NCBI GenBank assembly: GCA_002682825.1
Contig: NOKP01000004.1
Location: forward strand, 79,711-143,710
Source of the DNA: Neonectria sp. B-13
Taxonomy: Eukaryota > Ascomycota > Sordariomycetes > Hypocreales > Nectriaceae
DNA: 64,000 nt
Direction of reading: 5' to 3'
Under the pieces are notes generated by a model, which ran no database searches, had not been told where the DNA came from, and saw only the letters and a program-made list of their open reading frames with translations. The first letter of the stretch is position 1; each line of letters starts with the position of its first letter. Both the position numbers and the translations under genes were made by a program. Of this stretch, positions 1 through 64,000 are shown one piece after another.

Positions 1-878
1 CCACAGGCCAAACTGACATTACCGAAAGACCCCAACATCTCTCCATTCATCATGTTTAAGTGTTCTCAGGAGACTGCTTTGAGGTTCTTGACGAAAGGGA
101 AAAAGCTATTAGAGTAGCAGTTTCTATTGAATCTGGCCAACCCGGTGTGCTCTAATGCAAATAAATTTCCATTTCTTTGTCCACGGCACAATTACTAAGC
201 CCTGGCCCCAATCTCCAACTAAGCCAATAAATTTACCGCCTGCGGCACTTTCAATGACTCGAACACTACCCTCTGACTCTAGCCTCGAATCGACCACTAT
301 TGCCACTACGTCGTCGTCTGGAATATCGCCTTGGAGATCGCCGTATTGATGCCAAGTTATCGTCGAGCAATGTTGGTTCGTCTGGAAAGGAGTTAGATTA
401 AGAGGGCCGTATCGACATACTCGTGTTCACACATGCACACACTTCTTCTTTGCATCGTTCGAGGAGTTTCTCATCCGATTCGTCGTGCTGGACTGTGATC
501 TCTTTCATCCCCCAGCTCTCGTCCTTGAGGCTTGTGATCACGGATGTCTGTGTGGTATCGTGGCTTCGTGTCGAACGCGCAGCTCAACGACGCGAGGTTG
601 AGGTGTGAGATGACGTGCAAAATGAACTGTGAGAGGATTCTGTCAGCTAGGAGGGCTCGACAAGAGAATGACAGCAAAATCGGGAGATGGATTCATAATA
701 CCTTACAACCATTGCATGAGGTTGTTGCCAGGAAGATAGTTTTACGAGGGTGGGACGTGGGCGCGTGTGCATTGCGGCCTAGCGAGTGCCTGACGACCCA
801 CTAATCACGTGTCGGGTGATGCGAGTGGAGCGGGAGGCAGGAGGGAAGAAGGGGGGAAGAAGGAAGGAAGAGCGGGAG
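1..878. other. Left flank, no supported gene
   Basis: I see only short overlapping reading frames here, without recognisable domains or convincing splice structure. The last 50 bases become purine-rich and lead into the assembly gap. A gene end could be hidden in the gap, but nothing in the sequence shows it. Confidence 0.5.
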
Positions 879-978
879 NNNNNNNNNNNNNNNNNNNNNN
901 NNNNNNNNNNNNNNNNNNNNNNNNNNNNNNNNNNNNNNNNNNNNNNNNNNNNNNNNNNNNNNNNNNNNNNNNNNNNNN
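879..978. other. Assembly gap (100 N)
   Basis: Exactly 100 undetermined bases lie inside a purine-rich simple repeat. A run of exactly 100 N is a common placeholder for a scaffold gap of unknown size, so distances across it should not be trusted. Confidence 0.95.
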
Positions 979-1078
979 GAAGGAAGGAAGGAAGGAAGGA
1001 AGGAAGGAAGGAAGGAAGGAAGGAAGGAAGGAAGGAAGGAAGGAAGGAAGGAAGGAAGGAAGGAAGGAAGGAAGGAAA
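979..1078 (+). repeat. GAAG tetranucleotide microsatellite
   Basis: About 25 near-perfect copies of GAAG run directly from the N gap. The left side of the gap (about 836-878) is also rich in GGAAG, so the gap is probably an uncollapsed continuation of the same repeat. Confidence 0.95.
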
Positions 1079-2292
1079 AGAGGAAGGGAAGCACACTGCT
1101 CAATTGAGGAGCGAGCCTTAGCGAGCCTTACCTAATCTGGGGCCTTCCCCCTTGGAAGGAAGAGCGGAGGAGTCAGTGCTGCTCAGGTCGCGCTCGAGCC
1201 ATGTCAAAAGACGATGAATGGATTTTATGATCTCGCTCTTTGACCTTTCCAAAGCCGCGTCAATTCAGAGGCAAGCATGCTTCGATCAACCGACTAGAGG
1301 CCAATTAATAGTGATCACCGTGACTTTTATATACAATAATTGAAACAAGTGATGAATCGCGGCCCAGCTTATGCTGGCCTATTCTGCGACGCAGGCTACT
1401 CTGTCGGCCGCATAGGAACATGGACCAGTCTACAAAGGTTCGCGAACCTGAATCAGGGGCCACTAAAGAAAAGGTGTGGGTTTACCAAACATAAGCTCGA
1501 GTTCTTATAAACAACATCAGTCGATACTTGTCGGCCATTAGACAGCCTCACCGCCAGGTCTGGCCCTTGTCCCCTCTGTGGCCGCGTATGAAGTCGTTAG
1601 CATCGCCAGGAATGAAGTTCTAATGCAAGACATGTCTGCTGTCGGTTGGCGCGGAGTCAACAGGATCATATACTCCAGAGAGCAAGGGTGGATCTGAAGC
1701 AGCCAACAATGGCTCCGGCCCGACCTAGCGCCATTGAGTGCCTGCCAACGTCCGCATGTAAGTCGTTGAAGTCGTGGGTGATGGAGGGCGGCCGACATAC
1801 AGACCTGTGATTGTCTCCAATGGTTAGAGACACGTCAACCATGAATATGCATGATGTCCATCCATAGGCACGTAAAAGCCTCGCTTAGAGATCACCGGGG
1901 ATAGAACCGGCCAGCCTCACTTCTTCTGGCCACATTCCCGGCTCTTCCAAGCCATGTCTAGAACAACACAGTAGTGCCAACAGCAGTATCAGTTGTGGTG
2001 GCTTGCAGGATTGCGTATCCGCCTTCCCTAATACTTCTCTGAGTATCTGCACCTGCTGGTGGAACAACATACCATCCCTGGACTGCAACTAGCATGAGTT
2101 CACAGTCAATGGACAGAGCTCGTAATGGTACCGGATGAGAACGGGTCCGAGGTATAAGGTGGTGTCCTACCCTCCTTGATCAAGACTGGATAGGCATCCT
2201 TCAACACAATACTATCGATCAACCTTCACAGAGTATTCATCTCAGCGTCACATCTCAAGTCGACCAACCCTTCAGCCAATTCGAACGAGTGA
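1079..2292. other. Intergenic, no supported gene
   Basis: About 1.2 kb with only short frames that lack recognisable domains, supported introns or low-complexity coding signatures. I see no tRNA or transposon feature here. Confidence 0.5.
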
Positions 2293-2803
2293 ATGGAGTA
2301 TTCATCTGCTGACGGTAAGTTGCATGGTCTGACTCTCAATTCAAACTAACTTGCGTAAAGGCGTCACCACAGCTATGAGAGTACGACCGAGCGATGATGT
2401 ACCGGATGGGGACGCCGAGTCTGGAAATGATGCAGCCGAGGATATTGATATGGGTGAAGTCTTGAGGCCAGACCCGGCTGTTGACGGCGCTGTCGACGAG
2501 ATACCGGAGGATACTGGTGCAGGCTCTTCGGATGGGTCAATGGATAACACAGATGACCGCTCCACGGATAGCACAGATTCGAGAGAGCGTCCGCACGAGG
2601 ATGTACAGGATGAGGACGCCGAGTCTGGAAATGATGCAGCCGAGGATATTGATATGGGTGAAGTCTTGAGGCCATATCCGGCTGTTGACGGCGCTGTCGA
2701 CGAGATACCGGAAGATACCGGTGCAGACTCTTCGGATGGGGCAATGGAGAGCGCAGATGACGGCTCTATGGATGGCGCAGAGGAGTCGTCTACGAGTGCT
2801 TAG
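2293..2803 (+). CDS. Acidic protein with internal 68-residue duplication
   Basis: I do not recognise a family. The proposed start is a short exon (2293-2314, beginning MEYSSAD) joined to 2361 by a 46-nt intron with a GTAAGT donor, an ACTAAC branch site and an AAAG acceptor. The intron fits well and keeps the frame. The product is about 155 residues, very rich in Asp, Glu, Ser and Gly, with no membrane segment. It consists largely of two copies of a 68-residue unit containing the motif DAESGNDAAEDIDMGEVLRP. Such composition suggests a disordered acidic protein. It could equally be a young or spurious gene created by the DNA duplication, because no homolog comes to mind. Confidence 0.5.
2391..2798 (+). 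repeat. 204-bp tandem duplication
   Basis: Two adjacent units with a period of exactly 204 nt (68 codons), for example GACGCCGAGTCTGG at 2411 and again at 2615. The first 120 bases of the copies are nearly identical and the tails are diverged. The period is a multiple of three, so the reading frame survives. Confidence 0.85.
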
Positions 2804-3791
2804 TGGTCTAAATCGACCTTCCAGGAGTGCCATTCAACGAATACCACAGCCTTTGGGTCAGTTTCCCGGTAGTAATCCAGTTACTCTATCCTTCTCTGAC
2901 TCCATGAGCAAGACGTGTGATTGATGATGGAGCCATGGTGTCGTGCAGGAGGCATCCAGATCTAGACTCATTCCGGGTCACCGCCAGGGGAGGAGACTCA
3001 AGCTGCAGGAGGTCCCGATTACGCACACAGGGGTCATTATTGCAGTGCCCACATTGCCGATGTCTGTGGGGGGATCTTCGGCGAGCCCATCATGGGGATA
3101 CCGTAGTAGCATACAGGAGTATCGGCCCCACCTGCTTGTGCGCACACTACTGGACAGCGGGCATTAGGTACGGCTGGTTGCCGGCGAGCCGGGTTTCTCA
3201 TCCCGATCGTGTTGACTCAAGCGCTCCCAGAAGTCTCACACTTGGCAAGACTTTGACGGCGAGATTGGGGATGCGTAAGTGGATGAAGGCTATGGACTGG
3301 GAATCAGGGGATCAGGCGAGACGACACGACAAGGCACTAAGTAAAAGTGGATCCGGTGCTTTGTATCCGTACAGGACCAATGCCTGAGCTAGCCTGCCAA
3401 GTCATCATTTTAAAATTCGCAACCATGATTGGTCTAAAGCTGCTTTTTTCACTCTCAGCTCTCGCTAACTATACCGCTTTCAATGGCTACAACTCTTGGC
3501 AGGATGGCGACCCATAGACCTCACGCACCCCATTGGCGCACGATCCAAGACACGGCACGTATGCCCGGCACCAAAGCGACTTGCAGCATCAATCTAGTCC
3601 AGGATGTGGTGCTTTGGGGTTGTCATTGCCTCAAACAGGGGCTGCCCGCCAGGCCAATGCATGCAAAGATGGTGTCGGTTGCCTCGGCATGTTCGTTGCC
3701 ATGGTTCGCGGTCATATAATGTCGCAGCCCGCAAGGCTCTGCCTTTCGTTCCCTTGTCCATCCTGCATGAGCCAGGACCAACGCAGCGCCA
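2804..3791. other. Intergenic, no supported gene
   Basis: Nearly 1 kb between the acidic protein and the methyltransferase. A 156-residue frame at 2917-3387 is rich in Arg, Ser and Cys without domain character, and I treat it as chance. Part of the methyltransferase 5' leader may lie near 3400-3791. Confidence 0.45.
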
Positions 3792-5184
3792 ATGGATGAC
3801 AGCCACAGAACCGTAACCCTTTATGCAGGTCGTTCCCTCCCGGCATCGTCACCGATCAGTTCGAACTCGGCAGAGCAACATTCTGAGGAAACCCAGCTTG
3901 AATCAGAGGGACAGGAGGAGGCCTACGACAGCTCCCGCCCCGCCTCACGTCCTTCTCTGGTCAGCTGGACCTCGGCAGAACCCGAGGAGTGGCAAGCAGA
4001 TGACGTTGATTCAACCGCGTTTGAAGACAGCGCCAACCCACCACCACCTCCTTCATCACTGGTGGAAGCAGAGGAGAACCACGACGACAATGATTCGACG
4101 CTGCAGGATGATGCCGCATCTACTACAAGCTTGACCCCAATGGTGCTGGAGTATAGGGAGCTCTATGGCAGGAAGTACCATAATTTCCCTGGGGCTTCCA
4201 CATGGTATGGGCTCTTGTGCGTGAATGAAGATGCCGCTCACACACCCAGGGAGCCTATCGATACAACGCAGCAAGACTTTTTATCGGTGATGTGAGTCGG
4301 CTGTTTCCAGATTGGCAATTGTTGCTCATATGCAAACTTCAGGGACGATATTTGGTTTTATCTCAAGGGTGAAAAACTCTTCAATGCGCCGATACGTCGC
4401 CATCCACAGAAGGTATTAGACATTGGAACAGGGTTAGGTCTTTGGGCAATGTATGCTGTCCCGCCATCGCAATGCGTTCGCTAACCTTCAACAGGGATTT
4501 TGCAGACTCCTTTCCATCTGCAGAAGTCATTGGCACAGATATCGCACCAATTCAGAAAGCCTGGGTACCACCTAACTGTCAGTTCATCTTGGAGGACGCC
4601 GAAGAACTACCATGGGTCTATGGGGACAATTCGCTCGACTTCATTCATCTTCGACAGCTTCCGGGCATGAAGGACTGGCCAAGCCTATTCAAAGAAGCCA
4701 ATCGATGCCTCAAGCCTGGAGGATGGCTTGAGCATACTGATATCGAATTTCACCCGGGGAAAGACCATCCCAGTTGGAGCCAGTGGGCGGTCGCGTGCCG
4801 CGAGGTTCGTGACAAGACCGGATGTTCTTTGACTGGTGGTGAGATGGAAGAGTGGATGTCAGATGCGGGATTAGTTGACATCCAGAAGCGACAGTACAAT
4901 CTGTTTGAGAACCCCGCGGCGGTGCTCTTTCACCACAATATAGACATTGAGGGGAGCATTTTGTGGGCATTCCATAAGGTTTGTGGCAAGTCAACGGAGG
5001 AGATATATGTCCTCGCGGCCGGGATGAGAGACGAGTTGAGACATTCACCGTCCCCTCTGCCTGTTACTGGGTACGTGTTCCTGGCTTATGTATGCCCTTG
5101 GTTTCTTGCTAAGTCGTGAGCAGGTCATGTTTTTGGGGGAGGAAGCCACAACAAACAAGACAAGGTTCAGAGCTCCTCAGTTGA
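3792..5184 (+). CDS. LaeA-like SAM-dependent methyltransferase
   Basis: A class I methyltransferase of the large fungal LaeA/TAM-like family. An N-terminal region of about 115 residues is Ser/Glu/Pro-rich and probably disordered. After it come YRELYGRKYHNF, then exon 2 (4343-4450) with the SAM-binding motif I VLDIGTGLGLWA, motif IGTDIAPIQ, the acidic loop EDAEELPW and LKPGGWLEHTDIE. Introns at 4292-4342 and 4451-4494 fit consensus and keep the frame. The 3' end is uncertain: a third intron (about 5072-5123) would give the stop at 5184, while read-through would stop at 5119. Family members include global regulators of secondary metabolism and many orphan enzymes, and this one cannot be assigned a substrate. 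Confidence 0.8.
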
Positions 5185-5595
5185 CTCCTCTGTTGATTGA
5201 GTGTGAACATAACCAGGAGGCTTCTTGACTCGGCAAAACTGGTGGTCAAGCTTTCCTTTTGCTTCGCATACGGCGTTCGTCTATTTTTAGCAATTGCATT
5301 TTCTCTCATTATCTTTGTGCGTGGGTTTGATTGTCTGCGCCGAGCGAAAGTTAGGGACCGTGGTGTGCGTGGGTAGCCACCCAGTGGGGCGGGACGGCAA
5401 TAGCTTCTTTAATGCAATATTCTTATCATTTGCTGCATATGCCCTGTGCTTGAGTCCAACCTCTTCAAGTTTAACTTCATAACTCGGATAAGCTCAAGCC
5501 ATATGAAGGTTGCATGTGTATATGCCAACGTGGTTTGCACCACCTTCTCCCGCATCCCCTCTCATCCGCAGAATCAAGTTATTCTTCGAGGCGCA
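5185..5595. other. Intergenic, probable promoter
   Basis: About 410 bases upstream of the next gene. An in-frame ATG at 5446 could extend that gene by 50 residues, but the extension is Phe/Cys/His-rich and unlike the rest, so I place the start at 5596. Confidence 0.4.
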
Positions 5596-6692
5596 ATGAC
5601 AACGCCACCTAAATCAATTGACGTCGATGGCAGTTGGGCGGACAGGCAGCAGTCGATCGTGCAACAGCCCATCTTTGCATCTTCTGCCGAGCAAGACCCA
5701 GGAGACCAAGCTACGCCCCAACTGGCCGAGTCGGATGCATTCCAGTTACCCATGACACAAAGCTCTGCTACTTTCATCATCGAAACCCCTCAGCACCCAC
5801 AGCAGCCGCAAGGCAAGTCTGCAAGGATGGCTAGAAAGGCGAAACCCAAAGCACAATGGCTTCGACGGGTACAAACGTTTCTAGCTCACATGCCGCAGGA
5901 AGATTCGGATTGGACCAGCAAGCTGTCATCCGACGATGCAGTCCTCCGTCTCCGCGACCAACTCACGTTGGCCCATCTCGTACAGGAACGCCGAGGTGGA
6001 ATGGACTGGGAGGAGATCTTTTCCGAGTGCTGCAAGCACAAAGCAGCATTTAAAGAAGGGCAACCCGAGGGCGCGTTCTACGAATTGGTCTTTACAGCGA
6101 CCTGCCAAGTGGCATATAAGATGGATTGCAGCGAAGAAGTTGTGAATGCAGCTATGCGATCGTTTTTATCAAGTACTCATCGCGGAAATGAATTTGACGA
6201 CAGGCTTCTCTCGAAGAAGAGAAACGGGGCAGTGCGAGGAATCAAGATGCTGAATATAATTGCCAGCCGCCGTGGCCATCGCTCCTTCGAACTCCCTTAT
6301 CACGGTAGGTGAGCCAACACCTGCATGCATCATTGCTTGCTAAAGACCAACAGATCTTTCATGTCTCACCATGTTCATGCATTGTACAGACGAATGCCTC
6401 CGGTATCTAGAGAAGCATGTTCCCAAAGGTCGAGCCGACTCCGAAATATCACACGAACTCTTCATTCCGCGTCTCGTCCATCGGCTGTTGGGAGGAAAAC
6501 ACTCTAAGTTGAGGTAGGGACAGTATTACCAGCTCAGCATGCCAATTTCTCACAGAACTCGACAGCTATCGTAAAATTTGCAAAAGTTTGGGCACTGAGC
6601 CCAACGAAGCTCTGGTAAACAGTTGTGAGCAGGAGGTTGAAGATCATGATATGGGGAGCGTATTGAAAGAGAATCCTATGAACATAGCTTAG
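5596..6692 (+). CDS. Hypothetical protein, three exons
   Basis: About 319 residues; I do not recognise a family. Exons are 5596-6304, 6390-6513 and 6566-6692, and both introns have GT..AG ends and restore the frame exactly. The first 75 residues are Pro/Gln/Ser-rich and probably disordered. A basic stretch MARKAKPKAQWLRR leads into a helical middle containing WTSKLSSDDAVLRLRDQL and MDWEEIFSECCKHKAAF, and a later basic part DDRLLSKKRNGAVRGIKML. No signal peptide or membrane helix is visible. The arrangement could fit a nuclear or DNA-associated protein, but that is a guess. Its stop codon overlaps that of the convergent minus-strand gene. Confidence 0.6.
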
Positions 6693-7257
6693 TTGCCCTT
6701 ATCCCCGCCTTCGATACCGCCTTTTGGTTCAACTTTGAGTAGACTGTAGAGAAATCTGATTCTACCTTCCTTCACGTTAAGTCCCGTCTCGTCAAGGTGC
6801 AGAGCCCACTTAGAATTCCACTGGATGTTGCGCTCAGACTTCTTGCCCCGGGCAACAAGTACAACCTCAACCACGCCGTTGAAAAGTGGTGCCAGAAGTG
6901 CCGTATAGCCATCTGCCGGCCATACGATGCCGCCAGGCTCGAGCCGGAACGCCTCCGGTTGAAGTTGGGGTCTTTCGAGGTCCTCCACGGTCTTGCCGAC
7001 ACTACTGGCCCAGTTTTCGATGTCGGTAGTCTCTCCGGGTGAGCAAGTATGATGAAAGATGGGCGGCTATAACCTACAGTAGCTCTGAGCAAAGCAGAGA
7101 ATAGCTCCCGACATGGATCTGGCAAGCCGTAACCCCACAGGCTCTTTCTTGTCTCGACCGCGCTCAGGGTCAGGACCTCCGTAATGGCGCCTTGTTTGAG
7201 GGGTTGAAGTTCATTGTTCAAGTGGATCCACCTGTAAGAGATCAAATCATCCGGCAT
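6689..7257 (-). CDS. Hypothetical protein, two exons
   Basis: About 173 residues, no family recognised. Exon 1 begins MPDDLISYRWIHLNNELQPL. An intron of about 47 nt (GTAGGT donor, TGCTCAC branch, GAGAG acceptor, about 7033-7079) joins it in frame to a region reading TTDIENWASSVGKTVEDLE. A C-terminal half follows with a predicted strand-rich stretch around LLAPLFNGVVEVVLVARGKK. No signal peptide, coiled coil or cysteine motif is present. The TAA stop occupies 6691-6689, so it overlaps the TAG of the convergent plus-strand gene at 6690-6692. Confidence 0.55.
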
Positions 7258-7854
7258 CTTGGATGCTGTTAGGTGTGAACATCTGCCAAGGTGTGTGTGT
7301 CCTCAGCTATCATACGTGGGGGCTTGTCGCCTTAGGCACCGGAAGCGGAACCACGCACCACCCCACTACCGAGGGTCGATGAAAATTCACTCAGGGTAAT
7401 TGCGGTTAAACTAAAGGCATCCTATTCGCTTATGCACGGGCGTATCACGTACAGGGAACTCCGCTTGGGTCGGATAGCTTGGTCGAATGCAGATAAGCAG
7501 GTGTCCCAGCTAAAGGTGCGGGGTGGTATGATGGTCGTAATCAACTGGGATCGGTCTCCGTCGATCCATGCGGCAAGCGCCTTATTTCGGGCGCCACTAG
7601 CCTAGAAGACCGCCATGAGTTGTATCCATCAAAAACGGCATCAGGGTGGGTCTCTGCCCTCATGCTATACCTCCAGGGGTGTTCAGCCAAGCCTTTGACT
7701 CGTGACGTCTCTATGCCATCGAATACATATAACCTCTCAATCCAGAGAGGCAAACTGAGTGCTTTATCCCACCAGAATGCACTCTCTTGGAGCCCCTTGA
7801 AACTCATCGTTATTCACCGATCCTTCTCGGTCAGGCCCAGTATCTCTGAAAATC
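7258..7854. other. Intergenic, no supported gene
   Basis: About 600 bases between divergent genes. An 88-residue minus-strand frame at 7541-7807 has no recognisable features. This is presumably the shared promoter region. Confidence 0.4.
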
Positions 7855-8877
7855 ATGTTGAACCTCCCACTCGAACCGCGGCTGCCATCCAAGCTCGTCA
7901 CCATGGTATTCTTCTTGAACGCCTCGGTAGCAGCCCTGGGGATCATCATCGTGGTCTCGCGGGGGTGGTATTGCCTCCGGTACCGGGTCTGCAAAAATGT
8001 CTTCGCAGTTCTCTCCTGTTGCCATTATGCGGGCGTCATATTATCATCCATCATTTGCCTTGTCTACCACAAATACTCTTATCTCCTGGTGACGGGTATC
8101 TTCTTGGGAATTTTCCAGACGGTGAATATTCAGAGAAGTCTTGCGCCCATGAAGATTCTGACGATCTTAGCGGCTTGTGTCCATCCGAAAGCTAAAGATC
8201 ACAACCACAAGGCTTCTAGGGATCCTGACCACCACCATACTGGTGTTCGCGGTTCTCCTCGTGGGCAGCTTTCTTGCAGAGTCCGGGCAAATACTCGGCT
8301 CTGTAGTGACCCTAGTGGTGATCTTGGGACACCGAGTGTGGTCAATCCTTGATGGATGGATTGCTCTGCCTGCCAAACCTAGGCGCCTTGCGAACTGGAA
8401 AGGCACTTATTTCTCCTCCATGTTCTTGGTTGAGTTCGTTGCACTGTTTGCGACGCCATCTGCGTTATGCCTCGACTCTTACGAGAAATATTTGCTTGTA
8501 GGTTGTTTCAATCTCCTGTGAGCCCAGGCTAAATAAATTAGGTCCTATGGATTATTAACCTCGTTCCTGGATTGCTCTGGGCCCCAATGTTGTGGAATTC
8601 CTATGTACGGCCAGAACTCCACAGCCAGGAGGCGATTTCAAGCACAACAGAGCTAGTGTCAATGCGAGATCGAACGCAGGAGGCAGGTTCTCCCACTGAA
8701 GTCCATGACGGCATATGGACTGAAGACGAGGAAGACGAGGAAGAAGATGAGCAAGACGGGCAGAGGCAGCGAGATAGATTAAGGAGAGCTCATCGTCGCT
8801 TAAAGATTAGAATGAAGTCCACAGAGGTACTTCGGTATGTTCCCAGGCGGTATCACCGCCTACATAGTGTGGCATGA
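7855..8877 (+). CDS. Seven-helix membrane protein
   Basis: About 309-311 residues in three exons, 7855-8121, 8171-8497 and 8542-8877. Intron 1 (49 nt) and intron 2 (44 nt, GTAGGT donor) both restore the frame. About seven hydrophobic segments can be seen, including VAALGIIIVVS, VILSSIICLVYH, LVTGIFLGIF, ILVFAVLLVGSFLA, VVTLVVILG, FLVEFVALFATPS and LWIINLVPGLLWAPM. The tail is cytoplasmic-looking, with an acidic run TEDEEDEEEDEQDG followed by a basic Arg/Lys stretch. The topology is receptor- or channel-like, but I cannot name a family. The fit of the splice sites to the hydrophobicity pattern makes the gene credible. Confidence 0.65.
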
Positions 8878-9322
8878 TGATGACGCTCGATGGCCGAGAA
8901 AATTGAACTCAATATCTTATGCAAGTAGAGCTGTTTCCCCCCAAATCTAATCGCTCGTATCCCTCCGTTCCGATGTTAAGAGTAAGGGCCTCCCGCTCGA
9001 CCCGTACCTCAAGTCAAGGGGAAGGGGACAGGGGAAAGGGGAAAGAGGGAACATCGACCGTCACTGCCCGGCACTAAGCCGTCTTTGATGGATACAACTC
9101 TTGGCCAGCCCATAGCTCCGAGACGCTGCATTCAGCTAAACGCCACAGCTGGACAAGGGGTCGTTGCTGGACTCGACCCCCCTCCACCAGAAGGACTTGG
9201 TTTAAAGCTTGGGCTGGTTCTCAGCTTTTAGTGACTGCTCGGAGTGCCGCACGACCTGAACACAGCTCTTTACGTCGCATTACTTTACCTGGCCATCTTT
9301 TAGCAAGCTATCAACCGAAGCC
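8878..9322. other. Intergenic with purine-rich tract
   Basis: Contains a strongly G/A-biased stretch at about 9016-9051 (repeated AAGGGG-like units), followed by what is probably the 5' leader of the bZIP gene. No gene seen. Confidence 0.5.
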
Positions 9323-9781
9323 ATGCAGGATCATCGCATCTACCACGACCACCACGGGCAACCATACATGCCGCCAGCTCCATCATTCCCACCTGATGTT
9401 CCACAAATGCTGCTGCAACTCCCAGGGAATGATGAGGCGCTTTCCGTGCAAGTCTCCACGGCCTCAAAGGAACAAACTAGCAAACGAGCTCGGGGCGCCA
9501 TCAACTCGGCACGCTTTCGCGAGAAGAAGAAGAAGGACGAGGAAGTGTTGAAGGAAATTCAAAGGCTCAAGGATGAGCGGCCACGGATCCAGGCGGAGAT
9601 TCAGCAGTTGACACGCGAACGAGACCATCACCAGAGTGAGTGCAGCCGGTATAGGCAGATTCTAGAAGAGGCTGGGGTCACCGATAAATCACTGTCAATA
9701 AAACCGCCGCAAGCACAAGGAGGAGTGCAAACAGCACAGGACCGTCCTCGTAGGACGTGGAAGAATACTATTTTAGACTAG
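9323..9781 (+). CDS. Small bZIP protein with altered basic region
   Basis: A single-exon protein of 152 residues. A Pro/His-rich N-terminus precedes a basic region at residues 54-74 reading KRARGAINSARFREKKKK, then a leucine-zipper-like helix with heptad positions V75, L82, I89 and L96. This matches the fungal bZIP type whose usual core is RNTAASARFR. The position that is nearly invariant Asn in bZIP factors is Gly58 here, while the later Arg (R66) is kept. The loss of the base-contacting Asn could change specificity or make a non-binding dimer partner. There is no obvious activation domain, and the protein is short even for this group. Confidence 0.75.
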   Translation: MQDHRIYHDHHGQPYMPPAPSFPPDVPQMLLQLPGNDEALSVQVSTASKEQTSKRARGAINSARFREKKKKDEEVLKEIQRLKDERPRIQAEIQQLTRERDHHQSECSRYRQILEEAGVTDKSLSIKPPQAQGGVQTAQDRPRRTWKNTILD

Positions 9782-10212
9782 GAAAGGAAGAGCCCAGTGC
9801 CTCGATATATCCTGCTCGTCAACAAAGCATTCACCACCGGATCGCCTAAGAGGAGATTGGATAGGCATTGGTAGGGGCATTAGTTCTATTGTATTTCTTT
9901 GTTTTACTCTTTGGATAATAATGCTTTGCTCTCTCAGACCTTCCCAATTATTCGAGACCTGCATGACTGCGCCATCGTAATCCTACGCCACGTCATGCCA
10001 GATGTCCAGATGCTTCCCATAGGCGTGAGGATGCCCTCAGACCAACGCAGCGCTTGCCTAGACCAGGTATTGAGGGCCAACCAACGCCGCCAAGTTTCCA
10101 GGGAGCACAACACCACGAGCTCGTATTCGGTCGATCGGCAAATTTTCTGCTCTAGAAATCGCGCAGCACAAGTTGGAGCTGTTGTCCATCTCCCAGGCCA
10201 AAGGTGCATGGT
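9782..10212. other. Intergenic, no supported gene
   Basis: A frame continues from 9899 into the carrier remnant, but its first 100 residues resemble nothing I know and lack carrier repeats. I see no independent gene. Confidence 0.4.
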
Positions 10213-10580
10213 GTTGACGCCTTATGAACTGTCGAATTGGGCAACGACCAGTGGTGCCGCCGGCTGCGCCAAGCTGGCTGCGGTGCTGGTCACATATCCT
10301 CACGAGGTGACCCAACGAACTAAACCGATTGCTAGGCACGAGCTCACCTTTCACACAGGTTGTACGAACCCGACTACGCCAGGCGCCGACGGAGAATGCG
10401 AAGCCAAGATATACCGGCCTCATCCAATGCTTTAGATTGGTGTGGATCCGTGAGGGTTGGCGCGGCTTGTATGGTGGCCTTACACCACATTTAGTGCGCT
10501 CGATTCCGTCAGCTGTGATTACCCTTGGTGTTTATGAGTTTATTCTGCGACTCGCCAGCCCATGTATTAATTCTGTATGA
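10213..10580 (+). pseudogene. Mitochondrial carrier C-terminal remnant (Rim2-like)
   Basis: Only the last third of a mitochondrial carrier (SLC25 family) is present. It reads SGAAGCAKLAAVLVTYPHE, then an intact 52-nt intron (10307-10358), then VVRTRLRQAP, a short loop, YTGLIQCFRLVWIREGW and RGLYGGLTPHLVRSIPSA, ending at a TGA. PHEVVRTRLRQ is the third-repeat carrier signature, and the wording is closest to the pyrimidine-nucleotide carrier Rim2 as I remember it. Carriers need three repeats of about 100 residues, and the preceding 400 bases show no trace of repeats 1 and 2. I infer a truncated copy left by duplication or rearrangement. The intact intron argues for a genomic rather than a retro-copied origin. 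Confidence 0.75.
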
Positions 10581-10784
10581 ATCCTGTATTATAAGTGCGA
10601 TTTGGAGCAGCGTATTAATGGCAAATCCGGTCAGTTGACTCCAAGACTCTACCATACAGTTCATTGCACGACAAGGTGATGCCATTATTCTGAAGTTGCA
10701 ATGTAAGAACTAGCTATAGAGTAAGACAAATTCATCAAGACCAATCTACTAAGCCCTTACATCAACTGTAACCTCCACTGGAAC

Positions 10785-11463
10785 TCACGTGGCTCTCTTG
10801 CGAGGTTCATCCTTCGTTGTATCATGCTTTCGTTTAAGGCGGCTGACATGTGGCGGTACATCGATTGCAGTAGGTCGAACTTCCTTGTCGGTTATGGTTG
10901 TTACCTTTGACAAATCGATGAGTGAGACGAGATACTCTCCAGCTCTGTTCACTATATTGACCGCAGGGACATTTTCTGATACACCAACCCGTATAGACTG
11001 CTCTTCATAAGTGCAGCCCTCTAGATTGCAAGGGCGTAGATCAGCTAGAAGGGATTCGATGTGTGATGGCAATGGGCTGTTGGATTCGGTGTAATCGTCA
11101 AGGATTTCTGCCCTGGTCATGGCCGAGCAGTTCGGACAGTAACCACAGATAGCGCATGCAGTGCAGCGGTGCTGCTCGATCAGGGTTTCAGCGGTATCGC
11201 AACAAAGCTTCAGGCTCGTTAGCAAGTAACCTTTTGGAGTGAGCATTTCTACTTGCAAGAGCAGAAGCTGGGAAGCGCTGTGGCGAACAGGGCTCATCGG
11301 GTAGCCGTGGCTCATCATGTAGTGATGGCTTGTCAGGCAGTCGTGGCTCGTCAGGTAGTGATGGCTCGTCAGGCAGTCGTGGCTCATCAGGAAGCCGTGG
11401 CTCGTCAGGCAGCCGTGGCTCATCAAGTTGGAGAGGGTAGGTAAAGGGGCTCTGGCTGGGCAT
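10785..11463 (-). CDS. Hypothetical Cys-rich protein with DEPRLP repeats
   Basis: No family recognised. The ATG at 11463 opens a frame beginning MPSQSPFTYPLQL that runs into about eight copies of the hexapeptide DEPRLP, with variants DEPSLP and DKPSLH. The downstream part, in another frame, looks genuinely coding. It has a cysteine cluster CTACAICGYCPNC, a helical middle EILDDYTESNSPLPSHIESLL, then CNLEGCTYEEQ and a basic nuclear-type tail RLKRKHDTTKDEPRKR. Linking the two requires an intron, and a 58-nt one with a weak GTTCGC donor and TGCTCAC branch would work. Alternatively an ATG at 11423 gives a single exon of 212 residues, in which the repeat is read as SHDCLT-type units. Confidence 0.45.
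11288..11425 (-). repeat. 18-bp coding minisatellite
   Basis: Seven to eight imperfect tandem copies of an 18-bp unit, GACGAGCCACGGCTGCCT on the minus strand. The unit is a multiple of three, so copy-number change keeps both the DEPRLP and the SHDCLT readings open. Confidence 0.85.
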
Positions 11464-12297
11464 AGTAGATGTAATGGAAAACAATGTGAGTGTGAAGGAA
11501 GGATGACGAGGAAGATTGTAGTTGGGGGATGGACAGATTCTTATACTTGTCTGAGCGGCGCAGAGTCGGGTCCGGGCGAACTTTCCTACGACACCATTCT
11601 TACGTATTGGTTGCCTCCTTCTGGTCATTGCATTCGACGACGCATTGAACAGGGGCCTCGGTCAATAGACTACTAGCCCGTGGCGTATGTCCGCTCTTGG
11701 ATATCCCTGGTGACCGTGGCATCAATCTCTTTAGCCTATCTCATAGCGTTCCCGCCATACGAGGGAACGGATCAAGGCCGAGCCCTTTCCCGCACGCCTT
11801 TATATGGACGATCTCAAGGATCTCCCAGCCTTCGCTTCCGTTGGGCCGTAGATCCAGGAAGACCTGATATGACATGTCACAGGTTGCTTCGCAGCTCCAT
11901 CAGGGTTAACAAAGGCCAATCAAGCCCGTGACGCATCCTGCTTGCCAATACTTTCGGCATCCCGACTCACAGCCTTCGCATGGTGGGGAGCTTCCACAGG
12001 GTACTCCGAGACAACACGTCATGCAAGCATGCGGACAGTGGCAAGGGTGTGTGCTCCCGAACAGGACTTTCGCGTGTTCTTGGGAGCTGGCGGGGGCACA
12101 CGGCATAAGTACCGTCATCTGCCACCTCTCACGCTCGAGAGGTAATATTAACAACTCTTCGGCAATCTGGATCTGTATTCACTGCCATGGCGTTAAAACT
12201 CTACCAGCGGGCTTTAGCCATTTCGTTTTATATCCTCAGCACCTTTTCTGATCTGATCTTCGTTGAAAAGTTTCGGACGCAGTTTTACCAGATTAAA
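11464..12297. other. Intergenic, no supported gene
   Basis: About 830 bases between divergent genes. The plus-strand frames here are short and featureless. Near 12187-12290 there is an in-frame upstream ATG for the next gene. Confidence 0.4.
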
Positions 12298-13106
12298 ATG
12301 GCTAGCTATCCTCCCGGGTCATCACCACAACCAACCGCTTGGTGGTATACGAACAAATTGACTTTCTTCGGTCTCGGCGTTCTTGAATGCCTTGCCGCTT
12401 TCGGACTCGAGATTGGTGGCCTTATCAAGACTTTCACGGCTCCCGACGAGACACACTGGCCGCTCATCTTCCTCACAGCGATCGTTATCTCAGCCATGGC
12501 TAAGGAGGTGAGCTGATAGATCAGCCATTGAGGACGCATGGAACTAATTGATTAAAGTATCTATGGCTAGCCGGTACTTTCGGTCCTGGAATGAAGGCAT
12601 TTTGGCCTTGGTCTCTAGCACTGATGTGGTTCTCCACGGCTGCCGCTTTTTCTGTTAGCATTTTTGTGAAAAAGGGGCTTCACATCGTTTCTTTGACTTC
12701 TATATTCCTATTTCAGATCTTCAAAGTACTTCAGTGGGGCAACACTATCAGAAGTGTACAGAGACATCAAATTAGGAACCTGCTGCGTGCTCTGTTGGAT
12801 ATTATAGCCCTATGGGTGAGCAGCTTGAGTACTCTACTAGAGTCGCAAGTCGATAGGTTATTGGTAAGTTTTAAGAGTATTTCAATGTTCGCAGCTGATA
12901 GTTTAGCTTTTCGCGGCTGTTTTCGTTATTCACAGCTTAATCTCCGATATACCATGGATCATCATCAACAAGAGGAAGAAGTCTATGCAAGGCTCAACGA
13001 CCGGGTCCTTGTCAGAAATTCCTCTCACTTTGGTCTAGAGGTACTCTGGGTATGGGCAGGAACTTGCGAGAGGGATATCACAAGGAAGCAGGGAAGGTGT
13101 GGTTGA
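12298..13106 (+). CDS. Multi-pass membrane protein of unknown function
   Basis: Exon 1 (12298-12507) begins MASYPPGSSPQPTAWWYTNK and carries two hydrophobic segments. A 50-nt intron (12508-12557) joins it in frame to YLWLAGTFGPGMKAFWPW and three further segments around LMWFSTAAAFSVSIFV, HIVSLTSIFLFQIFKVL and LLRALLDIIALW. The 3' structure is unclear. A GTGAGC donor at 12816 could splice to an acceptor near 12859 or 12937, or the frame could simply read through to 13106. The topology and the WW-rich loop between segments resemble small fungal DUF-type membrane proteins, but I cannot name one. An ATG at 12187 would add 37 residues. Confidence 0.55.
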
Positions 13107-13677
13107 GTTCTGAAGGAGATAAAGGGGCGGCGGCTTGACCATGATCTCGTTTTCTTTAAGGACAGTGGTTCGAGTGGTTTGGTACGAAATAAAGTCATAT
13201 TTCCCCGGATAGCAACGTGTAGTTTAGTCTATTCCTACTCCTCTGGCTCGTCCTTTCCTCCTTCTTTGATTTAAGGCTCAACAAGGCTGATGGATTTAGT
13301 TCTAAGTCTAGTTCTACTATTAAATCGATGCGCTACTCTTCACTCGTTTCAAAATTCCCACAGTCCCGTCTCACCTTGGCTGACTTCTGGAACGGCATTT
13401 GCCCGAGAGCACATCTAGACAGAGTTTCGAAACTGCCTTATAGGGATGTTTCCAGCAATCTAATGCAGAGACTGTTGAGCCCGCAGAATTACCACAGTAT
13501 ATACGCACATTCATTTAGCCATTTCATAGACAACAGCTAGACAGCTATCAACACACTTGGTTACATTGAATCTACTATTCTATCATTACCTGACTGTAAC
13601 CTACATTGTTCACTACGGCGTCCTAAACCGCCTGTTCAAACGATCCCATGTCTCGGGCCTACCCTGCAGCCGCAATA
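13107..13677. other. Intergenic, no supported gene
   Basis: About 570 T-rich bases between convergent genes. I see no terminal inverted repeats, although this would be interior sequence if the recombinase gene belongs to a mobile element extending leftwards. Confidence 0.45.
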
Positions 13678-16600
13678 TCAGTTCAGAGAACGCCCGGATG
13701 TAGCAAACTCTTGCACTCGTCGGCGACTAATTGTCGACTCCTTCTCCCACGAGTTATCACCAATAGGGCGGCCCTTCCATCTTACCAGATACTCGGCCTT
13801 TCCCCGCCGCATTCTTTTCTTAAGGAGCTCCACGCCTTCATGATTTCCCCCATTGTCTAAGAAGCTTGCATCGAACTTGCTAACAAGCTCATCACTGATG
13901 TCGTCCCTCCTCTGCCACGAGTTCGCGTCATCGGAGAAGCTTTTCCACCTCACAAGATATAGGGTCTGCCTTCCTTGCTTCCATTTGGCCAACAATCGAT
14001 CCACTTCCCAAATATCTTCGTCTGCGTCAATAGGTTGACCGACTTGGGCCCCTTCGAGGTAGCTTTGGGTAGAGGACAATGTATTCCCCTCTATGCTCTT
14101 CAAATGCTCCTGAGAGTGCTGGTCCACGAATAGCTGTGGATCGATCATGTCTGGGTTCTCAGATAGAGACAACATGGCTTGCAGCTTTTCGCTGGCTCGA
14201 CGTCCTTCACTGTAGCCATGCTCATGGCCTCTCGTTGCCGAAGCCTCTGGCTTCTCCGTTCTGATCACCAAGGCGGGTTGTAGGAGACCTGGATTCCTTT
14301 CGGAGATGTGATCCTCAAAGCTGGTGAGATTTGAATTGTTGTGTGGGGGCGTCGAGGGGCAATTCGATGGGTCGTGCTCTTGGGGCGTTGGATTGAGCCC
14401 ATCTGATGACGAAACAGGCCATAATGTTACGTCGTCGTTTCCTTCCGGAGCTGTCAAGAGCCTAGGTCTTTGATTCTCCACTTCCATGTCTTCCCAGGAG
14501 GCAACCGTCCAACGCTCTAACGACCCAGAACGTAAAGACATATCGTTTCCCTGATTTGAGTAAACAGTGTTGGCAGAGCTGACGCAGAGAGACGAAGGCG
14601 GTGTGTCTGAGCCAGGGATACAGTCATGTTCATCCCAGACATGGTCAGGCTCACCAATACCTGGTGAGGAGGATGTGCTGCGCTCTCTGGGAACTTCGGG
14701 AATCGCCTTGACGTCAGATGATATCCAACCGACAGAACGATGATAGGCGCCGCCCTTACAGAATCCATCGTAGGTTTGGTCTCCGCCGACTTGAAACTGA
14801 GCGCGGAGCTTTTTGGTCGGCGGCGAGTTCTCATCGTCGCCTTGGCCGTCCTCATTCTGTGACTTGCGCTTCTTTGTAGGCTCTCGGGAAACGCTATGAA
14901 CGTCCTCGAGATGGATCCACAACTGGTCCGGGGATTGAGGCATAACTGGACATTCTGGGTGCGGGCAAGATAAGTTGCTGGGGTTAGGTTCGGCCTGGAT
15001 GTACCGCTGGACGCATGTTGAGACATGACGCTGCCAACCACTCTTATCCCAGAATTGTTGCAAACGCCGGTGTGCAGGGCATTCCTCCTTTCCAAGGTGA
15101 ACAGGACAATACCCAGCACAAGCGGTGGCGTTGCGGAAGAGAACCGGATCGCAACGAAATGGTAGCTCTTGGTTTTCGATGTGATTTCGACAGTGGCTGA
15201 GCCATTCCGGCTCACTTTGTACCCAGCAATTGCAAAGAGAACAAAACTGAACAGAGGAGTTATGTTTGCGGTAATGTCGCTCCCAGCAGCGGAATACATG
15301 CTTCCATCTTGTCTGGTTTCGAAGTGGGATACTGTGACAAAAAGGAGTATGTGAGCGTTCATGACTTCTTGTTACCTGCTAGCGAGTGGGTTTTGTTACC
15401 TTTCCATGTCCGTATCACAAGAGGGGACTGGACAGGTGCCCTGAGATGGGCGCAGTTTATCCTGATATGCAATGCGACAAGGATTTGTTCGAAGAGCGAT
15501 GAGGTCTTGGAGAGCCGATAGTCCTTCACGGCTCCTCAGGGGTACTGCCGAGAACAAGGTGTGAGAGAGCCGCTCGCGTTCCGGTAACAGGTTCATAATA
15601 CGAGCAAAGTGACCGTGACGCCAGTCACCCTGCTCATGGCGCTTCCGTTCGTTCGAGTACTCCAAGGGTTGGCTTTTTTGTACTTCCCGTAACTTGGCAT
15701 TTTCCAGTCGCCGTCTCTTAGTGTAACACTGTTTCCGCTCAGCCTTGAGTTGCTCTCGGGTGGCCTCGGGGATCCCTTCGTGATCTATCTGGAAAGTGAG
15801 ATTCTTGATGGTTTGTGAGAGCTTCATCCAGTCATCCTGCTGTGCCAACTCCGTTCGAGCTTGGGCTGAAAGACTAAGAGGTAGATCCATTATCCACCTC
15901 ATAGATGCCGAGCGGAAATCTTCGGTGAGGTCTTGTCGGACATCCATGCCTAGAAAGCAACCTGCCCCATCGATCGTATTCATCGGCCCGAGGTAGCTTC
16001 TGCGCAAGACTGCCGAGTTCTGCTGGTCGGCATATTTCAGGATCTGCTCGATCGATGCTCCGCTATCTGACCCTGAGTGAGCTAGCTGTGCGTGATTCAT
16101 CGTTCAAAATTGCCTTACCATTGACTTTAAGAAGGGATTCACGACGCGAGCAGTGCATACCACAACCATCGACGAATCCAGCCCGTTTCGCCCATCTTGA
16201 TGATTGATGGCTCCAGTTGCCAGGGCTTCGAGCAGTGACCTCGGGCCCATCCACACTCCAGTTGGGGAAAATTGGAGTTTCGAGCATGTCGTCTTTCCAT
16301 TCAAAAGTCCGATGACTGCGATTCTTGGGCGGTGTATACTTGAGCATATCCTCAAGGGTCGGGTCACCTTTTATTGCTCCGGATGAGAGGAAATTGGCCA
16401 AAAAGAACAGGATCGGTTGCGCATACAAAGGCGGTGGACCACGGTTTGACGAGAGTCTCTCATACAAGATGTGCTCTGGCCTGGCTGAAGGTTAACGATC
16501 ATAACCAGGATTCAGCAAAGTTTTGAAAAACTTACTGCTTCTTGTCTTTTCCCTTACAGACTCTTCTCTGTATTTTCAACTTCAGTTCTGGCTCCCCGTC

Positions 16601-17369
16601 CTTCCATCCTACTAGGAAGACGACATCCTACCATCACAAGGTCAGTACACTAGAATAGCAGCAGCTCAGCGATCTCATACCTTGTACTTTGCCTGACATA
16701 GCTCCGAAAGTCGAGCGGAGGTGTAAGAATGAGTGTTCAGGAGAGTAGCATTGTCCACGCGGTAACCTTCATGGATATACTCGTGATGATCACTGAACCA
16801 CAACTTCTCTTGAAGCTTGACGTAATTTTCAGTGGTGAGGAATCCTTGTGCTCGGTTAATGTTTTTCAAGCCAATCTTGTCGGCGAGTTCGCCTTCGATG
16901 TACTAAAGGGAGTCAGTGGTGAAGTCGGCATAGTGATAATCTGCGAGAGGTTGACGCGGCTTACAGGGGCCATTGAGCCAGTGACCACCTTGGGTATGGT
17001 TTCGTGGTTCTCTCGTTGCCAGTTGCTATAGAATCGACGCATCTTGTTTCGAACAGTGTCGGTAGTCGGGAGCTGATTCTCCTTGTCCAACTTGCCAACG
17101 GTCCCGAGGGCCACAAACTCAGCGAAATGTTTCATCACTTGCATGTCTTTGGGATCAGAACGGTCGAATTCCTTCTCATACCTGGAGTCTGTTAGGCGAG
17201 TTGCTCAAGGTAAACCGGGGCCATTGTGTACTAACTGTTCCCAGAGTGCCAGGTCTCTGTCATAGAACTCCTGGCTTTTCGGCACAAGTTTTCGGCGCAC
17301 AACATGAGGGCTGATTGCACTCCGATTGCTACTGAATCCTCTCTGCTTAGCTAAGGCAAGAATGCCCAT
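13678..17369 (-). CDS. DUF3435 tyrosine recombinase with zinc fingers and tandem chromodomains
   Basis: Predicted protein of about 1120 residues in seven exons: 17369-17236, 17181-16965, 16902-16681, 16627-16536, 16480-16119, 16081-15400 and 15331-13678. All six junctions restore the frame. The N-terminal half matches the DUF3435 family (often misnamed FluG-domain), which includes the captain recombinases of Starship elements. Tyrosine-recombinase boxes are visible: TSARLSELCQAKY (R181), HCSRRESLL (H331, R334) and RRSYLGPM (Y372). A C-terminal module follows, with CPVPSC, a C2H2 finger at C600/C603/H616/H620, and another at C692/C697/H710/H715. Residues about 730-1000 are Ser-rich and disordered. 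Two chromodomains close the protein, at about 1009-1060 (LYLVRWKSF) and 1066-1116 (EYLVRWKGR). The full tetrad suggests an active enzyme. The chromodomains could steer integration to marked chromatin (inference). Confidence 0.85.
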
Positions 17370-17593
17370 GGTGGCCTTGTTTGGTGATCGGTTGAGCAGA
17401 ACGTAAGTCTAACCTTAGAAGGTGGTGATAGGGAAAGGCACAGGATGATGGTTGGAGTCAAGGACTGATGGTAGAAACACTCTTGTACAGCTGATGGAAG
17501 AAGGGTTGCCCAGGCTTTTATGTTCATTCTTGAGCTATGGTAAGAACGCAGACTTAGACAAGATGTCCACCCATCCTGCATGCCGCAGACACA

Positions 17594-17671
17594 GGAGGGG
17601 ATGCAGGGTTGTCGAATTCGAACCCCCCCTCAACCCAAACCCCTACCCTTGGTAGTGGGGCTGCATCCTCC
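17594..17671. repeat. Nested inverted repeats upstream of the recombinase
   Basis: The outer arms are GGAGGGGATGCAG (17594-17606) and CTGCATCCTCC (17661-17671), complementary over 11 bases with a 2-base gap. Inside lies a second pair, CCCCTACC (17640-17647) and GGTAGTGGGG (17651-17660), complementary apart from one unpaired T/G interruption. The structure sits about 225-300 bases upstream of the recombinase start, where the 5' end of a captain-led element would be expected. Confidence 0.65.
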
Positions 17672-17717
17672 CACGTACCCGCCCAACTTGAGCCTGCCGG
17701 ACTACATACCCTGCCGC

Positions 17718-17766
17718 CTGAGCTCAACCCGAGCTCGGACTGAGCCAGCCCTGAGCCGGCCTGAGC
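17718..17766. repeat. Four CTGAGC direct repeats
   Basis: CTGAGC occurs at 17718, 17740, 17751 and 17761, with GAGCTC also twice nearby. Short spaced repeats like these occur at transposase or recombinase binding ends, but they could also be chance G/C-rich sequence in the 3' flank of the neighbouring regulator. Confidence 0.5.
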
Positions 17767-17781
17767 AAAAGCGGCGACGGA

Positions 17782-20436
17782 TCACGTGGAAGAATCGTCT
17801 AGATTCGTGGCAGATAACAACAAATCTGCTCCGTCACGAGACATTAGGTCCGGAACCCGATCCATGGATTGAATGTATGCATCAAGCTGAAGACTGGTAT
17901 CATTGAGCTGATCCATGCCCTTCTTGATTTCCATTTGACTGTACTGCAATGCAACGTCGTAAAGAACTTCGAAGTGACGGTGGATATTGGCGTTGGCTTC
18001 CGAATGGAACCGAGCTGTCTCCAAGGAATTTACGAACACTCTCAAGCGATCGAGGTCATCCGATGGATCGTCCATAGTCTCAATGACATGACAAAAGATA
18101 ACAATGAAAGGTATGAAGGGATTGTAGAGAATGGTCCTAGATAACGGAAACGCAGTATAAATTAGCCTTTACTCGATGAACCCCGTGTGTTAGAAGGACA
18201 TCATCTCACCAATTGAAATATACATCGATATGGCGACAATTCTTCGACCTTATTGCCTCGCAAAGTTCTTGGTGTTTGTCAAGTGCCGCCCTCGCTACAT
18301 CGATGCATTTCGACGTGAAGCTGCTCCCTGACTCCTGGCTAGGAGGCAGGGCTTTTAGTATTAAAGTCAAAGTGCATAGGAAGAACACATCCCCTGTGTG
18401 GAAGAGCAATGGTTTCTTGCCCTCCTCAATAGTGTGCTCATTACTGGCCGAGGTTGGCTAGGTAAGAAGTCAGAATATCAAGATGGACTGGAGCGGGCAT
18501 CTGCAACGCGGAGCCGGGGATTTCGCTCAAACTTACCTTGCCAACCTCATCTATTCCACTGTTCCATACAGATCTCACCTCCTCGGATAGCGAATGTGCC
18601 CATGTCGTTCTCGCAGTTTGGGGCTTGGCCAACGCAGCAGGACTATAAAGTAATTTATACACCTTTCCCTGAATACTCGACAGCTTGATCCACTGCACAG
18701 CACAGGAGCTAGCTCTGCCAGCACTGCTATTTGATTCAACTTCGGGCAGTGGCATGGTAATGTCATAGTCTGGTATAGATGATGACGGCCGTCCCAGACG
18801 AACAGAGAGGCCCTTTTCTATGCTGTAAATATGCCAGAAGACCCAAGCCTTCTGTCTTTTGATTACAGGAGTATCACCATTTATGGAAGATGCCCGATGA
18901 AGGCCAGCAGCAAGACACATGTTGAGAGCGGTGGCGACCAAAGAGCAGGCGGTCGAAATTTTCGAACATGAAATGGCATGAAAGACCTGTAGATGTGATT
19001 CGAGTCAGCGCTGGTCAGCTAGCATCCTTGTGTGAAGAGAGGGGCTCGGTCGCCAGAACTTCCAAACAGGGGCAGCCTACCCCAAACAAGAGAGCTATAG
19101 TGTAGTCCAATGTACTTGGCATGTGAAGTGGGAGTTGTGAGAGGGCAATCTCGAGGTTTGCCTGGCATGCTTTCATGTATTGTTGCATCTCCCGACGTGA
19201 GTGATCCATTTCCTGGAGGATGCTACTCTTGAGAAATACGTCGATCAGTCCCCCATTGACGATTATGAAATCTGCAAGGCTGTAATCTCCATCTATGGAG
19301 TAGACCTTGCGAACAGACTCCGTAAAGCTCTCAACGGTTAGGAACATGTGAAGTCCAGCACGTTCAAATTGAGGATCCTCTGAAAATCCAATGTCAGTTA
19401 TTGGTTTAAACATGGAAATCTCGGACTCACCCTTCATAGTTTGTAAAGCCTTCATGACGGTGTGGGCGGGAGGCATCGGGTTATCCCCTGAAGACAGGGG
19501 ACGCATGGGATTTGGATGAGCACGTTGATTGGCTGTCTCATGATGGTTTGACATCCTGTTCTGTCCTCCAACAAGAGCGCGAAGTGTGTCCATAGTCTCT
19601 GAGCGGTAATCTTTGAGCGGTCCTTTATAGACGGCAGTTTCCAGCAAGCCATGTGCAAGAGCTGCGTCAGTGGATATCGTGGAATATTCTTCAAAGAAAA
19701 TATGAGGGGTGATTGAAGTGTGTCTGATGGACGGCGCCGAGTGTGACGGCGCTGAAATCCCGGGACTAGCGAGGCCATGGGTGGCTTCTGTGAATTGATC
19801 ATATGAGGGATCCCCATGTGCCAATGTCAAGCTGGTGTTGTTATGGGATAGTAATTCGATTACTTGCTGCAGTCGACGGTCGATGCTATCGATCTTTTTC
19901 TCGCTGAGCAAAGATTAGCCAATTCGCCAAGTACCAAGGTGTGAGATAAAGAAGCGTCGTACTACTGGGCAGAGACGTGAATGCGCTGCACACCGGTGGG
20001 TGTCCGTTGTCGATCTCTATACCGGCACTCCGCTCCTGTTTTGATACAGGACGAGCAGGGGTCATTTCTATCACAGCCAACCTGTATAAGGTTTCTTGCG
20101 TGAGTATGGATGCCACAGAGAAATAGTAAGATGGAGGTTACCTTTCGTTGCCGACAAGCGAAGCACTGATGGGATGCCCTCGTTAGCAATCTGCAGATAA
20201 CTTGGCAGACATGCACCACGTCGCAAGACAAGCGAAATGAGGCAAAAGCCCATCCCATTTCCTCTAGACTACTAGTATAGTGTGGAGACTTACTGCTAGG
20301 CGAGGCGCTTTCCACGTAGGGGCTAGGCTCGATGTTGACTGTCGTGTGGCCTGCACCTTCTCGTCAGCCGAGGCAGCGTCCATCTGCTCGTGTGAATCGT
20401 CAGGCTCCACGGTGGCCATGATCGTGTCATCAGCCA
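17782..20436 (-). CDS. Zn2Cys6 transcription factor with fungal_trans domain
   Basis: The start at 20436 gives MADDTIMATVEPDDSHEQ. After introns comes a complete binuclear zinc cluster CFACRQRK/VGCDRNDPCSSC/IKTGAEC (spacing C-x2-C-x6-C-x5-C-x2-C-x6-C), interrupted by an intron exactly between RQRK and VGC. A linker/coiled-coil region KIDSIDRRLQQVIELL follows. The middle region shows the fungal_trans features MVATALNMCLAAGLHR, KRQKAWVFWHIYSIEKGLS and LGRPSSSIPDYDI. The end carries the typical PFIPFIVIFCHVIET motif, followed by DDLDRLRVFVNSLE. The protein is nuclear with unknown targets. It is transcribed in the same direction as the recombinase, whose ATG lies 412 bases beyond this stop. I find no evidence tying it to the catabolic cluster. 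Confidence 0.85.
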
Positions 20437-21577
20437 TTTTCGGGGTGGCACTAAGGAGAAGCCTTCCTAAACAAGACTTACAATGATGATGATGAACGGA
20501 CACCGACAACATCGAGGAATTGCACACGGGCGGTTGCAATCTCATATGCGCTCATGGTTATCAAAGCCAGCTTGTCGGGGTCCGTGTACCTCCGAAGCTC
20601 CGGGTGGCTGTGCTGCGGTGCTCGGGGGCCTTGACGCGTGTTAGTATTATTCTTGGCCTGTTTACTTCGCCATACTACGTGCTTGGCTGAGGCTCAAATA
20701 CGACAAGGGTCATCCGGCCTGCATGCGCTCTTCTATTTTTACTCTCAAGCTATTTATGCTTAATCTAGATGCACTCTTAGCCCTTTTGCTTTGGCCTACT
20801 CAGTCGAGGCTTAAACGCGACGTGGGCCGTGTGCTGAGCCAAAATCCCCGTCAGACATGATCAGATCGACCATGTAGTATCTTCAGGAGGCCTCTCATCG
20901 CGCCTGATTAGCCGTAGGGAATTAAATTCACTTCACACATCTAAATCCACCAGAATCATCCCTCGTAGGAACAGATAATCTGCTGGTTTGCAAACATGAG
21001 TTCTTCATTATTCCTATATGCCTTCGGACCTGGGAGCTTTAAGTTGCACGGGTATGAGGACGAGTAATAGCTAGTAAATACGGCCAGAGAGTGGAACTAT
21101 ATGGCATCGAATGCAGAGCTTGGCTGTTTCTTGTTATTCCAGTCCCGGGATGGCTCAGGGCAGTGAAGTGGATCTGAAAGTCTGCAAGACCCAAAATGGG
21201 GTTCCCAATTAGAGGAAATTACCAGTCCTTATATCGGGATCTGAACAAGAACAACATTCACCAACGAAGCCAAAGAGAAAACACTTAGCCAGATCCCCTT
21301 AGTAGATCAGACAGCGTCAGAGACGATTGCTCCGGGACAGCACCGGTGGCATTAGGAGCCGTTGGAAAGGGCAGACTTTTGGAGTTTGGAAAATAACGAA
21401 CCCTCTTGAATAGTTCGCTAAATCGCTTGATTACAGTCATCCACGAGGGACATGTTACAGTCTTACAGACTAATTAACTGTAAATATTAACAAAGCTATA
21501 GAAAGTAGCGAATCGCTAGCTATACTATGTTTTCGCACTTTGTTAAGTTATGTTCAGATGAAAAGCGATTTGCTACC
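20437..21577. other. Intergenic, 1.1 kb
   Basis: No gene seen. Two diverged copies of a 21-bp word lie at 20689-20709 and 20806-20826 (GAGGCTCAAATACGAC and GAGGCTTAAACGCGAC cores), differing mostly by transitions. The rest is A/T-leaning sequence with no coding signature. Confidence 0.5.
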
Positions 21578-23381
21578 CTAAATCATGTTCCTATACCACC
21601 ATAGACGCACCCTTTTCCCGTACATATAGACAGGGATCGTGGTTGCGATCAAACCAAGCATGATACTGCCGATGCATTGGAATACCCGAGCAGGTCCCCA
21701 TTCTGTGACCCAGTCGTTGATGAAATCTGTTTCGTCAGCCTCGGCCACGCGGGTTCGATGGGGTATGTAGGAAAGATGAATGACTTACAAGAGAAGCCAA
21801 AGAACATCAGGTTCTTGACAGACATGGAAAGAACGAAAATGTGCACGTCAACTTCGCGGTACGCATCTACGAGATACGAGCCTGTTGCCGTGCCTATGAC
21901 CTGGGTGCTGACAAAAGCAAGCCCCCAAACAAAAGAGATGAGAATCGGGCTCTTGCCTTCCTCTGCAAATTTACCAAACAAGAAAAAGCCCAAGCTGCTG
22001 AAGATTGGCGCAATCAAGAGCAGTAGCAAGCGAAACTCTGGTTCGAAGATTCCGTTGTTTCGTTTGCTGATGAACACGGCCATATGATCAGAGGCAAAGC
22101 CGCACACCAGGCAGGAGATAAGCCCTGCAACAATGGGTCCGGTGTTCAAGTAGCCAAGTTGAGCTGAGTCCATGAGGTATGGTGGAGGTGAGAATATCTG
22201 GGCTAGGGCGAAGCTGACCACGACGTTCCAGAGTTGAGCACAGCCATTGATGATAATAGCCCAGCAGACGACGGGGTTGGCGAGAAGGTAGAATGGCTGC
22301 AGCGTCATCTTTAGCAGCGACCGATCGCTGTAGACGCCAGACCAAGGTCTCATTCTCTGAAGAATGGACTTTCGTCTCTCGGCGGCGTCAATCGACGAAG
22401 GCACAGTCTCTAGTTGTCGTAACTCGGCCTTTTCTTGGGGGTCGACAGCCGCCGAACCTGGCTTGTCCACTTCCTGCTTCTCCTGTTCTCTTTAGTCTTG
22501 ATCATGCCGAAAAGCCAGACGAACTTACTCCTTGAGAAATTGTAGAAGTGCTGGGCTCTATGCGCACGAATGATGTCTCCCAACCAAACAGCACAATTCC
22601 AACAGTGCCGACGCCCATGAAGATGGAGAGAATGCCAAAGGCCCACCTCCAGTCCAGTGTCGTAGCCACCACGCCTGCAATCAGGCCTGGGAGAAGGACC
22701 ATCCCCACGGCTGAACTGACGTAGAGTGCCATGCGCAAACCACGCTGATGGACAAAGTAGAGGTCACCGACCGCCGAAAAGGGGATGCTCTCAAAGGCTG
22801 CCGTTCCAAGGCCTTGGAGAATCCGACCACCAAGCAGGATATTGTAAGAAGATGCTAGCGTGCATAGGATTGAGCCTGCAAGCAACAGCACGGACGAAAC
22901 AAGATATACAGGCCGTTTTCCGTATTTGTGAGCCAGAGCCGATACGATGGGGGCGACGGCGCTGACTGCCAGGAGTTGATAGCCACTGAGGAGCGTTACA
23001 TCCTTGAAGCTGACGTGGAACTCTTCCAGGATCGGTACGGCAATGGTGGCTACCAGGGGACCAACTCTACGCTAAGGGTCAGCTTTGCAAATGCGAATGG
23101 AATGGCCGGACCTCGAGATCGGCCAGGGAGAAATCTCACCCTCCAACGCAAATATTGGTGCAGTAACAAAGGAGGAGCAACATGAGATCACGTTGATACA
23201 TCGGCCAATTGAGTGGATCGTTGGGGTCGTCGGAAGGCTGCGGGACCAGCACAGTGTCGGCGTCATTCCCGCCCGCCTTCTTGAGCTGGGTTGTCTGGCC
23301 AGTCGTATCATCGCGTTCCAGTAGACAAGTCCCATGGACAAGCTCGCTGCTGGTAGGGGTTTCGAGGACTCCGAGTGCCAT
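21578..23381 (-). CDS. MFS transporter
   Basis: A major facilitator with the fungal signature PNDPLNWPMYQRD before the first helix. Several exons follow. One contains LLAVSAVAPIVSALAHKYGKR (loop 2-3 motif, read through the splice region), SVLLLAGSILCTLASS and ILLGGRILQGLGTAAFESIP. A large central loop begins AVDPQEKAELRQLET. The second half has LLANPVVCWAIIINGCAQLW and VWGLAFVSTQVIGTATGSY, and a final exon ends TIPVYMYGKRVRLWWYRN. The family includes drug, sugar and small-molecule carriers of the plasma membrane. It stands head-to-head with the C2H2 regulator and shares its palindromic promoter, so uptake or export of the cluster substrate is a fair inference. Confidence 0.85.
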
Positions 23382-23870
23382 GGTGAAGGGAGTGATGGTT
23401 GAATCGGTGGGGTCTGATTCGAAAGCAGACAGAGCAGAGATGGCGGCTAAGGGCCTTTTATATTACTTGGACGAGCGGCCCCGAGTACGCTCTGTCTATA
23501 TTCTGCCATTTCTGAGACTTTGTTCCTCGATGTGGGGGAGCGAGTCGGTCAAGCTGATTCGAAGTGTACAACTACAGTAGGAACACGGCCGGGAACCTCC
23601 AAGAACTCCTAGCTTAAAGGGTTAGAAAGAGAGACTAACTTAGCTCATGCGGGGATGTGGGGAACCCCACAACGCTACCACCCTTCCTTCTCGTACCCCG
23701 CGTTTAACCAGCCCGAGGCGAGGTGAGTTGAGGTGAGGCGAGTTGGGCGTGGTTGTTCCGGTCCGGCAGGTCCAGCAGAGAGGAGTGGAAGACCAAGGAG
23801 CAGACTCCCCTACACTCAGTGTCCAATCTTGCTCGGTTTTTCTGGCAACGTGCTCAACCTCTCCCCAAGC
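23382..23870. promoter_or_regulatory. Divergent promoter with TGTGGGG palindrome
   Basis: This is the 489-base shared upstream region of the transporter and the C2H2 regulator. It contains TGTGGGGAACCCCACA at 23656-23671, two perfect 7-base arms around two bases. The same half-site recurs in other promoters of the cluster, which suggests a dimer or paired binding site and possible autoregulation. Confidence 0.6.
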
Positions 23871-26343
23871 ATGAATCAGGCTCATCAGGTCCAAGGACGC
23901 ATCCACCGTTGCAAATCCTGCGACCGTGTATTCGCCCGCGCCGAACATCTCCGTCGCCATTGTCTCTCGCGTGAGTCCGGCCCCTCGTCCTCTCCAAGAA
24001 CTACCACAGCCAACTCTAGCCAGATGAAAACAGGAAGCCAAATGTTTGCAGAGGGTGTGGCTCGCGCTTCGGCCGTTCCGACGTGCTGCGTCGCCACACT
24101 AAGAAATGCGTCGACTTCCAACGAATGGCCCAAGACGCACACAACACGGATTCCGATTCGGAGCCCAGTGGCCAACAGCCACGCCAGGCAGCATGGAAGG
24201 CAACGCCGCCAGATGAAGCCTTGGAGTGAGTTGTTCCGTCATGGTTGGTTCCATGAATGACTTGCTGTGCTGACACGAGCATCAACAGTGCTCTAGGCTC
24301 GATGCTGGACAGCCCGCAGTCGCTCCCAGACCCTCCCCCAGAGCTTGGTGCTGCCATTGACCAAGCTCTCATAGGTCCGCCTTCAATGACTGCTCTTCCA
24401 AACACACAATCGGTACCTTCCGCCATGCAGGAGTTTCTGGGTACCGGAGACTTTGACGATTTGGGCTTCCTGGAAGACTTCCTCCTACCGGACACAACCA
24501 TGATACCTGGCCATATTGCTTCCATGGCGTACGAGGGCAAGACGCTGCCCGCGTTGCCAGCTTGGGACAACATCCGCCTGGCGTCCAATCCAAGTCAGGA
24601 TCCCCTCTCGACTTTCCAGGCCATGGCCCCAACTGCGCGTGGTAAAGTGAGCGAGCCTAGCTATTTCCACGTCCTCTCCACCAGCACCTACGAGGTCGAA
24701 GAGTTCCACAAGAAACTGTATTGCAATTACCCCCACGAGATCCTGAACTCGTTTCGATTCCCCACGAGATCGCGCATCGTCCGCTGCATTGTGGCCTATT
24801 TCGAACACTTCGACCCGCACACCCCCATTATTCAGCACGTCAAGTTCAGTCTCGGTGACACAAACCCAGCCCTGACCCTAGTGATATTGGCCATCGGCGC
24901 CATGTACCTTTCCGAGCACGAGTTCTCGGTCCAGGCATACAGGGTGGCCTGCAGTCTTCTCGAAGCGTACCCTCTGGATCAGCGGGAGCAGACCCTGTCT
25001 CAGTATGACTTTGCGCCTCTCCAAGCAATGATACTTTGTGTCCAGTTCGGCGCCTTCAGCGGCCAGGATGCTTACTCGCAACATTCCCAGCGCCTGTTTG
25101 CTGCTGTGTGCGAGACGTTGAAGAGTGATTTGGAAATTCTAAAACCTGAAAGATCCGTGGCTGAGCAGAACTGGGATCAATGGTCCTTTGTCGAAACGTT
25201 TAGTCGCTTGGCGACTTGGACTTGTACTCTCAGCGCAGTGCTGTTGGCAAACGACCCAACATCCGCCTACATGGCTCCATACCAACTACGAGAAGTCCCG
25301 CTTCCCCTTAGCGAAGAGTTGTGGCGAGCTCAGTCGCCGACTCAGTGGGCAGCCAGGTCAGAGCGCGTCAAATTCCACGGGGACTCGAACCTGTCTGACG
25401 TGGCCGAAGCCCTCCTTCGTGGGAGCGCGATCCCGGAGACTCTGAGCTCATTTGCTCTTCTGTCGCTTGCAGCGTGGGCTTTAACCTACATTTGTGCGCA
25501 GGAACGGTTGGCCATGTCACTAGGCCCCGTGGACCTTTTCAACAGTGATTTTCGGGCCAAGATGGAGCGAGTACTTTCCGAGTGGGCCACGTATACTCGC
25601 CGTCGCATGAAGGCCGACCGCGTCATCTACCGGCTCAACGATCCGCTGTTTACCGACTGCTTCCCGATTCTAGCATCTTCGTACTATCACCTATACTTGG
25701 GTGACGAATTGCGAGTATTGAAGGCCAAGGCTGAAAAAGACGACGCGCTTCCAGAGGGTACCAAAATCACCAGTCATCTTCCTTCCATCTTAAATCTTCG
25801 CCTAGCCTACAAAGGCATCGCATATGCTGCCCATTCCTGGCTGATGCGGTCCAAGTTGGGTATGGGACATTTCAACGACACGGCGTCGATAAACTACGGT
25901 GGACATTATCTCATGACAGCGTACGAGACTGGTAAGTTTACCAAGTGTAGCGCAACTATCACTCACAGGTGGTTTGAAACAACTGACAGGTCTGGTAATG
26001 GCTAGCATTGATCTTGTCGTGGTGGCTATCCGCCAGTGGCCGTCTGGAACCTCAAGATTCTGCAGAAAGCTATGCGGGGGTTGTCCAGTCACTAGGTGAA
26101 ATCCTATCCGAGGCGTTCATCGAGGCCGAGGACCAGGGAATCCCATGCGGAGATGCAGATACTCGAGCGCTAGGCCCGCTGCTGTTCACTCAGCGCTGCT
26201 TGTCTCAGTCTGTCTATCCGTGTAAGTCCAGAGCGTATCACAAACGATTGACAGCGCCTAACAATAATTTAGTCTGCCAACGGCTAGAGCGCCAGCTTCA
26301 AAGCTTTTCCAAATATGTTCGTCAAGGGAATGTCTCGAGTTGA
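23871..26343 (+). CDS. C2H2 zinc-finger / fungal_trans transcription factor
   Basis: The start is MNQAHQVQGRIHRC. Two C2H2 fingers are split by an intron (donor at about 23970): CKSCDRVFARAEHLRRH and CRGCGSRFGRSDVLRRHTKKC. RxEHLxRH and RSDxLxRH helices typically read G-rich triplets. The long exon 24292-25931 encodes an acidic linker and a fungal_trans-type domain, including CIVAYFEHFDPHTPIIQHV and LVILAIGAMYLSEHEFS. The C-terminus is uncertain. After ASIDLVVVAIRQW, good-looking coding words (VWNLKILQKAMRG, then LGEILSEAFIEAEDQGIP and LLFTQRCLSQSVYP) lie in successive shifted frames. That means either a further intron (for example 26022-26088) or two one-base lesions. It is the likely local activator of the cluster. 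Confidence 0.8.
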
Positions 26344-26733
26344 CGAAGTCGGATTTTAGAGGGTGCTGTATGATGATTACAAGGAAAGAATTAGGACGTG
26401 TTTGTAAAATGCGCAGATATTCTAGGGGAGCGTTGTGGGGGAACCGGATAATCCACACTGAGCTTGCACTCATCCATGTAGTCTCCTCCCTAGTTCTTAA
26501 GAAGATACTGGCCGAGATGATTTCCCACATGGCATCCCCCACCTATTCGTGTGAACCTCCACCTGGTTCTCACCACCCACATACAAACAACGCCACATGG
26601 AGTCATGGTGGGGTGTTTCCTAGGCCGGAACACACTGGGGCGACAAGTAGGAATACAAAGGCATGGGTCACGGCCTAGTGATGCCAACGATCATAGGCAT
26701 ATCATCCCAATATTCCAACATTCTCAGTTCATA
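26344..26733. promoter_or_regulatory. Upstream region of the FAH gene
   Basis: Holds GTGGGG at 26608-26613 and CTGGGG at about 26635-26640, and C-rich CCCAC words near 26524 and 26575. These agree with the motif repeated in the other promoters of the cluster. No gene seen. Confidence 0.4.
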
Positions 26734-28147
26734 ATGATACAATATCCAATCAGGGTCGATCCGTCTTCGCCGTTTCCAATCGAGAACATCCCGTTTGGGG
26801 TCTTCTCTACCGATCAAAATGTAACACCCTCTAGTCTATATCGAAGCGTGCTATTGACAAGATTGTGTCACAGAAAACCCCACGAGTGGGAACCATCATC
26901 GGAGACTATGTTGTCGACGTCAGGCTTTTAGCAGCACAGGGGGCTTTCGATGGGACAGACATAGCAGCCTTGGGAACAATAAACTTAGCCCTGGCCAGTA
27001 CCACGCTGAACCTACTTGCGGCTCTATCCTACGCTAGTCGTTCCTTCGTTCGCGATCGAATCATTCAGCTGCTTTCCGACTCAACTTCAGTTCTCTTTAC
27101 CGATTCAAACCTCAATGAAGATGCATTCATCCACTCGGGCAAGGTCAAAATGCACCTTCCTGTGGAGATACACTCATTCACAGACTTCATGTGCTCGGAA
27201 ACTCATTTTGAGAATGTGAGCGCACCTTTGAATGACTGCAGGAGCTACAGCTAATTACTCTTGAACTCCAGGGAGTCAAGATCACGGGCAAGGAAATGCC
27301 CAACTTCTTTGCATTTCCCACTGCATACAATGGCCGAACAACGTCGGTCATCCCGAGCGGAGAGTTGATCCCCCGACCCAAAGGCATGCTTAGACAGCCA
27401 GTAGCTGAAGGGCCGCCAACGTACTCATTTTCTACCTCAATGCGTTTTGATTTCGAAATGGAGATGGGCGTCATTGTCTCGGAGAGAGTTCCACGCGGCC
27501 AGATGGTCACTGCTGACCAAGCAAATGAACTCATATTCGGCTTCGTGCTTTTGAATGATTGGTCCGCTCGAGACATCCAGTTTGCTGAGATGACAGGCAT
27601 GGGCCCTTACAATGGCAAGTCTACGGCTACAACCATTAGCCACTGGGTGGTACTCCCACAGGCACTGGAAGAAGCTCGGTGCCGGTCGACATCAAAGAAG
27701 GCTCAAGAAATGATGCCATCGCATCCTGACCATCTCCAGCACCGTGTTGGAGGCGACACAGTGACGTGGAACATCGACATGCAGGCTGAAATCGCCAACC
27801 GCAGCGGACTCTCTACCGTGGTATGCAGATCTAATCTGCGGGACCTGTACTGGACGCCAGGTCAAATGCTGGCTCACATGACGTCGTCTGGAAGCGGAAC
27901 TGCCGCCGGAGATCTCTTCGGCAGTGGCACCATCTCGTCACCAGGACATACAACCGAGAACCCGACTCTTGGTTGCTTGTTCGAGTTGAACAATGGAGGA
28001 AAGACGCCCATGAAGCTCAAGGATGGCCGTGAGCTTATGTGGCTGGAAGATTACGACGAGGTCATCTTGACCGGATGGACTACGGGGAAAGGAGGCAAGA
28101 GGATTGGATTTGGAGAGGCGCGAGGGATGTTGGTGCCTTCGAAATAG
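26734..28147 (+). CDS. Fumarylacetoacetase-like hydrolase
   Basis: About 434 residues in three exons (26734-26820, 26874-27215, 27272-28147). Members of the FAH family hydrolyse C-C bonds of 1,3-diketo acids, and the classic substrate is fumarylacetoacetate at the end of tyrosine/homogentisate breakdown. The N-terminal SH3-like domain starts PFPIENIPFGVFST. The catalytic part shows FTDFMCSETHFENVG, GRTTSVIPSG, the metal-binding FEMEMG (E-x-E), LLNDWSARDIQ and a late ILTGW Thr-Gly. The length and motif order match eukaryotic fumarylacetoacetase. Several loop residues differ (FMCSETHFEN where YSS-type residues are usual), so the substrate may be another ring-cleavage product. It forms a plus-strand pair with the dehydrogenase. 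Confidence 0.85.
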
Positions 28148-28523
28148 CTGGTGGACAGAAGCGGTTAGCAATCAGGTATAGGTTTGTAATCTACGAACCA
28201 TGAGGCACTAAGAGGGCTGTTTGCACTTTGCCCGGTGACATGATCGTCACACATCATCACTGCCATGCCGCCCTCCCCCACCCCCGCCCCCTCTTAGTGC
28301 TCAGGGTGCCTCCACATCGCAGCAACCGGAGCTTGCCTACTTTCACAGCGGGTCCATCGGAACGTCGACAACCGCTTGGCGCATCATTATAATTACGCCG
28401 TGCTGGGCTGCTTGTAGAAGCTCTGGAAATAGTAGGCAGCTCTTGTCATTGAGAACGCCACCATTCTCACAAACCTACACACAAGCACCACTCAGCCCGT
28501 CTCGTCACGAAAGCCCTATCAAG
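28148..28523. promoter_or_regulatory. Intergenic with C-rich tract
   Basis: Separates the FAH and dehydrogenase genes. The tract at 28271-28291 (CCCTCCCCCACCCCCGCCCC) contains the complement of GTGGGG, and the dehydrogenase leader follows. No gene seen. Confidence 0.4.
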
Positions 28524-29498
28524 ATGAAGGCGTATCGCTGGAATGGCCCCGGAACTGGACTTCAACTTGAAGATGTCCCAAAGCCGAAGCCATCTGCCAA
28601 CCAGGTCTTGGTCGAAGTCCAAGCCTGTGGCCTGTGCCACTCGGACTGCCACATCATCGACGGCTCCCAGGCTGATGCTGTTAAGAAGCGACCCATTACC
28701 ATGGGCCACGAAGTTGCTGGCAATGTCGTCGCCGTCGGACCAGGCGTCGACGAGACCTGGATTGGTGAGCGGGTTGCTGTGGCCCTGGGAGGACATCCAG
28801 TTCGGACCCCCAACACCATTGGGCTTCAAATCGATGGCGGTTATGCTGAACATGTCGTCGTCATGGTCAATTCTCTCGTCCGCGTCCCAGACGGCGTCAC
28901 CTTTGAGCAAGCAGCAGTTGCCACGGACTGCCTGACTACCGCCCACCACGCTGTTCGAGGTGCGGGAGAAATCGCAGCTGGCATGAAAGTCGCCATTATA
29001 GGGCTTGGCGGGCTGGGATCATGCGCTCTCCGAATCGCAGCCTTGGAGGGTGCAATTGTCTATGGCTTCGACATCGATACACGCAGGTTCAACAAAGCTA
29101 TGGTGGATGGAGCAGAGGCATGTTTCACTGGTCTCGATGAAGCGCAGGATGTCGTTTTCGATGTCATAGTGGACTTTGTTGGGAAGAGCTCGACCATGAA
29201 GGCGGCGCTTGGTGCCATCAAGTTCCGGGGTAGGATTGTGCTCGTTGGCTTAGGAGAGCCCTCTATTACAATTCCCTCGTTTGCAATCATATGGAACAAA
29301 GTTGAAATCAGAGGTTGCTTGGGTGGTAGTATCGAGGACCTGGCTAGTGTATTGGAACTGATGTCGACTGGAAAGCTAGCCCCGGAGCTGGAGGAGATTG
29401 CGTTTGATCGTGTCAACGATGGTTTACACCGCCTGTCCATTGGAGATGTATTGGGAAGGCTATTCACGCGCCCAAGGGTTGTATTGGAGCGTACTTAG
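28524..29498 (+). CDS. Zinc-type alcohol dehydrogenase lacking structural zinc loop
   Basis: A single-exon MDR-family NAD(P)-dependent dehydrogenase of 324 residues, starting MKAYRWNGPG. The catalytic zinc ligands are seen: CGLCHSD, GHEVAG and the later DCLTTAHHAV. The coenzyme fold shows GLGGLGSCALRIAA and an acidic residue in GFDIDTRR, which favours NAD(H). The four-cysteine structural-zinc loop, normally just after the GERV motif, is absent. Here GERVAVALGGHPVRT goes straight to IDGGYAEH, which makes the protein about 20 residues shorter than usual. It probably oxidises an alcohol or aldehyde intermediate of the pathway. An upstream ATG at 28443 is in frame but less likely. Confidence 0.85.
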   Translation: MKAYRWNGPGTGLQLEDVPKPKPSANQVLVEVQACGLCHSDCHIIDGSQADAVKKRPITMGHEVAGNVVAVGPGVDETWIGERVAVALGGHPVRTPNTIGLQIDGGYAEHVVVMVNSLVRVPDGVTFEQAAVATDCLTTAHHAVRGAGEIAAGMKVAIIGLGGLGSCALRIAALEGAIVYGFDIDTRRFNKAMVDGAEACFTGLDEAQDVVFDVIVDFVGKSSTMKAALGAIKFRGRIVLVGLGEPSITIPSFAIIWNKVEIRGCLGGSIEDLASVLELMSTGKLAPELEEIAFDRVNDGLHRLSIGDVLGRLFTRPRVVLERT

Positions 29499-29677
29499 TA
29501 GCAGCTACGTTGAACCTCTTTTTGTACGCAAAAATACTCCTTCCTTTTGCTATGGTGGAATTTGTCTTTACGTGCAATGGTTAACTTCCGTACGGTAGTC
29601 TTCACACATATAGTGTTCAACAAGTTTGATGGCATAATTCACAAAACTCTTGAATACCTCTTAGGCACAAAGCAGCT

Positions 29678-30598
29678 CTAACTAAAGACCATCTTATTGG
29701 CAATTTTGCCAAGGCCCTCGATCTCTACCTCAACAATGTCTCCGTGCTGCAAAAACCTTTTCTGAAAGAAGCCTACCCCGGATGGCGTCCCTGTCATTAT
29801 GACCGTCCCGCTTCTAAGAGTCCTTCCTCGGGATAAATGGGCAACTAGCTGGCGGACCGACCAGATCATGTCGTTGGTGTTCGTGGCCTGTCTCACTTCC
29901 CCATTCACCCTCGTAATCAACTTCAGGCTCTGTGGATCGGGAACACTTTCAGCCGACCAAATTGCAGGCCCAATTGGTGCAAAGGCGTCAAACGATTTAG
30001 AATAGCCGAACTGTCCTCCCGCCGCGTCCTTCAGCTGGAAATTGCGAGCCGAGACGTCATTTCCGGCTGTGTACCCCAGCACGTAGTCAAGCGCCTCTGC
30101 CTCGGAGACGTCTTTGGCATCACGGCCGATGATCACGGTCAGTTCACCCTCGAAGTCCATCATTGGCTGAGCATCCGCGTGGATAGGAATCTCATCGTGT
30201 GGACCTGCGAGGGTATCTGAAGGCTTGCTGAATACGACTGGGTAAGCTGGAACGGGCATCTGAGCCGCTCGTTAGCAAGGTAAGGGAGAAATCGTTGCAG
30301 ATCCGTACCTTGGCCTCGTCGGCATGTTGACGATAGTTGACTCCAATGCACTGAACAAGCGGTGTCCACTCAAGCGGACAGAGGAGCTAGTACAAAGTTA
30401 GCCTAGGAAAGGACATTAATGCTTAGGAACCAAAATGACCTTCTTTATCGTTATGGGTTCTGCGTCTGTAGTACTAAATCCATCGGCGAGGTTGCCGGCG
30501 AGCTTGACCACTTTGAAGCCTGCATCGGAACTCTCAAGCATGTCACCGTAGTGAACATCGCCATCATATTCGTACCGAACTAACTTTTGGAAGCCCAT
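29678..30598 (-). CDS. FAH-family hydrolase (FAHD1/HpaG type)
   Basis: About 270 residues in three exons, starting MGFQKLVRYEYDGDVHYGD. The middle exon reads CPLEWTPLVQCIGVNYRQHADEA and the last exon begins MPVPAYPVVFSKPSD. Motifs of the short FAH family are clear: GVNYRQHADEA, DFEGELTVIIGR (metal-binding E-x-E), GYTAGNDVSARNFQ, KSFDAFAPIGP and the final IMTGTPSGVGF. Relatives include acylpyruvase FAHD1, fumarylpyruvate hydrolase, and bacterial HpaG-type decarboxylase/isomerases of meta-cleavage pathways. It stands head-to-head with the serine hydrolase gene across a promoter carrying four TGTGGG motifs. A second FAH-type enzyme in one cluster suggests successive C-C cleavage steps. Confidence 0.85.
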
Positions 30599-30733
30599 TG
30601 TCTGCGTAGGCCTACTTTGCACACTGTATAGAAGTGCGTAAGATTGATGCCAGCTTCAACATGAAGGGAACTCATATAAACTACCGAGACCCCGGCACCC
30701 ACTTCACATCCTTGTGATAAAGACCCGAGCTTG

Positions 30734-30790
30734 TGTGGGATGGGCATGTGGGGTTATGTGATTTATGATGTGGGGGTTAATTATGTGGGT
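30734..30790. promoter_or_regulatory. Four clustered TGTGGG motifs
   Basis: TGTGGGA at 30734, TGTGGGG at 30747 and 30769, and TGTGGGT at 30784, all on the plus strand within 57 bases. They lie in the divergent promoter between the FAHD-type gene (start 30598) and the serine hydrolase (start 30931). Confidence 0.6.
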
Positions 30791-30930
30791 GAAAGAGGCG
30801 TCAAGTCGTGGCTCAGTTCAGCGATTCATGCATTCCCACTAGTAAAAAGAGGGTGAGTGTCTTTGAAGATAAGAAAGTAAGACCTAGAAATTCAATGCAT
30901 TTCAATGCTCATATTCGGCAACCAACGGGC

Positions 30931-32302
30931 ATGACTATGAACACAAACACGAACGCCATGATGGAGTCTCTGGAGACATCTTTCCAAGTTGCATGTGAAG
31001 CCGGAGATATCCCGGGCGCTGTGCTAGTCGCTGCGAACCTCGACGGCACTCTGAACTATGCCAAGGCCTTTGGCTCCCGCTCGTTGGAAGGCGAAACAAA
31101 GCCTCCCTGTGAGATAGACACGGTCATGGGGCTATTCAGCGCCACGAAGCTTGTCACCACTATTGCCGCTCTGCAGCTCGTGGAAAAAGGAGTCATTCAA
31201 TTAGATGATGACACGGCGGATATTCTGCCAGAACTAGCGGCTTTGCCGATTTTGGCCGGCATGACGGGCGGCAAGCCAGAACTCCAGACGCGGCGCAACC
31301 CAATTACTCTGCGGTATGCTACATGATTAGGGAGCTATAGTCAAAGTCCCATGTCGCATTTCACTGACTCTATCTCAGGCATCTCTTAACTCACTCATCT
31401 GGCTTGGCGTATACATTCATGTCACCTAGTTTGCGTGAGTTTCAAGAGTCCGTCGGAAAACCCCCGATGGCTCCCCCACGAGCTGTGGTTGAGAGCTATA
31501 GCGCACCGCTCCTGTTTGAGCCTGGAACATCCTGGGCCTACAGCACCGGCTTGGATTGGGTTGGTCTCCTCATCAGTCGCCTCTCTAATGTTCCTCTAGA
31601 AGAATATTTCCAGAAGAGCATCATGGCCCGCCTAGACATCAAGGACATTACTTTCTGGCCAGCCCGGTATCCCGAAGTGAACGATCGCTTGGCCAGTCTC
31701 TCGATTCGCGACCAGTCTTCGAAGGAAAAAGGGCCCGGCAAGGCCATTCCTTACAAGGGCCCCAGTATGATGATGGCAATCCAAGAAGAGTTTGGTGGCC
31801 AAGGGCTCTATGCCTCTATGCCGTCGTATCTCAAGATCCTAAAGAGCCTTCTGGTGGATGATGGACAACTTCTGAGCAAGAAAACAGCTGCAATGATGTT
31901 TGAGCCTCAACTTACACCAGAGAGTCGTGAGGCGCTTCAAGCCGTGTATCGGAGCCAGCCTTCTACCGGTCCTTGCAGCATTGGACAATTTCCCCCCGAT
32001 GTCCGGTATGACTGGGGCCTGGGCGGACTGCTGACTATGGAAGATTCCGCTTGGAGGAAGAAAGGATGCTTGAATTGGTCGGGAATGCCAAACCTGTTGT
32101 GGGTAAGGAGCCCTTTAATCGATTGCTGGCTAATTCCAATACTAACATTTTTGTCCTTGACTAGTTTTTAGACCGAGCTGCTGGTTTATGTGGCGCGTAT
32201 GGAGGGCAACTGATGCCAGCTGGTGATGCCAAAGCCAAGGAAATGATAACCTTGTTTGAGCGAACAATTTACGGACAGGGTGATGGGAAGTCCTCACTTT
32301 GA
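30931..32302 (+). CDS. Beta-lactamase-fold serine hydrolase/transesterase (LovD/EstB-like)
   Basis: About 410 residues in three exons, with introns at about 31315-31379 and 32104-32165. The start MTMNTNTNAMMESLE is preferred over the in-frame ATG at 30808. The class C beta-lactamase fold motifs are present: S70-A-T-K73 in GLFSATKL (nucleophile and general base), a Tyr motif WAYSTGLDWVG, and HLLTHSSGLAY after intron 1. In fungi this family includes LovD-type acyltransferases and EstB-type esterases, not true antibiotic resistance. No signal peptide is visible, so it is probably cytosolic. In this cluster an ester hydrolase acting after the Baeyer-Villiger-type monooxygenase would be logical, but that is inference. 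Confidence 0.85.
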
Positions 32303-32840
32303 AGAGTATTGTATCCAGTCATGTTTTATGCTTTGAGATTACACGATGGTTTCAACAGTCGATTAAATTGAACAACAAGCTCTTAGCAATATCGCATTCT
32401 CATGACAAGTGATACGTGCCACAATGTGTGAAAATTTATGACACGTTGTGTTTTCCAGAGCACCTCGTTAATTTTCGGTTTCTTGGCAGTATTTGAATAT
32501 TGGTAGGTTACTTTCGAAACTAATTGTCTAGGCCTGCTCGTTGTCTGCACAAACGTTCGTAGTAATTAGGAACAGTGTGGTTTGTGGTGCGCTAGGATTT
32601 CGAACCTTGCACATCAAGTGGTCTTAGATAGACCTGCCAAATCTCCCTTGACCCTAGAACTCTGCAGTTGCGTTATTCAAAGAATCGCTATTACCTTCGT
32701 GCAGCAACTTTAGGCACAGGAGATCAGGTTTACCGACAACAATGCGACGACCCGTTTACCCTCTATCTATCATTCATAGGCCAAAGACTGCATGGCATGG
32801 TTAAAGTTCGCGGAGTAAATAGATGCTAATTCATTGTTTC
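32303..32840. other. Intergenic between convergent genes
   Basis: About 540 A/T-rich bases without a gene; presumably the 3' ends and terminators of the hydrolase and P450 genes. Confidence 0.5.
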
Positions 32841-34590
32841 CTAGTCTGCATTGATTGCCCCTATCCCAACCTGCTTGATGAGCTCGCTATGTGCTTGACT
32901 ACGCGGCTTGATCCTGACTGCAAACGGAGGCTGGTCGACTGAATCCCAGTTGGAGTTTAACGTATCAATAGGATGTTCCTGTGCGTAGTTGTGATTAGTG
33001 CGACGTTCTCAACAGAGTAAGATCAAACTTACTGGGTCCTCCTCAAAGTCAAAGCAATAGAGTAAGCAAGCAGCCGCTATCCAGACATTGTTGGCACCGA
33101 CATTGTAACCGACACACACTCGACGACCTGCGTTATAAGTCAGTAATATGTACAATTTACCCTCAAGTTTTGTGCGCGGGAGAAGGTACCTGTGCCAAAC
33201 GACCAATGTCCCTTGAGTGGGTTTTTGAGATCCTTGTCCAAGAAACGTTCAGGCATGAACCTCATCGCGTCCTGGTAATCTGCCTCATTCAAGGAAAGGG
33301 CGTAGGCGTTCCAAGTAAACAGGGTTCCTGCTGGGAACCGATATCCCTCGTAGGCATCGTCCTGCGTTAACTGGTGAGGAACACCAGTCTGGATAAACGG
33401 GCGCCATCTCAACGCCTCCTTGACGACGGCAGTGATGTATGGAAGCTTTTCTCGGTCTGCAAAACAGGGAAGCCTATCTGCGTTATGGCCGCACACTTCA
33501 TCAAGATGAGCTCTTGCGGTCGCTGCCCACTCCGGGAACGCGGCTGCTCCTGCAACCATTTGCGTGATGGCTGTGCGAGACGTATCACTCCCAGCCTCGA
33601 GAAGCGTGCTGAATATCATCAGCTTTTCGGTCTCCGTAAGATCAAATTCTTTCTTCGAAGTTCCCTCAAGAAGGGCGGTGGCAAAGCACGGCTTGGCAGT
33701 GCCGTTGCTAACTCTTTCCGCGAGGGCGTCCACTTCACGTCGATAGATGCTAGGATAACGTTAGCAAAGATGGCGTAGAAGAAAATTGATGACGTACGCT
33801 AGAGTCCGCTGCAGTAAATCTTCTCCGTAAGGACGCCACCATTGCAAAGGCTTGGGAAGATAGTTGAGCCAGGTGAACAAGTCACAAATATTCTTGGTAG
33901 GGCTGAACAAAAGTTCACCGAATTCTGCCATGAGTTTGAGCATCTTGGTTAATTGCTCATCACCCAGCTGGGCTCGCCGTCCGAAGATGACGCTCATGAT
34001 GATGGAGTTGGAGAAACGCTGGTTTGCTGTATAGAACTGGTCTGGTGTGTGCAGATAGTCCCACACCAGCTGTCTGACCTCCAGCTCCTCAAACGGAATG
34101 AACTTCGTCTCGGCCTGTTGGCCGTTCAGGATAGCGTGCATGATCTTACGCTGGCTTCGCCACCTACTATCATGGCCCATGAGTAACATGCGAGCACCTC
34201 CGGAGGCGATATCCTGGGCCATGGGTCTGTAGGGACGAGACGAGTAGATGCTGGCTCGGCTTTCAAGAAGATCCGATACCACACGAGCCGAATTGAGGAA
34301 AATCATGACCTTTCCGCCAAGGCGGCACGTGAACCTAAACAAGCAAGTTGTCAGTTGATGTATGTTTCCATCAGTGGGCTTGCGTACATCTCTCCATGCT
34401 TCTTGGCCATCTCATGGCCCCATACTCCGCCCGGAAAGGGAACGTCTAGCGTGTTTCCGATAATAGGCCACCCGGGAATCTCCGGTGGCAGCTTGAACTT
34501 GGAGTTATATCGGTAGCGATCAACGAGGTTCTTGACAAGGAGGATGGCTGCCACGGCCAGCACGGCAGTCAAGGTGGTAGATATGGACAT
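32841..34590 (-). CDS. Cytochrome P450 monooxygenase
   Basis: A full-length microsomal P450 of about 510 residues in several exons. An N-terminal membrane anchor (LTAVLAVAAILLVKNLV) is followed by the proline-rich hinge LPPEIPGWPIIGNTLDVPFP. The I-helix AGSDTS, the ExxR motif KEALRWRP, the meander FMPERFL and the haem-binding FGTG/RRVCVGYNVG (cysteine ligand, split by an intron) are all intact. The last exon, read through a short intron after CFDFEEDP, begins EHPIDTLNSNWDSVD and ends INAD. The membership resembles the fungal CYP group with O-methylsterigmatocystin-oxidoreductase-type names, but the substrate is unknown. It stands head-to-head with the FAD monooxygenase. Confidence 0.9.
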
Positions 34591-35128
34591 TTTGGGTGTC
34601 GTCGCAAGAGCACTTGTTTAGCTGAACATGTAATGCAAAGAGCCTGACACTCGTGGTGTGGTCAATCAGCAGATGTTGAAGCACACAAGAATCCATGTGA
34701 TAATAATCGAAATGGTAATTATTATTTACAGAATGTCCCATTCGTCGCAGAGTCGCGTGGTGCACACACTCGGCCACCCCCACAACTTGGTCTTGCGGGG
34801 AAATTCTCGGGTGGGCGAATGCAAGCGGGGGTTTCCTTGATGTGGAGGTTGGGATCTGGGCATGTGGAGGCTTAGCCCACACAATGGGTCCGAGGTATTG
34901 CGCGTGGCTTCATACTACGCGACAAGTGTGGGCTGTTAGCTTACAGCTTCGGGGCCGGCTTTTCGGGGGGTTTCTGTCTCCAAGGCTTTATGCTGTTATA
35001 TCATTGCAACCGGCTACTGTAGTCTCGCCCATCAACAGCGTCAACTGTTGGATAAATCTGTCATCTTTCCGTTGTTTTATCACTTTGCAACTTCCATACA
35101 GTGCAGCTGAACCAGATACTGTCCAATA
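34591..35128. promoter_or_regulatory. Divergent promoter of P450 and FAD monooxygenase
   Basis: Contains CCCCACA at 34778-34784 and TGTGGAG at 34840 and 34863, fitting the motif found elsewhere in the cluster. No gene seen. Confidence 0.5.
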
Positions 35129-37042
35129 ATGGAGACCCCCATCGACGTACCGGTGGTTGTTGTTGGTGGAGGATGTAAGTAAAGCCCTGCTTCACTTCGG
35201 GCACACCTGACCTGGAATTAGCCTGTGGGCTCAGTCTATCAATCTTCCTCTCTGACTTGGGCGTCGATCATGTCCTCTATGAGCGCCACCCAGGGACCTC
35301 AATTCTCCCCAAAGCGCATATCATCAACCAGAGAACCATGGAGATATTCCGTCAACATGGGTTCGCAGCTGATGTTGTTACCAAGGGCACACCTCCCTCC
35401 CAAATGAGCCAGGTCTTATGGCAGACGTCCTTGGGCGGTGATGGTCCGCTCGATAGAAAAGTGCTGGGGAGCATCGAGACCTGGGGTTGCAAGGCAGGGA
35501 GTAAACAGAGGAACATCTACGAGTGAGTCTCTCCGTGTTGAAATAATTACTTTTGAAATGCGCCGACTTACTGAATTACGGCATAGGCAGTCTGCCCCTC
35601 ATCTCCCGACCAACCTTCCTCTCCTTCGACTGGAGCCGATTCTCCGGGACGTAGCGGAAAAGAGAAACCAGGGCAAGGTGCTCTTCAACCATACCGTCAC
35701 AAGCTTCCATGATGAAGGTAGCCACGTTCTCGTCCACTTCACGGACGATAAAGGGCTACAAAGCACATGTCGAACTCGATACCTCATCGGCTGTGACGGG
35801 GGCAAAACAATTGGGGCACAGCTAGGCATCAAAATGGATGGTCCCACAGGACTACGCCGAATCGTTTCTGCGCACTTCAAGGCTGATCTGTCCTCTTATT
35901 GGGACGACCGCACTGGAATCGTCCACTTCGCCAATCCCGAATTCGGCTTAGGGATGCGTAGTGGCTCTCTGCTTCCATTGGGTCCTACTTGGGGGCGGCG
36001 CTCCGAAGAATGGCAGATGCATTTCAGCATTGGAGTCAACGATCCCCAGGTCCCGAGAAAAGGTGTCGAAGACCGCATCCGCAAGTTGCTCAAGCTGCCG
36101 CACCTTGAGATAGAGATCATGAGCTTCAGTAACTGGGTCCTGGAGCGAGTACTGGCTCAGAAGTACCAGCAAGGCCGTGTCTTCATCGGTGGAGATTCAG
36201 CCCATCGCCACCCACCTACTACTGGACTGGGACTCAACACAGCAGTTCAGGACGCGCATAATCTGGCGTGGAAGCTTGCCTACACTCTCCAAGGAAAATC
36301 ATCTCCAGCTCTACTCGACACTTACGAGCTTGAACGGATGCCGATTGGGAAGAGGAACTGCGACTGGGCCTTGTTCACCTCGAAATGTCACAGGCTGATC
36401 GCTGCTGCAATTGGACTAGAGGAGGGTCAAGAGGAAGCCAACAAGGCACATCTGAGCCAATTAATGGATAAAACATCAGACGTAGGACGTGCGGCCCGCG
36501 CTCAACTCCAATACATCATCGACGGCCAGGCGATCGAATTCGCGGCTCACGAGATGGACCTTGGCTTCAACTATCAGCCTGGAGGCGCTTTCCTTTCCGA
36601 AGAGGCCCCTTATCTTGACTCGCATCCTCGCCATCAGACATACACGCCTACGACACGCCCTGGTCATCGCCTGCCGCATGCTTGGTTGGAACACAATGGT
36701 GAGGTCTTGTCGACTCATGATCTCGCCGGGCCTCATGGTTCGTTTCTTCTCATCACGGATGGAGAAGGCATAGCTTGGGCCGATGCAGCTCGAAAGGCAG
36801 CAAGCTCTAGGTCAATCAATTTGGAAATTGCTCACATCGTCGAGCCCTTGTCTCGGACACGGGAAGAAGAGTACTGTGATTTGGAATTACAATGGTCTCG
36901 TGTCAAAGAGATCAAAAATGGAGGCGCGATCCTAGTCCGTCCGGATAACATGGTCATGTGGAGATCCATGAAGCCAGAAATTCCAACTGACTTATCCACG
37001 ATTTTTGATAGCATCCTGGGTTCACGGCATAACCAGAGCTAG
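35129..37042 (+). CDS. FAD-dependent monooxygenase, phenol-hydroxylase (PheA/TfdB) type
   Basis: About 600 residues. Exon 1 reads METPIDVPVVVVGGG, and splicing the short intron gives VVGGGSCGLSLSIFL, the FAD-binding GxGxxG. A second intron lies near 35523-35586. Other family motifs are ERHPGTS, INQRTMEIFRQHG, the DG motif GCDGGKTIG and the second FAD motif GGDSAHRHPPTTGLGLN. A thioredoxin-like C-terminal domain follows, with GSFLLITDGEG and later VRPDNMVMWR. Enzymes of this class hydroxylate phenols ortho to the hydroxyl group using NADPH and O2. The cluster context suggests it prepares a catechol- or hydroxyquinol-type ring for cleavage. The exact substrate cannot be read. Confidence 0.85.
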
Positions 37043-37534
37043 ACTATACTCACATTTTGACTGTTTCTTAAAATTGAACTTATGGTGCCTCATTCGAATC
37101 TGTACCTAGGACTTGATCGCAAGCTTGATCCAAAGACTCATTATTTATCTTATTTGAGATTCGGCTTTCTATGAATTTTATCCAAATACATCTCATCTCA
37201 CGAAGAGAATGATGATTTCTTATAAGACCTCGTTCAGTCATAGCAGAGCCAGTATCACAGTTCATTCACCGAAGGCAAATAACCAATCAGACAAGACAGC
37301 TATGATGGTAACTTTACTCAATCAAGTCACCAAATCAATCGTCAAGGACTCAGTCAATTGTAATAAATTGATAAATAGCCTCAAACTGAATTCAGAAGAA
37401 CGAAAGGATTGTGAGAATCATGTCCATCGTAGAAACCTTGCCCAAATTCTGAGTGTTCCGCGAATCTCCAGGTCATAAACACGCGAGCATCTTCGCCTGA
37501 ACCGAGCGTCAACGTCTCGCGACCTTGCTAGGCC
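37043..37534. other. Intergenic between convergent genes
   Basis: About 490 bases, A/T-rich, no gene seen. An 89-residue plus-strand frame at 37209-37478 is Ser/Asn/Lys-rich without a motif. Confidence 0.5.
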
Positions 37535-39890
37535 TCATTTCTTGCCGACGGGCAAGTCACGGGGCGGAGTCGACTTATAAACCGGTAGAGGTGTTCCCAG
37601 GAGTTTAGCCTTGATTTGAAGAGCGATGAAGCGGGACATGTACCGGGCTTGCCCAACAGCGCCCCCATGATACCAGAATGCGGGATCTGAGATATTCGTC
37701 AGCGAAAGTAAGCCATAAGTCCAAAGACCACAGTGAACATACGTCCGGAAGGTTTGAAAGCTCCTTTCAACTCTCCTTCATCATCTAGTCCCCAGAAATC
37801 ATCCACTTGCGAGGCCACATTGGGACCGAACATATCTTGAACAACCAGCCGCAGGTTCCCGATGAAACCAGTGGCAAATACCACGACATCTGCTCGGATG
37901 TGATCTCCATTGGCGCACTCTAGAGTATCCTCGGTGAAGCGTACTGGAAGTGAATCGGATTTCACTTTGATCTAAGAAAACGGTACTTAGCTCATGGTTA
38001 GTTTGAGAATGCTGACAAGACTCACCAGCCCATTGGAAATCTTGGCGGAGGTTCCTACATCCATGTAGTGGCCCCCAAACCGCTCGAAAAGGTAATAGGA
38101 CAAATCTCCCTCCCGGTCGAGCAAGAATCCCGCTTTCTCCAAAGCGTCGAATCGTTCGGGCTCCTTTCTGGCTTTGGCGTGCAATGAGCGAGAACCCATG
38201 AGCCGGCCTAGCACGGCAGGGCCGGAGAAAAATAGGCGATCTGATACTGTGGTAGGAATGGATGCCTTGTACAGTCCTATGGTCCGTTAATGAATATGAA
38301 TATTGCAATGGGTTGTAGTGAATCGTACTGTCGTGGGTCTCTCGATAATGCTCAATTGGCACCACGTCTGCATCATACTAGTCAGTGGGTTGCATTCCAG
38401 GAAGCCCGCCTACAAGCACTGACAAGTCTTAGATCTCTGAACCATTGTAACTGATGCAAGCCCAGCGTTTAGCATGTCGTCAGCAATGTCGTGAGCTGCT
38501 GTTATTAGCGACGGACGTAGGAAGGAAGATGATGAGCGAACCAGTGTTTGCTGTTCCAATCACAACCCCGTGTTTCCCTTTCCAATCAGAGGCGCTTTTG
38601 TATGCTCCCGAGTGAAGGGTAAGGCCGCGGAAGGCGTCCTATTTGCATACCTGTGTTAGTATTTAGAGATCACATGTCCGACGGACGATATCTGACCTTG
38701 TTCTCGTAGGTAGGCGAGAGTGGAAATTGAGAGTTACTGCCGACGGCAAATACCAGGTTCGCGCCGGATACAGAAAACTTCTTGCCGTCACGAACGATAT
38801 CCAAAATCCAAGTCTTCTCGGTCGTGCTCCATGTTCCAGAAGTGACAGTAGTAGACAGCCAAATATTCTGTCAAGTGGTTAGTCGGAGACCCGATTGCGG
38901 AGGGTTATCCTCACAATGTCATATTTGGTGGCCCATTTACTATATCCCGAAGCCAGATTATCCTTGGTCAAGAACTCTGGATAGGAAGCTGGGAATGTAC
39001 GGTCAAAGGGCAGATGGGCTGTGTTTGGTTAGTTACTGGTCCAACCGCGTAGACAGCGTGCAAGAACGAGCTTACCAAACTCCCGAACCGTGTGCACTTT
39101 TTGTGTTAGCTGCGCTGTTCGGTGATGAGAGGTGGAACTGGGACCAACATTTCGTCGAGTCATATCTCGTCTTCCAGTTATCCCCAACGTTTTCATGCTT
39201 CTCCAGAATGACATACGACACCCCTAAAGCCTTGAGTCGCCCACCGACACTCAAACCCGCCTGGCCACCGCCGATGATGACACAGTCAAAATAATTGTCA
39301 GAGCCGGCGGCCCCATTGGTAGTAGTTGTGTCTCCATTCTCGGGCAGTTTGTGGTGAGTGCCGTTGGCTACAAATCCATTACTGGTTCCTTCAACAGTCG
39401 TGGCACTTTCAGTCGGGAGAATGGGCTCGTTGGCTGGCTGGAGGTAGTCCACATTCGGCTGAGATGTGAGTTGCTCGAGAATGGATCGCATCAGCCAGAT
39501 CTTCCACTTGCCATCTGTGTCCGGAACTACAGATATATATCCGTAGTCGATCGTAGCCGGAGTTCCGTTGGTCTCGAACGTGAAACTTATGTCGACCCAA
39601 GCCGTCGGACCTACTCGCATAACGCGAGGTTCCCCCTCAATGACGAACTTGGATGGGCGATGAGTTGAAGCAGTCGCCTGCCATGCTGCGGCAATTGATG
39701 ACGGTGTGTAAAAGGTTCTCAGTGTCCCGGTCATGGCAAAGACATCCCTCCAGATGGCTCCAGCGGCAAAGTGCTCCTCCCGTAAGTCATCGAATGCCAG
39801 CAGAAAATAGTTGGCCAGCGACTTGAGATCAACAAAGTCGGGGACTACCGCCGTGGGCAGCTCGCAGGGTAGGTTCAGTAGAGGCCACAT
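37535..39890 (-). CDS. FMO/Baeyer-Villiger-type monooxygenase with NTF2-like N-terminal domain
   Basis: About 640 residues in several exons. Residues 1-150 or so (RDVFAMTGTLRTFYTP, WVDISFTFETNGTPATIDYG) look like a SnoaL/NTF2-like fold. After a linker comes the flavin domain: IIGGGQAGLSVGGRLKALG, the GDNWKTRYDS motif, the FMO-type FRGLTLHSGAYK (F-x-G-x3-H-S-x2-Y), the NADPH-binding VIGTANTGHDIADD and the late FATGFIGNLR. The last exon ends STPPRDLPVGKK. Such enzymes oxidise soft nucleophiles or insert oxygen next to a ketone. This subfamily in fungi is often annotated as a flavin monooxygenase. It pairs divergently with the carboxymuconolactone-decarboxylase-like gene. The N-terminal domain could hold the substrate or another subunit (inference). 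Confidence 0.85.
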
Positions 39891-40123
39891 GATGTTCAGG
39901 GTAAAAACGACTTCTTCTGCTCAAATGTCCCATGGTGAGTTTGGTCTTTTCGCCGCCTCTATAAATGGCATTGCAGTGGGATGTGGATGTCGCCGTGCGA
40001 TGCTACAAGCGCGTGCTACTGTTCATGGTCACCAACACTTACACCCCCGTTCACCAGTGGTCACTCTCCGCATCGAGCCATATGCCGCCGTCCAAGTTCC
40101 TCGGGATAATGCAAGGTGGAGTG

Positions 40124-40146
40124 TGTGGGGTGTCTCAACCCCCACA
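40124..40146. promoter_or_regulatory. Inverted TGTGGGG pair
   Basis: TGTGGGG at 40124-40130 and its complement CCCCACA at 40140-40146, 9 bases apart. They sit between the FMO gene (start 39890) and the CMD-like gene (start 40342), with the same arms as the palindrome at 23656 but wider spacing. Confidence 0.6.
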
Positions 40147-40341
40147 TGTCGCCGCGATTCCCCGCAGCCATCCCCCGAGCTCGATAGAGGACGTGAGGGG
40201 ATCAGACAATAACTTCATCCCGGCCTAAACTGTTACCAGACTCTTGGATCTTATGGCTCATCTGATCCAATATTTCGAAAGCTGCACTTCCGTAACTAAA
40301 ACCACAACCTGTTTTGTTATCTAGGTGTCTCAACAAGCACC

Positions 40342-41218
40342 ATGTCAGACTTGGAGTTTCTGTCCGAGTTTTGCATCCGTGAGGGGGAGGCTGACGTGCT
40401 CAAGGCCCAATGGTATATTGCTGCGGTTCGTATCTCACTTCGACCAAGCCCCATAAGCTCAGCTAACATGGAAAGGCCGCTGCCCTTACAGCTGCCTGCG
40501 CGGGGGAACAAGTGGCTGAGCTGTATCGTTTGGCCACTGAAGGTCTCCCCTTGGAGACAAGAAAACTTGTTCAAAGGAGGATCAAGGAAGCGCTGTTGAA
40601 GGGTTCCATTCTATATGGAGTCCCACGCGCTGCCCAGGGCCTTGGACCTTTGTATCGTTCTATACCAGAGGACGAAATCGATCTCTATTCCCCCAGGTAC
40701 TTGGTTTCTAGATCAGGCTGATAGTATATCGACTAACGCTTGGACTTTACGCACAACTAGAACTGAGAAGTCAAAGTCCAAAGACTACGAGAAAGAAAGG
40801 GCTGAAAAGGCCAACCGGTACTTCAATGTTCTCTGGGGTCCTGTTGCAGCTGAACAGCAGCGAGCAAGGGTGTTGAAGTTTCATCCAGATCACTGTGAGT
40901 GCGAATCACGGCCAAACCGAGTCCCGCAAGCCTGGATCGGGCGCTGACGAAGCAGACCTTCTTAATGTCAAGACGAATTACGAGCTCTGGATAAGTGAGG
41001 ATGCTATTTTGTCGAATATCGAGACACAAATGTGCACTACGGCGCTTCTAATTTGCAATAACTCTCCCGAGCAGGCACTGTGGCATGTTAGAGGGCTTTT
41101 GCGACATGGCGCGACGATGGAGCAGGCGAGATTCGCCCAGGATCTGGGTTTAGCTGTAGCGAATCACTTTGGCGCGAAGACAGGGGATATTACGATGGCT
41201 GAAGATGTTATTTTATAG
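40342..41218 (+). CDS. Carboxymuconolactone-decarboxylase-like (AhpD-fold) protein
   Basis: About 230 residues in four exons, starting MSDLEFLSEFCIREGEAD. The introns are short (about 40428-40478, 40697-40758 and 40893-40956), and the exon joins are approximate. The family is suggested by AACAGEQVAELYRLA, the helical RRIKEALLKGSILYGVPRA (the usual core helix with KEAIL.G), NVLWGP, and a C-terminal half with LISEDAILSNIETQ-type helices and LLRHGATMEQARFAQDLGL. In bacteria CMD proteins decarboxylate 4-carboxymuconolactone, whereas fungal relatives are poorly characterised and may be peroxidase-like. The CxxC redox pair of AhpD is not visible, only single cysteines. The role in the cluster is therefore open. 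Confidence 0.7.
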
Positions 41219-41566
41219 TCCGATATGAAGTATTGTAACCAACCAACGATTAAAGAAACATTCCGTTCGCATTATGTTGTCTTGGCTAATTATGTCCTGT
41301 CTTAACTGTCAAGAAGGAGAGGAGTTGGACGGACTCGCGCGACTTCCTCGCAGATTAGACGCTTTGCTTCATCCCAGATGGAATAATAACAAAAAATTCA
41401 ATAGCTGGCGTTGACTTGTTGAAATTTCCACCCCATCTAGTACATACATACATTGGCCCGTTCCATTTCCATACGACTCGCGAGCGGGACCAGGTTGACC
41501 TCAATAAGAATCCCTAGCATAATGTGATGGCATGAATCAGACTGCATGTACTATAGTCCGACTGAA
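41219..41566. other. Intergenic between convergent genes
   Basis: About 350 bases without a gene; presumably 3' untranslated sequence. Confidence 0.5.
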
Positions 41567-42142
41567 TCATGCCGGTGGTGCTTTCGCAGGAGGCCCTTTG
41601 CGTTTCTTGATGGATGCGTGATCCTCTCCCGACTTCAGCCGACGGACCAAATCCTCGGGATCAAATTCTGTACCAACAGGGTTTGCCTTGAATTCTGCTG
41701 ACAACATGTAGGCAGTGGCCTCGTCGTTGTCCTCAAATGTATCGACCTGCGTCTCGATTTGATTGCCATCTGGATCGGTGTAGTAAATCGAAGTGGTGAT
41801 GCCATGGTTGACACACCAAGACGGCATAATGCCGACATCCTTTCGTTGCTGGTAGGCCAAGGCCAAGTCGTCAAGAGTATCAAATCCAAACGCCATGTGG
41901 TCGAGTCCTGCGCTAGTTTTAATCTTGTTTCCGGTACCAGGTAGTGCGCAGATGGCGACGCGGTGATGCTCCTCATCGAAGCACAGGAAGGCAATGCGTT
42001 CTGTCTCGAATCGCGCCTCAGCGCCGAGAACTGTCTTGTACCACACGACCATCTCCTGGAACTTGTTGGTGCGAAGGAAAACATGCGCAAACGATGTTGG
42101 CCGTAGGACCTGACCTGATCGAGCTGCTTTGAAGTCGGACAT
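41567..42142 (-). CDS. VOC-family / extradiol-dioxygenase-like protein
   Basis: A single-exon protein of 191 residues. The vicinal-oxygen-chelate fold is clear: SFAHVFLRTNKFQEMVVWY (first ligand His), AGLDHMAFGFDTLDDL (second His) and YYTDPDGNQIETQVD (Glu ligand), in the His-His-Glu order of type I extradiol dioxygenases. The basic tail KKRKGPPAKAPPA has no recognised function. Fungal relatives carry names such as biphenyl-2,3-diol 1,2-dioxygenase III-related or glyoxalase. It contains a single pair of modules, shorter than classic two-domain catechol 2,3-dioxygenases. It is the only candidate ring-cleaving enzyme in the cluster. It could instead be an isomerase or a glyoxalase-type enzyme. 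Confidence 0.8.
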   Translation of the reverse strand: MSDFKAARSGQVLRPTSFAHVFLRTNKFQEMVVWYKTVLGAEARFETERIAFLCFDEEHHRVAICALPGTGNKIKTSAGLDHMAFGFDTLDDLALAYQQRKDVGIMPSWCVNHGITTSIYYTDPDGNQIETQVDTFEDNDEATAYMLSAEFKANPVGTEFDPEDLVRRLKSGEDHASIKKRKGPPAKAPPA

Positions 42143-42335
42143 TGTGCTGGTTTGCGGTGCAATGTAGTATTGAGAGCGCGAGAATGAGCGATCTAAAGTC
42201 TTGTCTTATTTGTACGTCACGACGAACTTCACGCTCGTATGCCTAGCTGGTGAACATTTATGCCGAAAGGAGCACGACACGTACGAACGCTCAACTGCCG
42301 ATAACCTTTGTCTGAAGACCGGGGAAAATGGTTGA

Positions 42336-42403
42336 GTGGGGATGTGGATGGGCAGTGTGGGATGAACATAGGTGGGGGTGGGATAATAATGGACAATGTG
42401 GGA
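42336..42403. promoter_or_regulatory. Cluster of GTGGGG/TGTGGGA motifs
   Basis: GTGGGG at 42336, TGTGGGA at 42356, GTGGGG within GGTGGGGGTG at 42371-42380, and TGTGGGA at 42397, all in the divergent promoter between the VOC gene (start 42142) and the SDR gene (start 42631). Confidence 0.6.
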
Positions 42404-42630
42404 TGGAAGCGGGAGACTGGCAACGAGGAAGCTAGAATGTGGACAGTCGCCGTGCGGGGAATGGATTCCCGTATTGGATGGAGCTTCACCACTCAATATT
42501 CCGATGTATGTAAGACTCGTCGAGAAGCTCACTGAGATTATAGCTGTTCTCAGAGCAACCAGACTGTCAGCAACAATTCCTATAGCCAGCAGCGCCATCG
42601 CACCACAGCTTTACTCAGAAAACCTCAACC

Positions 42631-43477
42631 ATGACAAACCAACCCGCGGCAATCGTTACTGGTGCGGCTGGAGGCATTGGTCTCGCCTACACCAAGCGAC
42701 TCCTTGAACGGGGTTACCGCGTCGTGCTAGCGGACATTGATTCGGATCGAGGTACAGACTTGCAAAAGGAGTTTGGCTCCAGTACTTTGTTTGTCCACTG
42801 CGATGTTGCCGACTGGTCTTCACAGGCCGCCCTATTCAAAGCGGCGCACGAATGGGCAGGTAAAATCGATGTCTTCATAGCCAATGCTGGCATTGAGGAG
42901 GATGAGCCCTTCTACAGCCTGCCGGAGAATGCTGGTGAGCCTGTCAAACCTAGCATGAAAGTATTGGATGTCGACCTCCATTCTGTTGTGTATGGACTGC
43001 GCCTATTCCGGCACTACAGGAAGAAGTCTGGCACAGACGGAACAGTTGGGAAGATGATCGCAACCAACAGTATGGCAGGACTCTATGAGTTCTCGGTTGC
43101 TCCGGTTTACAGCGCCGCAAAGCACGGAGTATGTATTCTTTTACAATTTCTACGTTTCATCTAGGTTAACAGAAGCATAGGTCATCGGCATCCTCCGATC
43201 TGCGTCTTACAAGTTGAGGAAGAACGAGTCCATTGCACTAAACGTTATCTGCCCCGGGCCAGTTAATACCGCCATTAGTGATGTCCTCAAGGAGGTTGTT
43301 CCCACCGAGCATTTTACCACGATCAGCGTCATCCTTGACGCCCTTGATCAGGTGCTTGACAATGATTTGGCAGGACAGGTTCTTGAATGTTCAAGTCAGG
43401 ATTTCTACTTGCGGGAACCTGTAGATTACTGTGATGAAAGCGCTCGGTTTCTCTTACAAGATATGAAAGGATTCTAG
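42631..43477 (+). CDS. Short-chain dehydrogenase/reductase
   Basis: About 265 residues in two exons. The intron (about 43129-43180) falls directly after the active-site motif. Classical SDR features are: IVTGAAGGIGLAYTKRL (TGxxxGxG cofactor loop), VVLADIDSD (acidic residue favouring NAD), ANAGIEE (NAG), MIATNSMAGLY (catalytic Ser) and YSAAKHG (Y-x3-K), followed by the CPGPVNTAI proline-glycine turn. It most resembles 15-hydroxyprostaglandin-dehydrogenase-like or hydroxyacyl-type fungal SDRs. It closes the cluster on the right and is divergently paired with the VOC gene across a motif-rich promoter, so it probably handles a hydroxyl/ketone interconversion in the same pathway. Confidence 0.9.
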
Positions 43478-45883
43478 GTATATTAGTAGTATAGCAGTGT
43501 ATACTTTTATGGTTCAAGTCTTCCCGCGAGGATCACTGAGCAAGGTCTTAATCGGATTTGCTTGTAGAGACTAAAGTGCCTCTTGGATGCCAAATTTATG
43601 AGTGAATCCCTTGCCAGTTCACAGCACAGATGCTAGTGAAGTGAATGGAGTATAAAAGTATAAATCAGTAGTAAATTTCAACTGTTGAGTGCCTTCGTTT
43701 CAAAATTTACACGTTCAGGAAGGTGAAGCTCGGAGATTTTGGCCCGCCTGGTGGAGATGAAATCAGTGGCTATCTACAAGTGAATATCTGTTCAGAATGT
43801 GCTAATTGTAGCGTAAGGGAATCCTATCTAACCTTTCCAGTAGCGTGCAATGTGTATTACATTACCTTCACTAATGCCCACTGGGGATCGGTATCAATTC
43901 AACTTAATTGAATAGCTCAGTCTGGATTTCAGTGAATGCAGACAGTCTCTCGTGAATGCACAGCTCGATTTTATCTTTCTACTTCTTCCTGGACTATTTA
44001 CCGTCACCTTCATCATTCTACACCCATCGAACCATTTCCTTTGCGGTAAAAGGGGGTGCACAGTGGTCCCAGTGCCGTTGCCATTCACAACACTTACGAT
44101 AAGGGTCTCTACAGGTCTTTCCAGAACTCTCTCGGATGTCTCATTATTATGTTGGGCCCTGGTGCTGTGTGCTACCTTTGGGCAATGCCGCTGCTGAAAA
44201 CAAATAGCTTCTAAAGACCACGTGGAGGTTTTCGCCCCTGGTTGTTGCTATTTGGAGCCGCAGGGACGGTAGTTAGAGAGAATGGAATTAACTTGCAGAC
44301 GAAGACGTTGGGCTCGCAAGAGAATAATGGGCATATCCTGGACAGTTTCACGAATCCTCTGCGTACCAAGTTTCAAACGCTTGATCATCACCCAAATCAA
44401 ATGAGCACAGATACGGCGTAATCGAAAGCGCCATTAAGTAAACCAGTCACTGAAGACCTTGGCTATGTTGGGCTGGAAAAGTCGGTAGTCAAGGCTTCCG
44501 GCTCTTCAATCATCGCTTGAAACTGGCTTCCTCCGGCTTCGAAAATCTTGACTTCGGACCACAAAGTGCAACCAAGAACACAACCAAGTTGAAGTTGCGC
44601 ACTCCTTTTCAACCTGAGCGCCTGGGATTCTTATAAAGTATGAATAACAAAGGCGTTCTCGTCCAGCATGGATTTAAGAATCCTTTCTAGCATTATCGAT
44701 GCGTTTCCAAGTCGATCTAGTAGGCGCGATTTTGATTTGTGCCTACGGCTAATTGAAATATTTAGGGTTGAGCCACCTAGCTTAACACTGTACTATCCTA
44801 ATAGAGCCCGTATCGTGGACGGTCAATTCATGGTTAAAGATAGAGTTAATTGTGTGAACATCCAACTACTCGCGAGACCCTTGTTTATGTCAAGGGGCCC
44901 TTGCTAAAATTCAGGTCAGTATGCAGTCTAAAAGTTTAAACCTCAAGGTGCTTACGGTCAGCAACAAAGACAGACCGTGTTCTTACGGTGAGATTCATTT
45001 CGTTAGTCAACGACGGTGCCTGGGCCGGTTCAACTCATTCCTTCATCTAGTCAGTTTGCTATGTGAAGTCTGGTATTTACAACGTTCCAAACGCCAGCTT
45101 TGTTGCTATTATTATTCACGTTGAGTCTATTCAGCAAAATCATTGTTAAACGTTCATTCATCCTTTATTGCCAGCCACCTGGAGTATCACAATGCAAGAG
45201 AAGTTGACTTTCCGGGACTCGATTCATCCTGCCTGCTTTTGGTGAGCTTTTATCCGGTGTAAGAAGTTGTTTCCTAGCCGCGGAACGCTACCCGGGAGCG
45301 TAAGACGTCCCAAGATCAATTGCACACGTACTGAGACACATTATTTTCTGTACGTAAGGTACGCGTCGAATATTTCGTAGCGGCATGTAGTAAACATTTC
45401 TCGGTAGAAACCCAATGTAGTCAGTGAAACGCGTGGCTACTCAGTGACAATGTAGCAACTGTACTTCGTCTGGGTGTATTGCATCTGCATTAATATTTTA
45501 TGGTGGCGCATGAATAGTTCAGCCCCTAAATAAATCGGCTGTCGCGTATTTATGGAATACCCAAGGGCTCCGAGAAAGCGAACGCGAGACCGAGAGCTTG
45601 CGAGGCCAATATCCGCATCCAGGGGTTACATGAGCCAATGATACTATAGGCCTTGCGCAGGGGCGCATTTCACCATGGGAAACTCAATCATACCGCTACT
45701 TCAATGATCGTAAGCTCGGCCTCGGGGTTTTACTCTGACCCGATAGATTAATGCACGACGCAGACCTCTTGGCAGGGTATTGTGTATATAAGAAGTGGCG
45801 AATACTATCGTTACTCTACCATTCAGCATTTCCAATCATCTCAACTCATTCAAGCTAGCTCATCATATTTACCATCCGCAAAC
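43478..45883. other. 2.4-kb intergenic region
   Basis: Only frames below 85 residues, without domains or splice support. The sequence is A/T-leaning with TTAATTG/AATTAACT-type words and may include decayed repeat DNA, but I could not recognise any transposase, terminal repeat or tRNA. The last 100 bases (TATATAAGAAG at about 45784) look like the core promoter of the next gene. Confidence 0.5.
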
Positions 45884-46577
45884 ATGCCTATCCTCTCGAT
45901 CGTCGTCCCTAACATCCCTGCTGACCGCAAGGATGCATTTTTGGCAGCATGGCCTACGCTGAAGGCAGACTTGGAGGCTCAACCTGGCGTGGTTGGTGTT
46001 TCTGCTGGTCCCGTCCTTGCCGAGGACGGCTCGCCCGTTACAGAGTTCAAGTTTGTGCAGAGCATTGGTATGTTAATAGAATCACTGCAGTGCTATTTTC
46101 GCTAACTTTCTCAGCATTCAAGACCGCTGAAGACTTCGAGGCTTTCTCCAACTCACCCTGGGCCAAGAAACAAAAGGAGCAGTACGACGAGCGTGCAGGA
46201 GGCGAAATTGTTGTCGGGACATTCGACGTAGCCGAGTTCCCCCAAAACGCTAAGCGGCCGGCGTTCACTCAGTTCTCAAGCATTGTCCTTCATGACGAAT
46301 CGAAGGGTGATGAAGCCAAGAAGGCCTGGTTAGATCTCATCACTGCCGTTGGTAAGGAAACGTGGGGTGGGAGGAGCACCGGAGACGGCCCAACTGTCGG
46401 TTTGGCTTTGGTCGGATGGGAAAGCCTTGAGGTTGGTCTTTCAAACTGTCTTGCTAAATACGTACTAACAAGACACAGGAAGCTGGTGAGGCTTATAAGA
46501 AGCCAGATGCTGAGGCTGCTTTCAACGCATACAAGAGCCTGGGCAAGACTAAGAACCTTATCGTGCAGTTGCAGTAA
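45884..46577 (+). CDS. ABM-fold (dimeric alpha-beta barrel) protein
   Basis: About 200 residues in three exons (introns about 46062-46113 and 46432-46478), starting MPILSIVVPNIPADRKDAF. Two copies of the dimeric alpha/beta-barrel pattern can be seen. The first is around FLAAWPTLKADLEAQPGVVG and FKFVQS/AFKTAEDFEAFSNS. The second is around FTQFSSIVLHDESKGDEAKK and VGLALVGWESLE/EAGEAYKKPDA. The fold is used by small monooxygenases (antibiotic biosynthesis monooxygenase type), EthD-type proteins and stress-response proteins. No catalytic residues can be assigned. There is a good core promoter with TATATAAG 100 bases upstream. It has no clear functional link to its neighbours. Confidence 0.7.
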
Positions 46578-46967
46578 CCACATGCGATAACTTGGAGTTA
46601 TACAGGACATACCTCGGACCTCTTCACTTCGTGTTTGTTAGCATTAAATATCAGAACTATCGCGGGCTCATTATGCAGCATTTATTGCCACACTATCCAG
46701 GCACATGTCTTGTGGATTAATTTGATCCTCTGTTTTTCACTTGGTGGCAGTTGAAAGTGACCGAAGGCTTCTCATCTGCGCTTCAGTTGTCCGATTATCT
46801 CTTCCCGACCAACCCATGATCATGTTCAGTGCCAAGTAGCAATAATAATAGCAAACTGAAGAGCAACGACTGTAAATCTAATCATTCTAGCTGTAAGCGA
46901 TACATTATCTAATTCGTCTGAGTAAGGTCTATAATCTCCATCCCAGAGCCTAGGTAGCGCATGTGAT
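46578..46967. other. Intergenic between convergent genes
   Basis: About 390 bases, A/T-rich, no gene seen. Confidence 0.5.
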
Positions 46968-48173
46968 TTATTTGTTGTGACTTGGTTCTGTGGGTGTGGC
47001 ATGAATGAGCTCCTCCTCGCTGAGTTGAGGAACTAAGCCCTCGACCTCACGGGTTGAGTGCCAATGTACCGTTCCGTACCTGTACATCTCACCGAATGTG
47101 CCCGGTCTGTGAGTCGCATCCAGAAAACCTTCCTTCTTGATGATATCTCCAAGCGCCGGGTTCCCTGTGGAAGAGTTGTGGTACACCTTGTACATGTGAC
47201 TCTTTTCCAGCATCTCTATCATGAAGGCTTCCGCCGCCTGTCTCTTTTCCAAATCTGGCTCATCGAGCGGGGTGGTAAAAAGCTCGAGTTGTTTGTGCCC
47301 GTCGTAATTTGTCCTGATGGCGCCAAGAATACCGTTGTTAATACCTTCCACCATGAACACCTTGTTCTGGAAGAATTCGCGTCCGTTCCAGCCTGTGTTG
47401 ACATCGAGCAGATTTCTCGTGCGATCACCAATGAGCATTTGTGCCACATAGTCACTCATTGCACGGACCTGGTCCTCCATGCCCCAGTCTGCCATGCCCT
47501 CGGCGAGTCCGATGTCCTTGACCAAGGGTAGTTCGTGGAAACCAGCCGCGTTCGTGCGGTCCTTCCACAGCTCTTTGTAGCCATCGTGCCAGTTCTTGAT
47601 GAATGTGCAGCCTTCCCTGGCGCCCAGCATGAAGTTGCCGAAGCTACCCCATTGCTTCCTGATCTGGCCGGTGATGATCCACACGCCCATCTCATATGGC
47701 GAGTCTGGAGCCGTGAGAGGGTCCCAAAACAAGTGGTCAAGATTGGTGTGCAACATGTTTCCGACATCCATCCAGACACCTCCATGATCGAATAGCAGTG
47801 GCAGACGCACGAGGTCGGCGGCATGTTGTGCTGCATGTGGCCCATCCATTGTCTTGTTGATGAAGCAATCAGGGAAATAATCCTCGCCGACAAAATTGTA
47901 GATGTTGTTTGGCGAGCCTTCGACGAGATCCACAAGACGAATGGTCCAAGACGGGCCGAGCTTCCGCACCCAGTTTAGAACAGTGCATCGATAGCTTGGG
48001 TACATGGCATCTACGCCCTTGTCCCAAAAAGCCCAGACGTTCTTTTCGGAGGTGACTGGTTGGAAGGATCGCAGTTCTTCCATGATGTGTGAATCGGGTT
48101 GTAGGTCCAGTAGTGGCCGAGACACTACCCGGAGATTCGAGGCGGACTCGGGGAGCATAAATGTTTTTGTCAT
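46968..48173 (-). CDS. Capsular-polysaccharide-type glycosyltransferase
   Basis: An intronless gene of 401 residues, starting MTKTFMLPESASNLRV. It matches the Caps_synth/GT32-like fold: NVWAFWDKGVDAMYPSY (nucleotide-sugar entry strand), WVRKLGPSWTIRLVD, AADLVRLPLLFDHGGVWMDVG with the D-x-D-type metal site WMDVG, GNFMLGAREGCTFIKNW, and a C-terminal MEDQVRAM/HNSSTGNPALGDI region. In fungi these are soluble or Golgi-associated enzymes of unknown acceptor. No signal peptide or membrane anchor is visible, unlike most Golgi GT32 enzymes, so the location is open. The lack of introns in an intron-rich neighbourhood is mildly suggestive of horizontal origin, but not proof. Confidence 0.8.
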   Translation of the reverse strand: MTKTFMLPESASNLRVVSRPLLDLQPDSHIMEELRSFQPVTSEKNVWAFWDKGVDAMYPSYRCTVLNWVRKLGPSWTIRLVDLVEGSPNNIYNFVGEDYFPDCFINKTMDGPHAAQHAADLVRLPLLFDHGGVWMDVGNMLHTNLDHLFWDPLTAPDSPYEMGVWIITGQIRKQWGSFGNFMLGAREGCTFIKNWHDGYKELWKDRTNAAGFHELPLVKDIGLAEGMADWGMEDQVRAMSDYVAQMLIGDRTRNLLDVNTGWNGREFFQNKVFMVEGINNGILGAIRTNYDGHKQLELFTTPLDEPDLEKRQAAEAFMIEMLEKSHMYKVYHNSSTGNPALGDIIKKEGFLDATHRPGTFGEMYRYGTVHWHSTREVEGLVPQLSEEELIHATPTEPSHNK

Positions 48174-48756
48174 GTTGGCGGTGTGGTCTTTTGCGATAGC
48201 TTATGAAGGTATATTCCGTTCCTTGGTGTGCGTGCTCGCTCACTACTTATATTCTCGTTCTATTTTCGAGGTGTCTGATACTGAATGACTCATTATGATC
48301 GCAGGTGAAACAAGGTTAGCGTAAACCCATTTTTGTTGAGGTTGCACGAGTAGTTTCATTAAGCACCATACTCTGCCCACTATGAGATGGACAATACTAT
48401 AGCTTCGGAAAATTATGACATAGGCACATGTAAACACGCAATGATTGCTAGGAAAACGGTAAAGATTTTATAAAATGGACATCCAAATACACTTCTTGAC
48501 GTTGTTGATCAGCCCATTTATAGACTCTAGGGAACAACTGGACAACGGAGGAATTATTATTTGATTGTGTAAGCTCTTAATGAAGGTAGTTGTGTTTCCT
48601 AAACAGGTAGGCTTACCATTCACGTACGATGTTGTATTTATTCTCGTTGATCACGCTGCGTGGTATCTCGCTCAGAGTTTTTATTGAGGATGGATAGTTT
48701 AAGTACATCCTAGGTATTCAACCTCATACAGGACAGAGCCTAGTCCAAAGTGATCT
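48174..48756. other. Intergenic, no supported gene
   Basis: About 580 bases, A/T-rich: promoter of the glycosyltransferase gene and 3' end of the expansin-like gene. Nothing else recognised. Confidence 0.45.
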
Positions 48757-49489
48757 TTAGAAGTTGGAGCCAGCCTTGGTTTCGGACTGGGCTGCAATGC
48801 TGACGTTAAGAACAGTGATTATCTTGCCGGTGGAGCTAGTGATCCTGACGTTAACCTTCTGCGTCCCGAAACCGGTCTGCTTCTCGAAAAAGTTGTAGTC
48901 TTTGCGGGTGGTTGTCTGCCAAGTCTTCCCGCCGTCAGTGCTGACATCGAGGCTCTTAACAGGCTCGTTGTGGTTCATGACTTGCATGGAGAACCACCAT
49001 TGCGAGGTGCCCTCCTTGTTGCGAAGGACGATAGGTGAGGTGATATCGCAGGTCACTCTCTTGTATGAAGTCTTAACAATCCCATCAGTTCCTCCGACGG
49101 CTTTGAAGGCGTCTTGGAAAAGATCCAGGTGGCCCTTATCACATTCAGGGCATTGATCAACAATCTACTAAGAGTATTAGACACTTGCACTCAATAGTCA
49201 ACACCGCCTCCATGAGATATCTTACCATGACCTTGATCTTCTTGCTGCCAGGACCCGTCACCTCAATGCAAGCACCGCAGCTGGCCGCAGCACTCCAGGC
49301 AGATCCAGAGAAAGCAGTACCATACATGCCCACGGGTAGCTTATAAGTGGCGAATGAACACATGCCGCCATTGAGGTTCCCACCGTAAAAGGTAGAGCTA
49401 CCAGACACAACTTCGGTGCCAAGGTCTGTTGCGAGAACAACCGCCGGCGCGGCCAGTAGGGCAGATAGGGCAGAAAGGAATTTCATCAT
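48757..49489 (-). CDS. Secreted expansin-like protein
   Basis: About 225 residues in two exons, with an intron at about 49167-49227. A signal peptide (MKFLSALSALLAAPAVVLA) precedes the double-psi beta-barrel domain: STFYGGNLNGGMCSFATYKLP, CGACIEVTGPGSKKIKVM, then VDQCPECDKGHLDLFQDAF with the conserved HLDL. The C-terminal expansin-type binding domain has WWFSMQVMNHNEPVKSLDVS and TWQTTTRKDYNFF. Fungal expansin-like proteins loosen or bind cell-wall polysaccharides without hydrolysing them. No cellulose-binding module is present. It is likely extracellular and active on plant or fungal wall material. Confidence 0.9.
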
Positions 49490-50451
49490 GTGGAAAATGT
49501 GCTATCTGAATTACCGGAAAGAAGTGTGTTCAAGTTGACATGGAAATTTTAGCAGGAGGCAGAGATCATCGCTATATAAAGCTTTTAATACTCTTGTCTA
49601 CCTGCGACGATAATCCTTGGAAAAGACATAACCTAGTCCGGCCAACGTGCGATTTTGCACTTCTGAATGGGACACTAAGACCATCTGAGACCGCCACTTA
49701 GAGCTGATGCAAACCAGAGTCCTCCAATTTCGTATGGCGAATAAAATGGGTCTAGCAAGGGCTCGGGGCCTAGAACCGGGGTAGCCCGTTCGGTGATGGT
49801 TGGGCCTTTTCTTCACTTGACCAACTCGCAGATTTAAAAGACGTAAGGGTTCCCAGAAGATAGCCTGAAAGAAATTTATGTCAGTCGACAGCAGAACCCT
49901 TTACATATCTCGATGTAAGTAGCTAGATTCATTAAGATGACACTACCCTGTTTCATAAAATGCAAGTCAGCTTTCGATGATTGGTTCAGTGTCTCTGGTT
50001 GAGGCCTCAGAGAGCTGTAACCCTCCCAGGCTTAACAAGGATGCCCTTGTCATCTGTGTGTGAGATTAAAAGGACCTAAGTAAGAGTCTGCAGCAGGCGG
50101 CACGATTACTACACTTGGGCGCTGATAAAAAGAGAAGCCCATCGTCAGGTTGCCAACCAGTTCATGGCTTCGCGACCAACAAGGCTGTGCCAGACTTCGA
50201 TAGAAGGTCCCAACACAGTTTTCAACCTCATGGGTATAGACAATCGTTTTCGTCTCGATACTCTCTTCTCGCGAGTTGAATTACTAGGCTTAGCCTTGCA
50301 ATGGATCCAGCTGGTGGGCTTTCAAGACGTATTTCCGATACACTGGTTTCTACATCGAAAGAAGTTTCATAGTTCATTATTAGTGAGCGTGGAAATCCGC
50401 AATGTAACGGAAGCTCATCTAAAGCCGAGGAAGATACTTTAACGTGACTCG
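49490..50451. other. Intergenic, no supported gene
   Basis: Almost 1 kb. Short frames on both strands (for example 92 residues at 50164-50442) show no domains. The left part includes the expansin gene promoter (TATATAAAGC at about 49572). Confidence 0.45.
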
Positions 50452-51804
50452 TCATACCGCAATATATGTAACCGTCTGTAAGTCAAGACCATCAAAAAGC
50501 TCTAGGTACTGATTGATGAATTCAGACTTGAGTCTCCACCCATCTTCGCTCATGAAACAATGAAAGAAATCTGGCTGTATGACATATTTGTCATCCCCGC
50601 TGGAAACAAGAACTTCGTCAACCGTGGACCATCTCAATTTGAGAGAACTGCAATAAACACGTATGAGCTTATTGATGTCGTATTTGCCATGGTTCTTCAA
50701 GAGATTGAGGCGGAGCGTCTTCCAATGAATTAAATCTAGGCACCCTGGGTGTGGCGACCAGGTCTGCTCGAATTCTGGCTTTATCCAGTTCGGCAGGCGT
50801 GAATATCTCTCAGCAGTAGGCTGTGTCCGCCATTTTATATAATGATAGACAAGCCACCCCACCGCTAGCCTCTCTGGTTCTCCATGGTACCAGATTTTCA
50901 CATTGCGTTGCACAACGCTCGCCAGTGGGTTGTGCTTACAGCCGAACAAAAGCTCAAGCGGTGATGGTATATCTGGGGAGTCGAGTATAAGACGGATATC
51001 AGCGTCCCAAGGCGAGTGTTGTGCGTCCACACTGGACGAGGTTCTTAGTGGAATGCGTGCCCAAGCAGGTAGATCTTCAAGGCTCTTTTCAACCCAGAGC
51101 TCCAGGCCATTCCATATTTTGGAGTCTTGGACGAGAAAGCTCTCATCGAAATCGGCTAGAAAGTTTCTTGGTACCTCAGTTCTGTCCATAGAAACTGGGC
51201 AGGAGGGCACTGAACAGCTATTTGTATCATAAATGCCGTGAGTGGTGTCTCGGAATGCGGTGGCTTGCTCTTCAGACTCGGACACGTGAGGGTCTAATGT
51301 CGAGTAAGGTGTCAATGTAGTCAAGAGTCCCAGACCTTCATTCTGCGACTGGTTTGAACTTGCGAGAAGATCGGGAGTGCATTGGTCTGAAATATGAGCT
51401 GGAAGTGGAGTCCTGGGATGTTGCGGAGCTTTTGATAGCTCAACATCCCCGGCAATGAGGTCGTGAAATGGAAAATGTGACAGCGTACGGTCATCATCCT
51501 GGGGGTAAGTAGATTCACTGAGAACCTCTTGACAGGACCCAAATAAGGCTTGTAGACGGCGTTGTCGCTCTATAAGCACCGCGTTCTCCGCACGCAGTTC
51601 TCCCAACTCTTGTGCAGTCTTTGAAGCGAAGTCATGTTCCTGTGGCCTGGAGTTCTGCATACCATGTAGTTCATGGCAGCGCTTCACTTGTTGCTCCAAG
51701 ACTTGGGTATATCGAGTCCTTTTGTCGCGTAGGTTCTGCTGCGCCACTCGGTCTCGAAGTCGCTTCCGCTGAGCTGTAGCTGAATCTTGGCGCGTTGAGG
51801 GCAT
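50452..51804 (-). CDS. bZIP transcription factor with DUF3425 domain
   Basis: An intronless gene of 450 residues. The N-terminal bZIP reads AQRKRLRDRVAQQNLRDKRT with a coiled coil around YTQVLEQQVKRC. The Asn usual in bZIP proteins is Asp in the RDR position, which is a known variant of this DUF3425-associated subgroup as I remember it. A long low-complexity linker follows. The C-terminal DUF3425 region contains PWDADIRLILDSPDIPSPLEL, WLVYHYIKWRTQPTAERY and LPNWIKPEFEQTWSPHPGCLD. Members are nuclear regulators, often near biosynthetic or catabolic genes. The adjacent acyl-CoA genes start 327 bases away but point elsewhere, so regulation of them is only a possibility. Confidence 0.85.
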   Translation of the reverse strand: MPSTRQDSATAQRKRLRDRVAQQNLRDKRTRYTQVLEQQVKRCHELHGMQNSRPQEHDFASKTAQELGELRAENAVLIERQRRLQALFGSCQEVLSESTYPQDDDRTLSHFPFHDLIAGDVELSKAPQHPRTPLPAHISDQCTPDLLASSNQSQNEGLGLLTTLTPYSTLDPHVSESEEQATAFRDTTHGIYDTNSCSVPSCPVSMDRTEVPRNFLADFDESFLVQDSKIWNGLELWVEKSLEDLPAWARIPLRTSSSVDAQHSPWDADIRLILDSPDIPSPLELLFGCKHNPLASVVQRNVKIWYHGEPERLAVGWLVYHYIKWRTQPTAERYSRLPNWIKPEFEQTWSPHPGCLDLIHWKTLRLNLLKNHGKYDINKLIRVYCSSLKLRWSTVDEVLVSSGDDKYVIQPDFFHCFMSEDGWRLKSEFINQYLELFDGLDLQTVTYIAV

Positions 51805-52131
51805 TTCAACGACTGTAAGACTTGGAAACTCACTACGAGAAAGCTATCGTCGTTCTGGTTATTCGAGTAGTTGGAAATGGGAAGCCACTCTCCACCACTA
51901 ACGAGAGGTCCGGTATTCCGTTGATGAATTTCCCCGCATTTTGTTTTGCCTGGTTGGCGACGCGGAGAATGTTCTCCAGGCACTTCTCGGTACCTAATGC
52001 CGAGGTTAAACATACTTTGCAGCCGATATAAGATGGAATGGGACATTCTCCATAGAGTTCTTCCTCAGCAAGCATAAGCCGAGTTAATTTATCTAAATTA
52101 CTATTTAAGCCGGAGATGGCAAAAACATGAA
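51805..52131. other. Intergenic, small unassigned frame
   Basis: An 80-residue minus-strand frame at 51833-52075 holds CPIPSYIGCKVC and could be an upstream exon or a small gene, but I find no good splice to the bZIP gene and no family match. Confidence 0.35.
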
Positions 52132-54245
52132 CTAGAGCTTTGAATTCCGTGACATCTCAAGACGCGCAGGCAACCTTCTGCGTAATAGCTTCCCTGTAGG
52201 GTTGCGTGGGAAAGTTTCTAGGTAAAAGAGGCCGCCCCTTAATTTCTTGTATCTCGATACTCTCTCGTTGAGATACATGAGGACCTCCTTAAGAACCCGG
52301 TCGTGATCGGTGAGGCTGACAGTGGGGTCGAAGTTGACATAGCCTACAGGGACTTCAGTCTCCTGCATTTGATCCCATGTTGCGCAGACGCCTGCTTCCG
52401 TTACTTTGGGGTGTGAAAGCAAAATGCTTTCCAGCTCTGCGGGGGCGACCTGATGCCTTGAGCGATTATTAGTTTCGGAACTTTGGGACTGGAAAGAGTT
52501 GCAAGCGTACCCTTTATACTTGACGAGGTCCTTCTTCCGGTCAGTAAGCCAGAGATATCCGTCGGCATCCATGCGTGCAATGTCTCCTGTTCTCAGCCAG
52601 CCATCATTGTATGGAAAAGCCTCTTCATTTGCTTCTTCCTTGTTCCTATAACCCCTGTTCCCTTTCTTAGTTAAGAGACCGCGGTATGGGATCGTATGCA
52701 GCTGTATGCAGTAGCAAAAGTTCAAGACTCACATGAACACTGTTGGTGAATTGAACATTACCTCGCCAGGTACGCCTTCCAACACATCCTGGAGGCTTTC
52801 ATCGACAATTCTCAACCGTCTGGGACTGGTGTTAAAAAGGTATTTGACACATGACATTGGACTCTGTGATAGTCCGAGGGGAGTAATGGCTTTCTTACAC
52901 ATTCGCCATTAGCCTTCCCACACTTCCTTGCTTACGGCGGGCCGAAAACCGGCACAACGAGGCGACGCCACCTTCTGTCATTCTATGAATAAGTCAGCAG
53001 GGATAAAGATGAAGGAACGAGGTTCAGTCTACCCATAACCCTGAATAACCTCCACTTCGCCCATCATTTTACGCACTTCCGTGATGATATCTGGCGCAAG
53101 GACAGCTCCAGCGCAGCTTATCGTTCGCACACTAGTTAAATCCCGGCTCCTCACAAATGGATCCTTGACCATTGCAACCACTGTTGGCGGGACCACTCGA
53201 AGTATTGTTGCTTGGACCTCGACACAAGCTTTGACGTATTCATGCAGGCTATAGTTCCGAAGAAGACAGACATACCCTCCAGTAAACAAAGGCAGGCTTG
53301 TCATGAAGACGCCGTAGATGTGACCCACTGTATCACCAGCTGTTAGCCTACTGACAACTCGTTCTCTGTGAGATTCTACTACATTACTCACGGGGAGCAT
53401 AGAAAACATCTCTCTGTTCGGTATTCGCGACAGTTGGATCCGTGGCTCGGGCACCGAGGAGATATGCAATGAGGTTGTGGTGACTTAACACGGCAGCCTT
53501 GGGCGAACCACTCGTCCCGGAGCTGAAGCAAATAACTGCTGGGTATTTTCGATTATCACCCTCAGATAAGTTGAGTGGTGGGTCGTATGGTTTGTTCATA
53601 TCCGTGATGAAATCTCGGGGAAACTAATAGCGCATGTGAGTCTGCGGATGACTGAGTAGATTGAGTGATACATACCGCAAGTGGTGCAGTTCCCCGATCC
53701 CCGAGGCCAATTATGGGTGGCCTCTTCTTGCCGGGGCCCGACGATAAATCCAAAGCTTCAGTCACCTTGGACATCACTTCACCCGGGTCACAAAATATTG
53801 CTGCAGGGTTCACGACGTCAATACAGAGAACGAGCTCGTGTGCCGTGGCAACAGGGTTACCGAAGCTACATCGAGGTCCATGCAATCAGTAAAGGATATG
53901 CCGCTTGCTGTGGCTAGAAACGAAAACTTACGCGGCAGTAATTCCGGCCCACAGAGCGGCAAATTCTACTTGAAGCCAGTCCATGGAATTCTTTCCAATG
54001 ATGAGGATGGTATCCTCCCTGGCGAGTCCCAGCACATCCCGAAGACCAGTAGCTCCAAGTCCCGCCACCGTGGGAGCAGCCCCGTAGGTGAGAAACTTGT
54101 CGGGCCTTTCATGTTCCTGCAAGATGACCTTTTCTGGCAAGGTGTCGTCGATGTTTAGACGTAAAATGAATTCCCAGAAAGATTCGTCGGAACTGATGAC
54201 AGTCGATGGATATGGTGAAGTATAAACTTTTGGAGCATGCATCAT
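52132..54245 (-). CDS. Acyl-CoA synthetase / 4-coumarate-CoA-ligase-like, ending SKL
   Basis: An ANL-superfamily adenylating enzyme of about 560 residues in five or six exons. The start MMHAPKVYTSPYPSTVISSD is typical of the fungal 4CL-like group. Motifs are: the phosphate loop FSSGTSGSPKAAVLSHHN, the GGYVCLLRNY region, CAGAVLAP and VIQGYG/MTE, GWLRTGDIARMDADGYLWL and DRKKDLVKYKG, and the catalytic Lys in NPTGKLLRRRL. The last three residues are SKL, a canonical peroxisomal targeting signal 1, so the enzyme should act in peroxisomes. It activates a fatty or aryl acid as a CoA thioester. It is divergent to the acyl-CoA dehydrogenase across 545 bases, which suggests joint regulation. Confidence 0.9.
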
Positions 54246-54790
54246 GGTCGTAGGCTGTCAGCGTCTAAGACGGATGATATTTTCAGATAAGTCTCTATCT
54301 TTCATCTTCGGGACTTGGTCAAGGACCATCCAGATATTGTTTTTTTCGAGCAAATGCCTGAAGCCGACTTCGAGGTACAGCTATTGGCGAACATGAGACG
54401 AGTCAGCTCCCTGTCCAGCGTCTGCCAATCAAAAGACAGCGAGTCAACGACAACCCCTCTTCACAGAACCAGCGTTTTTAGTGCTGTTGATTCAATCGAG
54501 TGGTGGTTACAGTCCCATCCGGGTGAATACAACCGCCTTGGGGAATCTTGCCGCTAACCTCATCATGCAGGAAAGCTCTTGTTGACGCGTGATACGTGCG
54601 TCATTGCATGCAACCGCGATTCAGAGCTGGCTGGGCTCGCGCCATATGCAGAGTGCCTTTGCCTGGATAAAAGCTGGACATAAACGACAGGAGAAGCCAG
54701 TCGATTATTTCCATTAATGAACTGGGTGGCTCAAATCGCTCTCCTCCCGACACACAGCCTTGTTAGCTGGCCAGTATTCCTGTCTGCGCA
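54246..54790. promoter_or_regulatory. Divergent promoter of ligase and acyl-CoA dehydrogenase
   Basis: 545 bases between the two start codons. No cluster-type TGTGGGG motif is seen here, which separates this gene set from the catabolic cluster. No gene seen. Confidence 0.45.
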
Positions 54791-56316
54791 ATGTCTCCTA
54801 AAGAAGCTATCACGAAACCTCTGGGTAGTCTAGCACCCTTTGCCGAGCCTGCCTGGTTCAATGCTCTCGCCTCGCCGTACTACAGCGAGAGTCACAGGAG
54901 GTTGCAGCGTGAAGTTCGGGAGTATATGAACGAAAATATATTTCCCCACGTCGAGGAATGGGAAGAAAACGGCCAAGTGCCCAACGAGGCAAAGCGACAA
55001 TACGCCCAAGCTGGTCTCGCCTTTCAAGAGATGCCGGCCGAGTATGCGCATGGCGTGAGGCTCCCGGGGGGCGTCTCCTTCGACGGTGGGCAAGCTCCAA
55101 TGAAGACACTGCCCTGCCACTAACTTACGTTCTTACAGATTGGGACATCTTCCATTTTATTGTTCTTTTCTATGAACTTAACAGAATCGCTTCCGGTGGT
55201 GTCATGGGCGGTTTGGGAGGTGGACTGCCTATCAGCGTCCCGCCTGTCATCCGCTATGGCACTGAGGAGCAGAAACAGAAATGGCTGCCGGGGATTTTTC
55301 TAGGAGAGGTTGCTTTCTGCCTCGGAGCCACGGAGCCTACTGGTAAGCTGTCCCAGTTGGGCTGACTACTAAGAGCTAAATGTGGCAAGGTGGTTCTGAT
55401 CTTGCGAATCTCAAGACGACTGCGCGAAAGACGAAAGACGGAAAGTCGTACATCGTAAACGGCCATAAGGTACGTGGCATGCACACAAAGGAATTGATTC
55501 CTTGCAACTCAGGGTTGACACACCATATAGAAATGGATATCCGGAGGTCTATCAGCAACACACATGACAACTGCCGTCCGAACTGGAGGTCCTGGTGCAG
55601 GCGGTGTTTCGGTTGTCGTCATCCCTCTCGACCTTCCCGGGATCACACGACGAAAGATCAAGAATAGCGGCTTCCATGCGGGCGAGAGTACTTGGATTAC
55701 GCTTGAAAATGTCTTGGTCCCCGTCGAGAACCTGATTGGAAAAGAGAACAACGGGTTCCAATATCTAATGACAAGTATGTGTTTGATCTTTCCTTCCCGT
55801 GCAAAACCGAAAGGATTGTGCTTCCTGCTAACGGGAATAGATTTCAACCGCGAGCGGCTCATCATGGCCGTTGGTATGAACTCGTTGGCGCGGGTCTGTC
55901 TCGAGGACGCTTGGGCTTATGCTGAAGATCGCGAAACATTTGGGGAGCCTCTCTTTTCTCACCAAATCATCCGCCACAAGCTCGCAACCCTCGCCCGGTA
56001 TATCGAGTCGCATTGGGCCTGGATTGAGCAGATCGCATATCATGCGAAGGTAGCGGGGGAAATTGGTCCTGATTTAGCTTCCAGAATTGCTCTTGCGAAG
56101 ATTCATGGCGGTCGTTTACTAGAGCTGGCTAATCGCGAGGCACAGCAGATATTCGGGGGTGCAGGTTATCAACGCGGCGGAGTGGGTTCCCGCGTTGAGC
56201 GGATCAGCCGGGACTTGAGAGTCAGCATTGTGGGTGGTGGCAGTGAGGAAATCATCACAGACCTCGCAGTGCGGCAAGAGATACGGCAATCAAAGAAGAG
56301 ACATGCGAATCTGTAA
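54791..56316 (+). CDS. Acyl-CoA dehydrogenase, possible peroxisomal type
   Basis: About 430 residues in several exons (introns near 55075-55138, 55343-55386, 55467-55530 and 55774-55840). The start MSPKEAITKPLGSLAPFAEP precedes the N-terminal helical domain (HRRLQREVREYMNENIFP). The family core follows: GGVMGGLGGGLPISVPPVI, GTEEQKQKWLPGIFLGEV, FCLGATEPT/GGSD, GGVSVVVIPLDLPGITRRKI and GFHAGESTWITLENVLVP. The C-terminal helices carry FGEPLFSHQIIRHKLATL and the signature FGGAGYQRGGVG. The last residues are HANL, a weak PTS1-like end. Together with the SKL-tagged ligase this points to peroxisomal beta-oxidation of an unusual acyl chain (inference). Confidence 0.85.
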
Positions 56317-56367
56317 GGGGTAGCACTACATTATTTTGAGTACTTGAGTACTTTCTATGCTGTAGAC

Positions 56368-58010
56368 TTAAAAGCTTGCACCGTCGTCCTTTGCCCTGCT
56401 TTCGCCCCCCCTTATTTTATCTTCTTCAGCCACCACTGCCTTCGGGAGTGCAATACCTAGTCCAAAGAACACAAAAAGCGCCCACTTCCACCGAAATGGA
56501 TTGATGGCAACGCAGAAGACAAACCACCACAGCAATTCTAAGTAGGTGAAGAAGTCAAAGGCACCGGTTGGGCTGCTCATCTTGAGAAACTTGGTCATGT
56601 CAATCCAACGCTGCATCCAGTATGGCCTTGGGCGAGTGAGGGGATCGACCAAGAACATAAGTAGGATGCGCGTGTAGATGCCGATATGCCAGTTGCCAAC
56701 CGTACCAATAGCCGACAAGTAGGTGCAGTTGATTGCCGAAATAGAGGGGTGCTCGGGTGGAAAGGTCTGGAGATACCAGTTCGGTGGTTGGTAAGGATCA
56801 TTGAAGCAATCCTCGGGTAGGAAACTCAGAGATGGTCTCTTGAAACCCGTTGCCAGCACAACCACGTCGGCCTCAATGACCTCTTGATGCCCAGGGCCGC
56901 CTTTGGGAACGCCTTTGGCTCGTCGATTTACCACAATACCCCGATCAACGAATTCCTCAATGTCGCAGCGAACCCACTCGGCTTTTCCCTCTCTTAGTTT
57001 ATTCATGACATCAGAGTTGACCATTGGTGTGTCCGTGAAGACGCCTTTTCCAACTGGTGCAATGTCCTCCATGTCTCGGTAGAAGAGCTTCCGAAGAAGA
57101 AACTCGGGAATGATGGAGAAGCTCGTCTCCTGGCCAAAGACGTTGTAGCTCAACAACGTATCAACAACAATGTTTCGCGGGATGATCCATTTCTCGGAGC
57201 GAGAAAGGATGGTCGTTTTCAGTGCCTTTTCAGAAGAAGCAAACTCGAGTGCTTCAACGGCGCTTGCTCCTCCGCCGATGATGGATACTTTCTTGCCTCT
57301 GGCATCCTTGCTGTACAACTATTAGACATCTCGAATTGAAAGGCACTCCAAGACAGCTCACCCAGTTAACTCGCTTGAATGGTAGATTTTGCCTTGAAAG
57401 CTCTCCATTCCTTGTATGTGTGGAACTTTGGGGGCACCACACGTTCCAATAGCGGCAATAATTCCATCGAATCGTCCCAAGGAAGGATCGTTGATGATCC
57501 ACTTGCCTTTCTCTTGATACACTCTGTCCACCTTGGTATTGAAGAGTGTTCGTTCGTGCAGGCCGTATCGTTTCCAAAGTTGCTGTACTTGACTGACAAT
57601 TTCCTCACGACTGGGATATCCGCGTTGCCACTTGACCGAAGGGTGAAAGCGGTACATCAACGAGTGGATTTGCAGACCAGATGTATCATTGACTCTCTGC
57701 AGAATGGGTTATTAGTACGACATGCAAAACGAATCGGAGGGTAGAAAGCACGTACTGTCCAAATTCCACCAACTTGGTCCTCGGATCCACCCTCGAAAAT
57801 AACAGTATCAAACCCATGGCCGACGCAATGGGCTGCTGAGGTTACACCGGTAATACCAGCTCCGATGACTGCAATCTTTGGTCGGTGCAATTTGGCATGG
57901 AGTTCAGGTGATTGGGGGGATAGGAGTTTGTCCACCAGCCATTGGAGCACCTGGTACAGAAACAGTAACGGGTGAAACAGCGGATTTTCGAGGCCAGCGT
58001 TGGATGACAT
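56368..58010 (-). CDS. Flavin-containing monooxygenase (FMO-like), C-terminal membrane segments
   Basis: About 510 residues, starting MSSNAGLENPLFHPLLF. FAD motif VIGAGITGVTSAAHCV and VGGIW(T), then an intron, then the FMO region YPSREEIVSQVQQLWKRYG, AAIGTCGAPKVPHIQGMESF and KIYHSSELTG, the NADPH motif IIGGGASAVEALEFA, and LATGFKRPSLSF. The C-terminus contains hydrophobic stretches (FFTYLELLWWFVFCVAINPF and WALFVFFGLGIALP) that probably anchor it in a membrane. Its 3' end lies 50 bases from the acyl-CoA dehydrogenase 3' end (convergent). A link to acyl-chain or aromatic ketone oxidation is plausible but unproven. Confidence 0.85.
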
Positions 58011-58436
58011 TGTAAAGACTGTGTATGGATTTGCCTCTAGTTTGACTGAGCTGCCAGAACTCAATTGGAAAAGTGAAGGACTGGCATCTTTAAGCAATCC
58101 TATCTAGCGTTCATTATCACATGGCAATTGGGCCAGTGCCACATGCTGATGTTGAATTTTGTCGATCTTAGCTGTCAATGACGTCAACTTCACGTGGATG
58201 AAACTTGAAATCGCTCGGCAATTGTATTTTAGGCCGACGTCATCATCGCACTAAAATCATCCACTCATCATGTAAACACAGTCGCGGTTACGTATTTTTT
58301 CCTTTACCGCATTTGCCATAACTATTCCTGCTCTTCAGTTTATTAACACCACCTTGCGAGACCTTCCCGCGCTGGAGGGGTGGCATTACGATTGCAATCG
58401 CCTTTGAAGACACCAAGCAGAACTTGAGCACCCGAT
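58011..58436. other. Divergent intergenic region
   Basis: About 430 bases between the FMO and SigF-like start codons. No gene or obvious motif. Confidence 0.4.
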
Positions 58437-59170
58437 ATGGAGTCTCCCGGTAATTCCAACCTGTCCACTGCTACTATGTCAATACTAATTAATATAGCGA
58501 AGGAGATCACGGGTGTCATCAAAACCCTGACTCAAGGTAGCCCTCACGAACAAGAAGCTACCATATCACGATACTTTCTGCAGAATGCGTCGTTTTCGCA
58601 CCCTTTTTGCCGTGTTCCGTCCTTCTCTAAAGGCTCCATCCCACTTGCGAGGGGTCTCAACTCCCAATGGGTAGTTCTCGCCATTTATCGATGGTATCGC
58701 ACGCTCAGCCCTCGTATTGATATTAAAATTGACTCAGTCGGTTAGTAATGAATGGTTCATGCGTGGTAACTAGTTGTCACTAAGTCTGCATAGCCTTCGA
58801 TAATGATCGTGACATTCTCTACGTATCCATCCGACAGACATTCGCCGTGTGGTTCATCCCATTTTATAAAGCTCCTGTTCGACTTGTGTCCGTCTTACAG
58901 CTTGCCAAGCGAGCTACATTGCCAGACGATGACAGGGACCACACGTCAGGAAATGTAAATGGGGTCTCTCCTACCAGATCGGACCATAATGAGTCCTTGT
59001 ACTACATTGCTAGTCAACAAGATCTTTACGCAGTCACCGATTGTATCCAGTTCTTACTCCCCAGGCTGGGGCCGTTCTTCTGGTTCATCTGGCAGCTTTT
59101 CAGCACCTGCCTCTGCGTTGTGGGAATGATGGTGTTTTCACCATTCTATACTTTTTTGAATAGAAACTAG
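58437..59170 (+). CDS. SigF-like NTF2-domain protein
   Basis: About 225 residues in two exons. The intron (about 58740-58793) joins IDIKIDSV to AFDNDRDILYVSIRQ in frame. The pattern fits the fungal SigF-like NTF2-fold family: IAKEITGVIKTLTQGSP, ISRYFLQNASFSHPFCRV, LAIYRWYRTLSPRIDIK, FIPFYKAPVRLVSVLQLA, the YYIASQQDLYAV motif, and a C-terminal hydrophobic pair FFWFIWQLFSTCLCVVGMM. The function of the family is poorly known. The C-terminal membrane-like segments suggest an endomembrane location. It stands head-to-head with the FMO gene, which may mean shared control. Confidence 0.7.
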
Positions 59171-60865
59171 GTAGTTTTTCAGGTTTGGGAAGTAGTCGCC
59201 ATTCTGTTCCAGAATTAAATCATTGAAAACAATTCTTGACTGAGCCGCAGTACAGCAGGAATATGCCATTAGGTACTAGGCCTAAATAATGAATATTAAG
59301 ACAGCTTAGCCTCCTTCATTAGTCCCTGCATGTTAGCTGCGTCTCTTTCTTTCTTTCGTTAATAAAATTGTATCAGTGCGCGTTCTCATACTACGTTAAT
59401 TCGCAATGAGAGTGGGCGACTGGGTTAGCTACTGGGTGAGCGAAAGGCTTTGTCGAGTTTCGGAATACTTGTCCTTCATCAAGTCGATTGCTTCCGAAGA
59501 AGGGGAATTCTTCCACTATATACGTCAGTATCGTAACAAAATCGATGCTTGCGAATAGGTTGACCAGACAAGTTTGCTCCCACTTTTACTACCGCTACTC
59601 TCTTGTTTAGCCTTATAATAGCAATAATTGTAGACGAACTCGACGCTTATTTTAATTCCCCAAAAGATTTCCCATATTTTCAGCAACATATTTAAGACGC
59701 ACGGTTTTTTAAGTGTTAGACAAATGGTACTTGCCTGTTTTGGGAGTACCGACTTCCCTGATGGAGAACTTCCCCACGTGAAGTTCACGGTTTATCTTAG
59801 AATCCCTTAGCTCCCTGCGTAGAAACATCATTCTGCAGTACATGGGGTTTTCCACAATCTCTCTTTCATGTCATTGGCTAGTGCATCGAGCACTTTGTCG
59901 CTAGTAGCGGTGAGGCCTGTTGAGATGTTATTGGTGGTTGCCATTGAGACAGACTCGCTTTATAAGACACGGTGGATGACCATCAATGGCTCTATTGAGC
60001 CAGATCTGTCCCTTCACTTACTGTAGAGAAACTAGGCCTGCTTTCAGCTCAGCCCGTTACCCCGAGACCTGCATATGGGGTGACAACAGGGTCCTTGATT
60101 GGCAAACCTGAAGTGTGGTGCATCAGCGCGACGTGCGCTAGACACTAGGCAGGTTCTGAGTCTCAAGAGAGCGGTGGTGTCCCCCAATCTTAGGGTATTG
60201 GCAGTTTAGTTTATTTATACTGCTCGTTTGGTATTTTTTTTTTCGGTGTAAGCAATGCCTAAGATCTACAGACTGTGGCGTAGCTGAGGTATTATTGTCC
60301 AATGCAAGGGGTGATAGATTGCCCGGGGGTCCTGTGGTTGAGTGAAATCATCTTCCGCCATGTGATTAGAAGTGATTAGACCATTGATCCTCATGTTTTC
60401 TACCTTCCTACAGCGAGGTTGCTCAGTAAAAGCCTCTAAGTGTGATTACAGGTTTGAGTATCTTGCATCCAGTTTATAATATGCACGTTCAATGCTTACA
60501 CAACTGGCCTAATTACTCGTCAGCAGAGACATGTTTGGCACCACAGGCTATCGGCACACTTGGTCTGGCAACAACGAAGAGAAGGAGTCGCAAAGTGACG
60601 CTAGATTAACAGATCGTATTGGCGAGAGCTGTAAAAGGAAAAGTCCATCGTAGACGGCGCACAAAAGTGGAGACGGCCTGAACTATTGTTTTATTACGTG
60701 GCAGGCTAACCTTCATCGATGAATTATTGCTGCAGCTAACCCGTTTGTCTCATCCCCTTTTGTATATCAAGCAGGCTGCAGGAGCTGATACTAAAACATC
60801 AAAGCCTTCATGCTTTGTGGAAGTCAGTGCAGTTCTATCTCTTCTACAGTTCGCGTCTGTCCAAA
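59171..60865. other. 1.7-kb intergenic region
   Basis: No frame with domain character. A/T-rich blocks, for example near 59300-59400 and 59580-59720, may be decayed repeat sequence, but no transposon signature is visible. The last part is the promoter of the HET gene. Confidence 0.5.
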
Positions 60866-62413
60866 ATGGTCTTACCAACACTCGACCACGTCCTCCGTTC
60901 CGGCGCTGCCGTCCCAACTTTAGGATCGTGTGTTCTGGACGTTCCCTTTGCCGCAGTTACCAAAGCTCCAGTTTCCATCGCCAATGTCAGCAAGTACAAA
61001 TTTCGACTCTTGGACTGTCGAAGTTTTGCAGAGCGCAAAAGTCTTCGGATTCTTGAGTTCGATGATCTCCCAAAACACAAATACGGAACCATATCATACG
61101 TTTGGAGGGGACTCCAGTCCAAGGAAAATAATCCTCCTATTATCACCATCGACGGAACTAAAAACAACGGCAAAGTGTCCGTCGATGTGTTGAGGATTGC
61201 ATGCGTTGCATTGTTGCGGCTCGGGTGCGAATTGGTATGGCTTGATGGGCTCTGCATCATTCAGGGAGACGACGACGACAAGAACTGGCAAATGCAGCAC
61301 ATGTATGACATCTACAAGTCGTGTAAAAAGTGCCTCGTCATTCCGGGCGGACTTTTGAGACTTGGCGAGCTTACAGAAGAGACTACTTGGATTCACCGTG
61401 CTTGGACGCTCCAGGAAGCCATCGCCCCCCCGTCGGCAGAATGTCTATTTTCGTGGAAAGATGGAGACTGCACGCTACAGACCAACATGTCAACCGTCGT
61501 CTCCGAGATCGAAGAAGGAGTGGCAGCCATCGCCGACATGGAAAGCCTACTCGAGACTTCCTTGAAGCCAGACTACCGCGTTTCAAAATTCGACAAGAAC
61601 TCCGGCGTTTCAACCGAGTTACCGGACGGTGAACAGATCAAGATATTGGGTCAGGATTCTCAATTGGAAGCCTTGATCGGAGCGCTTGATCTGCGGGAAA
61701 ATGAGGGGATGGAAAACGCCATATGGCGCTCATCATTTATGCGCACTGCGAAATTCCCAGTGGACAATGTCTTCAGCATCATGGGCCTTATGGGAGTGAC
61801 ATTGGACACACGCTCCTTCCAGCCTAGCCAAAGGCTCGAGGCAACCATCGCATTAATGCAAACGTTGTTGAGAAAGGGTCATCGGGCCGAGTGGCTGGGG
61901 ATTGCAACAAGGATAGAAAACAACCCACAGCTCTCTACAATCCCTGTCTTTCCTGAGCCAAACCCTGCTGGCAAAGCGGTTGTAACTACCGAGAAAGGTG
62001 CCAAGGAGGTTGCCAGTATGATGGACGGTTGGTGGATGATTGCGGACACACCCAAGGGCATATTGGACACGGCAGGATACCTGGAATTCAAGGCACGGGC
62101 AGCTCCGGTCAGGAAGCGGCAAGCTGGATCGTCGCACCCGGGTTTTGGATCTGTCAACGGTTGCGAGTGGGAAGTGTTGCCAGCCGGTCAGGGATCGTTC
62201 TATGCTGTCATCATTGGGACTAAAACGCCGTATCTGAACGGCGTCAATCCTTCCATCGTGGATCCCGACGATGTCGTTCTGATGCTGGTCGAGGAGCGTC
62301 TTCCTGAAAGGTTTTGCACCACAGAATACGCCTTTGTTGCAAAGGAAAAAACACAGAGTGAAGCTTGGGCTCTGAGGAGCTTGATGGTTGGTGGACCTAC
62401 TGAGAAGATTTAG
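60866..62413 (+). CDS. HET-domain protein (heterokaryon-incompatibility type)
   Basis: An intronless gene of 515 residues from MVLPTLDHVLRSG (an in-frame ATG at 60815 would add 17). The HET domain is recognised by YGTISYVWRG, LVWLDGLCIIQGDDDDKNWQM, MYDIYKSCKKCLVIPGGLLRL and TTWIHRAWTLQEAI. The second half (ASMMDGWWMIADTP, GSVNGCEWEVLPAGQGSF) is of unknown function and resembles the C-terminal part of many single-exon HET proteins. HET proteins mediate non-self recognition and regulated cell death in fungi, and most copies are uncharacterised and evolve fast. It has no visible partner gene (no NLR or SNARE neighbour). Confidence 0.85.
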   Translation: MVLPTLDHVLRSGAAVPTLGSCVLDVPFAAVTKAPVSIANVSKYKFRLLDCRSFAERKSLRILEFDDLPKHKYGTISYVWRGLQSKENNPPIITIDGTKNNGKVSVDVLRIACVALLRLGCELVWLDGLCIIQGDDDDKNWQMQHMYDIYKSCKKCLVIPGGLLRLGELTEETTWIHRAWTLQEAIAPPSAECLFSWKDGDCTLQTNMSTVVSEIEEGVAAIADMESLLETSLKPDYRVSKFDKNSGVSTELPDGEQIKILGQDSQLEALIGALDLRENEGMENAIWRSSFMRTAKFPVDNVFSIMGLMGVTLDTRSFQPSQRLEATIALMQTLLRKGHRAEWLGIATRIENNPQLSTIPVFPEPNPAGKAVVTTEKGAKEVASMMDGWWMIADTPKGILDTAGYLEFKARAAPVRKRQAGSSHPGFGSVNGCEWEVLPAGQGSFYAVIIGTKTPYLNGVNPSIVDPDDVVLMLVEERLPERFCTTEYAFVAKEKTQSEAWALRSLMVGGPTEKI

Positions 62414-62585
62414 TTTGTCAATAGTAAAGATCAATGGAGGCGACGATGGATCATCCATGAGTTCCACGGCATATGAAGCAGTTTCCCTCCCAGTGCGACA
62501 CGGATTCATCAACAATATATTTCAAGCACTTCTCATGCAATGAATGAATGGTTACCCAGGATTATTCCAATACACAGCCACCCTT

Positions 62586-64000
62586 CTACGTCTCCAGTTC
62601 AGCGTCTAGCTTAGTCCGAGCGAGGTCAACACTCCCCATCTCGGTCGCCTCAATGACCCGCCTCTTCTTAGCCTTGTGGGCCAAGTAGGATAACCCTGCA
62701 CTCCACAATATCAAAGCAATAGAGCTGGCAATCATAGCCCACATGCCTCGCTAGATTCAGATGTCAGAAAGATGGCCAGTAAGAGGGCGAGAATGACTTC
62801 ACTTACAGTAAACCAAGGTGCCATAGACGCACCATAGAACAGAATGCTCCACCAGGAATTGACAGCATTACTGCCCAGATTCATGCCTGCGAGCACCACA
62901 CCACGGAAGAGACCTTCCTCGTAACGCATCGCATCGTTGCACCAGGCGAAGAAGGTTGCCTGGCAAGCATACACTGATCCGGCCCAGTAGTAGGCAGCAA
63001 ACGTGACCGAGGTGGACATGGGACTTGTCGGATTGTTGGAGGCCACAAGAACCATGATGGATGTGGCAATGCCAGTAATGCCTATGAAGTAGCCCACGAG
63101 ATAGCGCTTGCCGCCGAGGAAGTCGGTAAGCGTCGCCCAAAAAAGTGTAGATACTATGCCGACCGCAGGGACTCCCGTGGGGTAGTTGTTCATTTGCGGA
63201 ACAGTATACGTGTTTGTTGGATGGCTTTGCAGAAAGAGGGCAAGAAGGGCATTTGTGCTGAAAGACTCGGTCTCTCCGGCGATGATCCAAAGGACCACGA
63301 ACCCCCACCAGTACCATGAAGTCAAGACTTTCTTAACAAAGCGCAGCGTGATGGGAGATCGCTCTTCCACTAGTGGTACGCGGGATATGGCCAGTTTCCG
63401 CTCGTCCTCTGTCAGGTAGAAGGCCGTGGTAGTATGCGGAGTGTCGGGAAAGAAGATGAAGCCGTACAGGGCGACTGGGATCGTGAGGAGTCCATCAATG
63501 ATGAAGAGCCAACGCCATCCACTGAGGCCGTGACGGCCGTCCATGCTTTCGTAAATGCCCGTCTGGATAAAACCGCCGAAGAAGGTTCCTGCAAGGCCAG
63601 AGGCAGTAAAGATTCCGCTTCGTTTGCCCAGTTCTTGTTCGGTGTACCATGCGCCCAGGATGTAGTGCGTCCCGACAAATGTCGATGCCTCGCACAAGCC
63701 CTGAAAGAAGCGGATCGCCATGATGGATCGCGGATTGTGGACGGAAGCGGTGACCATGGTAAGTCCTCCCCACAGTACCATCATCAGTGGAAACCAGATG
63801 CGAGGTTTGACATAGTGGAGGGAGATGTTGGAAGGAATCTGGCCCAGAACGTAACTAATATGGTCAGCAACCGACCGAGTTTTCGGTGACAAGGTCACTG
63901 GATGCACATACCCAACAGTAAAGCAGGTGTTGATCTGATTCAGTTGATTTCCCACAAACCCAAGCTCGTCCTTCATGCCAGAGACATAGGCATTGGCAAG
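62586..64000 (-). CDS. MFS transporter, allantoate-permease (DAL5) type, 5' end beyond window
   Basis: Partial: the visible 460 or so residues run from LANAYVSGMKDELGFVGNQL at the right edge to the stop at 62586. The intron near 63850-63910 joins INTCFTVG to YVLGQIPSNISL. Family features: LQ-type loop KPRIWFPLMMVLWGG, MAIRFFQGLCEASTFVGTHY, YTEQELGKRSGIFTASGLAG, a domain 3-4 loop with PDTPHTTTAFYLTEDERKLA, and the second half ESFSTNALLALFLQSHPTNT. A short last exon encodes the final helix IALILWSAGLSYLAHKAKKR and the tail ending DAELET. These anion:cation symporters carry allantoate, nicotinate, pantothenate or similar carboxylates across the plasma membrane. The substrate cannot be assigned. 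Confidence 0.9.

Follow-up and report, generated by a model that had tools for sequence, protein, structure and literature searches.

Captain gene model

The stretch analysed here, called the window, comprises 64,000 nucleotides of Neonectria sp. B-13 DNA and carries three features: the 5' part of a mobile element, a minus-strand gene of seven exons near its edge that very likely encodes the captain of a Starship-type transposon, and a host regulator gene cut by that edge (Table 1). Splicing the window reproduced to the residue the frame-consistent, 1120-amino acid model of the earlier note, in which a single acceptor needed revision. Homologs read N-D-x-G at a position where that model has N-AHSGS-DSG, five residues too many, and we therefore moved the intron-5 acceptor 15 nucleotides further on, which shifts the start of exon 6 from 16081 to 16066 and lengthens intron 5 from 37 to 52 nucleotides. 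The corrected captain thus has 1115 amino acids, and its nucleophile is renumbered from Y372 to Y367.

Table 1. Features of the captain locus. Positions are those of the window, with positions on its contig, C61, in brackets where given.
Feature	Position	Strand	Basis
Captain gene, 1115 aa	13678..17369	-	Spliced model and homolog comparison
Captain exons 1-4	17369-17236, 17181-16965, 16902-16681, 16627-16536	-	
Captain exons 5-7	16480-16119, 16066-15400 (corrected), 15331-13678	-	
DUF3435 match (tyrosine recombinase)	15673..16830	-	Pfam, conservation, Cre-like fold of two homologs
Catalytic codons R181, E184, K216	16711-16713, 16702-16704, 16553-16555	-	
Catalytic codons H331, R334, Y367	16153-16155, 16144-16146, 15993-15995	-	
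Putative zinc-finger region, about four Cys/His clusters, C554..H710 (1115-aa model)	14896..15434	-	Ligand conservation
Chromodomain 1, cage W1006, W1027, F1030	13870..14010 (C61:93580-93720)	-	Profile match, alignment, homolog fold
Chromodomain 2, cage not kept: G1064, V1065, W1083, R1086	13705..13827 (C61:93415-93537)	-	Profile match, alignment
5' 17.8 kb of mobile element, 5' end 17819, running to lower coordinates and probably beyond the window	1..17819	-	Recurrent edge
Direct repeat TGTTA, 5' junction	17815..17819	-	Also at 3' junction, C55 (L057 4731-4735)
5' terminal inverted repeat core GCCACGAATCTAGA	17798..17811	-	14/14 identical, inverted at C55 end
Subterminal region with CTCAGG repeats, likely recombinase-binding	17620..17797	-	Sequence
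Host Zn2Cys6 / Fungal_trans regulator gene, approximate span, cut near 3' end	17820..20360	-	PF04082, ortholog P0021

Element ends and the split host gene

In a comparison with the 60.9-Mb genome, matches stop at window position 17819 in C91, C39 (271k), C20 and C53, and within two bases of it in C44. The edge, TGTTATNTGCCACGAATCTA, is common to six loci with unrelated flanks, the window included; a mutated copy on C36 is a tentative seventh, and in the copies on C99 and C39 (156.7k) the match ends before reaching the edge. The captain ATG (17369) lies 450 bp inside the edge, and the gene reads inward.

The edge interrupts a Zn2Cys6 regulator gene (PF04082) in its final coding segment; in Dactylonectria estremocensis, where an ortholog is intact (P0021, 75% identity), the sequence goes on as LLLPGLAFRDQPMENDWHGS. 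The missing 3' end of the regulator is found at C55:4730-4843 (71% identity), directly after the other element end, where the junction reads ...TCTAGATTCGTGGC-GTAATTAAGA-TGTTA-CCTGGG; among the matches listed, none within the window was a convincing candidate for the rest of the gene. When the flanks are joined at a single TGTTA, the resulting empty site, which is computed and compared with another species' ortholog, reads in frame through DGADLLLPGLAFGDQPMGDEWHGSHIWFQPNQENWGLGDGSQY to a stop, like the intact P0021. The interrupted regulator has lost its last 36 codons and has an element-encoded new C-terminus (SATNLDDSST). Transporter and metabolic-enzyme ORFs lie beside the split coding gene in the insertion neighbourhood.

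The two element ends have a 14-bp inverted repeat in common (the longest word shared in 300 shuffles was 11), and elsewhere in the window no convincing inverted copy of the 5' end was found. CTCAGG occurs three times at window 17620-17819 and five times at L057 4531-4730, 200 bp being considered at each end; unlike the inverted-repeat cores, all of these copies are in element orientation at both ends. TGTTA is exact at five of seven 5' ends (window, C91, C39, C20 and C53), C44 having TGCTA and C36 TATTC. The 3' end matches eight loci and is readable to its end in seven (C55, C97, C113, C105, C51 and two on C39; C108 stops short), four with an exact TGTTA and three with one mismatch. Mirror matches on C20, C36, C55 and C105 were counted once.

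Because the gene begins so close to a sharp, genome-recurrent edge and reads inward, and because the host gene is interrupted by an element whose two ends both carry TGTTA and matching inverted repeats, the captain identity put forward in the earlier note is strongly supported. The Starship hallmarks found here are a DUF3435 gene, a captain near the edge, direct repeats, and terminal inverted repeats, which are present in some Starships.

Size, content and copies of the element

If the ends of C61 and C55 belong to one insertion, 97.5 kb of C61, from base 1 to the edge, and 4.7 kb of C55 would lie between the two halves of the regulator gene, and the element would be at least 102 kb long. An element of about 6 kb (11670-17819), prompted by matches on C77 and C99 that both end at 11670, was rejected on two grounds: past that point C77 and C99 run on side by side in sequence other than that of the window, and C55 has an element end at which the inverted repeat and TGTTA are followed by the remainder of the split gene. 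Window 11670-13259 matches C77 and C99 at 91-94% with different adjoining DNA, perhaps as a result of reshuffling inside the element.

Accessory genes of Starships include DUF3723, NLR, patatin-like and ferric reductase families, of which DUF3723 and patatin were searched for here. A DUF3723 gene, one such family according to the available part of PMC12506042, is present at C61:54769-56323 in three pieces, one of which has two stops inside (introns or decay), and patatin had no match on C61. A genome-wide PF00385 search gave at least 17 matches, of which only the captain's two are listed on C61 and none on C55; among the matches listed in both searches, no PF00385 lies within 60 kb of the other DUF3435 loci of this genome.

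Relative to the window gene, the copy on C99 differs at 278 of 3151 aligned coding bases and has 12 in-frame stops, and that on C91 differs at 157 of 2625 and has 4 stops, its match ending before the chromodomains; captain fragments are found on C49, C39 and C36. Among these close copies only that in the window has kept an open reading frame. More distant captain relatives (27-36% identity) occur on C108 and C110; the latter, at C110:57856-60254 (27-33% identity), bears a chromodomain. A copy of about 1.9 kb at C39:269.68k-271.60k (L063/L032) has both element ends, with cores TGTTA and TATTA, and no captain match, and is likely to be a non-autonomous mini-element. Matches on C20, C36, C55 and C72 come in mirror pairs whose paired coordinates sum to the total contig bases plus 1, and perhaps those on C50, C54, C56, C63, C65, C81 and C87 do as well; such contigs are probably palindromic through an assembly artefact.

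Domains of the captain protein

A Pfam scan of the captain at E values up to 1 reported two families, both expected from the earlier note: DUF3435 (PF11917; residues 142-478, E = 7.3e-15, 55.3 bits against a cut-off of 25.8) and Chromo (PF00385; E = 3.9e-17), the latter in two stretches that bear out the two C-terminal chromodomains read from the sequence before. No zinc finger was matched at this threshold. In an alignment of 37 rows (the window captain and 36 relatives), the four catalytic positions proposed earlier are conserved among non-gap rows, the tyrosine under its new number: R181 in 30/30, H331 in 34/34, R334 in 33/34 and Y367 in 36/36. The Cre-like E184 (30/30) and K216 (28/28) are kept as well. 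Arginine and glutamate, lysine, histidine and arginine, and tyrosine follow in the same order and at nearly the same spacing as in the active-site set of Cre, given as R173, E176, K201, H289, R292 and Y324 in the part of PMC12506042 available to us.

Two of nine relatives scanned (P0049 and P0050) also match PF00589 Phage_integrase, below its cut-off, over the H..R..Y part. Structures were predicted for two homologs, P0008 (from an alignment of 32 of the 36 relatives' sequences) and P0050 (29 sequences); their best full-length fold matches are Cre, XerA and XerH, with lambda Int for the second model only, and the H..R..Y segment has a pLDDT below 50 in both models. These matched recombinases are prokaryotic or phage proteins and, unlike the captain, have neither zinc fingers nor chromodomains. 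A search of the PDB by sequence with P0008 matched chromodomain proteins and no others.

Between the recombinase and a low-confidence linker sit about four conserved Cys/His clusters, most of their ligands being kept in about 20 or more rows. The earlier note had described two C2H2 fingers (C600..H620 and C692..H715); the residues are as it named them, but the clusters number about four rather than two.

As the reference for the chromodomain cages we used HP1, whose cage we take to be Y24, W45 and Y48; Y24 is named in the titles of matched structure entries. Chromodomain 1 has aromatics at the three cage places in 28/29, 31/32 and 20/22 of the rows with a residue there, the third place being a gap in 15 of 37 rows and reflecting a real shortening in some (P0009, P0013). 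In chromodomain 2 the first place is taken by G (27/27) and, for the most part, V or I, the second is aromatic in 26/27, and the third is mostly R (16/28). Since the cage is kept in the first and not in the second, chromodomain 1 is likely to be a methyl-lysine reader, a candidacy drawn from its residues, and chromodomain 2 is likely not to be one. The chromodomain 1 fold of the homologs is HP1/Polycomb-like, with an rmsd of 1.0 Å over 52 residues to Chp1 (3g7l); H3K9me3-bound structures of HP1 and Chp1 are among the nearest solved folds, and Polycomb/CBX chromodomains (H3K27) are about equally close.

Relatives and distribution of the fusion

The captain was compared twice with a set of 5.8 billion proteins; the searches, each scoring its best roughly 8000 candidates, returned at least 36 relatives, 20 from the first and 16 more from the second. 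According to precomputed Pfam columns, 15 of the 36 carry both domains, 21 Chromo and 26 DUF3435; many of those without both are short or broken models, so a missing Chromo annotation does not amount to a true absence. The fusion thus recurs in other genomes, where the earlier note had proposed to look for it. Relatives with both domains span three classes: Sordariomycetes (to which we assign Fusarium, Neonectria, Apiospora and Thelonectria), Leotiomycetes (Hyaloscypha, by a lineage check, and presumably Pseudogymnoascus and Chlorociboria) and Eurotiomycetes (Fonsecaea, lineage checked). A Chromo-only relative comes from Cirrosporium, of the Xylobotryomycetes by the same check, which also covered Dactylonectria, the genus of the regulator ortholog.

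A tree was built from 23 of the 37 rows, all of them relatives of this captain, short or broken models and near-duplicates having been left out. The window captain pairs with that of Neonectria ditissima (95/100), and this pair joins three Fusarium proteins (100/100) in a group that leaves out the rows from Gibberella / F. oxysporum and from Thelonectria; support is weak at the deepest forks (66/67). Fusarium graminearum, entered as Gibberella zeae, has a homolog of the captain (P0009). Identity between the captain and its Neonectria ditissima homolog is 90%, and the best regulator ortholog, from Dactylonectria, reaches 75%; this is a hint of horizontal movement and only a hint, because the two comparisons use different species.

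Target site

At about 1.1 copies per kb in the host part of the window (52 in 46,180 bp, both orientations), TGTTA is far too common a core to choose the site alone; a second key is therefore likely to be needed. All 14 element-end flanks (179-300 bp each) have a GC content of 0.41-0.53, with no sign of AT-rich, RIP-type heterochromatin, which on this base composition would not be favoured as the target.

At the 3' ends, 5 bp of variable sequence separate RTAAT from TGTTA. Across five such ends (C55, C97, C113, C105 and C39; C51 and the second C39 end were left out for their other spacing), these 5 bp show 15 of 50 pairwise agreements, much as flanking DNA does (53 of 200), and are enclosed by a conserved RTAAT (46/50) and TGTTA core (42/50). 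In the two elements whose ends could both be read, window/C55 and C39:269.7-271.6k, the 5 bp at the 3' end differ from the 5 bp that precede TGTTA at the 5' end, and for this reason a target duplication of 10 bp, made up of these 5 bp and TGTTA, was rejected for both. Tn916, a conjugative transposon, carries coupling sequences over from site to site, and by analogy the variable 5 bp look like a carried-over coupling sequence.

A captain that may read both DNA and chromatin

The reading that we prefer, with a probability of roughly 0.55, is that the gene is the captain of a Starship-type transposon, that this transposon split the regulator at TGTTA, that recombinase, zinc fingers and chromodomains act within one protein, and that landing likely takes place where TGTTA and a methylated histone tail coincide. 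Such a choice of site by chromatin plus DNA is suggested because a single predicted protein joins the recombinase, the likely zinc fingers and the two chromodomains. Cutting and rejoining at the TGTTA core would fall to the predicted recombinase domain (R181-E184-K216-H331-R334-Y367), and binding of the element's subterminal CTCAGG / GCCACGAATCTAGA repeats to the zinc fingers; chromodomain 1, its aromatic cage intact, would anchor the complex at a methyl-lysine mark, and the cage-less chromodomain 2 would serve as a partner surface. Chromatin-guided insertion would be a reasonable outcome of this anatomy, a cage-competent chromodomain 1 being present in most relatives. It would not be guided by chromatin alone, as the DNA word TGTTA is used too.

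The captain could instead be real and its chromodomains protein-protein surfaces, used to dimerise, to recruit host factors or to control the silencing of the element itself, and not site choosers. Chromodomain 2, which lacks the cage and has a conserved motif of its own, the 14 end flanks without composition bias and the position of the insertion in a regulator gene would all suit that role, which the retention of the cage aromatics of chromodomain 1 in nearly all rows nevertheless makes less likely. It is improbable that the chromodomains direct the element to H3K9me3 heterochromatin in the manner of chromodomain-bearing retrotransposon integrases, a precedent cited in the available part of PMC12506042: HP1 and Chp1 bound to H3K9me3 are among the close solved folds, but Polycomb/CBX folds match about equally well, none of the 14 flanks is AT-rich, and the coding gene that the window insertion interrupts has transporter and metabolic-enzyme ORFs as its neighbours. 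That the element has died or been domesticated and only carries its chromodomain tail along, as its broken close copies on C99 and C91 might suggest, seems very improbable to us, given that the window copy is fully open with its catalytic, zinc and cage residues, that both element ends match around a perfect direct repeat, and that the Neonectria ditissima homolog is so similar. That two neighbouring genes were joined into a chimera by a model whose introns were placed by hand is scarcely credible, as one uninterrupted exon of 1654 nucleotides holds most of the zinc clusters and both chromodomains, and 15 of 36 relatives have both Pfam domains in database protein models.

Comparison with known systems

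The earlier note was aware of no described captain with tandem chromodomains. The literature searched bears this out as weak evidence, most subscription journals lying outside its scope: no captain fused to chromodomains was found, including in the available parts of PMC12506042, PMC11857905, PMC11623301, PMC12134995, PMC10799480 and PMC12289983. Unnamed database proteins with the fusion do exist, however, and elements with a chromodomain gene of its own, far from the captain at the opposite end, have been published. A literature search for Starship with Neonectria gave no paper.

Two published elements are closest in anatomy, as described in the portions of the papers available to us. Sanctuary, in Bipolaris sorokiniana, has a captain of 786 amino acids about 350 bp from the edge, a 6-bp direct repeat, and a separate chromodomain gene in its last 3.1 kb, at the opposite end from the captain (PMC12506042); Frontier, in Alternaria ventricosa, likewise has a separate chromodomain gene opposite the captain (PMC11857905). 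Like both, the present element combines a DUF3435 captain at one edge, a short direct repeat and an element-borne chromodomain protein. It differs from Sanctuary in the distance of captain to edge (450 against about 350 bp) and in the direct repeat (5 against 6 bp), and from both in that the chromodomains form the C-terminus of the 1115-amino acid captain instead of a far-end gene. Where Cre has its histidine, the published active site of Sanctuary has Y (PMC12506042); the captain here has H331 at that place. With Hephaestus HhpA, an ordinary captain, it shares the DUF3435 domain, and a Cre-like fold has been published for HhpA and Sanctuary (PMC12506042). The Frontier authors suggest that a minimal transposition unit may consist of the terminal regions, the captain and the chromodomain protein (PMC11857905), and for Sanctuary the idea that the separate gene targets heterochromatin is described by its authors as purely speculative (PMC12506042).

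The fusion is a variant of a known Starship type, linked to this published puzzle. More tentatively, and with slightly more doubt than belief, we propose that a whole old Starship lineage fused a chromatin reader into its captain, giving it two keys, TGTTA through the recombinase and a histone mark through chromodomain 1. Captain and reader would then be one integration machine, which would explain the far-end genes, and the variable 5 bp at the 3' end would have been carried from the previous site. If so, the fusion would account for the separate chromodomain gene kept by other Starships and argue that it is part of the transposition machinery. How Starships choose their landing sites, and whether chromatin plays a role, is the question that the fused captain addresses, and with the reader in the same chain it can be tested on one protein.

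The integrases of retrotransposons such as chromoviruses belong to a different enzyme family, the DDE integrases. Chromoviruses and Maverick elements nonetheless resemble the captain described here in bearing a C-terminal chromodomain on the integrating enzyme, as reported in the available part of PMC10799480.
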